From Solwaraspora sp. WMMD406 (GTDB taxonomy: Bacteria; Actinomycetota; Actinomycetes; Mycobacteriales; Micromonosporaceae), in assembly GCF_029626025.1 (NCBI RefSeq), contig NZ_JARUBF010000001.1:3844001-3908000 (forward strand): a stretch of 64,000 nt of DNA. The letters are read 5' to 3'. Position 1 is the first letter of the stretch, and every line of letters begins with the position of its first letter. The notes beneath the pieces were generated by a model, which did not search any database, was not told where the DNA came from, and was given only the letters and a program-made list of their open reading frames with translations. A program made the translations under genes and the position numbers. Below are positions 1 through 64,000 of the stretch, piece after piece.

Positions 1-128
1 GCGGCGACCTTCCGGTACGGCCCCCACACGGCGTCCTCTTCGGCCTGCCGTAGCCAGGCGGTGCCCCGATCGGGATAGATCCAGCTCAGTCGACGCGCCG
101 TGGTGGGCGCGGCCGTGTCGTCGGTCAA
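1..128 (-). CDS. Unrecognised protein, N-terminal fragment cut by window edge
   Basis: A minus-strand reading frame begins at a TTG (126-128) preceded by an AGGAGAA ribosome binding site 3 bases upstream, and runs off the left edge after 42 codons. The visible start reads LTDDTAAPTTARRLSWIYPD and continues with a Trp-rich stretch. I do not recognise the family. It lies 55 bp downstream of the alpha/beta hydrolase on the same strand, so it is probably the next gene of that operon. The start choice rests on the ribosome binding site alone. Confidence 0.55.
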   Translation of the reverse strand, partial: MTDDTAAPTTARRLSWIYPDRGTAWLRQAEEDAVWGPYRKVA

Positions 129-183
129 TGCCTTCTCCTGTGCGGGTGCGCCGGCGGGCAGACGGGCGGGCAGGTGGGCGGGT

Positions 184-1083
184 TCAGGTGCCGACCGGGT
201 CGCCGACGAAGGCGGCCACGGTCCGGGCGAAGCGGTCCGGTTCCTCGACGAACGGCAGGTGACCACTGTGGTCGAACATCTCCAGCCGGGCCTGCGGTAT
301 CGCGTCGCGGAGCCAGCGGCCCAGGTCACCGGGGTAGACCTGACTGCGGGTGCCGTGGATCAGCAGGGTCGGCACGGGGATCGACCGGATCCGGTCACGC
401 CAGTCGGCGGCGATGGCCTCGCGGAGCAGCGCCGCGACGGCGTCCGGCTCGCAGTCGCAGGCCTCGTCGGTCAGCACGGACAGCGTCGCCGGATCAGGAC
501 CACCCCGGTCTGCGGCGGTGTCGCCGTCTCCGGCAGTGTCGACGGCTCCGCTGTCCTCGCCGTCTCCGGCGTCCTTGGTGTCTGCGGTGTCCTCGCCGTC
601 CGCGGCGGCGAACGAGTTACGGACCAGCCCGGCGGCGAACGCGGGATAATCGCTGGTGACGCTCTGCACGATGGCGGAGGCACCAGCCGCGTCCAAGGCG
701 CCGAACGCGCCGTACGGCCAGTCGTCGTCGACCAACAGCCGAGGAGTCTGTTCGACGGAGACCAACCGCCGGACCCGGTCGGTGCCGAACCGTTCCAGGT
801 AGCCGTAGGTCACTGTCGCGCCCAGTGACCAGCCGAGCAGCGTGATGTCGGTCAGTCCGAGTTCGTCGATCGTGGTGTGCAACTGCGCGACGGCGTGCGC
901 CAGGCTGGCGGGCCGCCCGGCGGTGGAGTTGTCGCCGTGGCCGGGCAGTTCGACCACCACCACCCGATGTCGGGCGGCGAGTCTGCTCACGGCGGCGCCG
1001 AAGAACTCGGCCGTGGCGGCCAGACCGGGCACCATGACCACCGCCGGCCGCTGGTCGTGCTGTCGATCGAGCAGTTCGATCAC
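184..1083 (-). CDS. Alpha/beta hydrolase
   Basis: This 299-aa protein has the alpha/beta hydrolase fold pattern: an HGxG-like oxyanion region replaced by VPGLAAT near residue 18, LPGHGDN near 47, the nucleophile elbow GWSLG with Ser86, and the catalytic His275 in DHSGHLPF close to the C terminus. The start is a GTG whose TGA-sharing overlap (GTGA, 1080-1083) couples it to the upstream ligase gene. Residues about 156-195 form an acidic Asp/Gly/Ala/Thr-rich low-complexity insert in the cap region, unusual for the family. The substrate is unknown. Coupling to an AMP-dependent ligase suggests an ester or thioester hydrolase or editing role, but that is inference. Confidence 0.8.
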   Translation of the reverse strand: MIELLDRQHDQRPAVVMVPGLAATAEFFGAAVSRLAARHRVVVVELPGHGDNSTAGRPASLAHAVAQLHTTIDELGLTDITLLGWSLGATVTYGYLERFGTDRVRRLVSVEQTPRLLVDDDWPYGAFGALDAAGASAIVQSVTSDYPAFAAGLVRNSFAAADGEDTADTKDAGDGEDSGAVDTAGDGDTAADRGGPDPATLSVLTDEACDCEPDAVAALLREAIAADWRDRIRSIPVPTLLIHGTRSQVYPGDLGRWLRDAIPQARLEMFDHSGHLPFVEEPDRFARTVAAFVGDPVGT

Positions 1084-2579
1084 CGGACACCTCCGGTCAG
1101 GCCCAGCAACGTCCGTAGCATCGGTTTGTCGACCTTGCCGACTGGTGTCCGGGGAATCGCCGGCACGATCCGTACGGTCCCGGTCAGCCCACGTGCCGCG
1201 AGGATCTCCGTGACGGCTTTGGTGACGTCGTCGTCGGAGTGTCCACCGGCGGCGATCGCGGCCACCGCCACCTCGGCGCGGAATTCGCCGGGGTGTACGG
1301 CCAGGCAGACGGCTGCCGCCACGGCGTCGGCGGTGCTCAGTTCCCCGTCGAGGACCGGCGCGGGCAGCGGTCCGTCCGTAGCGGCCAGCGTCTCGGACAC
1401 CCGACCCAGGATCCGGTAGCCGCCGTCGGTGGTTCGGATGGCCACGTCGCCGGTCCAGAACTCGGGCCGGCGGAAGGTGCGGGCGTTCGCGTCGGGTGCG
1501 TCGACGTACCCTTCGCTGGTGCAGTCGGAGTAGAGCACCAGCTCACCGATGTCGGGGCGGCCGGGCACGAAGGGCTCCAGCCGGGTGCCGACGCCGCGTA
1601 CCGGCCGCATCAGTCCGTCGCTCTGCAGCACGTCGGCCATGTTGCCCAGCGCCAGCCCGAACTCGGTCGAACCGTAGATCTGCCGGATGTGGATGCCGAG
1701 CACGTCGGCGGCGTCCCGGACGGTCGCCGGGTCGAGGTAGGCGCCACCGCACAGCGGCCGGCGCAGTGCCGGCAGCGGCGACCGACCCCGCCGACGGGCG
1801 GCACCGATCAGGTCGGCGTAGTGCTGCGGCAACGCGCTGGTCACGGTCGCCTGGTGCGCGACCAGTTGGTCCAGTAGGACGTCTGCCGGGGCCTGCGGGT
1901 CGGCCAGCACCAGTTCGGCACCGGTCAGCAGTGCGGCGAACACGTGCAGGTCGGTGGCGTGCGCGACGTCGAGGGTGTGTCGGCAGAAGAACACGTCGTC
2001 GTCGCGGATGCCGGTGTCGGCGAGCCAGCGGCGGCGTTCGGTGACGAACCGGTCCTGCCGCCAGGCCATCATCTTGGGGAAGCCGGTCGAGCCGGAAGTC
2101 CACAAGAGCCGGAAGACGGCGGTCGGGTCGGTCGGGACGGCCGGGTCGAGCGGGGTGGCGGCGGTGAGCGGGTCGAGGTCGACGGTGGCCAACGGGCCGT
2201 ACTCGCCGGTGCGGCCCGTGGTGCCGACCGGCCGGTGCCGGTCGGTGACCAGCAGGACGGGACGGGCCCGGGTCCGGGCGGCGTGTACGCCGACGTCGTC
2301 GAAGTTCGGCAGCAGCGGTACGTAACGGGCGCCGAGCCGGGCCACCGCGAGGATCAACGCGACGTACTCGATGCTGTTGCGCAGCACCACCGCGACGGCG
2401 TCGCCGGGTCGCACGCCCCGGGCGACGAGGCCGCCGGCGACGCGGTCGGCCAGGTCGACGAGCCCGGCGTACGTCGTCGACCGTCGATCGGTGGTACGGA
2501 TCGCGACCACGTCCGGACGTCGTGTCGCGACCTCGCGGACCGCCTGGTACAGCCCGGCGACGGTCACCGCGCCAGCCAT
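1080..2579 (-). CDS. AMP-dependent acyl/aryl ligase (ANL family)
   Basis: This roughly 499-aa enzyme belongs to the ANL adenylating superfamily. It carries the phosphate-binding loop LLWTSGSTGFPKMMAW, the A5-like motif YGSTEFG, the WTGDVAI motif and the C-terminal catalytic lysine in TPVGKVDK. No carrier-protein domain follows, so it should activate a free acid to an acyl adenylate and pass it to CoA or a separate carrier. The chosen ATG overlaps the methyltransferase stop by 16 bp. A GTG at 2567 would give the 4-bp GTGA overlap common in this window and is a real alternative. The substrate cannot be read by eye. It could supply a starter acid for the NRPS, but the IS and carboxylase gene lie between them. 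Confidence 0.8.
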   Translation of the reverse strand: MAGAVTVAGLYQAVREVATRRPDVVAIRTTDRRSTTYAGLVDLADRVAGGLVARGVRPGDAVAVVLRNSIEYVALILAVARLGARYVPLLPNFDDVGVHAARTRARPVLLVTDRHRPVGTTGRTGEYGPLATVDLDPLTAATPLDPAVPTDPTAVFRLLWTSGSTGFPKMMAWRQDRFVTERRRWLADTGIRDDDVFFCRHTLDVAHATDLHVFAALLTGAELVLADPQAPADVLLDQLVAHQATVTSALPQHYADLIGAARRRGRSPLPALRRPLCGGAYLDPATVRDAADVLGIHIRQIYGSTEFGLALGNMADVLQSDGLMRPVRGVGTRLEPFVPGRPDIGELVLYSDCTSEGYVDAPDANARTFRRPEFWTGDVAIRTTDGGYRILGRVSETLAATDGPLPAPVLDGELSTADAVAAAVCLAVHPGEFRAEVAVAAIAAGGHSDDDVTKAVTEILAARGLTGTVRIVPAIPRTPVGKVDKPMLRTLLGLTGGVR

Positions 2580-3265
2580 CCGGCGTAGGTGGCGAACCGC
2601 CAGTCCTTGGCCAGGCAGTCCACTGTGCTGAACCCGGCGTCGCGCAACCAAGCGAGCTGGGTGTCGACGTCTATGCAGATGTCGTGCTTCATTCGTTCGC
2701 GTCCGGCGGCCCACTCATCGGCGGGAGTGCCGGCGGCGTGGACATGGCTCTCGTGTTGCCGGTCGTACATCTGCTCCAGCTCGGGAGCCGGGGCGAGCAC
2801 CTGCTCGACATTGACGAATATGCCACCAGGGCGTAAGACCTGCGGAATCCGGTGGAATAGCTTTTTCTTGTCGTCGTGCTCCAGATGATGAATGGCCAGT
2901 CCGGAGACGACCGCGTCGAACGGACCGGCCGGCAGTGGATCCGTGAGTCCGGAGACCACGAACTCGGTGCCTCGACCACCGTCGAATCGCTGTCTGGCTT
3001 GTGCGAGCATTCGTTCGGAGTGGTCTACCAGCGTGATCGACGAGTCGGGTATCCGTTCCCGCAGGGCGGCGCTGAGCAGTCCGGTTCCCGCCCCGAGGTC
3101 GAGAATTCGCGGCTGGTCGGACACGGACATGGCGACGGCGCTCACCGCGCTCGTGTAGAGCAGGTCGAATGACGGGATGAGTTGGCGCCGCAGCGCGTCA
3201 TAGGTGGTGGGATTCCATAGCTCGGACGTCACGATCATCCCCAGTGAGCCGCGCTCGGCGAGCAT
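2564..3265 (-). CDS. Class I SAM-dependent methyltransferase
   Basis: This is a Rossmann-fold methyltransferase of up to 233 aa. The SAM-binding motif I is LDLGAGTG near residue 58, followed by the acidic motif II region (LVDHSERML) and the motif IV/post-motif region FDAVVSGLAIHHLEHDD. It is the first gene of the minus-strand unit at 1-3265 and overlaps the ligase gene. The start is uncertain: ATG at 3265, ATG at 3238, or a GTG at 3232 that has the best placed GGGGA. The methyl acceptor (N, O or C) is not evident. Confidence 0.75.
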   Translation of the reverse strand: MLAERGSLGMIVTSELWNPTTYDALRRQLIPSFDLLYTSAVSAVAMSVSDQPRILDLGAGTGLLSAALRERIPDSSITLVDHSERMLAQARQRFDGGRGTEFVVSGLTDPLPAGPFDAVVSGLAIHHLEHDDKKKLFHRIPQVLRPGGIFVNVEQVLAPAPELEQMYDRQHESHVHAAGTPADEWAAGRERMKHDICIDVDTQLAWLRDAGFSTVDCLAKDWRFATYAGWLAR

Positions 3266-3897
3266 GTGCCCGGGCCGTGCTGTGATTGGACGTTGGACGT
3301 GTTGCGCCCGGCCGAAATTGTCACAGATCGACGCTCATCTGCACCTCCCCGTACCGGTTGCGTACGCAGAAAATAGCAAGCAGTGAGTCAGTATGAGAAG
3401 AAGTTGATCTATGGAAAGAGGAGTGATCTGGATCACACAAATATTTGTCCGACGGCGCTGGATTCCCGTTTTCGCTGGTTGCGGCCACCCTGCCGCGACC
3501 GCGCTCGGTTGCGCTCATCATCGGTCCGGCGTGTCGTCACCCCACATCGCCCCTGGCAACAGGATCGGTTCGGATCGAATCGGATCAGATCACTGTCACT
3601 TCACTGACCGGACCCCTGGCGACGCCACCCGGTCTGGCGTCGGCCGGCACCGACGCCGTACCGTGTGCTGACGCCGTACCGTGTGTTGCCCGTTTCTCCC
3701 GCGTACCGCCGCTGACCAGCGCGCCTGTCCCGAACCCCGGGTGAGGGCCAAAAACCTTTGTGTGGTTCCTACAAACTGTGGCCAAGGGCTTCGGTGCTCG
3801 CGCTATGGCGCCGCCGGCCGGCAGACGGGAGGGTGATCACTGTCGGGAGTCGCATCCGCGACGCGTTGATCGTAGGCCTACCGGAGGGGTCGATCGG
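3266..3897. promoter_or_regulatory. Divergent intergenic region with palindromes and a tandem repeat
   Basis: This 630-bp gap separates the minus-strand methyltransferase unit from the plus-strand carboxylase. It is clearly lower in GC around 3300-3460 than the genes on either side, as expected of a promoter region. It contains a perfect 12-bp palindrome ACAAATATTTGT (3437-3448), a TGATC-TG-GATCA inverted repeat just before it (3424-3435), an 18-bp unit repeated in tandem with one mismatch (3652-3669 and 3670-3687), and an imperfect TTTGT-N9-ACAAA inverted repeat (3757-3775). These could be regulator sites; no regulator gene is present in the window. I see no convincing coding frame. Confidence 0.45.
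3883..3889 (+). promoter_or_regulatory. Ribosome binding site deciding the carboxylase start
   Basis: GGAGGGG lies 8 bases before the GTG at 3898. The open frame continues upstream to 3760, but only this GTG is followed at once by the biotin carboxylase N-terminal pattern (RVAIVNRGEAAMR), so the upstream extension is not coding. Confidence 0.75.
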
Positions 3898-9373
<5,476 letters not shown>

Positions 9374-9384
<11 letters not shown>

Positions 9385-9411
9385 CCAGGGCCGTCAGGGG
9401 TGACCAGGGCC
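9374..9411 (+). repeat. Exact 19-bp tandem repeat across the carboxylase stop codon
   Basis: The unit GTCAGGGGTGACCAGGGCC occurs twice back to back (9374-9392 and 9393-9411). The first copy contains the TGA stop of the carboxylase gene (9382-9384), so the second copy looks like a short duplication of the gene end. Confidence 0.8.
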
Positions 9412-9440
9412 GATGGCGGTCCCTTCCGGACCGCCATCGG
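9410..9440 (+). terminator. Hairpin terminator after the carboxylase gene
   Basis: A perfect 13-bp inverted repeat (9410-9422 with 9428-9440) encloses a 5-base loop, 25 bp after the stop codon. There is no T-run, as is common for actinomycete terminators. Confidence 0.7.
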
Positions 9441-9482
9441 TGAACCCGGCTCTCGGAGCGCCGATCGAATCGGTCGGCGGGT

Positions 9483-9526
9483 GCCGCTCGGTCCCGGTAG
9501 GACACGTCCTACCGGGACCGAGCGGC
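9483..9526. terminator. Long perfect hairpin, second terminator
   Basis: A perfect 20-bp stem (9483-9502 with 9507-9526) closes on the 4-base loop CACG. It follows the first hairpin by about 40 bp and precedes the IS. It lacks a T-run. It could serve as a terminator in both directions, insulating the carboxylase gene from the IS and the NRPS operon. Confidence 0.65.
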
Positions 9527-9663
9527 TGATCCGACCGGCATGGCTGATCGGCGACTGATCCGGAGTGATCGTCGTGCTTGGTGCAGATCGGTACGCTCTG
9601 CTGACAATCGCCAGTTCGCCGGCCAATGAGCATCAGAAGGCGCAATGCCCGCGAGTCGGCGTT

Positions 9664-10547
9664 GAGGTCTATTCACAGGCCATCCTGTAGAAGTGCAACC
9701 CGATAACACAGGAGATCGTTTCTGTGAAGGTCGCGAGCGGTCTGCGGTAGTCGGTGTGCAGGATCCGCCATGTCTTCAGGTTCGCGACGACCTGTTCCAC
9801 AACCCAGCGGATCTTGTTGACCTGCCTGTTGTATTCCTTCTGCCATTCCGCGAGCTCGCCACCTTTGGGCTTCTTGTACGGGGTGATCATGCCGTTGCCG
9901 ACGTAGCCCTTGTCACCGATCCAGTCTCCGGGATTCAGGGTGACGAGGACCCCGGTGTCGTTGATCGCGTACGAGTCGTGGTGGTTGCCGGTGACGGGAT
10001 CGGAGATCCAGGCGAGCGCGCCGTCGAGGGTGCAGGCGACCTGGACGCTCATGCCCGTGGTCTTGTGCTTGCCGGAGTACAGACAGCGGTGCGTGCGCCA
10101 TGACCAGCAGGGAAGCAGGGTGCCGTCGACGATGTACTGGTCGGTCGGGCTGAGGTCGTCGGCTGTCGGTACGAACTCCGTCAGCACGCGATCGAGGACC
10201 GGGGTGATGCCGGTGACCGCTCGCGAGATCGTCGGCTGGGAGACGCCGTGTGCTTCGGCGATCTCCGCTTGGACGCGGTTGCGACGCATGTAGGTCAACG
10301 CGACGACGACAGCGCGGTAGAGACCAAGGACCGGGGGCCACGGCTCCACATCCAGATCCTGGCATTCCGCTCGGACCAGCACGCAGAGGTCGCGGATCTG
10401 GTCCGTGGTGAAGCCAGTGGTATGATACATGTTCGGCGGTCCGCTTTTCTTTGTGATGTTGTGTGGTAACTCCATCCTACGGAAGAGCGGATCGTCCTTT
10501 TATTGGGGGTCTACTGTAGCGGGTCGGAGGCCTGCTGAATAAGCCTC
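9664..10547 (-). mobile_element. IS5-type insertion sequence, 884 bp
   Basis: The ends match as terminal inverted repeats. Reading inward, the left end is GAGGTCTATTCACAGGCC and the right end is GAGGCTTATTCAGCAGGCC, 16 of 19 positions with one gap. GTT flanks both ends (9661-9663 and 10548-10550), a candidate 3-bp target duplication. The single transposase gene fills the element and its TAG stop lies inside the left repeat. Size, single frame and DDE domain fit the IS5 family, probably an ISL2/IS1031-like group. It sits in the intergenic space before the NRPS operon. Confidence 0.8.
9669..10475 (-). CDS. IS5-family transposase
   Basis: The product is 268 aa with an N-terminal helix-turn-helix region (AEIAEAHGVSQPTISRAV) followed by a DDE endonuclease domain: first Asp in YIVDGTLLP, second Asp in IGDKGYVGNG, and Glu in RWVVEQVVANLKTW. 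All catalytic residues are present and there is no frameshift, so the copy may be active. An internal ATG at 10430 is an alternative start, since neither ATG has a strong ribosome binding site. The family is that of transposases with HTH_Tnp_4 and DDE_Tnp_4 domains. Confidence 0.85.
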   Translation of the reverse strand: MELPHNITKKSGPPNMYHTTGFTTDQIRDLCVLVRAECQDLDVEPWPPVLGLYRAVVVALTYMRRNRVQAEIAEAHGVSQPTISRAVTGITPVLDRVLTEFVPTADDLSPTDQYIVDGTLLPCWSWRTHRCLYSGKHKTTGMSVQVACTLDGALAWISDPVTGNHHDSYAINDTGVLVTLNPGDWIGDKGYVGNGMITPYKKPKGGELAEWQKEYNRQVNKIRWVVEQVVANLKTWRILHTDYRRPLATFTETISCVIGLHFYRMACE

Positions 10548-10797
10548 GTTGTGGACAAAAGGTGAGGATGGCGTTCTCGCGACTACGCCGCTCATTCAGG
10601 TCCAAGGGGTCATTCTCGCGATCCTCTTGCCAGACATATTGATCATGTGAATAAATGGCTGCACCAGGCGCTAGGGCGTCCCACCATCAGGGAACGTCGT
10701 GCCTCCACGTGAGCGACCGTGACCCCGACGACAGCTCTTTGGACTGTCCCGACCCACTCCGCCGATCCCGCGTGAAGCCTGACATCCGAGGGTGGTC
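10548..10797 (+). promoter_or_regulatory. Leader region of the NRPS operon
   Basis: These 250 bp between the IS and the first NRPS must carry the operon promoter if one survives the IS insertion. A 9-bp direct repeat TTCTCGCGA occurs near 10574 and 10613. I see no clear -35/-10 pair and no gene. The ribosome binding site GAGGG (10788-10792) stands 5 bases before the ATG at 10798. Confidence 0.4.
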
Positions 10798-25020
<14,223 letters not shown>

Positions 25021-25021
25021 G

Positions 25022-28000
25022 ATGACGTCCGGCCGGATTCAGGACGTCCTGCCCCTGGCCCCGCTGCAGGAAGGACTGCTGTACCACGCGCTGCTCGATC
25101 CCAGCCGGGCCGACGTCTACGTCGTCCAGCTGACAGTCGATCTCGAAGGTTCGCTCGACCAGGTCAGGCTGCGCGCCGCCGGACAGGCGCTGCTCGCGCG
25201 GCACCCCAACCTGCGGGCCGCCTTCTGGCAGCGGCGGCAGGGTTCGCCCGTGCAGATCATCCCCGACGCTGTCGACCTGCCCTGGCACTACGTCGACGTC
25301 GCCGGTGAACCGGGCGGGTCGGACACGGCGGCCCGGCGGATCGCCGTGGCGGAACGGGCCTGTCGTTTCGACCCGGCCACCCCACCACTGCTGCGCATGA
25401 CCCTGGCGCGGCTCGACGCCCGGCGGCATCGGCTCATCGTCACCGTGCACCATCTGCTGCTCGACGGCTGGTCCGTACCGCTGCTGGCCCGCGATCTCTT
25501 CTGGCTGTACCAGCACGACGCGAAGGCCGAAGGGCTGCCACCGGTGCCGGCCTATCGTGACTACCTGTCCTGGATCGGGGCCCGGGATGCGGAGTCCGCG
25601 CGGGCGACCTGGCAGGCCGCGCTGGCCGGGCTCGACGCGCCCACTCTCGTCGCGCCGGACCTGCCCAGATCCGGGCCGCCACCACGCCGTACGGCCGTGG
25701 AACTGTCCCCGACCCAGACCGCCGACCTGCGGGCCGCCGCCCGGTCCACGGGCGTCTCCGTCAACACGGTGCTGCAGACCGGCTGGGCACTGCTGCTCGC
25801 CACCGTCACCGGCCGTACCGACGTGGTGTTCGGCGCCACCGTCTCCGGCCGGCCGGCGGAGCTGCCCGGCGCGGAGTCCATGGTCGGACTGCTGATCAAC
25901 ACGGTGCCGGTACGGCTCCGGCTGGACCCGGCGGAGTCGGTGCTCCTGCTGCTGCGCCGGCTGCAGCGGGAACAGGCCAGCCTGCTGGACCACCACCACA
26001 CGCCACTGGACCGGATCCAGCGGTGGGCCGGGCTGGGCGAGTTGTTCGACACCACGCTGGTGTTCGAGAACTATCCGGTCGACGCCTCGTCCCTGCGGGC
26101 ATCCGTGGGTGAACTCACCGTGGTGCGGACGGAGAGCGTCGACGCGACGCACTATCCGCTGACTCTGGCCGTGGCCCCGGTCGACGGCCGACTCCTGCTA
26201 CGACTGGACTACCGACCCGATCTGCGGCATCCGGTCGACGCGGTGCGGCTGCTGAACCGGCTACGCGGCATCCTGTCGGCGCTCGTGAGCGACCTGCGCA
26301 GACCGCTGGTGCGGGTTCCGACCGTGTCCGTCGGCGATGTCCCGCCGCTGCCACGGCACCCGCCGACGGCTGCGGCCACCCACCAGAGTCGGTCGCTCGC
26401 CGATCGCTTCGATGCCGTGGCCGCCGGGCGTGCGGACGAGGTCGCGGTGACCGACGCCGACGCAGACACCACCTACCGGCAGCTCCGTACCGATGCGGAT
26501 CTGCTGGCCCGCAGGCTGGTCGGCATGGGCGTCGGCAGAGGAAGCCGGGTCGGTGTCCGGGTGCCCCGCTCGACCCGGATGGTCGTCGCGGTGCTGGCCG
26601 TCCTGAAGACCGGCGCGGCCTACGTGCCGGTGGACGCGGACTTCCCGCCGTCGCGGGCCGCCGACGTCTTCACCGACGCGGGCGTGTCGGTGGTGCTGAC
26701 CGTGGCCGATCTCGTCGCACCGACGTCCGGGCCGTGGCAGACCGTCGCGATCGACCTGCCGCCGGCCACTCCGGCCGATCGGGCGTCGCACCGCACCGCT
26801 CGGGCCAGCGCGGCGGACGACGCCAGCCCGGCCAGCGCGGCGGACGTCGCGTATGTGATCTACACCTCGGGATCGACCGGTACGCCCAAGGGCGTCCTGG
26901 TCCGGCATGCCAACGTGCTCGGTCTGATCGACGCCACCCGCCACATCGTCGACGTGGGGCCAGCCGACGTGTGGACCCTGCTGCACTCCGTCGCCTTCGA
27001 CGTGTCGGTGTGGGAGATGTGGGGCGCGTTGCTGCACGGCGGCCGGCTGGTGATCGTCCCAGCGGACGTGACCCGGTCCCCTCGGCGGCTCTGGGCGCTG
27101 TTGGCCAGCCAGCGGGTCACCGTCCTCAGCGCGACACCGTCGGTGTTCTGGGCGTTGGACAGCGTCGACGCGGCGGACGCAGTGGACACCGCGGCGCTGC
27201 GCTACGTCATTCTGGGCGGTGAGGCGCTGGCCGTCGGGCGGCTGGTGTCATGGCGGCGACGTCACGCCGATCGCCCGGTGCTGATCAACATGTACGGCAT
27301 CACCGAGACCACCGTGCACTCCACCTGGATCGACGTCGACGACGACGTGGTGCGCGGCGGCGGGAGTCCGATCGGTGTCGCCCTGCCCGGATGGGGCTGC
27401 CGCATCCTCGACCCGTGGCTGCGCCCCGCCCCGACCGGGACCCCCGGTGAGGTGTACGTCTCCGGGGCCGGCGTCACGATGGGCTACCTCGACCAGCCGG
27501 GCCTGACCGCGTCCCGGTTCGTCGCCGATCCGACGGGCCCGCCCGGGTCACGGATGTACCGCAGCGGTGACCTCGCCCGAGCCGTCGGCGGCGGCGCCGT
27601 ACTGGAGTATCGCGGCCGGATCGACGACCAGCTCAAGATCCGTGGACACCGGATCGAGCCGGCGGAGGTCGAGGCGGCGCTGGAGAGCCACCACACCGTG
27701 GCGCGGGCCGTCGTCGTCGCCCGGCGGGACCGGGTGGCCGATGACCAGCTGGTGGCGTACGTGGTTGCTGTCCCAGGGCAGCGGATCGATCCGGCCGGGC
27801 TGCGCCACCACCTGTCCGAGCGGCTGCCGTCGGCGATGGTGCCCGGTGTCGTCACCGCTCTCGACGCCGTACCGCTGACCCGCAACGGCAAGATCGATCG
27901 CGCGTCGCTGCCGGACGTCGTACCGCTGTCCGGGGCCGGCCGTGCCCCCGGCACACCACGCGAGGAGATCCTCGCCGACCTGATGGCCGACGTGCTGGAC

Positions 28001-31000
28001 GTCGCGCACGTCGCCGCCACCGACGACTTCTACGCCCTCGGCGGCCACTCGCTGCTCGCCGTCAGGTTGGCCGGCCGGGTCCGGGCGGTGCTCGGGGTCG
28101 ACCTACCGATCGGCGCGATCCTGGCTGCACCCACGGTCGCGGCTCTCGCCGCGCGCCTCGACAGCGTGCGGACCACCCGGCCGCCACTGGTCGCGCGGCC
28201 GCGACCGGAAACGCTGCCGCTGTCGGCCGCCCAGCGCCGGTTGTGGCTGCTCGACCAGATGAGCGCGGCGAGTCCCGCCTACCACATCCAGCTCGGCGTA
28301 CGGATAACCGGAGATCTGGACCCCGACGCGCTCGTGGCCGCGGTGGCCGACGTGTCCGCTCGGCACGAAAGCCTGCGGACCACGGTGCCGATGGAGGCGG
28401 GTGAACCCTGTCAGCGGATCGACGACCGGCCACAGCGGCTCGTCGTCGTCGACCTGGCCGCCGCTGATCCGTCCGCCGTCGACCAGGCTGCTGTCGACCG
28501 GGCTGCTGTCGACCGGGCTGCTGTCGACCAGGCTGCCGTCGTGCTGGCCGCCGCGCTGACCGAGGCCGCGACCATGCCGTTCGCCCTCGACCGCGATCAG
28601 CCGATGCGCGCGCGGCTGTACCGGTTGGCACCGAACCGGCATGTGCTCCAGGTGGTGGTGCACCACATCGCCGCGGACGGCTGGTCACTGGGTCTGCTCG
28701 CCCGGGACCTCGGCGTCGCGTACGCCGCGCGCCGCACCGGCCGGACACCCGACCTGCCCGCCCCGGCCGTGCAGTACGCCGACTACACCCTGTGGCAGGC
28801 ACTGGTCCTCGGCGACCCGGACAGCGCCGAATCGCTGGCCCACCGGCAGCTGGCCTTCTGGCGTACCCGCCTGGCCGGGCTCCCCGCCGAGGTGCTGCCG
28901 GCCACCGACCGACCCGCTCCGGCGCAGGCCTCGGCGGACGCCGCCACGATCTCGTTTCCCCTCGGACCGGAACTGCTCACCGGGTTGGCGAACGCCGCAC
29001 GCGACCACGGGTGCACCACCTTCATGGTGCTGCACGCCGCTCTGGCCGCACTGCTGACCCGGCTGGGCGCCGGCACCGACGTCCCCGTCGGCACACCCAC
29101 CGCCGGGCGGGTCGACCCCGCCACCGAGGACCTGGTCGGTCTGCTCGTCAACACCGTCGTGCTGAGGGTGGACACCAGCGGCGATCCGACGTTCGCCGAG
29201 CTGCTGGACCGGGTCCGCGCCGTCGACGTGGCGGCGTACGACAACGCCGACGTGCCGTTCGAACAGGTCGTCGAGGCGCTCAACCCGACCCGTGGGTCGG
29301 TCCGGCATCCGCTGTTCCAGACGATGCTCACCGTCAACACGACGCCACCGCCGTCGCTGCGTCTGCCGGGCCTGACCGTCGAACGAATGGACACCGAACT
29401 GCCCGGCGGTGCCAAGGTCGACCTCGCCCTCACCGTGACCGGCCCGCAGGCCACGATCGCGTACGCGACCGACCGCTTCGACGAGTCCACGATGCGGCGG
29501 TTCGCCGAGCGGTATGTCACCCTGCTGTCGGCGATGCTCACCGACCCGCGTACCAGGATCGGTGCGGTGGATCTCCGCGACGACGCCGAGCGCGGACTGC
29601 TCATCCGGATCAACGACACCTCCCGGCGGGTCCGTGACGTCACCGTGGTCGCGCTCTTCGAGGAGACGGTCGCCCGAACTCCGCAGGCTCCGGCCCTGTC
29701 CGAATCCGGTGTGACGCTGACCTACGCGGAACTGGACCGCCGCGCGAACCAGGTCGCCCATCACCTCATCCGGCTCGGCGCCGGGCCGGAGCGGATCGTG
29801 GCCGTCGTCCTGCCCCGGTCGGCCCGGTGCGCGGTCACGCTACTAGCGGTGTTGAAGACCGGTGCCGCGTATCTGCCGCTGGATCCCGCGCATCCGCCGG
29901 CCCGGCAGGCCGCCGTGCTGGCGGACACCGGACCGGTCTGCGTCGTCACCGAGACCACCGCGAGGATCCAGACTGCCGCGACGATCCCGACCGCCGATCG
30001 CGCTACCCGGGTCGTGCTCGACGATCCGTCCGACATGACCCGGATCGACGCCTGCCCGACGACCGCCCCGACCGACCGCGACCGGATCTCACCGCTGCGA
30101 CCGGCCAATGCCGCGTACGTCATCAGCACGTCCGGCTCCACCGGCACACCGAAGGGCGTGGTCGTGGAGCACCGGTCGCTGACCAACTTCCTCACGCTGG
30201 CCGCCACGGAGTTCCCGCACCTGCGCGGGGTAGCCCTGCTGCACTCGCCGCTGACCTTCGACTTCACCATTCCGTCGTTGCTGGTGCCGTGGACAACCGG
30301 GGGACAGGTGCACGTCGCCGACCTTGAGGCGGCGGCCGACGGGCCCACACCGACGTTTGTCAAGATCACACCGAGCCATCTGCCGCTGCTCGCGACGGTC
30401 GCCGCCGCCGCGCCCACCGGGGAGCTGATGGTCGCGGGCGAACAACTGCACGGTGCCGCGCTGGCCGCGTGGCGCGAACGGCACCCGGACACACCGGTGA
30501 TCAACGAGTACGGGCCGACCGAGACGACGATCGGAGCCACCGCGTACCGGATCCCCCCGGCCACGGTGCTGCCGTCCGGCCCTGTCCCCATCGGTCGGCC
30601 ACTGTGGAATACCACCGTGCACGTCCTCGACGACCGACTCCGACCGGTTCCGCCGGGGGTGCCGGGGGAGTTGTACATCGGTGGCGCGGGCGTCGCTCGC
30701 GGCTACTGGCGCCGGTCCGGGCTGAGCGCGACCCGCTTCGTCGCGAATCCGACCGGACCGCCGGGGACCCGCCTGTACCGGACCGGCGACCTGGTCCGAC
30801 TGCGTGGCGACGGCGAGTTGGAGTTCCTCGGTCGCGTCGATGCCCAAGTCAAGGTCCGTGGGCACCGGGTCGAACTCGGCGAGGTGGAGGCGGTGCTCGT
30901 CGCGCACCCGGCGGTCGGGCGCGCGGTCGCGGTGGCGCGCGGGGATCGGCTCGACAGCTACGTGGTGAGTGTGGGCGACGCCGTGCCCGACCCGCAGGAG

Positions 31001-34000
31001 GTACGGCGTCACGCGGCGGCGTACCTCCCGGCACCGCTGGTTCCGACAGTGACCGTCCTTACCGATCTTCCGCTGACCGCGCACGGCAAGGTCGACTCCG
31101 CGCGTCTGCCCGCGCCGACTCCGGGCGGGGCCGGTCGTACTCCGGACACCGCACGCGACACGGTGCTCGCCGGCCTGTTCGCCGATGTGCTGGGGTTGCC
31201 GCAGATCGGGCTGGACGACGACTTCTTCGCCCTCGGCGGCCACTCGCTGCTCGCGGTACGGCTGATCGGCCGGATCCGCGACGTTTTCGGTGTCGAGGTG
31301 TCGGTGGGGACGCTCTTCGCGGCTCCGACCGTCGCCGGCCTCGGGTCCGCACTCGGACCGGCTCTCGGGTCCGCCGCCGGACCGGCTCTCGGGTCCGCCG
31401 CCGACGGCGGTGCCGTCGCCGTCCGCCCTCGGCTGGGCCCGCAGATCCGCCCGCCCCGGCCGCCGCTGTCGTACGCACAACGACGGCTGTGGTTCCTCAA
31501 CCGGCTGGACCCATCGACGGCGTACCATGTTCCGCTCGCGGTGCGGCTCACCGGAGACCTGGACCAGGAGGCGTTGCGCCGGGCCTTCGCCGATGTGGTC
31601 GAGCGGCACGAGAGCCTGCGCACCGTCTTCCCCGTGCACGACGACGAGCCGTACCAGCTCATCCTGCCGGCCCCCGTCGAGTTGACCTGGGACGCCGACG
31701 GCACGGTCGAGGAACTGGTGCGCCGGCCCTTCGATCTGACACAGGCACCTCCGCTGCGGGTTCGTCTGCTGTCGTCAGGGCCGAACGAGCATCTGCTGCT
31801 GGTGGTGATGCACCACGTCGTCGCCGATGGCGGGTCCTGGCTGCCGTTCCAACGCGACCTCGCCGCCGCCTACGCCGCGCGTCGCGTCGGACGGGCTCCC
31901 GAGTTCCCGCCGCTCGCGGCACAGTACGCGGACTACGCGGTGTGGCAGCGACGCGTTCTCGGGTCGCCGGACCAGACCGACAGTGTCGTGAGCCGACAGA
32001 TCGCGTTCTGGCGGCAGGCGCTCGCGTCCGCACCGGCCGAGGTACGGCTGCCCGCCGACCGGCCACGACCGCCGACCACCGGCGGCCGGGCGGCCCGGAT
32101 ACCGTTCACCGTCGACGCCGCGACGCACGCCGCGGTGGCCGCGCTCGCCCGCGCCCACGACGTGACCGTGTTCATGGTGGCGCAGGCGGCGTTGGCGGCG
32201 ACCCTGACCCGCAGCGGCTCGGGCGTGGACCTGCCGATCGGTACGCCGGTGGCGGGGCGCGTCGACCCGGCCACCGAAGACCTCATCGGGTTCTTCGTCA
32301 ACACGCTCGTGCTGCGTACCGACGTGTCGGGCGATCCCACCTTCGCCGAACTCCTGCGCCGGGTGCGCGCCGTCGCGCTGGCCGCCTACGAGCAGCAGGA
32401 TGTTCCCTTCGAACTGCTGGTCGAGGCCGTCAATCCGCCCCGGGACCTCGGCCGTCATCCGTTGTTCCAGGTGATGCTGTCGTACCAGTCGGCGATCGCC
32501 CGCCGTCTGGAGCTACCAGGGCTGAGGGTCGTCACCGAACAGGTCGACGCGGGCGCGGCCAAGTTCGATCTGTTGGTGGACCTGACCGAGCGCCGCGACG
32601 AAGACGGCGCACCGCTCGGCCTGTATGGGGTGGCCGAGTACCGCACCGACATGTTCGACCACGACACGGTGAGCGAGTTGGTCGCCCGGTTCGGCCGGCT
32701 CCTGACGTCCGTCACCGCCGACCCGGAGCAGCGCGTCGGCGCGATCGAACTCCTCACCCGGCGGCAACGGGCCGCGCTCGCCGCGACCGACATCGTCGAC
32801 CCGGCCCGGATCGAACAGGTCCTGTCGGCACACCCGCTGCTGGCCGAGGTCTCGGTGGCGGTGCGCAACGATCCGTCCGGAGACCGCGTGCACGCGTACG
32901 TCGTGCCCCGACCCGGCTACCTGGTCGAGGCCAGCGACGTACGGGCGTACGCCGCCGACCGGCTCGCCGCGAACGCGGTTCCCCGTACCGTCGAGGTCGT
33001 CGCGGTGCGGGACGGCGCGGCGGGTACGGACGGCGTGACGGGTGCGGACATCGCGGTCGGTGCCGACAGCGTGGAGCGGCCGCGCCGGGGTGGGCCGGTC
33101 GACCCGTACGAGGATCTGCTCTGCGGAATTGTGGCGGACCTGCTGCGGCGTCCACGCGTCAGTGCCGACGACGGCTTCTTCGCGCTCGGCGGGCATTCGC
33201 TGCTCGCCGTCAACCTCGTCGACCGGCTACGGTCCGCGCTCGGGGTGGACGTGCCGTTGCGGACCGTCTTCGAACAGCCGACGCTGGCGGCGCTGGCCCG
33301 CCGACTCGTCGACGCCAGGTCCGTTCGCCCGCCGCTGATCCGGCTGGACCGGTCCGGCCCGGTGCCGCTGTCGCCCGCGCAGCGGCGACTGTGGATCCTG
33401 CACCGCACCAGCGGCGTGGCCGGGGACTACGCTATCGCGCTCGCCCAACGGCTGACCGGCCCGCTGGACGTCGAAGCCCTCGCCCTCGCTCTCGCCGACG
33501 TCGTCGAACGGCAGGACACCCTGCGGACCGTCTTCCCCGAACGCGACGGTGTCGCGGAGCAACTCGTCGTCGAGGTGCCCGTTGCCGACCTACGGCCGGT
33601 CGACGTACCCGGGGACGACCTGCCACGGCTGCTCGCCGAGCTTCGCGCCGAACCGTTCGTTCTGGCGATCGACCCCCCGGTACGGGTCCGGCTGCTGCGC
33701 GTGGCTCCGGACGTACACGTGCTGGTCCTGGTCGTGCACCACATAGCCGCTGATGGCGCGTCGTTGGCACCGTTGGCGCGGGACCTGAGCGCGGCCTACC
33801 GGGCACGCGCCAGGGGGCACGCGCCGGCGTGGTCGGCGCTGCCGGTGCGCTACCGCGACTACGCTCACTGGCACGTCGAGGTGGTGGCCGACCAAGGCGC
33901 GGCGCAGCGCCACTACTGGGGCGACCGACTCGCCGGACTGCCGGTCGAGATCGACCTCCGCGCCGACCGTCCCCGGCCGACGGTCAGCGACGGAGCGGGC

Positions 34001-37000
34001 GCCGACCTCGACTTCGCGGTGGACGCGGCGACCCACGCACGCCTGGTCGCCTTCGCCCGCGAGCATCAGGCGACACTGTTCATGGTCCTGCACGCCGCGT
34101 TGGTGGCGACGCTGACCCGGTCCGGTGCCGGCCCGGACGTGCCGGTGGGCACCCCGTTCGCCAACCGGACCGGCGGTATCACCTCGGATCTGGTCGGCTT
34201 CTTCGTCAACACGCTCGTGTTGCGGGTCGACACCGCCGACGATCCGAGCTTCGCGGCGCTGGTCGGTCGCGTCCGCGAGGTCGACCTGTCCGCGTACGAC
34301 CATGCCGATCTCCCTTTCGAGCAGGTCGTGGAGGAGCTGAAGCCGCCCCGGCACCCGGCCCGGCATCCGCTGTTCCAGACCATGCTGGTGCTGAACTCGG
34401 GCCGCGCGCCCAGGCTCGAGCTGCCAGGCCTGTCCGTCGAAGCCGAACCGGTCCCCGGCGGTCCGGCGGCCTTCGACCTCACCTGGACCTTCGCCGACCG
34501 CTACGCCGCCGACACCCCGGCGGGCATCACCGGGTCGTTGCGGTACGCGGTGGCGCTGTTCGAGGAAGCCACCGCCCGTACGCTCGTGGATCATCTCCAG
34601 CGCCTACTGGCTACCGCGGTGGACAATCCGCACCGGCCGGTCTCGACGCTGGACCTGCTCGGCTCGGTGGAGCGGCACCGCCTACTCACCGAGTTCACGG
34701 ACACGACGCGACCGATCGACCCGGCCACGCTGCCGGCCCTGTTCGAGGCGCGGGCCGCCGCCGACCCCTCGGCCCCGGCCCTGCTGACCGACGGCGAGGC
34801 GGTGACCTACCGGGAACTCGACCTTCGGGCCAACCGACTGGCGTACCACCTGATCGAAGAGGGCGTCGGCCCGGAGAGCATCGTCGCCGTCGTGCTGCCG
34901 CGCTCGGTCGCGGCGGTGATCGCCGTCCTCGCGGTGGCCAAGGCCGGCGGTGCGTTCCTGCCGCTCGACCCGGACCTGCCGGCCAGCCGGACGGCCAGCC
35001 TGCTGGCCGCCGCGCGCCCGACACTGGTGCTGGACAGCCTCCGAGGGTGGGAGAGCGGGCCGGCTTCCCGCCCGACCGACGCCGACCGGCGAGCCTCCCT
35101 ACGCCCGGACCACCCGGCCTACGCCGTCGCCACCTCTGGATCGACGGGGGTGCCCAAGGTGGTGCTGGTGACCCACGCCGGCATCGCCAACCTGGCTCGC
35201 GCTCAAGGGCAACGATGGGCCCTCGGGCCGGGGGGCAGGCTGCTGCAGTTCTACGCGCCGGGTTCGGACTCGGCGGTCTCCGAGACCCTCACCGCTCTGC
35301 TCAACGGGGCAGCACTGGTCCTGCCACCGGCCGGGTTGCGGTCGGCGGAGGAGACCGCCGAGGTGATCGTCCGGCACCGGGTGAGCCACGCCGCGCTTCC
35401 ACCGGCGATGTTGGCCACGCTGGCGCCGGACAGTCTGCCGACCGGTCTGACGCTCGTCGTCTCGGGTGAGGCGTGCGCGCCGGAACTGGTCACCCGGTGG
35501 GCCGCCGGCCGCCGGATGATCAACGCGTACGGGCCCACCGAGGTGACGGTCTGTGCGACCCACAGCCCACCACTCGATCCCGGTGACCATCCGACGATCG
35601 GCGCGCCGATCGACAACGTTCGTGCCTACGTACTCGACGCGGCCTTACGGCCGGTGCCGATCGGGCACGTGGGCGAACTGTACGTGGCCGGCCCTGGCCT
35701 GGCCCGGGGCTATCTGCACCGGCCCGGCCTGACCTCGGCGTGGTTCGTCGCCGATCCGTTCGGCGCACCGGGGCACCGCCTGTACCGCACCGGTGACCTG
35801 GTCCGATGGCGGTCGGTCGGCACGCTCGACTTCGTCGGGCGCGCCGACGACCAGATCAAGATCCACGGCCATCGGGTGGAACCCGCCGAGATCGAAGCGG
35901 CCCTGCTCACCTGCCCCGGTGTTCGGGCCGCGGCGGTGGTCGCCCGGGACGACCGCCCCGGTGGACGCTACCTGGCCGCGTACGTCGTGGCGGCACCGGA
36001 TGTCGAGCCCGACCTCGCCGAGCTGCGGTCCACGATGGCGCGGCAGCTGCCGCCGGCGATGGTGCCAGCCGTGTTCTCGGCGGTGGCGGCGTTGCCCCTC
36101 ACCGGTGCGGGCAAGGTGGACCGGCGTGCGTTGGCGGCCTTCGATTCCCCACCTCGCCGGACACCGTCCGCGTCAGACCTGCCGCGTCGTCCGACGGCCG
36201 TTCCGGCGGACAACGCACGTACGCTGGCCACGATCATCGGTGGGCTGTTCGGCCGGGACGACGTCGGCGTCGACGAGGAGTTCTTCGCCCTGGGCGGCGA
36301 CAGTGTCATCGCGATCCAGCTGGCGAGCCGGGCCCGAGCGGCGGGCCTCGTGCTCACCCCACGGGACGTACTCGAGCACCAGACCGCGGCCGCGCTGGCC
36401 GCTGTGGCGAGGCCGGTCGTCGTTCCCACCGTGGACGCGGCCGCCCCGTCGGGTCCGGTGCCACTCACCCCGATCGTCCACTGGCTGCGCGAGCGCGGCG
36501 GTGACGTCGACACCTTCAGCCAGGCCGCCATCGTGGTGGTGCCAACGGGGCTGGATCGCGCCCAGTTCGTCGCCGGCCTGCAGGCCATGCTCGACCACCA
36601 TGACGCGCTACGGATGCAGCTGCACTGCCCACCAGGTGGCTACTGGGCGTTGACCGGCCGGCCGGCGGGGGCCGTACCGGCGGATCCGTTGGTGCACCGG
36701 ATCGACGCCGCGAGTCTGACCGACGTCGATGCATACGCCGGGACCGACGTCGATCCTGCCGCCCACGACGCCCTCGACGCCGACGTCCGGCGGCGCACTG
36801 TCGCGGCGGTCGCGGCCGCCCGCTCCCGCCTCGACCCTGCGGCCGGGACCCTGGTCCAGGCGGTATGGGTCGACCGTGGACGGACCCGCACCGGCCGGTG
36901 CGTACTGATCATCCACCACATCGCCGTCGACGTCGTCTCGTGGCGCATCCTCCTGCCCGACCTGGCCGACGCCTGGCGTGGGCAGACTCGTGGCGCGCCG

Positions 37001-40000
37001 GTGGCACCCGCGCCGGTCGGCACCTCGTATCGACAGTGGGCCGAACACCTCGTACGGGACGCCCAGGATCCGAGGCGGCTGGCGGAGATGCCCTTCTGGA
37101 CGACACTGTCGTCCGACGGCGAGGAACCGCTGAGCACCCGTTCGTCGACGGCGACGGGGCAACCGGCCCTGCCCAGACGGACGCTGCGCCGCGACCTTCC
37201 GGTAGCCCTCGGTGCCGGCGTGCTCGACCGCGCCGCTCGGGCCTTCCACGCCGGCGTTTCCGAGTTGCTGCTGGCTACCCTTGCCCTCGCCGTCAGCAGA
37301 TGGCGCGGGGCCACCGGCAGGCAGGGCGGGTCGGTGTTGGTGGACGTCGAGGGACACGGCCGGGTCGAACGGCCGGGCATCGACCTGTCCCGCACGGTCG
37401 GCTGGTTCACCAGTGTGCATCCGGTCCGCCTCGACCCGGGTCCGGACCCGGGTGAGGGCGATCACGCGGCGGTCGCCGCGGCGGTCAAGCGGATGAAGGA
37501 GCAACTGCGCGCCGTACCGGACCAGGGCATCGGCTACGGCCTGCTGCGGTACCTGAATCCGCAGACCGCGACGGTGCTCGCGGCGCTGCCCCGGCCGCAG
37601 ATCGGTTTCAACTTCCTGGGCCGGGTTCCGGCGGAGCAGGCCGGCCAGCTGGCAACCGCAGCGGCGACGACCGAGGTAACGGTCGAGCCGGCTGCGGAGG
37701 CGTCGACCGGCGGGTCGGCAGCCCGTACCCACGCACTCGAGATCACCGGGTACGCGGTCGACACGTCCGACGGACCGACGGTGACCCTGATCCTGACCAG
37801 TCCGCGTGACCTTTTCGCCGACGAGGACCTGACCGGCCTCGCCGACGCCTGGTCGGCGGCGCTGCGGGAGCTGGTCGCTTGTGCCGACAGCGGCCTCGGT
37901 GGACGGTCTCCCAGCGATCTGCGGCTCTCCCGCCTGAACCAGGCGAGCATCGACGAGTTGGCGGCCCGATGGCCCGGCTACGTCGACGTGCTGCCGCTGA
38001 CCCCCCTACAGGAGGGCCTGCTCTACCACCTTCAGGCCGATCCGGACCGCGCGGACGTCTACGCCGTTCAGCTCGCTGTCGACCTGTGGGGCGAGCTGAA
38101 CCCCGCTTCGCTGCGGCGCGCCGCAGCGGCGCTGCTCAGCCGGCATCCGGCGCTGCGGGCCGGCTTCTGGTATCCCCGGTCGGGCCGTCCGGTGCAGGTG
38201 ATCCCCGCCTCGGCGGAGCTTCCGTGGACCGAGGTCGACCTGTCGGCTGATCCGGATCCGGAGGAACGGGCGGTCAGACTGGCCGTCGAGGAACGGACCC
38301 GTCGCTTCCGGGTCGACACCCCACCGCTGCTGCGCTTCGCGTTGCTGCGCCTCGGCGAGCGGCACCATCGACTGGTACTGACCAACCATCACCTCCTGCT
38401 GGACGGGTGGAGTGTGCCGCTCGTGCTGCAGGACCTGCTGGCCGCCTACACCGGTGTGCCGATGCCGCCTCGGCCGCCCCTGCGCGACTACCTGTCCTGG
38501 CTCGACAGCCAGGATCTCGACGTCGCAGGGGCCACCTGGCAGCGGGCTCTGGCCGGTCTGGCGGCCGCGCCGCTGGTGGCCCCGGCGGTCGCTGGTCGAG
38601 CCGCCACCGAGAAGGTGAGTCAGCAGCTCACCGAACACCTGCCGGCGGATGTGACGGCGCGGCTGCGTCGTGTCGCCGTCGCGCACGGTCTCACCCTGGC
38701 CAGCGTCCTGCGGGTGGCCTGGGCGGCGGTGGTGGGCCGGCTGACCGGGCACGACGACGTGGTGTTCGGCGGCACCGCCGCCGGACGGCCGGACGAGCTG
38801 CCAGGCGTCGAGAACGTCATCGGGCTGATGATCAACACCTTGCCGGTACGGGTGCGGCTGACTCCGGCCGAACCGATGCGGGCGGTGGTGGACAGGGTCC
38901 AGCACGAGCAGGCGGCGCTGACACCGTACCGGCACGTGGCCCTGTCCGACGTGTGCCGCCGTACCGGCCTCGATCCGCTGTTCGACACGGCGATGGTCTT
39001 CGAGAACACTCCGGTCCATCGCGCGCCGTCGGCGGTCGCCGGCGACCTTCGGGTGGGCGACGTACGCGGTCACGACGCCGCCCACTATCCGCTCAACCTC
39101 AACTGTGGTCCGGACGGGGATCGGCTGCGCGTACGGCTGGACCACCGGCCAGATCTGCTCCCGGGCGGTACGGCGGAGCGGGTGATGGGCTGGCTGCGGC
39201 GGTTCCTGGTGGCCTTCGCGGCGGATCCGGACCGTCCGTTGGGCACGGTCGTGTTCGACGATCCCGTCCCGTCCGGTTCGTCGTCCGCGCTGTCCGCGTC
39301 GTCCTCATCCCTGCCGGGTACCGTGAGTGACATCTTCGCCGCCGTGGTCGCGGCGACACCCGACGCCCCCGCGCTGGTCCACGGCCCACGTACGCTCAGC
39401 TACGCCGACCTCGACCGGGACGTAGCCGCGACGGCGAGCGGGCTGCGTGCCGCCGGGATCGGCCCGGGTCGCCTGGTCGCGCTCACGCTGCCCCGATCGA
39501 TCGAGCTGATCGTCGCGATGCTGGGCGTGCTGCGCGCCGGAGCGGCCTACCTGCCGATCGACCCGGCCTACCCGGATCCTCGGCGGAAGGCGGTACTCGC
39601 CGACGCGCGGCCCGCGCTCGTCGTCGGTCCGGGTGACCTGTCCGCGCTGATGCGAGCCGGGGCCCAGGGCGATCCCGGGCCCGGGCCGCGTCCGGACGAC
39701 ACGGCGTACGTCATCTACACGTCGGGCTCGACCGGCGCACCGAAGGGCGTCGTGGTGACCCACGCCGGCGTCGGTCGGCTGTGTGAGACCCAGCGGGCTC
39801 GACTCGGCGCCGGTCCGGCCGCCCGGGTCATGCAGTTCTCGTCACCCGGATTCGACGCGGCGTTCTGGGAGCTCGGCATGGCGCTGCTCACGGGCGGGAC
39901 GTTGGTGCTGCCTCCCGGGCCGTTGATCTCCCCGGCCGAACTGCCGGACCTGGTCTGTCGCCACGCGATCACGCACCTGACGATTCCGCCGTCGGCGCTG

Positions 40001-41860
40001 GCGACGATAGCCTCCGGTGCCCTGCCGCCGTCGTTGACGGTCGTGGTGGCGGGCGAGGCGTGTCCCGCGCCGCTGGCCGCGACGTGGGCACGGCACCTGC
40101 GGCTGCACAACGCGTACGGTCCGACGGAGGCGACGGTCTGCGCGACGCTCAGCGCGCCGCTGCGGGACGACCCGCGTCCGCCACCGATCGGTGACCCGGT
40201 GGCCGGCACCGGGCTGCGGGTGCTCGGCGGCGCGCTGCGTCCGGCTCCGGCCGGTGAGCTCTACCTGGCTGGTCGCGGCCTGGCCCGCGGTTACCTGGGA
40301 CGGCCCGGACTGACCGCGACCAGGTTCGTCGCCGACCCGTACGGCCCACCCGGGTCCCGGATGTACCGCACTGGTGACCGCGTGCGCCGCCGCGACCTCG
40401 GTGAGCTGGATTTCGTCGGCCGCGTCGACGATCAGGTGAAACTCCGTGGCTTCCGCATCGAGTTGGGCGAGGTGGAGGCGGTCCTGTCCCGCCACCGGCG
40501 GGTCGTCGCGGCGGCCGTGGCACTCCGTCCGGACCGGCGCGGCGAATCCCAGCTAGTGGGCTACGTCGTCGCCGACGGAGCGGACCTGGACCTCGACGAG
40601 GTGCGGATCTTCACCGCGCGGCGACTACCCGACCACATGGTCCCCACCGCGCTGGTCGTCTTGGACGCGTTGCCGACGACGCTCAGCGGCAAGCTCGACC
40701 GCAGGGCTCTGCCGGCGGTCGCGGACGGCGCCGATGCGCGGGCCGCGACCTCAGCGGCGATAGCGGCGATCCCCGTTTCGGCGATCCCCGTTTCGGCGGC
40801 CAGCGCGCCTCGGACCGCCGCGCCTCGGACCACCGGAGAAGACATTCTGTGTCGGCTCTTCGCCGAGGTGCTCCAGGTGCCGTCGGTCGGTCCGGAGCAG
40901 AACTTCTTCGACCTGGGCGGCCATTCACTGCTGGCGGCTCGGCTGATCGCCCGGATCCAGGCGACGACGGGGGTGGCGCTGTCGGTGGGTGGGCTCTTCG
41001 ACGCGGCGACGCCGGCGGCACTGGCCCGCCGACTCGACACCGGCCTGCCCCGCGACCAGGCCTGGGACCTGCTGGTTCCGCTGCGCGCGGGGACGGGTGG
41101 CACCCCGGTCTTCTGCGTTCACGCCGTGGCGGGACTCAGCTGGAGCTACGCCGGACTGATCCGCCATCTACCGAGCGAGTTTCCCCTCGTCGGGGTGCAG
41201 GCACGGGGTTTCGCCGAACCGGGATCGTTGCCGTCCTCGATCGAGGAGATGGCCGCCGACTATCTACAACAGATCCGCCGCCTGCGGCCAACCGGGCCGT
41301 TCCACCTTCTCGGCTGGTCGTTCGGCGGACTGGTCGCCCACGCGATCGGTGCCGAGTCGCATCGGCTCGGCGAGCCGACCGGGGTGACGGTGTTGCTCGA
41401 TGCGATGCCGGTCGTTCCCGGTGCCGGACCGGGAGTTCCCCGGGAGACCGAGCTGCTGGCCGGCGTGCTGCGCGCCGCCGGCCTGCCCGTGGCGGAGTCG
41501 GAGTGCCCGAGTCGGGCGGAGGTGGTCCGACTGCTCCGGCAGGCCCCGCACGAACTGGCCCGGCTCGCCGCCGACCGGCTGGATGCCATCGTCGATGTCA
41601 GCGGCAACAACGCGCGGCTCGCCCACCGTTACACACCCGGTCCGGTTCCCGCCGATGTCCTGCTCTTCACGGCCCGGGAGCGGACCGGACCGCCGCCGGC
41701 CGACCTGTGGCGCCCGTCGCTCACTGGACGGGTCAGTCATTACACCGTCGGTAGTACGCACGACGGGATGCTCGACGAGGCCGCGTTGGTCGAGATCGGG
41801 CCGATCCTGACCCGTGAGCTCACCCTCTTCGAACGCACGAGTTCCTCGGAGGAGCGATGA
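25022..41860 (+). CDS. Nonribosomal peptide synthetase 2, modules 5-9 with TE (C-A-T, C-A-T, C-dA-T, C-A-T-E, C-A-T-TE)
   Basis: This NRPS has 5612 aa. Approximate layout: C5 7-446 (HHLLLDG at 143, D-acceptor type after an E domain), A5 457-967, T5 Ser1010; C6 1063-1523, A6 1540-2035, T6 Ser2075; C7 2143-2580 (HHVVADG), an A-domain remnant 2585-2692, T7 Ser2726; C8 2778-3217, A8 3233-3708, T8 Ser3761, E 3810-4287 ([22 protein letters not shown]); C9 4318-4757, A9 4768-5234, T9 Ser5302; TE 5350-5612 (GWSFGG, Ser5433, THDG near the end). Pockets by eye: A5 DVWSIGMVH (Thr-like), A6 DFPKMAEIG (unassigned, shares Lys278/Glu322 with Asn/Asp types), A8 DSSAVSAVC (unassigned), A9 DAWTVAAVC (Phe). GGAGG lies 7 bases before the ATG. 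The stop shares ATGA with the next gene. TE should release or cyclise the chain. Confidence 0.93.
28481..28540 (+). repeat. Four 15-bp tandem units inside C6 of NRPS2
   Basis: The unit GACCGGGCTGCTGTC and its GACCAG variants occur four times in frame, coding for repeats of D(R/Q)AAV. They form an insert in the C domain before HHIAADG. Confidence 0.85.
31340..31402 (+). repeat. 24-bp tandem repeat in the T6-C7 linker of NRPS2
   Basis: About two and a half in-frame copies code for (A)[17 protein letters not shown] just after T6. The repeat lies in the flexible interdomain linker. Confidence 0.75.
32775..33095 (+). pseudogene. Remnant of an adenylation domain in module 7 of NRPS2
   Basis: Between C7 and T7 there are only about 107 residues in place of a roughly 470-residue A domain. 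They align with the A-domain C-terminal subdomain from just after A8 ([35 protein letters not shown]), but the phosphate loop, A4-A8 and the A10 lysine motif are all missing. The reading frame is intact, so this is an in-frame deletion, not a frameshift. C7 keeps HHxxxDG and T7 keeps GGHS, so the module can still condense if T7 is loaded in trans. Confidence 0.85.
35645..35647 (+). promoter_or_regulatory. TTA leucine codon in NRPS2 (A8)
   Basis: Codon 3542 (DAALRPV) is TTA, in frame, in a gene that otherwise uses CTG/CTC. In streptomycetes TTA codons make translation depend on the bldA tRNA. It is the only in-frame TTA I noticed in the operon. Confidence 0.7.
40764..40793 (+). repeat. 15-bp tandem repeat in the A9-T9 linker
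   Basis: CGGCGATCCCCGTTT occurs twice exactly, in frame, coding for [11 protein letters not shown] second short repeat ([10 protein letters not shown]) follows. Confidence 0.8.
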
Positions 41861-43122
41861 CCAAGGACCTTTATCCGTTGGGAGAGATCCCACCCGTCGG
41901 CGAGGTGCCGGCGCGCATGCACGCGATGGTGATCCGCCCGGAGCGGTTCGGACCGCCGGAGAAAGCCATGCGGCCGGAGGTGGTGGAGACGCCACGACCC
42001 GGTCCGGGCCAGGTGCTGGTGATGGTGATGGCGGCCGGTGTCAACTACAACAACGTCTGGGCGGGACAGGGCCAGCCGGTCGACGTGATCGCGGCCAGGA
42101 CGAAGCTCGGCGATCCGACCGGCTTCCACATCGGTGGATCCGACGGTGCGGGAGTGGTGTGGGCGATCGGCGCGGGCGTCCGGCACGTCGCGGTGGGTGA
42201 TCACGTGATCCTTTCCCCGGGACAGTGGGACGAGACCGCACCAGACATGCGCATGTACGGTGATCCGGGTTACAGCACGAGCGGCCTGGCCTGGGGCTAC
42301 GAGACGAACTACGGATCGTTCGCCCAGTTCTGTCTGGTCGACGACTACCAGTGCCATCCCAAGCCAACGGGTCTGACCTGGGAAATGGCCGCCTGCTTCC
42401 TGCTGACCGGCGCTACGGCGTACCGCCAGTTGTGTGGTTGGCCCCCGCACGTCGTCACGCCTGGCGATCCGGTGCTGGTCTGGGGTGGCGCCGGCGGACT
42501 CGGGTCGATGGCGATCCAGATCGTACGACGGTTCGGCGGCCGGCCGGTCGCGGTGGTCTCCGACGAGTCGAAATACGAGTACTGCCTCGGACTCGGTGCG
42601 GTCGGTGTGGTCAACCGCAGCCACTTCGACCATTGGGGACGGCTGCCCGACGTGACCGACACCGCTGGGTATGCCCGCTGGTCGCGCGGGGCTCGTGCCT
42701 TCGGCCAGGCGGTGTGGGAGGCGCTGGGGGAGCGGGTGCCACCCAGGATCGTGTTCGAGCACCCGGGAACGGACACCATGCCGACCTCGCTGTACCTGTG
42801 TGCTCCGTCCGGGATGGTGGTGACCTGCGGCGGCACCTCGGGCTACAACGGCGACATCGACCTGCGTTTCCTGTGGATGCGGCAGAAACGTCTCCAGGGT
42901 TCCCACGGGGCGAACACCCGGCAGTTCCGGGCCGTCGTCGACCTCGTCGCCGCCGGGGACATCGTTCCCTGCCTGGCCGGTACGGCGTCGTTCGCCGAGA
43001 TTCCCTGGGCGCATCAGTTGATGTACGAGAATCGCCATCCGCGAGGTAACCAGGCGGTTCTCGTCAACGCTCCGACGGTAGGTCTGCGGGACCTACCAGC
43101 AGCCGCTCCGGCGGTTGGCTGA
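41857..43122 (+). CDS. Crotonyl-CoA carboxylase/reductase homologue
   Basis: This 421-aa medium-chain dehydrogenase/reductase aligns over its whole length with CCRs: [29 protein letters not shown], the NADPH loop [18 protein letters not shown] and [10 protein letters not shown]. Of the CO2-pocket residues known in CCRs, Asn (VNYNN), Glu (YETN) and His (GSH) are kept, and the Phe before Glu is Tyr here. CCRs reduce and carboxylate 2-enoyl-CoAs to alkylmalonyl-CoAs. No polyketide synthase is in the window, so the product's use is unclear: an unusual acyl or amino acid precursor, or plain enoyl reduction. Start ATG shares ATGA with the NRPS2 stop, with GGAGG upstream, so it is translationally coupled. 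Confidence 0.85.
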
Positions 43123-43171
43123 CCGCTGTTCCCGGCCCGACCGGGCCGGGGTCGACTCCGAAAGGACGATG

Positions 43172-43393
43172 ATGACGACGAACCCCTTCGACGACGAGGA
43201 CGGCACGTTCTTCGTGCTGATCAACGACGAGGCCCAGTACTCCCTGTGGCCCACCTTCGCCGACGTCCCGGCCGGCTGGACCGTGGTCTTCGGGCCGGAC
43301 AGCCGCGCCGCCAGCATCGAATACGTGGAGGAGCACTGGACCGACATGCGTCCGCGCAGCCTGGCCGAGGCGATGGACGGCAGGCAGGACTGA
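43172..43393 (+). CDS. MbtH-family NRPS chaperone
   Basis: The product is 73 aa with the family signature: [17 protein letters not shown], then QYSLWP, PAGW, and the C-terminal WTDMRPRSL. MbtH proteins bind adenylation domains and are often needed for their solubility and activity. It lies in the operon 49 bp after the CCR gene and directly abuts the P450 gene. The ATG at 43172 is preferred over the adjacent ATG at 43169 because AAAGGA (43161-43166) is better spaced. An upstream in-frame ATG at 43115 lies within the preceding gene and is unlikely. Confidence 0.95.
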
Positions 43394-44638
43394 ATGCCGG
43401 GCACCCTGTCCTCGCGGAGCGGGACGGTCGGGGAGGTGGACCTGGCGGATCCCGGGTTGTACGCGCGTGGTCGTCCGGAACCCGTCTGGGCGGCGCTGCG
43501 CGCCCGTGGCCCGGTGTACCGCAATCGACGTCCCGACGGCACCGTGTTCTGGGCGGTGTTGAGTCACCGACACACCGTCGAGGTGCTCTCGTCGCCGGAG
43601 ACCTTCGTGTCCGAGCGAGGAATGCGCCTCGACGGTGACCCCGCCGCTGTCCGGGCGGCGGCCGGAAAGATGATGATCATCAGCGATCCACCTCGGCACG
43701 AACGCATCCGACGCCTGGTCAACACCGCGTTCACGCCCCGCGTGGTGGGGCGATTGCGGGACACGATACGGCGTACGGCGGCGGAGATCGTCGCGGACGA
43801 GGTGAAGGCAGGCGGCGGCGACATCGCCGCGGCGGCGGCACGGCTGCCGGCGTCCGTCGTCGCCGATCTGCTGGGGGTGCCCCGAGCGGACTGGCCGTAC
43901 CTGCTCGAGCGGACGATGGTCGCCTTCGGCGCGGCCGACGACGCCGACGCGTCCCAGGACCGGCGGCCGGCGAAGATCGCGCAGGCGCACACCGAGTTGT
44001 TCGTTTACTTCACCGATCTCCTCGCGCAACGACGTGCGGACCCGGCCGACGACGTGCTGAGCGCGCTCGCCCACGGTGAGATCGACGGCCGGCCGCTCAC
44101 CGAAGAGGAGATCATCCTCAACTGCAACGGACTGATCTCCGGCGGCAACGAGACCACCCGCCACGCCGTCCTCGGCGGGCTGCTGGCCTTGACCGACCAT
44201 CCGGACCAGTGGCGGCGACTGCGAGCCGACCCGGGTCTGCTGGCCACCGGGGTGCCAGAGGTGCTGCGATACACGAGCCCGGCGATGCACGTCCTACGGA
44301 CGGCGGTACGGGACGTCGATCTCGGTGGAGCGCGGATCGCCGAGGGCGACCAGGTCGCCTGCTGGCTGCCGGCGGCGAACCGCGACGAGATGGTCTTCCA
44401 CGAACCGGACGCCTTCGACGTCGCTCGGCGCCCCAACCGGCACCTGGCGTTCGGCCACGGCCCCCACTTCTGCCTCGGATCCGCCCTGGCCACCGCCGAG
44501 CTGAACGCGTTCTTCGCCGAGCTGCTCGACCAGGTGCACGAGGTGGAACCAGTGGCCCCGGCCCGGCGGATGGCGTCGAACCTCATCTGGGGATTCTCGG
44601 CTCTGCCGGTACGACTCACGCCAAAGGAGGCCGGATGA
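43394..44638 (+). CDS. Cytochrome P450 (first)
   Basis: This 414-aa soluble bacterial P450 has the I-helix motif SGGNETT, the K-helix EVLR, and the heme-binding loop FGHGPHFCLG with Cys360. Its start directly follows the MbtH stop, and its end shares ATGA with the thioesterase-like gene. It resembles P450s that hydroxylate amino acids bound to carrier proteins, the NikQ/NovI type, by overall look and context only. Likely targets are the residue held on the stand-alone A-T protein or a residue on an NRPS T domain; the sequence does not decide. It needs ferredoxin partners not encoded here. Confidence 0.9.
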   Translation: MPGTLSSRSGTVGEVDLADPGLYARGRPEPVWAALRARGPVYRNRRPDGTVFWAVLSHRHTVEVLSSPETFVSERGMRLDGDPAAVRAAAGKMMIISDPPRHERIRRLVNTAFTPRVVGRLRDTIRRTAAEIVADEVKAGGGDIAAAAARLPASVVADLLGVPRADWPYLLERTMVAFGAADDADASQDRRPAKIAQAHTELFVYFTDLLAQRRADPADDVLSALAHGEIDGRPLTEEEIILNCNGLISGGNETTRHAVLGGLLALTDHPDQWRRLRADPGLLATGVPEVLRYTSPAMHVLRTAVRDVDLGGARIAEGDQVACWLPAANRDEMVFHEPDAFDVARRPNRHLAFGHGPHFCLGSALATAELNAFFAELLDQVHEVEPVAPARRMASNLIWGFSALPVRLTPKEAG

Positions 44639-45372
44639 GCGGCTGGTTGTTGCGCCGCCCGGACCGCGCGGCAGGCAGTTATCTGTTCTGCCTGCCGTAC
44701 TCCGGAGTCGGCGCGTCCATGTACGCCCGGTGGCCGCGCCACATCGGTCCGGCCCAGATCTGTCCGGTGCAACCACCCGCGCGGGAGAACCGCATCGCCG
44801 AGCCGCACTACGGCACCTACGAGGCGTTGGCCGAGAGCCTGGCCGCCGATCTGCTGCCGTGGCTGGATCGTCCCTACGCGTTGTTCGGTCACTGCAGTTC
44901 CGCCCTGGCCTGCTACGCGACCGCGCTGCACCTGCACCGCAGCGGCGCGCGACCACCTGTCAGGTTGTTCGTGTCGTCGCAGGTCGCGCCGCACGACGGC
45001 CCGCATGGCCGGTTCCTGACGATGACCGACGGAGAGTTGGCCGAGGAGCTGGCCAGTCTGGTCCGCGCGATGGGCGGCGAGCCGAACGCCGCCTATCTGG
45101 ACATGTGGCTGGACGTCCTGCGCGCGGACGTCGCGGCCAACCGGCGGTACCGGCTCGAACGTCCACGACGACTGCCCGTGGCGATCACCGTGATCGGTTG
45201 GAGCGACGACCGCGAGGTCCCCACCGACCTGATGGACGGGTGGAGCAGCTACTCCGACCAGGTTCGGTACGTGACGCTCAGCGGCGGGCATCACAGCTTC
45301 CTGTCCGCACCCCTGGCCCTGCGGGGAGAGCTGGCGGCCGACCTGAAGGAGAGCGTGGATGCGTACCGTTGA
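44635..45372 (+). CDS. Thioesterase II-like protein with a Cys nucleophile, candidate aminoacyl shuttle
   Basis: The product is 245 aa with the type II thioesterase pattern: FCLPYSGVGASMYARW near the start, a nucleophile elbow, WSDDRE with Asp191/192 and GGHHSFL with His219. The elbow reads FGHCSSA where type II thioesterases have FGHSMGA, so the nucleophile position is Cys87. Cys at this position is known in the aminoacyl transferases SyrC and CmaE, which move an amino acid from a stand-alone A-T protein to another carrier. The neighbouring A-T gene overlaps this one by 14 bp, and module 7 of NRPS2 lacks an A domain, so such a shuttle would make sense. A plain proofreading thioesterase remains possible; Ser88 or Ser89 could also be read as the nucleophile. 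Confidence 0.85.
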   Translation: MSGWLLRRPDRAAGSYLFCLPYSGVGASMYARWPRHIGPAQICPVQPPARENRIAEPHYGTYEALAESLAADLLPWLDRPYALFGHCSSALACYATALHLHRSGARPPVRLFVSSQVAPHDGPHGRFLTMTDGELAEELASLVRAMGGEPNAAYLDMWLDVLRADVAANRRYRLERPRRLPVAITVIGWSDDREVPTDLMDGWSSYSDQVRYVTLSGGHHSFLSAPLALRGELAADLKESVDAYR

Positions 45373-47158
45373 TCAACTCGTCGCGGCACAGGCGGACCTG
45401 CGCCCGGACGCGGTCGCGGTCGACGGTCCCGGTCGTCCGCCGGTGACGTACGCGTCCCTCGACACACAGGCCGGTCGGGTCGCGGCGGGGCTGGCCGCGC
45501 GGGGAATCGGCCCGGGTGACACGGTCGCGCTGACCGCGTCCCGGCAGGTGTCGACGATCGTCGCGCTGCTCGGGATTCTACGGGCGGGCGCGGCCTACCT
45601 GGCCCTCGACGCACAGCTGCCAGCCGAGCAGCGGGAGCGGATCCGCCGGGACGCCGGGGCGACGGTGTCGCTCGACGACGCCGCCTGCGTCGAGCTGTGC
45701 GGCCACGATCCCGGACCGACGGCCGGCCGGCGGAGCGCGGCCCACCCCAGCGGTACGGCGTACGTCGCCTACACCTCCGGCAGCACGGGTCGACCCAAGG
45801 GCGTCCGGATCCCGCATCGGGCGGTCTGGCGGCTGGTTCATCGACCCACCTACGTCCAGGTGGGGCCCGGCGACGCGGTGCTGCACGCCGCACCGCTCGC
45901 CTTCGACGCGTCGACCTTCGAGATCTGGGCACCGCTGGCCGCCGGCGCGCGGATCGTGCTGCCGCCCGCCGGAGCCCTGTCGCTGGCCGACCTCGCCCAG
46001 GTCATCCGGGAACACCGGGTGACCATCGCCTGGTTCACCGCCGGGGTGTTTCACCAGATGGTCGACACGCAGATCGAGGCACTGGCCGGTCTGCGGTATC
46101 TGTTGGCCGGCGGCGACGTGCTCTCCGCCGCACACACGGACCGGGTCCTGGCCGAGCTGCCCGGCGTACGGTTGGTCAACGGCTACGGTCCCACCGAGAA
46201 CACCACGTTCACCTGTTGCCATCGGGTCACGGATCCGGTCGGGACCGGCCCCGTACCGATCGGTCCGCCCATCGACGGAACCACCACGTACATCCTGGAC
46301 GGCCGGCTGCGGCCGGTGCCGGACGGCCACATCGGAGAGCTGTACACCGGCGGCGAGGGGGTGGCGACCGGTTACGCCCGACGGCCGGGAGCCACCGCGC
46401 GGCGCTTCCTCGCGGATCCGTTCGCCCGGTCCGCCGGGGCGCGGATGTACCGGACCGGGGATCTCGCGCGTCGCCGTCCCGACGGGACGCTGGAGTTCCA
46501 CGGTCGGGTCGACCGACAGGTCAAGATCAGCGGCTTTCGGGTCGAGCCCGAGGCGGTCGAGGCGGCGCTCGTGGCGGCGGACGGCGTCCGCGACGCGGCC
46601 GTGGTCGCCACGCCGTCGGTCACCGGCACCCGTCGCCTGATCGCTTTCGTGGTGCTCGATCCGATCCTGCCGGCGTCGCTGTTGGCGCTGCGGCGCACTC
46701 TGCGGGAGCAGATGCCGGCGTACGCGGTGCCGTCGTCGCTGGTCCCGGTCGACCGCCTGCCGCTCACCGGCAACGGCAAGGTCGACCGGGCGGCGCTCGT
46801 CGCTCGTCCGGTGTGTCAGGAGCGCAACGTCACCGCGCCCTACGTCGCGCCCCGGACCCCGGTGGAGGAGGCGCTCGCCACGCTCTGGATGGATCTGCTG
46901 GAGGTCTCGTCGGTCGGTGTCGACGACGACTTCTACGAACTCGGTGGGTACTCGCTGGTGAGCATGCAGATCACCAACGAGGTGGCGGACAGTTTCGGGG
47001 TCGCCGTGGCTCCCCGGTCCTTCTACGAGAACCCGACGGTGGCCGGACTCGCCCGACTCGTCGAGCGGGCAAGCACCGTCGTCGAGCGGGGAAGCACCGT
47101 CGCGGAGCGGGGAAGCACCGTCGTCGAGCGGGGAAGCATCCCGGCGGAGCGGACATGA
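45359..47158 (+). CDS. Stand-alone NRPS A-T didomain, predicted Val-activating
   Basis: This 599-aa protein has an A domain at about residues 1-480 ([32 protein letters not shown]) and a thiolation domain with LGGYSL, phosphopantetheine site Ser532. The pocket read by eye is DAFWLGGTF, one step from the classic Val code DAFWIGGTFK; Ile is possible. It has no C or TE domain. Such free A-T proteins usually hold an amino acid for tailoring, for example beta-hydroxylation by a P450, before transfer. Here it lies between a Cys thioesterase-like protein and a P450. It may load the A-less module 7, or act as the starter for C1 of NRPS1. The C terminus ends in four 7-residue repeats. Confidence 0.9.
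   Translation: MRTVDQLVAAQADLRPDAVAVDGPGRPPVTYASLDTQAGRVAAGLAARGIGPGDTVALTASRQVSTIVALLGILRAGAAYLALDAQLPAEQRERIRRDAGATVSLDDAACVELCGHDPGPTAGRRSAAHPSGTAYVAYTSGSTGRPKGVRIPHRAVWRLVHRPTYVQVGPGDAVLHAAPLAFDASTFEIWAPLAAGARIVLPPAGALSLADLAQVIREHRVTIAWFTAGVFHQMVDTQIEALAGLRYLLAGGDVLSAAHTDRVLAELPGVRLVNGYGPTENTTFTCCHRVTDPVGTGPVPIGPPIDGTTTYILDGRLRPVPDGHIGELYTGGEGVATGYARRPGATARRFLADPFARSAGARMYRTGDLARRRPDGTLEFHGRVDRQVKISGFRVEPEAVEAALVAADGVRDAAVVATPSVTGTRRLIAFVVLDPILPASLLALRRTLREQMPAYAVPSSLVPVDRLPLTGNGKVDRAALVARPVCQERNVTAPYVAPRTPVEEALATLWMDLLEVSSVGVDDDFYELGGYSLVSMQITNEVADSFGVAVAPRSFYENPTVAGLARLVERASTVVERGSTVAERGSTVVERGSIPAERT
47063..47146 (+). repeat. Four 21-bp tandem units at the end of the A-T gene
   Basis: Units at 47063-47083, 47084-47104, 47105-47125 and 47126-47146 code for ER(G/A)STV(V/A) repeats, the last being ERGSIPA. 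The tail follows the T domain and directly precedes the overlapping P450 start. Confidence 0.9.
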
Positions 47159-48402
47159 GAATCACGCGACCAGCCGGCGACGACCATGTCGACATCGACA
47201 AGGTGGACCTGTTCGACCCCGGCTGGTACGCCGACGGCGACCCGCACCCGGTCTGGCACTGGTTGCGGGTGAACGCTCCGGCGCACCGGCAGACCCTGCC
47301 CGACGGACGGCGGTTCTGGTCGGTGACCCGGCACGCCGACGCCTGCCGGGTCCTGCGGGACCACGAGACGTTCACCTCGGAACGCGGCACGCTGCTGTGC
47401 GCACTGGACCGGGGCGACCCGGCCGGCGGCAAGATGATGGCCGCGACCGACCCCCCTCGGCACGCGCTGCTGCGGGAGCCGCTCAACCATGCCCTGTCAG
47501 CTCGCGCTTTGGCGCAACGGTCCGAGATGCTCCGGTCGGCGGTCCGTACCGCGCTCGATCCGGCCCGCGACGGGGGAGTGTGGGACCTGGCGGCGGCTGC
47601 GGCGCGGCTGCCGATGGCGTTCACCGGCACGCTCATGGGGCTGCCGGAGCAGGACTGGCCGGATCTGATCCGATGGACCTGGGCCGCGATCGCCCCCGAC
47701 GATCCGGACTTCGGCACCGGTGATCCGGACACCACGCTGGCGACGAGCCACCACGCGCTGTTCGGATACTTCCGCGATCGGATCCGCCACCGCGATCCGG
47801 CCCGTGACGATCTCGTCGGCACGCTGCTGGGCATCCGCCTCGACGGCCGGGAACTGCGCCTCGACGAAGCCGTCTACAACTGTTACAGCCTGCTGCTGGG
47901 TGCCAACGTCACGACGCCGCACGTGATCTCGGCGAGCGCGGCGGCGTTCGTCGCCGACCCGGACGCCTACCGGCGGCTGGTCGACGACCCGGGACTCGTG
48001 GACCGTACGGTGGAGGAGGCGCTGCGCTGGTCCTCGCCGGCGAACCACTTCATGCGCTACGCGATCCGGGACACCACGGTTGCCGGGCGGCGGATTTCCG
48101 CCGGCGAGGCGGTCGCGGTGTGGCTGGGTTCGGCCAACCGGGACGCGTCGGTCTTCGTCGATCCGTACCGGTTCGACGTGACGCGCTCGCCGAACCGGCA
48201 CATCGCCTTCGGGTACGGTCCCCATTTCTGCGTCGGGGCTCCACTGGCCAGGATCGTGCTGCGGATGGTGTTCGCCGAGATGCGTCGGGTCGTCACCAAT
48301 TTCGAACTGGCCGGTCCGGTACGGCATCTGCGGTCGAACTTCGTCGCCGGGATCACGCGTCTGCCGGTGCGGACGAGTCTCGCGGGTGGTGACGGCAGAT
48401 GA
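47155..48402 (+). CDS. Cytochrome P450 (second)
   Basis: This 415-aa P450 has the heme loop FGYGPHFCVG with Cys359 and the K-helix EEALR. The I-helix reads LLLGANVTTPH, so the usual acidic residue before the Thr pair is replaced (NVTT for (D/E)TT), which may affect oxygen activation or mark a special subfamily. The start shares ATGA with the A-T gene and its stop shares ATGA with the methyltransferase gene. Context points to hydroxylation of the A-T-bound residue or of the peptide. It is similar in overall layout to the first P450, and the two probably have different sites. Confidence 0.9.
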   Translation: MRITRPAGDDHVDIDKVDLFDPGWYADGDPHPVWHWLRVNAPAHRQTLPDGRRFWSVTRHADACRVLRDHETFTSERGTLLCALDRGDPAGGKMMAATDPPRHALLREPLNHALSARALAQRSEMLRSAVRTALDPARDGGVWDLAAAAARLPMAFTGTLMGLPEQDWPDLIRWTWAAIAPDDPDFGTGDPDTTLATSHHALFGYFRDRIRHRDPARDDLVGTLLGIRLDGRELRLDEAVYNCYSLLLGANVTTPHVISASAAAFVADPDAYRRLVDDPGLVDRTVEEALRWSSPANHFMRYAIRDTTVAGRRISAGEAVAVWLGSANRDASVFVDPYRFDVTRSPNRHIAFGYGPHFCVGAPLARIVLRMVFAEMRRVVTNFELAGPVRHLRSNFVAGITRLPVRTSLAGGDGR

Positions 48403-49154
48403 TCAACTACCTCCAGATCACTCCTGATCTGCTGACGTACGTTCGGGAATGCTCCGCTCCGGAGAGCGACGCGCTTCGCGGCCTGCGCGAACGGACCGCC
48501 GCCCTTCCGGAGGCGATGATGCAGGTGCCGCCGGAACAGGGTCGGCTGCTGACCCTGCTGACCCTGTTGACCGGCGCCCGACGGGTGCTCGAGATCGGGG
48601 TCTTCACCGGTTACAGCACGCTGTGCCTGGCTACCGGCGTTCCCGCCGACGGCACCGTGCTGGGGATCGAACGCAACCAGCAGTGGCTCGACATCGCCCG
48701 CCCCTTCTGGGACCGTGCGGGTGTCGGCGATCGGATCGAAACGGTCACGGGCGAGGCCGAGCAGGTTCTCGACGCGATGACGGATCCGTTCGACCTGATC
48801 TTCATCGATGCCGACAAGGAACGGTACGACCACTACTACGAGGCCGCGTTGCGGCTGGCCAGGCCGGGCGCGCTCGTCATCGTCGACAACACTCTCCATT
48901 TCGGACGTGTGGTCGATCCGGAGGCGCCCACCGACGATCCCGAGTACGAGCGGATGCGACCGCAGTACCGCGCTCTCGACCGCCTGAACCGCAAGATCGC
49001 GGTGGACCCCCGCGTGGACTGCGGCATGGTGCCCGCCTTCGACGGTCTCACCTTGTGCCGGGTACGCGAGTCGGGTGATCAGGGCGGGGTGATCGACGGC
49101 GCCTGGCCGGAGCCGAAGCGCCAGCCCTCGACGGTGCCGACGGCCGGGTTGTAG
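48399..49154 (+). CDS. O-methyltransferase, caffeoyl-CoA type
   Basis: The product is 251 aa and has the marks of the metal-dependent caffeoyl-CoA/catechol O-methyltransferase family: RVLEIGVFTGYSTLCLA for SAM, IDADKERYDHYYE with the metal-binding Asp, and the VDNTLHFG region. It probably methylates a hydroxyl created on the peptide or precursor, for instance by one of the P450s. It is the last gene of the NRPS operon. The domain seems complete by GLTLCRV; about 26 further residues form a tail that overlaps the convergent gene by 76 bp. Confidence 0.88.
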   Translation: MINYLQITPDLLTYVRECSAPESDALRGLRERTAALPEAMMQVPPEQGRLLTLLTLLTGARRVLEIGVFTGYSTLCLATGVPADGTVLGIERNQQWLDIARPFWDRAGVGDRIETVTGEAEQVLDAMTDPFDLIFIDADKERYDHYYEAALRLARPGALVIVDNTLHFGRVVDPEAPTDDPEYERMRPQYRALDRLNRKIAVDPRVDCGMVPAFDGLTLCRVRESGDQGGVIDGAWPEPKRQPSTVPTAGL

Positions 49155-49555
49155 CTGCCCGCGCCGAGGCTGCTGTAGTTCCAGGTACCGCCGGGCGTGG
49201 CGTGCCAGTACGACCAGTAGGCGTTGACCGGCGGGGTGTTGACACATGGTTCGGTGGCTGCGGTGGGCAGCCCGTCGATCCGGCAGACGAACGCCAGGCC
49301 CCACCGCACCGTTCCGGTCGGCGTGAAGCCCGCGCCCTGCAGAGCGGCGAGGCCGGTGGGTGGGTCACCGAGGTAGCAGTTGGTCTGGACGCCGAGGCCG
49401 AAGGCGGTGAAGTCGACGACCACGGTGACGCCGGTTCCGGGTGCACAGGCGGCGGCGTGCGCCGGCCGGGTCAGGGGGTCGACCGCGACCAGACCGGCCG
49501 CCACCATGACGATGGTGGCGAGTGCCGCGATACGGCGGCGGATCAGTGTTGTCAT
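49079..49555 (-). CDS. Secreted transcobalamin-like beta-domain protein
   Basis: The product is 158 aa with a signal peptide (RRR, hydrophobic stretch, cut near AHA-AACAPG). The rest is one small domain: VVVDF at the start, Cys-containing loops, FVCRIDGLP, then NAYWSYWHATPGGTWNYSS and GTVEGWRFG. This pattern recalls the DUF4430/transcobalamin beta domain, which closes over B12 in animal transcobalamin. It matches the product of 52723-53694 over the whole domain. It lies 37 bp after the alpha-barrel gene on the same strand, under a cobalamin riboswitch. No membrane anchor is present, so it should be exported as a soluble protein. Confidence 0.75.
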   Translation of the reverse strand: MTTLIRRRIAALATIVMVAAGLVAVDPLTRPAHAAACAPGTGVTVVVDFTAFGLGVQTNCYLGDPPTGLAALQGAGFTPTGTVRWGLAFVCRIDGLPTAATEPCVNTPPVNAYWSYWHATPGGTWNYSSLGAGSYNPAVGTVEGWRFGSGQAPSITPP

Positions 49556-49592
49556 GTTTCCTCCGTGGGCGGGGTGCCGCGGCCTGACGGGC

Positions 49593-50636
49593 CTAGCCGC
49601 AGGCCAGGGTCGGTGCGTCCGGTCGGGAACCGTTGGCCGACAGGGTGACGAGGCTGGCGGCGGCCAGTCCGGGTACGGCCTGGGCGGTGGCCCGGGGCGC
49701 GGTGGTGGGGTCGAACCCGGAGGTGGTGTAGGCGATCGCCCCCCGGTCGGCAGCGCTTCCGGCGCAGTCGACCTGCAGGCCGAGCAGGAACTGGCGGGCC
49801 TGCCACCAGGCCAGCAGCCGTCCGGACGCCGCCAGCGCCTGGGCGGCCAGGCCGGTGCTGTTGGCGTTGGCCACGCCGCCGGCGCTGAAGGACCCGTCGG
49901 TGGCCTGTACGGAGATCAACCACTGTGCCGCTGTCTGGGCCTCGTGCCACTCGCCGGCCGCCACCAGTGCCTGAACGGCCATCGCGGTGGCGTCGACGTC
50001 GCTGCTGCAGGTGGCCTGGGCGAACTGGAGCGGGAACCCGCCGTCCGGGCACTGGCTGTCGGCCAGGAACGACACGGCCTGTGCTGGTGCGCCACCGGCC
50101 CGGTCCAGGGCGATGACGGCGAACGACTGGCTGAACATGTTGCTGTAGTCGCCGAACGCGGACTGGTCGGAGAACCGGCCCGAGGGTGCCATCAGTCCGG
50201 TGAGCCGGGCGAACAGGTCGACACCGCCGAACGACGTCGGATCGAGGCCGCGGACCTGCACACCGAGCGCGAGCTTGGCGGTGGCGCCCGCGTACGCCTC
50301 CGTGCCGTCCCCGATGTACCCGGTGATCACCGCCGGTTCGGCGAGCCAGGCGGTGGCGTTGGTCGCGTAGGTGTCGGCCTCCTTCGCGGCGGCGAAGGTG
50401 AAGATCGCGTCAATGGTGAGGCCCTGATCGGGGTAGGCGACGCCGCCGAAGACGACTTCGAAGCGCTCCCCGTCGACCATCTGCCGGGCGAGCCAGCCGG
50501 CGGCCGCGTCGACGCGGTGGTGGGTCTGCGGTGGGGTGGCGGCGGCCGGCACGGCCGCGGTCACGGTCAGCGCCAGTACGGTGAGCACAACGGTGGTGAC
50601 GAGTCGGAAACGGTCGCGGTGGCGGTGAACGGCCAT
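49593..50636 (-). CDS. Secreted transcobalamin-like alpha/alpha-barrel protein
   Basis: The product is 347 aa with a signal peptide (hydrophobic LVTTVVLTVLALTVTAAV, cut near AAA-TPP) followed by helical repeats of the prenyltransferase/squalene-cyclase barrel type: AAGWLARQM, DVDATAMAVQALVAA, AAQWLISVQATDGSF, NSTGLAAQALAAS. The same repeat signature (DATAMAxxAL) marks the alpha domain of intrinsic factor and transcobalamin. The ATG at 50636 has an AAAGG 9 bases upstream; an open frame continues to 50708 but has no signal-peptide logic. A cobalamin riboswitch lies in its leader. With the next gene it makes a split, soluble B12-binding pair, by inference. Confidence 0.78.
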   Translation of the reverse strand: MAVHRHRDRFRLVTTVVLTVLALTVTAAVPAAATPPQTHHRVDAAAGWLARQMVDGERFEVVFGGVAYPDQGLTIDAIFTFAAAKEADTYATNATAWLAEPAVITGYIGDGTEAYAGATAKLALGVQVRGLDPTSFGGVDLFARLTGLMAPSGRFSDQSAFGDYSNMFSQSFAVIALDRAGGAPAQAVSFLADSQCPDGGFPLQFAQATCSSDVDATAMAVQALVAAGEWHEAQTAAQWLISVQATDGSFSAGGVANANSTGLAAQALAASGRLLAWWQARQFLLGLQVDCAGSAADRGAIAYTTSGFDPTTAPRATAQAVPGLAAASLVTLSANGSRPDAPTLACG

Positions 50637-50734
50637 CGGGCGGCGCCTTTCCGGCCCCGGGCGTCGAGGCAGCCCAGGCGGACCGGGCGGCTCCGACCCG
50701 TGGGCCACGACGGGTGAGGAACTCTGCAGCTGTA

Positions 50735-50824
50735 CGTCGATGGGTACTCGGGCTCGCGGCGAGGTGTTCGCCGCCTACCGTTGCGGGCCAGCGCCGGCTT
50801 CCGACCGGACTTCCCCCATCGACG
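50735..50824 (-). promoter_or_regulatory. Cobalamin riboswitch (compact) for the secreted pair
   Basis: On the minus strand the element has GGGGGAAGTCCGGT, then the conserved GCCCGCAACGGTA core, and ends in GAGCCCGAGTACCC. A perfect P1 stem pairs CGTCGATGGG with CCCATCGACG. It is only about 90 nt, shorter than the classic class, and sits about 100 nt before the start at 50636. Confidence 0.8.
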
Positions 50825-51056
50825 TTCAGGAACGGATCTGCTGCGGACAGTGTGGGCACGGCTCGTTCAGGTCGTCAACGGCCAGAACGCGATCGAGGTG
50901 GCTTCCGTGGCGGGGATCACCGACGAGGTGGCTGTCAACCGCTGACCAGATCCGCTATTCGAACCGATTGGCCGCCGCCGTCGACGTCCGGTGCGGACGG
51001 GTGCGTCGGCGCGTCTGACATACTCGGTAGCGGCTCGTCACAACTGAATGTGCTCC

Positions 51057-51155
51057 CAGGCGGGGGAAGCCGGTGCGAGGCCGGCGCTGACCCGCAACCG
51101 TATGCGCGCCGGTGTGTCCCATCAGTACTGGTGCGCGAGCCGGAATGCCCGACTG
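51057..51155 (+). promoter_or_regulatory. Cobalamin riboswitch (compact) for the ECF operon
   Basis: The plus strand has GGGGGAAGCCGGTG, the core GACCCGCAACCGTA, and ends GAGCCGGAATGCCC. P1 pairs CAGGCGGG with CCCGACTG with one mismatch. It lies about 110 nt before the ATG at 51266 and is expected to lower expression when B12 is plentiful. Confidence 0.82.
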
Positions 51156-51265
51156 TGGAGTGAGCGGCTCAGAACGTCGTGGTCTACGGATCGAGCCCGG
51201 GTCGGCCATGGTCGCGTGCGGCCGGGCGGATGCGGTTTCGGTCACCGCTCCGAAAGGTCTTCTCC

Positions 51266-52726
51266 ATGGTTCGTGGCTCCCTCAGCCGGATCCTGCCGGC
51301 CCTCGCCGCCTTGGCCTTGATCGCGGCCGGCACCGGGGTCGGCCTCATGTCGTCCGCCGGACCCGCCCTGCGATGGGCTGCCCTACCGGCGGCGGCCAAC
51401 CCAGACGCCGCCCAGGCCGGCTCCCGCTGGCTGGCGGGTCAGCTCGTCGACGGCGGCCTACCCGGCTTCGTCGGCACCGACTGGGGGCTGACCATCGACG
51501 CGCTGTTCGCGTTGCGGGCCGCCGGCGCCGAACCCGAGGCGGCCGTGGCCGTCACCGAGGCACTCGCCGTCGACGCCGACGGCTACGCCGCGATCCGCAC
51601 GGAGACGGGCGATTTCGTGACCGGCGGTTCGACGGCGAAGGTTCTTCTCGCGGCTGTCGTCACCGGCGCCGACCCCACCGACTTCGGCGGGTACGACTGG
51701 CGTCAGCGCACCCTGGACTTGATCTACGGCGCTGACCAGGGCGCCAAGGCAGGGTGGCTGTACGACGTCAACCTCGACACCACCGCCGGGTCGAACCTGT
51801 TCGGCCAGTCGTTGGCGGTGACCGGGCTGGCCCGATCCGGCGGCGTACCGCAGCCGATGGTCGATTTCCTACTCAGGCAGCAGTGTCCCGGCGGCGGGTT
51901 CCGGCTCTACCCGGGCGCCGCCGGCACCTCCTGCGCGGCGGATCCGGCGACCGAGCAGAACATGGAGGTCGATGCTACGGCGATGGCGGTCCAGGCGCTG
52001 CTCGCGGCCGCCGACGCCGGAGCCAGTGGCACCAGCGAACCGGTGGCCGCCGCCACGTCGTGGTTGCTGTCGGTGCAGGCCGCCGACGGCTCCTTCAGCG
52101 GTTCCGGGTTCACCGCCTATCCCAACACCAACAGCACCGGTCTGGCCGGGCAGGCCCTGGCGGCGGCCGGTGAGTCCGCCGCCGCCGGTCGGGCCGCCGC
52201 GTTCGTCGCCGCACAGCAGATCACCGCCGGCAACGCCGGGGCCGCCTCGGCCCACGTCGGCGCGATCGCGTACACGCCGGACGCACTCGTCGCGGCCGCC
52301 GCGAACGGCATCGGCGAGTTCGAACTGGACCAGTGGCGCCGGGCCAGTGCCCAGGCCGTCCTCGGCCTGGCGCAGGTGCCGTTCGGACAGATCGGCTCCG
52401 GCACCCCGACCCCGACGGCTACTCCGACCACGTCACCGTCACCGACAGCGGACCCGACCACGTCGCCGACGCCGACGACGTCACCGACAGCGTCACCCAC
52501 CGGATCGCCGAGCGGCACCCCGACTCCGAGTACCAGCCCCACGGCACCGTCGCCGACGACCACCGCCGGCCCGACCACGGCACCGGCGACGACCGCGCCG
52601 CCCACCGGTGGGCGACTTCCCACCACCGGTTCCCCGATCGCGGCGTACGGCCTCGTCGGCGGCATGACGGTCCTCGCCGGAGTCGGTCTGATCCTGGCGT
52701 CCCGCCGCCGCAAGGCCCGGCCGTGA
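51266..52726 (+). CDS. LPXTG-anchored transcobalamin-like alpha/alpha-barrel protein
   Basis: The product is 486 aa: signal peptide, barrel repeats very like those of 49593-50636 (GSRWLAGQLVDGG, EVDATAMAVQALLAA, NSTGLAGQALAAAGE), then a long Thr/Pro/Ser stalk from about residue 380, and a sortase signal LPTTG followed by a hydrophobic segment and a basic tail (SRRRKARP). It should be fixed to the cell wall by sortase and display the barrel outside. Start ATG 51266 has AAAGG 8 bases upstream. It is the first gene after the riboswitch, and its stop shares GTGA with the beta-domain gene. The role, capture of B12 at the surface, is inferred from fold likeness and context. Confidence 0.82.
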   Translation: MVRGSLSRILPALAALALIAAGTGVGLMSSAGPALRWAALPAAANPDAAQAGSRWLAGQLVDGGLPGFVGTDWGLTIDALFALRAAGAEPEAAVAVTEALAVDADGYAAIRTETGDFVTGGSTAKVLLAAVVTGADPTDFGGYDWRQRTLDLIYGADQGAKAGWLYDVNLDTTAGSNLFGQSLAVTGLARSGGVPQPMVDFLLRQQCPGGGFRLYPGAAGTSCAADPATEQNMEVDATAMAVQALLAAADAGASGTSEPVAAATSWLLSVQAADGSFSGSGFTAYPNTNSTGLAGQALAAAGESAAAGRAAAFVAAQQITAGNAGAASAHVGAIAYTPDALVAAAANGIGEFELDQWRRASAQAVLGLAQVPFGQIGSGTPTPTATPTTSPSPTADPTTSPTPTTSPTASPTGSPSGTPTPSTSPTAPSPTTTAGPTTAPATTAPPTGGRLPTTGSPIAAYGLVGGMTVLAGVGLILASRRRKARP

Positions 52727-53694
52727 CCACGACGCCTGCGGTGTCGGCCCGGAGCACAGTGGCCGGGGGGCGGGCGGTCCGACTGCTCACCGTGGTGCTC
52801 CTCACCGCCGGTACGGCCGTGGCACCGGCGGATCCGGCGACCGCCGTCGGTCGGTCGGGATTCTGCCCGGACGACAACGGAGTCACCGTCGTCGTCGACT
52901 TTCAGGAACTGGGCGGTCCGACGATCGTCCGCTGCGCCGTCGGCGATCAAGCCACCGGTCACGCGGCCTTGAAGAACGCCGGGATCTCGATCACCGGCAC
53001 CGCACGTTGGGGCGAATCGTTCGTCTGCCGGATCGAGGGCAAGCCGACGGTCGCCGAGGAACCGTGTGTCGACACCCCACCGGCGAACGCGTACTGGTCC
53101 TACTGGCACGCCTCCAACGGCGGCGCGTGGACCTACAGCCAACGCGGTGTGACAGCGCGCAAACCTCCGCCGGGCAGTTTCGAGGGCTGGTCGTTCTCCA
53201 AGAACAGGACGGCGTCGACCAGCCCGTCTCCTGGCGTGGCACCAGTACGTCCCGTACCGCAGCCACCACCATCGACCCCAGCGCCGCCACCCCCACCACC
53301 GCCGCCACCGTCCCGGACGACGTTGCCTCCGCCGCCGAACCCGTCGCCAACCACGCCGACCACGCCGACCCGCGGCCAGCCCGGATCCTCGCAGAACGGA
53401 CCTGAGCCAGGCCAGCCCGCGACGACGCGGCCCGGTATGTCGACACCGTCCCGGAACGTGACGACGACGCCGAGTGGATCGTCGACCACGGCCAGCGCGG
53501 CGGCCCCGGATCCGACGGTCCCGTCGGCGGCGACCGATTCCAGCGCCCGGGGTGAGGCCTGGACCGGGGACGTCGATCCAGTGTCGGGGCAGCGCTCCGG
53601 GCTGCCGACGATGACCGTGGTCGGTGTCGGCCTGCTGCTGCTGGTCACGGTCGCCGCGGTGGTGACCGCGCGCCGGCGGGGTCGGAGCGGATAG
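52723..53694 (+). CDS. Membrane-anchored transcobalamin-like beta-domain protein
   Basis: The product is 323 aa, start GTG in a GTGA overlap. A signal peptide is followed by a beta domain matching 49079-49555 (GVTVVVDF, ARWGESFVCRIEGKP, NAYWSYWHASNGGAW, FEGWSF). Then comes a Pro-rich and Ser/Thr-rich stalk of about 150 residues and a C-terminal membrane helix (TMTVVGVGLLLLVTVAAVV) with a basic end. There is no clear LPXTG motif. It probably stands beside the wall-anchored barrel protein to form a two-part B12 receptor feeding the ECF transporter encoded next. Confidence 0.78.
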   Translation: MTTTPAVSARSTVAGGRAVRLLTVVLLTAGTAVAPADPATAVGRSGFCPDDNGVTVVVDFQELGGPTIVRCAVGDQATGHAALKNAGISITGTARWGESFVCRIEGKPTVAEEPCVDTPPANAYWSYWHASNGGAWTYSQRGVTARKPPPGSFEGWSFSKNRTASTSPSPGVAPVRPVPQPPPSTPAPPPPPPPPPSRTTLPPPPNPSPTTPTTPTRGQPGSSQNGPEPGQPATTRPGMSTPSRNVTTTPSGSSTTASAAAPDPTVPSAATDSSARGEAWTGDVDPVSGQRSGLPTMTVVGVGLLLLVTVAAVVTARRRGRSG

Positions 53695-54885
53695 GTGCCG
53701 CTGCGGCGTGCTCGGGTGCCGAGGGCGGTGCACCCGGGTGCCTGGTGGCTCTGGGCGCTCGGCCTGGCCGCCGCCGCGACCCGTACGACGAATCCGCTGT
53801 TGCTCGCGCTCATCATCGGGGTGGCGGCCTTCGTGGTCGCGGCGCGCCGTACCGACGCGCCGTGGGCCCTCGGGTTCCGCCTCTACCTGTGGCTCGGCGG
53901 AATCATCGTGCTGTCCCGGATCCTGTTCCGGATCGTGTTCGGCGGTGGCCAGGGCGAGCACGTCCTGTTCACCTTGCCGGAGATCCCGCTACCCGAGTGG
54001 GCGGCTGGGATCCGGTTGCTCGGCCCGGTCGCCCTGGAACAGGTGCTCGGCGGCGGCTACGACGGTCTGCGGCTGGCGGCCATGGTGATCTGCCTCGGCG
54101 CGGCGAACGCGCTGGCCAACCCGAAGCGGCTGCTCCGGGCCGTACCCGGCGCGCTCTACGACGTCGGCACCGCTGTCGTGGTGGCGCTGTCGGTTGCCCC
54201 GCAACTGGTCGAAAGCGTGCTGCGGGTCCGACGGGCCCGGCGGCTGCGCGGGGCCCGTCGCAGCGGTGTTCGTGCCCTGCGCGGCATCGTCATCCCGGTA
54301 CTCGCCGACGCGCTGGACCGGTCCCTGGCGCTCGCCGCCGCGATGGACTCCCGTGGCTACGGCCGGCGCGGCCAGCAGGCGGCCGGGGCGTACGCGTTGA
54401 CCGGCGCGCTCGTGATCGGTGGCCTGTGCGGAACCTGCGTCGGGATGTACGGGCTGATGGACCCGACCACCCCGCGTTACCTGGGCGTGCCGATGCTGGC
54501 GGTGGGACTGGGCGTCGCCGCTGCGGGCCTGGCGATCAGCGGTCGGCGGGTGCTGCGCACCACGTACCGGCCGGACCGCTTCGGCGGCGCCGAGCTGCTG
54601 GTCGCGGCCTGCGGGCTGGTGGCAGCGGTCGGGCTCTACCTGACCACCCGGATCGACCCTGCCACCCTCTACCCGTCGTCGAGCCCGCCGCACTGGCCTG
54701 AGGTCATGCCGCTACCGGCGGCGTCGATCCTCCTCGCGGCGCTGCCCGCCTGGCTGGCGCCGCCGCCACCGCCGGAGACCGATCCACCTGCCGCGCCGGT
54801 CGCACACACCACGCCGGTCGACCCCGCCGCGCCGGTCGCACACACCACGCACCATCAGCTGCGAGCGGAGGTCGTCCGCGGATGA
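53695..54885 (+). CDS. ECF transporter transmembrane subunit EcfT (CbiQ family)
   Basis: This 396-aa membrane protein has several hydrophobic helices (LLLALIIGVAAFVV, LWLGGIIVLSRILF and others) and the EcfT cytoplasmic coupling region with Arg/Ala-rich motifs (RRARRLRGARR, AMDSRGYGRRG) that bind the ATPases. It starts with GTG directly after the preceding TAG and ends in an ATGA overlap with the ATPase gene. The C terminus holds a short duplicated PVAHTT/PAAPVAHTT tail. In ECF transporters EcfT couples ATP hydrolysis to the substrate-binding S protein. Confidence 0.88.
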   Translation: MPLRRARVPRAVHPGAWWLWALGLAAAATRTTNPLLLALIIGVAAFVVAARRTDAPWALGFRLYLWLGGIIVLSRILFRIVFGGGQGEHVLFTLPEIPLPEWAAGIRLLGPVALEQVLGGGYDGLRLAAMVICLGAANALANPKRLLRAVPGALYDVGTAVVVALSVAPQLVESVLRVRRARRLRGARRSGVRALRGIVIPVLADALDRSLALAAAMDSRGYGRRGQQAAGAYALTGALVIGGLCGTCVGMYGLMDPTTPRYLGVPMLAVGLGVAAAGLAISGRRVLRTTYRPDRFGGAELLVAACGLVAAVGLYLTTRIDPATLYPSSSPPHWPEVMPLPAASILLAALPAWLAPPPPPETDPPAAPVAHTTPVDPAAPVAHTTHHQLRAEVVRG

Positions 54886-56495
54886 TCGAGTTCGACGATG
54901 TCACGGTGACCTATCCCGGGGCCGCGACAGCGGCGCTGTCGAACGTGACACTGAGCATCGCCGAAGGGGAGCTGTGCCTGGTCGCCGGCCGGACCGGCGC
55001 GGGGAAGTCGACGTTACTGCGTGCCGTCAACGGACTCGTACCGCACTTCACCGGTGGGCGACTGAGTGGTCGGGTCACCGTCGCCGGCCGGAGCACCCGT
55101 GATCATCCGCCCCGCGAGTTCGCCGACCTGGTGGGGGTCGTCGGGCAGGACCCGCTCGCCGGCTTCACCACCGACACCGTCGAGGAGGAACTCGCCTACG
55201 GGATGGAACAACTCGCCGTCCCCGCCGCCGTGATGCGCAAGCGGGTCGAGGAGACCCTCGACCTGCTGGGCATTGCCGACCTGCGCCGCCGTCCGCTGCG
55301 TACCCTCTCCGGCGGGCAGCAGCAACGGGTGGCGATCGGGGCCGCCCTCACGGCGCACCCCATGGTGCTGATTCTCGACGAGCCCACGTCCTCGCTCGAC
55401 CCCACGGCCGCGGAGGACGTCCTCGCGGCGATCACCCGTCTCGTCCACGATCTCGGCATCACCGTCGTCGTCGCCGAACACCGGCTGGAGCGGGTCGTCC
55501 AATACGCCGATCGCCTCATCTACCTCGCCGGCGACGCCACCGTGTCGTCCGGGACACCCGGCGACGTCCTGGCCACCGCCGTGGTCGCCCCACCGGTCGT
55601 CGAGTTGGGACGCCTCGTCGGCTGGAACCCGCTCCCGCTGTCGGTGCGCGACGCCCGACGCCGGGCCGGCGAGCTGCGTACCCGGCTCGCCGACACCGGG
55701 CCGCCACCAACCTGTCCCGACGCCACCGGTCCGGTCCTGCTGCGTGCCCGGGGGATCGTCGTCCGGTACGGTCCGGTCGTCGCCGTACGCGGCGTCGGCG
55801 TCGACTTCTCGGCGGGTTCGGTGACCGCGCTGATGGGCCGTAACGGATCAGGGAAGTCGTCCCTGCTGTGGGCGCTGCAGGGATCCGGTCCACGGCACGG
55901 CGGCCAGGTGGACGTCGGTGGGGTCGACCCTCGGGACCGACCGGCACACCGGGCCCGCGCCATCGTCGGGCTCGTTCCGCAGACTGCCAGTGATCTGTTG
56001 TATCTCGACAGCGTCGAGGCCGAATGCGCACAGGCCGACCGCGAGTCCGGCTCGCCGCCTGGCACATGCCGCGCGCTGCTCGACGATCTCGTGCCCGGCA
56101 TCGGGGACCAGCAGCATCCCCGGGACCTGTCCGAGGGACAGAAGTTGGCCCTGGTCCTGGCCATCCAGCTGGCCGCCGCGCCCACCGTCGTCTTGCTGGA
56201 CGAGCCGACCCGTGGCCTCGACTACCCCGGCAAGAGACACTTCGCGGCGTTGGTACGCCGCCTCGCCGCCGATGGACGCGCGGTCGTCGTCGCCACCCAC
56301 GACGTGGAGTTCGTGGCGGCGGTCGCCGACCGGGTGCTCGTCATAGCCGAAGGGGAGATCGTCGCCGACGGCCCGACCGCCGAGGTCGTCGTCGCCTCTC
56401 CGGCGTTCGCGCCGCAGGTCGCGAAGATCCTGGCGCCCGCGCCGTGGCTCACCGTGGACCAAGTGGCCGCCGCGCTGGCCGGAACCACGGGATGA
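54882..56495 (+). CDS. ECF transporter ATPase, fused A and A' domains
   Basis: The product is 537 aa and holds two ABC ATPase domains. The first has Walker A GRTGAGKST, signature LSGGQQQR and Walker B LILDEPTSSLD. The second has GRNGSGKSS, a changed signature LSEGQKLA and VLLDEPTRGLD. This is the usual fused EcfAA' layout. It lies between EcfT and the S component, with ATGA overlaps at both ends, so the three should be made together. Confidence 0.9.
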   Translation: MIEFDDVTVTYPGAATAALSNVTLSIAEGELCLVAGRTGAGKSTLLRAVNGLVPHFTGGRLSGRVTVAGRSTRDHPPREFADLVGVVGQDPLAGFTTDTVEEELAYGMEQLAVPAAVMRKRVEETLDLLGIADLRRRPLRTLSGGQQQRVAIGAALTAHPMVLILDEPTSSLDPTAAEDVLAAITRLVHDLGITVVVAEHRLERVVQYADRLIYLAGDATVSSGTPGDVLATAVVAPPVVELGRLVGWNPLPLSVRDARRRAGELRTRLADTGPPPTCPDATGPVLLRARGIVVRYGPVVAVRGVGVDFSAGSVTALMGRNGSGKSSLLWALQGSGPRHGGQVDVGGVDPRDRPAHRARAIVGLVPQTASDLLYLDSVEAECAQADRESGSPPGTCRALLDDLVPGIGDQQHPRDLSEGQKLALVLAIQLAAAPTVVLLDEPTRGLDYPGKRHFAALVRRLAADGRAVVVATHDVEFVAAVADRVLVIAEGEIVADGPTAEVVVASPAFAPQVAKILAPAPWLTVDQVAAALAGTTG

Positions 56496-57421
56496 GCGGC
56501 GCGACGAAGGCCACCCGGACCAGCGGCCGGACGCTGGTGCGCGTCAAGGTACGCGGTGCGCTGGTGCTCGGCCTCGTGTCGACCGCCGGCCTGGCCATGT
56601 TCTTCTGGCCGTTGTTCGCCGCGCCCGCCCCGACCGCGATCGCGCACGCCGACGACGCTCCGCTGATGTTCGTGCTGATCCTGCCGCTGCTCATCGCCAT
56701 CGTGTTGAGCGAGCTCACCTCCGGTGGGATCGACACCAAGACCCTGGCCATGCTCGGCGTACTGTCTGCCGTCAACGCCGCGCTCCGGCCGCTGGGCGCC
56801 GGTACGGCCGGTATCGAAACGGTCTTCTTCCTGCTCGTGCTCGCCGGTCGGGTGTTCGGCAGCGGGTTCGGGTTCGTGCTCGGCTGCACCAGTCTGTTCG
56901 CCTCGGCGCTGCTGACCGCGGGCGTCGGTCCGTGGCTGCCCTTCCAGATGATCGCCGCCGCCTGGGTCGGCCTCGGTGCCGGTCTGCTCCCGCGCCGCCC
57001 CAGGGGCAAGGCGGAAATCGCCCTGCTCGCCCTGTACGGAGTCGTGGCCGCCTACCTGTACGGCTTCCTGATGAACATGTGGTTCTGGCCGTACCTCGCC
57101 CAGGGCACCCAGCTCGACTTCGTCCCCGGCGACCCGGTTCTGGACAACCTGCACCGGTTCGCCGTCTTCACCGTCACCACCTCCACGTTCGGGTGGGACA
57201 CCGGTCGCGCGCTGACCAACGGGGTCGCGCTCCTGCTCGCCGGCCCGGCGGTGCTGACCGTGCTCCGCCGGGCCGCCCGTCGGGCGGCCTTCGACGCGCC
57301 GGTGGAGTTCGACGCACTGGCGGAGGTCACCACGCCGGTGGAGGTCCCCACGCCGTCCCCTCCGCCGACGACGGCGGCGGACGTGGTCGCGCACCGCGCG
57401 GGCGACCCGCCCGGCCGATGA
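56492..57421 (+). CDS. ECF transporter S component, likely for cobalamin
   Basis: This 309-aa protein has about six hydrophobic helices, for example GLVSTAGLAMFFWPLFAA, FVLILPLLIAIVLSEL and FFLLVLAGRVFGSGFGFVLG, and a polar C-terminal tail. Position after EcfT and EcfAA' and the S-component look give the role. The substrate is inferred as cobalamin or a cobamide (CbrT-like) from the riboswitch and the transcobalamin-like proteins in the operon. The ATG at 56492 gives a 4-bp overlap; the longer open frame upstream lies in the ATPase gene. Confidence 0.82.
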   Translation: MSGATKATRTSGRTLVRVKVRGALVLGLVSTAGLAMFFWPLFAAPAPTAIAHADDAPLMFVLILPLLIAIVLSELTSGGIDTKTLAMLGVLSAVNAALRPLGAGTAGIETVFFLLVLAGRVFGSGFGFVLGCTSLFASALLTAGVGPWLPFQMIAAAWVGLGAGLLPRRPRGKAEIALLALYGVVAAYLYGFLMNMWFWPYLAQGTQLDFVPGDPVLDNLHRFAVFTVTTSTFGWDTGRALTNGVALLLAGPAVLTVLRRAARRAAFDAPVEFDALAEVTTPVEVPTPSPPPTTAADVVAHRAGDPPGR

Positions 57422-57470
57422 TGCAAAATAGTGGCAACAGCACACTGATGGCACTACGGAGGGAACTTCT

Positions 57471-58085
57471 GTGGCCGTGTACACGTTGCCCGACATGCCC
57501 TACGACTACGGCGCGCTCGAACCCGCCATGTCCGGTGAGATCCTCGAACTGCACCACAGCAAGCACCACGCCGCATACGTCAAGGGCAGCAACGACGCGC
57601 TCGACCAGCTCGCCGAGGCGCGCGACAAGGGCGACTACTCGACGCTGGTCGGCCTGGAAAAGACCTTCGCCTTCAACCTCTCCGGCCACGTGCTGCACTC
57701 GATCTTCTGGAACAACCTCTCGCCCGACGGCGGTGACCGTCCCGACGGCGAGTTGGCCGCCGCGATCGACGAGCACTTCGGCTCGTTCGAGGCGTTCGCC
57801 GGTCAGCTGTCCACGGCCACCAAGGGCGTCCAGGGATCCGGCTGGGGCGTGCTCGCCTGGGAACCGCTGAGCCGACGGCTCATCGTCGAGCAGGTCTACG
57901 ACCACCACGGCAACGTCGGTCAGGCGTCGACGCCGATCCTGGTCTTCGACGCCTGGGAGCACGCCTACTACCTGCAGTACCGTAACGTCCGCCCGGACTA
58001 CGTCGACCGGCTCTGGGACCTGGTCGACTGGGCCGACGTCACGGCCCGGTTCACCGCCGCCCGCGCGGCGAAGCCGTTGATCTGA
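57471..58085 (+). CDS. sodA: Superoxide dismutase, Fe/Mn family
   Basis: The product is 204 aa, the usual length. It has the family start [15 protein letters not shown], the metal ligand His in [12 protein letters not shown], the second His region [11 protein letters not shown], and [11 protein letters not shown], which gives the Asp and His ligands. It detoxifies superoxide in the cytoplasm. A GTG start has AGGAGGG-like sequence 7 bases upstream (GGAGGG). It lies 49 bp after the ECF operon and may have its own promoter. Choice of Fe, Mn or cambialistic metal is not decided here. Confidence 0.93.
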
Positions 58086-58088
58086 CCG

Positions 58089-58358
58089 GTGGCGGATCAC
58101 CCCGTACCCGCCGCGGCCGACGTCGTCCAGCGCGCCGCCGGCGTCATCGCCGCGCGACATCGCGGCGACCTCGACGGCGCCGAGGCACTGCTGGCGGACT
58201 TTCCCTCGGAACACGCCCGGACGCTCGGCTTCTACCTGCTCGCCGACCTCGCCCTCGGACTGGTCCGCGCCCAGAGCGGACAGACCATGGACGATCTCGT
58301 GCGGGAACTCTCGCTGCACCTGGCCGCAGGAACGCACCGGCCGCCGCCGACCGACTGA
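58089..58358 (+). CDS. Small hypothetical protein downstream of sodA
   Basis: This is an 89-aa frame with GTG start 3 bp after the sodA stop and strong actinomycete codon bias. The protein is mainly helical and Ala/Leu-rich ([27 protein letters not shown]) without signal peptide or membrane segment. I do not recognise it. No good ribosome binding site is seen, so coupling to sodA would be needed. It ends before a strong hairpin. Confidence 0.55.
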
Positions 58359-58384
58359 CACCTCGGGCCGCGCTGGCACACCTC

Positions 58385-58423
58385 CCACGCCGGGCGGACT
58401 TCGGTGAAGTCCGCCCGGCGTGG
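58385..58423. terminator. Bidirectional hairpin between the sodA unit and metE
   Basis: A perfect 17-bp stem (58385-58401 with 58407-58423) with a 5-base loop lies between two convergent stops, 27 bp after one and 6 bp after the other. It can end transcripts from both sides. Confidence 0.85.
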
Positions 58424-58428
58424 TGTCG

Positions 58429-60666
58429 TCAGTCTCCCCGCACCCGCGCGGCGGCCGCGACCAGGTGCCGCAGCGACGCCTCGACCTCGGGGTATCCGCG
58501 AGTCTTCAAACCACAGTCCGGGTTGACCCACAGGCGGTCCGCCGGGACGGCCGCCACCGCGCGGCGTACCGCCTCGACCACCTCGTCCAGGGCCGGCACC
58601 CGGGGCGAGTGGATGTCCCACACCCCGGGGCCGACCCCCCGGCGGTATCCGATCGCGGCGAGGTCGTCGAGGACCTCCATCTTCGAGCGGGACGCCTCGA
58701 TGCTGGTCACGTCGGCGTCGAGGGCGTCGATCGCGGTGATCACCTCACCGAACTCGGAGTAGCACAGGTGGGTGTGGATCTGCACGTCGTCGGCCACCCC
58801 GCTGGTCGCCAGGCGGAACGCGGCGACCGCCCAGTCCAGGTACGCCTGCTGGTCCGCCCGGCGCAGCGGCAGGGTCTCCCGCAGGGCCGGCTCGTCGACC
58901 TGGATCACCCCGATCCCGGCGGCCGCCAGGTCGCGGCACTCGTCGCGCAGGGCGAGCGCCACCTGATCGGCGGTGTCGGCCAGCGGTTGGTCCGTACGCA
59001 CGAATGACCAGGCCAGGATGGTGACCGGGCCGGTCAGCATGCCCTTGACCGGCTTGTCGGTCAACGACTGGGCGTAGGCGGACCACTCGACCGTCATCGG
59101 CGCGGTGCGGGCCACGTCGCCGTAGATGATCGGTGGGCGGACGCAGCGGGAGCCGTACGACTGCACCCAGCCGTGCTCGGTGGCGGCGCACCCGTCGAGC
59201 TGCTCGGCGAAATACTGGACCATGTCGTTGCGTTCCGGTTCGCCGTGCACGAGCACGTCAAGGCCGAGCCGCTCCTGCAGCCGGACGACGTGGGCGACCT
59301 CGGCGCGCATCCGCTGGACGTAGCCGGCGTCGTCGAGCCGCCCGGCCCGGTGCTCGGCGCGGGCCGCGCGGAGTTCGGCGGTCTGCGGAAACGATCCGAT
59401 CGTGGTGGTCGGCAACGCCGGCAGCGCCAACCGCCGCCGCTGGGCGGCTACCCGGTCGGCGTAGTCGCCGCGCTGGCGGTCCACCGGACGCAGGGCGGTG
59501 AGCCGGGTACGTACGTCGTCGTGCCGCCACCCCGCTGGTGCGGCCGGAGGCGGTGGCGGCAGCTGCCCGGTCCCGTCGCGCAGCGCGCGACCGAGCGCGA
59601 CGACCTCGTCGACTTTTTGCCGGGCGAACGCCAGCCGCTCCGACAGCCGGGGATCCAGCCGGGTTTCGGCGGCCAGGTCGACCGGGACGTGCAGCAGCGA
59701 ACAGGAGGTGGCGACGGCGACGTGATCGGCCAGTCCGGCGAGCACGGCGCCGGTCGCCACGGCGGCCCGCAGGTCGGTCCGCCAGATGTTGTGGCCGTCG
59801 ACCAGCCCGGCCACGATGGTCCTGCCGCGCAGTGGGCCGGCGGCCGCCAGCCGCTTCACGTTGTCCGGGCCGGCGACCAGGTCGACGCCGATCGCCTCGA
59901 CCGGAGTGGCCAGCAGAGCCGGCAGCGCGTCGCCGAGGTCGCCGAAGTAGGTGGCGACGAAGATCCGTGGCCGGTGCGTGAGGTCGCCCAGCCGGGTGTA
60001 GGCGCGGCGGAGCGCGGCTATCTCCTCGGGGCTGCGGTCGGTGACGTAGGCCGGCTCGTCGAGCTGCACCCAGGCCACGCCCGCGTCGGCCAGCGCGGTG
60101 AGGATCCGCGCGTACGTCTCGACCAGGTCGTCGAGGCGGGCGAACGGGTCGTGCCCCTTGGCCAGGAGCAGGAACGTGGCCGGCCCGACCAGCACCGGCC
60201 GGGTGACGACGCCCAGGTCACGTGCCTCGGCGTACTCGGCCAACGCCTTCGTCGGGTTCGCCGTGAACACGGTGTCGGGGCCGATCTCCGGCACCAGATA
60301 GTGGTAGTTGGTGGCGAACCACTTGGTCAGCTCCAACGCCGGCTCGGCGTCGACGCCCCGGGCCATCGCGAAGTAGGTGTCCAGTTCGGACAGGCCCAGT
60401 CGGGTGAACCGGTCGGGGATCGCGCCGACCGCGACGGCGGTGTCCAGGACGTGGTCGTAGTAGGAGAACGTGTTCGACGGGATCGCGTCGAGCCGGGCGT
60501 CGCGCAGGGTCCGCCAGACCTCGGCGCGCAGCGTGGCGGCGGTGTCCGCCAGGGCCGCCGCGTCGATACGGCCGGCCCAGTAGCTCTCGACGGCTTTCTT
60601 CAGCTCGCGGTTGGCGCCGATGCGCGGGTAGCCGAGCACGGTGCTCTGGCCGAAGGTGGTTGTCAC
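58429..60666 (-). CDS. metE: Cobalamin-independent methionine synthase
   Basis: The 745-aa product has the full MetE layout: N-terminal barrel beginning [23 protein letters not shown], and a C-terminal catalytic barrel with [14 protein letters not shown], the zinc His/Cys set ([10 protein letters not shown] and the late NPDCGLKTR), and DEPALRE. It transfers the methyl group of methyltetrahydrofolate polyglutamate to homocysteine without B12. The GTG at 60666 lies 7 bases after AAGGA; GTG 60669 is next to it. The long leader carries a cobalamin riboswitch, so MetE should be made when B12 is scarce. Confidence 0.95.
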
Positions 60667-60797
60667 CACAGGGTCCTTCCCTCGAAGTGCCCAGCGGCAC
60701 GGGAAAAGAACCAGGGAGGAAAGCCGGCAACGGTACGGCTTCCGCCCCGGCCCTCCCGCGAGGCCGCCGGCGACGCACACCGGGCGGTGTGCGCAGC

Positions 60798-60980
60798 GCT
60801 GGCAGGTCTTCGGACTCGTGGGCGTGACCCGACTGGTCGCCTACTGGCCGTCGCTTCCCAGACCTCGCGGTCCAGTGCTTCGTTGACGGCGGTCGTTCCC
60901 ACTTACCGCTGCGGGGCAGTCCCGGATTCGCACCGGGTTCCCTCTTGCGACGTTCCGCCTGGTGGGCGGAACGAACCAGC
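60798..60980 (-). promoter_or_regulatory. Cobalamin riboswitch upstream of metE
   Basis: The classic form is readable on the minus strand: GAGGGAACCCGGTGCGAATC, the core CTGCCCCGCAGCGGTAAG, and the 3' end GAGTCCGAAGACCTGCC. GCTGG and CCAGC close the outer stem, and a GTTCCGCC/GGCGGAAC hairpin follows the 5' side. At about 183 nt it is full-length, in contrast to the compact elements at 50.8 and 51.1 kb. Confidence 0.93.
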
Positions 60981-61099
60981 ACCACCCGCCATCGTACGGG
61001 CACCTCGGCGGTGGCCGGACGAGGGCGGGTGGCAGCGGAGCCCGGCGGTCGGGACCGGACGGGAGCGGGAGCGGGAGCGGGTGGCGCCGACTCCGTTGG

Positions 61100-62185
61100 T
61101 CAGAAGTCGTCGTCGAAGGTGACCGATCCGGTCACCCCGACCTGGTACGCCGACACCCGGCGTTCGAAGAAGTTCGACAGTTCCTGCACGTCCTGCAGGT
61201 CCATGAAGGCGAACGGGTTGGTCGAGCCGTACATCGGTGCGATGCCGAGTGCGGCCAGCCGCCGGTCGGCGACGTGCTGCAGGTACTCGCGCATGTCGGT
61301 CAGGGACATCCCGGAGACGCCCTGTTCGAGCAGGTCGGCGGCGAACTGCACCTCGCACTCGACCGCCTCGGCGAGCATGTCCCGCACCTGCTGTTCCATC
61401 TCGGCGTCGAACAGGTCCGGCTCCTCGGCGCGGACGGTGTCCACCACGTCGAAGGCGAACGCCATGTGCATCGACTCGTCGCGGAACACCCAGTTGGTGC
61501 CCGACGCGAGACCGTTGAGCAGCCCCCGGGACCGCAAGAAGTACACGTAGGCGAAGGCGCCGTAGAAGAACAGGCCCTCGATGCAGGCGGCGAAGCAGAT
61601 CAGGTTGAGCAGGAACGCCCGCCGGTCGGCGCGGGTACGCAGCTCCCGGAGCTCGAAGATCGAGTCGATCCACCGGAAGCAGAACTCGGCCTTGCGGGCG
61701 ATCGACGGGATGTTCTCCACCGCCGCGAACGCCGCGAAGCGTTCCTGCTCGTCCGGCACGTAGGTGTCGAGCAGGTTGAGGTAGAACTGGACGTGCACCG
61801 CCTCCTCGAACAGCTGCCGGGACAGGTAGAGCCGACCCTCCGGCGAGTTGACGTGCTGGTAGAGGTTGAGCACCAGGTTGTTGGCCACGATCGTGTCGCC
61901 GGTGGCGAAGAACGCGACCAGTCGGGACACCAGGTGCCGCTCCGCTGGCGTGAGGCGGGCCAGGTCGGCGAGGTCGGAGTGCAGGTCGACCTCTTCGACG
62001 GTCCAGGTGTTCTTGATCGCGTCACGGAACCGGTCGAAGAACCGTGGATACCGCATCGGTCGCAGGGTCAGGTCCATGCCGGGGTCGAGCAGCAGGTGCC
62101 GCTCGCCCGGGGCGGCACCGGCGGCGGCACCCGCGGTGGTACGGGCGTCGGAGGCAGCGGTACGGGTGTCGGGAATCGTGGTCAC
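61100..62185 (-). CDS. nrdB: Ribonucleotide reductase class I small subunit
   Basis: The 361-aa product has the ferritin-like NrdB pattern: FATGDTIVANNL, the ligand set EEAVHVQFY in which Glu, His and the radical-site Tyr are spaced as in E. coli (E115, H118, Y122), ARKAEFCFRW, IEGLFFYGAFA and RDESMHM. It makes the radical for dNTP synthesis with NrdA. The GTG start shares GTGA with the nrdA stop. Streptomyces nrdABS of this type is known to be repressed by a B12 riboswitch; here the operon leader lies beyond the window edge. Confidence 0.93.
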   Translation of the reverse strand: MTTIPDTRTAASDARTTAGAAAGAAPGERHLLLDPGMDLTLRPMRYPRFFDRFRDAIKNTWTVEEVDLHSDLADLARLTPAERHLVSRLVAFFATGDTIVANNLVLNLYQHVNSPEGRLYLSRQLFEEAVHVQFYLNLLDTYVPDEQERFAAFAAVENIPSIARKAEFCFRWIDSIFELRELRTRADRRAFLLNLICFAACIEGLFFYGAFAYVYFLRSRGLLNGLASGTNWVFRDESMHMAFAFDVVDTVRAEEPDLFDAEMEQQVRDMLAEAVECEVQFAADLLEQGVSGMSLTDMREYLQHVADRRLAALGIAPMYGSTNPFAFMDLQDVQELSNFFERRVSAYQVGVTGSVTFDDDF

Positions 62186-64000
62186 TGGCAGGCCTCGCAG
62201 CTTTCGGGGTTTTCCAGGGAGCAGGCCAGCGCGTCATCGTCGCCGACCGCGATGGTCGGGGTGACGCCCGGGGTGGCGATGGCGACGGTGGCCTGCTGGA
62301 TCCGGGTCGCGGGACGCGACCGCAGGTAGTAGGTGGTCTTCAGCCCGGATTTCCAGGCGTACAGGTACATCGACGACAGCTTGCCGATGGTGGGGGCGCT
62401 CATGAACAGGTTCAACGACTGCGATTGGTCGATGAACGGGGTCCGGGCGGCGGCCAGGTCGATCAGCGCCCGCTGCGGCAGCTCCCAGGCGGTACGGAAC
62501 AGCTCCCGTACCTGCGGGGGAAGCTCCGCGATGCCCTGCACCGATCCCTCGGCCCGCTTGATCTGGTCGCGGATCGCCGCCGTCCACAGCCCGCGCGCCT
62601 TGAGCTCGCCGACCAGGTAGGTGTTGATCTGCAGGAACTCCCCGGACATGGTCTCGCGCTTGAACAGGTTGGACACCTGCGGCTCGATGCACTCGTAGCA
62701 GCCGGCGATCGAGGCGATCGTGGCGGTCGGCGCGATCGCGACCAGCAACGAGTTCCGCAGGCCGTGCGCGGCGATCGTCGCGCGCAGCGCGGCCCATCGT
62801 TGCACCTGCGCCGGCTCGGCACCCCACAGGTCCGGGTGCAGCTCGCCGCGCGCCGCCCGGGTCTCGGCGTACGCCGGATGCGGGCCGAACCGTTCGGCGA
62901 GTCCGGCCGAGGTCTCCAGCGCGGTGAGGAAGATTTCCTCCTGTACGCGGGTGGACAGTTCCCGGGCCCGCGGTGAGTCGAACGGCAGTCGCAGGGTGAA
63001 GAAGGCGTCCTGCAGGCCCATCAGTCCGAGCCCGACCGGCCGCCAGCGGGGGTTCGAGGCCGCCGCCTGCGGGGCGGGGTAGTAGTTGATGTCGATGACC
63101 CGGTCGAGGAACACCACCGCCGTACGGACCGTGTCGCGCAGCTTGTCCCAGTCGACGCCGTCGGCGGTGACGTGCGCGCCGAGGTTGACCGAACCCAGGT
63201 TGCACACCGCGGTCTCGGTGTCGTCGTTGACCTCCAGGATCTCGGTGCACAGGTTCGACAGGTGGATCGTGTTGCCGGGCATCCCGGTCTGGTTGGACAG
63301 CCGGTTGGCGGCGTCCTTGAACGTCATCCAGCCGTTGCCGGTCTGCGCCAGGGTCCGCATCATCCGCCCGTACAGGTCGCGGGCCTTGACCGTGCGGACC
63401 GCCTTCTTCTCCGCCGCGCGGTACGCCTCGTCGAACGCCTCACCGAACAGGTCGGGCAGTTCGGGTGCGTCCGACGGGTCGATCAGGGACCAGTCGGCGT
63501 CGGCCTCGACCCGGCGCATGAACTCGTCGGGGATCCAGTTGGCCAGGTTGAGGTTGTGCGTACGTCGGGCGTCCTCACCGGTGTTGTCCCGCAGTTCCAG
63601 GAACTCTTCGATGTCCGGGTGCCACGGCTCCAGGTAGACGCAGGCCGCGCCCTTGCGCCGGCCGCCCTGGTTGACCGCCGCGACCCCGGCGTCCAGGGTC
63701 TTGAGGAACGGGACGATCCCGTTGGACCGACCGTTGGTGCCCCGGATCAACGCGCCGCGTCCGCGCACCCGGGACCAGGAGATGCCGATTCCGCCGGAGA
63801 ACTTCGACAGTCGCGCCACCTGGTGGTACCGCTCGTAGATCGAGTCCAGTTCGTCGCGGGGCGAGTCGACCAGGAAGCAGGACGACATCTGGGTGTGCCG
63901 GGTGCCGGAGTTGAACAGGGTGGGCGAGCTCGGCAGGTAGGCCAGGCTGGACATCAGCCGGTAGAAGCCGATCGCGTCGCCCGGTGTCTGGGACAGCCCG
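62182..64000 (-). CDS. nrdA: Ribonucleotide reductase class I large subunit, 5' end outside window
   Basis: The visible 606 residues reach the C terminus and begin inside the protein (GLSQTPGDAIGFYRLMSSLA); the frame is open through base 64000, so the true start lies to the right. It shows the NrdA catalytic core: SSCFLVDS, SGGIGISWSRVRG, HLSNLCTEILEV with the active-site Asn, Cys and Glu, CNLGSVNL, and the redox tail SCEACQ at the end. It reduces ribonucleoside diphosphates. Its stop overlaps the nrdB start. Confidence 0.93.
   Translation of the reverse strand, partial: GLSQTPGDAIGFYRLMSSLAYLPSSPTLFNSGTRHTQMSSCFLVDSPRDELDSIYERYHQVARLSKFSGGIGISWSRVRGRGALIRGTNGRSNGIVPFLKTLDAGVAAVNQGGRRKGAACVYLEPWHPDIEEFLELRDNTGEDARRTHNLNLANWIPDEFMRRVEADADWSLIDPSDAPELPDLFGEAFDEAYRAAEKKAVRTVKARDLYGRMMRTLAQTGNGWMTFKDAANRLSNQTGMPGNTIHLSNLCTEILEVNDDTETAVCNLGSVNLGAHVTADGVDWDKLRDTVRTAVVFLDRVIDINYYPAPQAAASNPRWRPVGLGLMGLQDAFFTLRLPFDSPRARELSTRVQEEIFLTALETSAGLAERFGPHPAYAETRAARGELHPDLWGAEPAQVQRWAALRATIAAHGLRNSLLVAIAPTATIASIAGCYECIEPQVSNLFKRETMSGEFLQINTYLVGELKARGLWTAAIRDQIKRAEGSVQGIAELPPQVRELFRTAWELPQRALIDLAAARTPFIDQSQSLNLFMSAPTIGKLSSMYLYAWKSGLKTTYYLRSRPATRIQQATVAIATPGVTPTIAVGDDDALACSLENPESCEACQ

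Follow-up and report, generated by a model that had tools for sequence, protein, structure and literature searches.

Carrier-to-carrier delivery of amino acids is already known as a principle (SyrC, CmaE, CysB and LgnA), also in actinomycetes. In the syringomycin (SyrB1/SyrC/SyrE) and coronamic acid (CmaA/CmaE/CmaD) systems, as described in PMC8949500 and PMC8748450, an amino acid held by an A-T protein is moved by a third protein to a T domain lacking an A domain. For legonindolizidine, PMC8748450 describes an A-T protein (LgnB), a stand-alone type II thioesterase (TEII; LgnA), and an A-less C-T acceptor (LgnD), with LgnA transfer demonstrated by intact-protein mass spectrometry. For rotihibin (RthB/RthD/RthA module 2) and WS9326A (WS5/WS20), both from Streptomyces, an A-less module, a stand-alone A-T protein, and a TEII-like proposed shuttle are described (PMC8552735 and PMC10956176), the A-T and shuttle proposal for WS9326A being cited in PMC10956176. 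An A-T protein and a shuttle have likewise been proposed to serve an A-less module of PM130391 (PMC10609185). The actinomycete setting, to which the initial annotation of the present locus drew attention, is thus preceded by legonindolizidine and by the proposals for rotihibin, WS9326A, and PM130391.

NRPS architecture and module 7

The window, the whole stretch of 64,000 nucleotides analysed here, encodes two NRPSs with nine modules and, according to the domain calls, eight in-line A domains. The features concerned are as follows.

10792..25020, + strand, NRPS1: (C)-A1-T1-C2-A2-T2-C3-A3-T3-C4-A4-T4-E4
25022..41860, + strand, NRPS2: C5-A5-T5-C6-A6-T6-C7-(A remnant)-T7-C8-A8-T8-E8-C9-A9-T9-TE
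31463..32779, + strand, C7 condensation domain (Pfam PF00668, 3.3e-93), HHVVADG motif intact
32810..33001, + strand, remnant of the A7 C-terminal subdomain (AMP-binding_C, PF13193; 64 residues, 34.9 bits, cut-off 24.5)
33116..33307, + strand, T7 carrier domain (PF00550, 65.7 bits), LGGHSL including the attachment serine

The initial annotation gave module 7 a C7, a T7, and about 107 residues of an A domain, which is a fair description: C7 and T7 are separated by 112 residues (Pfam boundaries), and Pfam detected no AMP-binding core between them, whereas both A subdomains are present in each of the eight other modules. In the alignment, two motifs shared by domains A5, A6, A8, and A9, the A8 hinge and the A10 lysine motif, are missing from the remnant. 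The reading frame is uninterrupted across the C7/remnant/T7 junction, which rules out a frame break by the loss of A7. Judged from its domain content, module 7 is unable to load itself. The cluster contains one A-less carrier, namely an intact C and T without an A domain, together with one separate A-T protein and one Cys-type TE, which is the composition of systems pairing an A-T protein and a shuttle with an A-less module. No A-less C-T module was found in the eight other NRPS regions read from the same genome.

The cassette downstream of NRPS2

Genes for an MbtH-like protein, a P450, a TE, an A-T didomain, a second P450, and an O-methyltransferase form an end-to-end block downstream of NRPS2.

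41857..43122, + strand, crotonyl-CoA carboxylase/reductase-type enzyme (TIGR01751, 546.1 bits, cut-off 378.55)
43172..43393, + strand, putative MbtH-like protein, found by motif search alone (candidate starts 43169 and 43172)
43394..44638, + strand, P450a, canonical I-helix GGNETT
44635..45372, + strand, Cys-type TEII, proposed aminoacyl shuttle (PF00975, 82.2 bits; C87, D192, H219)
45359..47158, + strand, stand-alone didomain of A (pocket DAFWLGGTFK) and T (motif LGGYSL)
47155..48402, + strand, P450b, from the P450 lineage that accompanies the cassette; its I-helix reads GANVTT and has lost the acid residue
48399..49154, + strand, O-methyltransferase (PF01596)

The initial annotation was borne out in its free A-T protein with a Val-type pocket, its P450s (two genes), its TE-like protein with a Cys in FGHC at residue 87, and the 14-bp overlap of the TE and A-T genes (45359-45372). 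The MbtH-like gene stops immediately 5' of the P450a start and, given the chosen start codons, 4-bp overlaps join P450a to the TE gene, the A-T gene to P450b, and P450b to the O-methyltransferase gene. Because of these end-to-end overlaps, the block appears to be translationally coupled. The O-methyltransferase might methylate a newly introduced hydroxyl.

The pocket suggests that Val is the most likely substrate of the A-T protein, with Leu also possible. The azinothricin modules described in PMC10888640 have a Val-like code yet incorporate 3-hydroxyleucine, and the pocket therefore leaves Val and Leu undecided. The hydroxylated Val-like residue 7 of the initial annotation is thus plausible as hydroxy-Val, with the same latitude between Val and Leu. 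A-T proteins with a D[AP]xWxGG[TC]FK pocket, which group with that of the window, occur in 17 of 25 extended Cys-TE regions.

In the searches of solved structures, the best relatives of P450b were two CYP125MRCA entries followed by 4l0e and 3mgx; among the best five for P450a, 4l0e ranked third and 3mgx fifth, with 5li6 between them. We take 4l0e and 3mgx to be P450sky and OxyD, so that the closest solved natural relatives would be aminoacyl-carrier P450 hydroxylases.

The Cys-type thioesterase

The initial annotation likened the TE to SyrC. The nucleophile of SyrC and CmaE is a Cys, and the window enzyme likewise combines a Cys nucleophile (FGHC/GHCSS, Cys87) with D192 and H219 in an alpha/beta hydrolase-type protein. 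The family assignment required correction: both Pfam (PF00975, against a cut-off of 26.4 bits) and PDB search place the window enzyme among the type II thioesterases, its closest solved chains being 3qmw/3qmv and RifR (3fla/3flb). It has Cys87 in place of the serine of the GHSxG motif of type II thioesterases and is, by sequence, a Cys variant of the TEII family rather than a standard TEII.

In the comparison of Cys87 with type II thioesterases suggested by the initial annotation, all 46 distinct TEs scoring at least 140 bits have Cys, whereas all 37 lower-scoring TEIIs have Ser. In a tree that took in 69 of these 83 sequences, the Cys-TEs form one branch (support 100/100). An alignment of 29 of the 46 clade sequences showed C87 and D192 to be invariant and H219 to be present in 28; the His is absent in two clade members (loci L041 and L042). 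A separate lower-scoring (Ser-type) TEII occurs in 13 of the 30 scanned loci, and the Cys-TE is therefore not the sole TEII there; its assignment as an ordinary editing TEII was rejected on this basis.

The Cys is neither necessary for nor proof of shuttling, because the LgnA shuttle uses Ser77 where the window TE has Cys87, and because two control regions (ser_G193 and ser_G473) contain A-less C-T modules with solely lower-scoring TEIIs.

Recurrence of the cassette and of A-less carriers

Among the 30 scanned Cys-TE loci, a P450b-lineage gene lies within 8 kb in 25 and an A-T protein in 15. The recurrence of the A-T/P450/Cys-TE set in other genomes indicates that the cassette is not a chance assembly.

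A-less carriers (C-T or T-C) were found in 18 of 25 Cys-TE regions and 5 of 24 controls (p=0.0005; p=0.003 against the 20 controls having a C domain), related clusters each being counted. By cluster type, which removes this multiplicity, they occur in 8 of 12 types (p=0.03, a value valid solely for the C-T/T-C count). The controls came from a phylum-wide C-domain search (NRPS genomes, 4/45) and then a class-level search (14/60), and the set was enlarged by ten unselected regions after weaker first figures: 18/25 versus 3/14 (p=0.003), versus 3/10 with a C domain (p=0.053), and p=0.20 by type. One control, G546a, itself encodes a Cys-TE together with a P450b-like protein, and its lone Ts lie next to complete modules; its reassignment to the cases gives 18/26 versus 5/23 (p=0.0014). 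C-T carriers taken alone showed no significant difference (10/25 versus 4/24, p=0.11). T-C carriers were counted mechanically, and at least two T-C starts (G413 and G475) represent split modules, because the last domain of the preceding gene is an A domain; C-T carriers are present in both regions as well. Two regions (G404 and G439) each carry two Cys-TEs, two C-T/T-C carriers, and two A-T proteins whose pockets are of the same type or close to it. Seven of the 25 regions contain no C-T or T-C carrier: four (G400, G401, G410, and G466a, the last with two Cys-TEs) have only a lone T, and three (G161, G466b, and G468) have neither.

Proposed loading of T7

Loading by the A-T protein, hydroxylation by a P450, and delivery to T7 by the Cys-TE are together the best explanation of these features and, in our judgement, a probable one. 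The A-T protein, probably aided by the MbtH-like protein, would adenylate a branched aliphatic amino acid and keep it on its own T domain, where P450b, perhaps with P450a, would beta-hydroxylate the carrier-bound residue. The hydroxyaminoacyl group would then pass to Cys87 and on to the phosphopantetheine thiol of T7, and C7 would condense the T7-bound residue with the hexapeptide from T6. The trans-loading proposed by the initial annotation is thus supported by the gene content, the recurrence of the cassette, and the enrichment of A-less carriers alongside Cys-TEs, from which we infer the catalytic steps, the direction towards T7, and the nature of the seventh residue.

Alternatively, the Cys-TE could be a hydrolase like NikP2/Bph, with the freed beta-hydroxy acid re-activated by another A domain and T7 filled by a neighbouring A domain across modules. 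This route is established for beta-hydroxy-His and beta-hydroxy-Tyr according to PMC4147253, an A-less CmnI is served by CmnA-A1 in capreomycin according to PMC12400406, and the TEs of polyoxypeptin and aurantimycin have been interpreted as hydrolases in the literature. It is nevertheless unlikely here: T7 lacks an A domain that could re-activate the freed acid, Cys-TE regions are enriched in A-less carriers, and none of the eight in-line A domains of NRPS1 and NRPS2 has a D[AP]xWxGG[TC]FK or other Val-type pocket, although the A4 and A8 pockets are without assignment.

Loading of T7 by the A-T protein directly, or through spontaneous transthiolation, would leave the TE as an editing enzyme only. 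Direct loading was proposed for bripiodionen, where deletion of a nearby TEII left the product unaffected (PMC10956176), and PacP to PacH transfer is described as spontaneous (PMC8748450). Since the Cys clade is linked to the cassette and branches apart from the Ser TEIIs, and LgnB/LgnD transfer requires the TEII, we regard this reading as improbable. In a further alternative, the cluster would be in decay or would bypass module 7, and the A-T residue would be used elsewhere or left unused. This would fit the deletion of the A7 core but is highly improbable, given that C7 and T7 retain their active-site motifs and frame and that no other recipient is apparent in the cluster or, as a second A-less C-T, in the eight other NRPS regions.

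Comparison with known systems

The preferred reading, delivery of a P450-hydroxylated residue to T7 by the Cys-TE, differs from the syringomycin and coronamic acid systems in that tailoring there involves a halogenase, and from rotihibin and WS9326A in that their substrates are Thr or Asn. The text of PMC8748450 mentions no P450 for legonindolizidine, whereas the window cassette has two. Cystobactamid CysH/CysB/CysK module 3, shown in vitro in PMC7966384, similarly combines a stand-alone A-containing module, on-carrier tailoring, the shuttle CysB, and an acceptor with a dead A domain. However, CysB is SyrC-like (20% identity per PMC7966384) and myxobacterial, and the acceptor A domain is inactive rather than deleted.

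The azinothricin family shares a T, a P450, and a TE, as in PlyQ/PlyR/PlyS of polyoxypeptin and ArtL/ArtN of aurantimycin. The ply gene table gives plyQ-plyR-plyS-plyT as T-P450-TE-PKS, and the same order was found in 11 of the loci L029-L043, likened by gene order rather than by ply sequences; the TEs of these loci fall within the Cys clade and their P450s are 48-49% identical to P450b. Deletion of plyQ, plyR, or plyS is reported to abolish the product (PMC3943440). In ply, unlike the window, an A domain is present in the acceptor module itself, a lone T replaces the A-T protein, and the TE was interpreted as a hydrolase. Azinothricin-type clusters nevertheless seem to share the Cys-TEII/P450 variant.

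It is conceivable, although we stop just short of favouring it, that the Cys-TEIIs make up a single clade dedicated to shuttling aliphatic amino acids, once oxidised by a P450, from carrier to carrier in roughly twelve types of actinomycete cluster. In the azinothricin clusters, which this reading includes, they would transfer 3-hydroxyleucine (perhaps from an in-line T to the lone T and back again) instead of hydrolysing it as published. If so, a Cys in the GHCxG motif of a stand-alone TEII would be a readable sign of a pre-oxidised residue fed to an A-less or lone carrier, product predictions for Cys-TE clusters would need correcting, 3-hydroxyleucine biosynthesis in azinothricins would gain a testable new reading, and the A-T/P450/shuttle cassette would be a portable means of placing beta-hydroxy residues. 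Relative to the systems described to date, the pairing of a Cys-type TEII with a P450 seems to have received little description so far, and this variant is the new part of the finding.

NRPS assembly line and downstream cassette

The two NRPS genes jointly encode nine modules, and seven genes lie 3' of NRPS2 in the following order:

10792-25020, NRPS1
25022-41860, NRPS2
41857-43122, CCR-type enzyme (crotonyl-CoA carboxylase/reductase)
43172-43393, MbtH-like protein
43394-44638, P450a
44635-45372, type II thioesterase (TE)
45359-47158, stand-alone A-T didomain (A-T)
47155-48402, P450b
48399-49154, O-methyltransferase

From P450a on, the genes overlap by 4, 14, 4, and 4 bp (P450a/TE, TE/A-T, A-T/P450b, and P450b/O-methyltransferase), the 14-bp overlap agreeing with the initial annotation. 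Module 7, for which that annotation had proposed the loss of the A domain, indeed lacks the A core and consists of C7, a piece of the A C-terminal subdomain, and T7. Neither the A8 hinge nor the A10 lysine motif is present in this fragment, and the C7 motif HHVVADG and the T7 motif LGGHSL are both kept. All other in-line A domains (n = 8) are complete, and none of their pockets (DAWTIAAVC, DFWNIGMVH, DLTKVGEVG, DIYQLALIY, DVWSIGMVH, DFPKMAEIG, DSSAVSAVC, and DAWTVAAVC) is similar to that of the A-T (DAFWLGGTFK).

Because there are one A-T, one Cys-type TE (Cys-TE), and one carrier without an A domain, the A-T and Cys-TE are by elimination assigned to T7. The A-T would be loaded with Val or Leu, the loaded residue would be hydroxylated, and the product may then be transferred to T7 via the Cys-TE. 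Since the in-line pockets are unlike that of the A-T, release followed by re-activation would have no obvious receiver. The cassette is real and well organised, and is probably functional in trans-loading.

NRPS1 contains near-identical repeats approximately 3.1 kb apart (16476-16775 and 19587-19886, 100%; 18004-18303 and 21055-21354, 98%) within a stretch of strong GC skew, which suggests recent module duplication or conversion. The window also encodes a fused acyl-CoA carboxylase-like protein (3760-9384, named by eye) in addition to the crotonyl-CoA carboxylase/reductase; a domain scan with the KS profile found no PKS gene in the window.

Cys-type TEII clade

The TE matches Pfam Thioesterase and solved RifR-type TEIIs, and its nucleophile is Cys87, as initially annotated, with D192 and H219. 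Relatives were found in 9 of 396 genomes in a phylum search (E 1e-25) and in 15 of 101 related genomes (own genome counted in both), and a GTDB contig scan yielded 30 loci, with a bias to Cys because one of six scan patterns carried the Cys motif. Together with the clusters fetched by that point, these searches gave 83 distinct TE stretches, in which Cys was present in all 46 scoring at least 140 bits (45 by pattern; L058 by reading) and Ser in all 37 below (35 by pattern, 2 by reading). A single branch with support of 100/100 separates the Cys rows from the rest in a tree of the 69 rows of at least 60 bits. The gene is patchy, as none of the six congeners searched has a Cys member; G422 has a Ser TEII.

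Three Cys-TEs apiece were found in G475 and G426b; in these regions of same-family genomes (G475 and G426; L162-L164 and L169-L170), several A-Ts and P450b-like genes surround a lone T, a layout hinting at multi-step oxidation on the carrier. The strongest hypothesis here would make the whole Cys clade a shuttle family. No description of the clade was found in the literature searched, a weak negative given that coverage mostly excluded subscription papers.

P450 and A-T partners

Among the 30 scanned loci, a P450b-lineage gene lies within 8 kb in 25, an A-T within 8 kb in 15, and a lone T within 3.5 kb in 11. The usual I-helix acid is absent from 29 of 30 P450b-scored rows, the exception being the lowest-scoring (230 bits); P450b of the window reads GANVTT, and P450a has the usual GGNETT. 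The A-T pocket D[AP]xWxGG[TC]FK, which reads as Val-type, occurs in 17 of 25 extended regions; G410 (DAFLLGGTYK) and G415 (DAVLLGGSYK) have near-type pockets, and A-Ts of G468, G475, G466a, and G426b have pockets of other types. A quick tree of 134 A domains places 27 of the 37 A-Ts within 8 kb of a Cys-TE in one group of 32, to which the A-T of the window belongs; the other 10 have different pockets, and their regions each contain another A-T.

A-less carriers

We compared 25 regions around Cys-TEs (23 genomes; extension left out the twelve azinothricin-like loci, L016, L021, L024, and L040) with 24 control regions (8 from this genome, 6 around Ser TEIIs, and 10 selected only for C-domain similarity). 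Four of the 24 controls lack a C domain. C-T or T-C without an A domain was found in 18/25 versus 5/24 (P = 0.0005; P = 0.003 against only the 20 controls with a C domain), part of the T-C counts being split modules (e.g. G413 and G475, both positive through C-T regardless). By cluster type, in our own grouping, the proportion was 8/12 (P = 0.03), and the figures were weaker with the first 14 controls only. One control, G546a, proved to contain a Cys-TE and a P450b-like gene, with lone Ts next to complete modules; its reassignment to the Cys-TE regions gives 18/26 versus 5/23 (P = 0.0014). Neither C-T nor T-C occurs in seven Cys-TE regions: four have a lone T (G400, G401, G410, and G466a), and three have none of these arrangements (G161, which has a weak A domain, G466b, and G468). 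C-(A C-term)-T, the remnant pattern, is present in two copies in same-family G475 but also in the Ser TEII control ser_G193, where TEIIs score below the Cys clade.

Other features of the window

9669-10475, minus strand, transposase-like gene (by eye), directly ahead of NRPS1
50722-50856, minus strand, cobalamin riboswitch match (35 bits)
60784-60995, minus strand, cobalamin riboswitch match (105 bits)

The riboswitch matches lie upstream of a secreted-looking protein gene (49593-50708), near ECF-transporter-like genes (53695-57421), and of a metE-like gene (58429-60780), respectively, all named by eye.

Comparison with known systems

SyrB1/SyrC with the A-less SyrE module (PMC8949500) and CmaE (PMC8748450) are known precedents, proposals of this type exist for RthB/RthD (PMC8552735) and PM130391 (PMC10609185), and activity was demonstrated in vitro for CysB (PMC7966384) and LgnA (PMC8748450), the latter carrying Ser77 whereas the window TE has Cys87. 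Hydrolytic TEIIs and KtzF are described in PMC4147253, and trans A domains of WS9326A in PMC7539972. Deletion of the TEII was without effect in bripiodionen, in a paper that also cites WS9326A and its WS5/WS20 (PMC10956176).

Twelve loci (L029, L030, L032, L034-L039, and L041-L043) all contain a P450b-like gene and a Cys-TE followed by PKS genes, with a lone T detected in 11, and look like azinothricin-family clusters. G546a (L181-L182), an unselected control, encodes a free A, a lone T, two C-A-T-E-C-A-T proteins, and a C-A-T-TE protein, followed by T, P450b-like, Cys-TE, and KS genes. In polyoxypeptin and aurantimycin, T, P450, and TE are assigned to 3-hydroxyleucine and read as release then re-activation (PMC3943440 and PMC5031334), the former giving the triad as S/C-D-H, and a Val-like code was remarked on for diperamycin (PMC10888640). 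The gene order of the twelve loci is that of the polyoxypeptin 3-hydroxyleucine genes, and the layout of G546a is that of the polyoxypeptin gene table.
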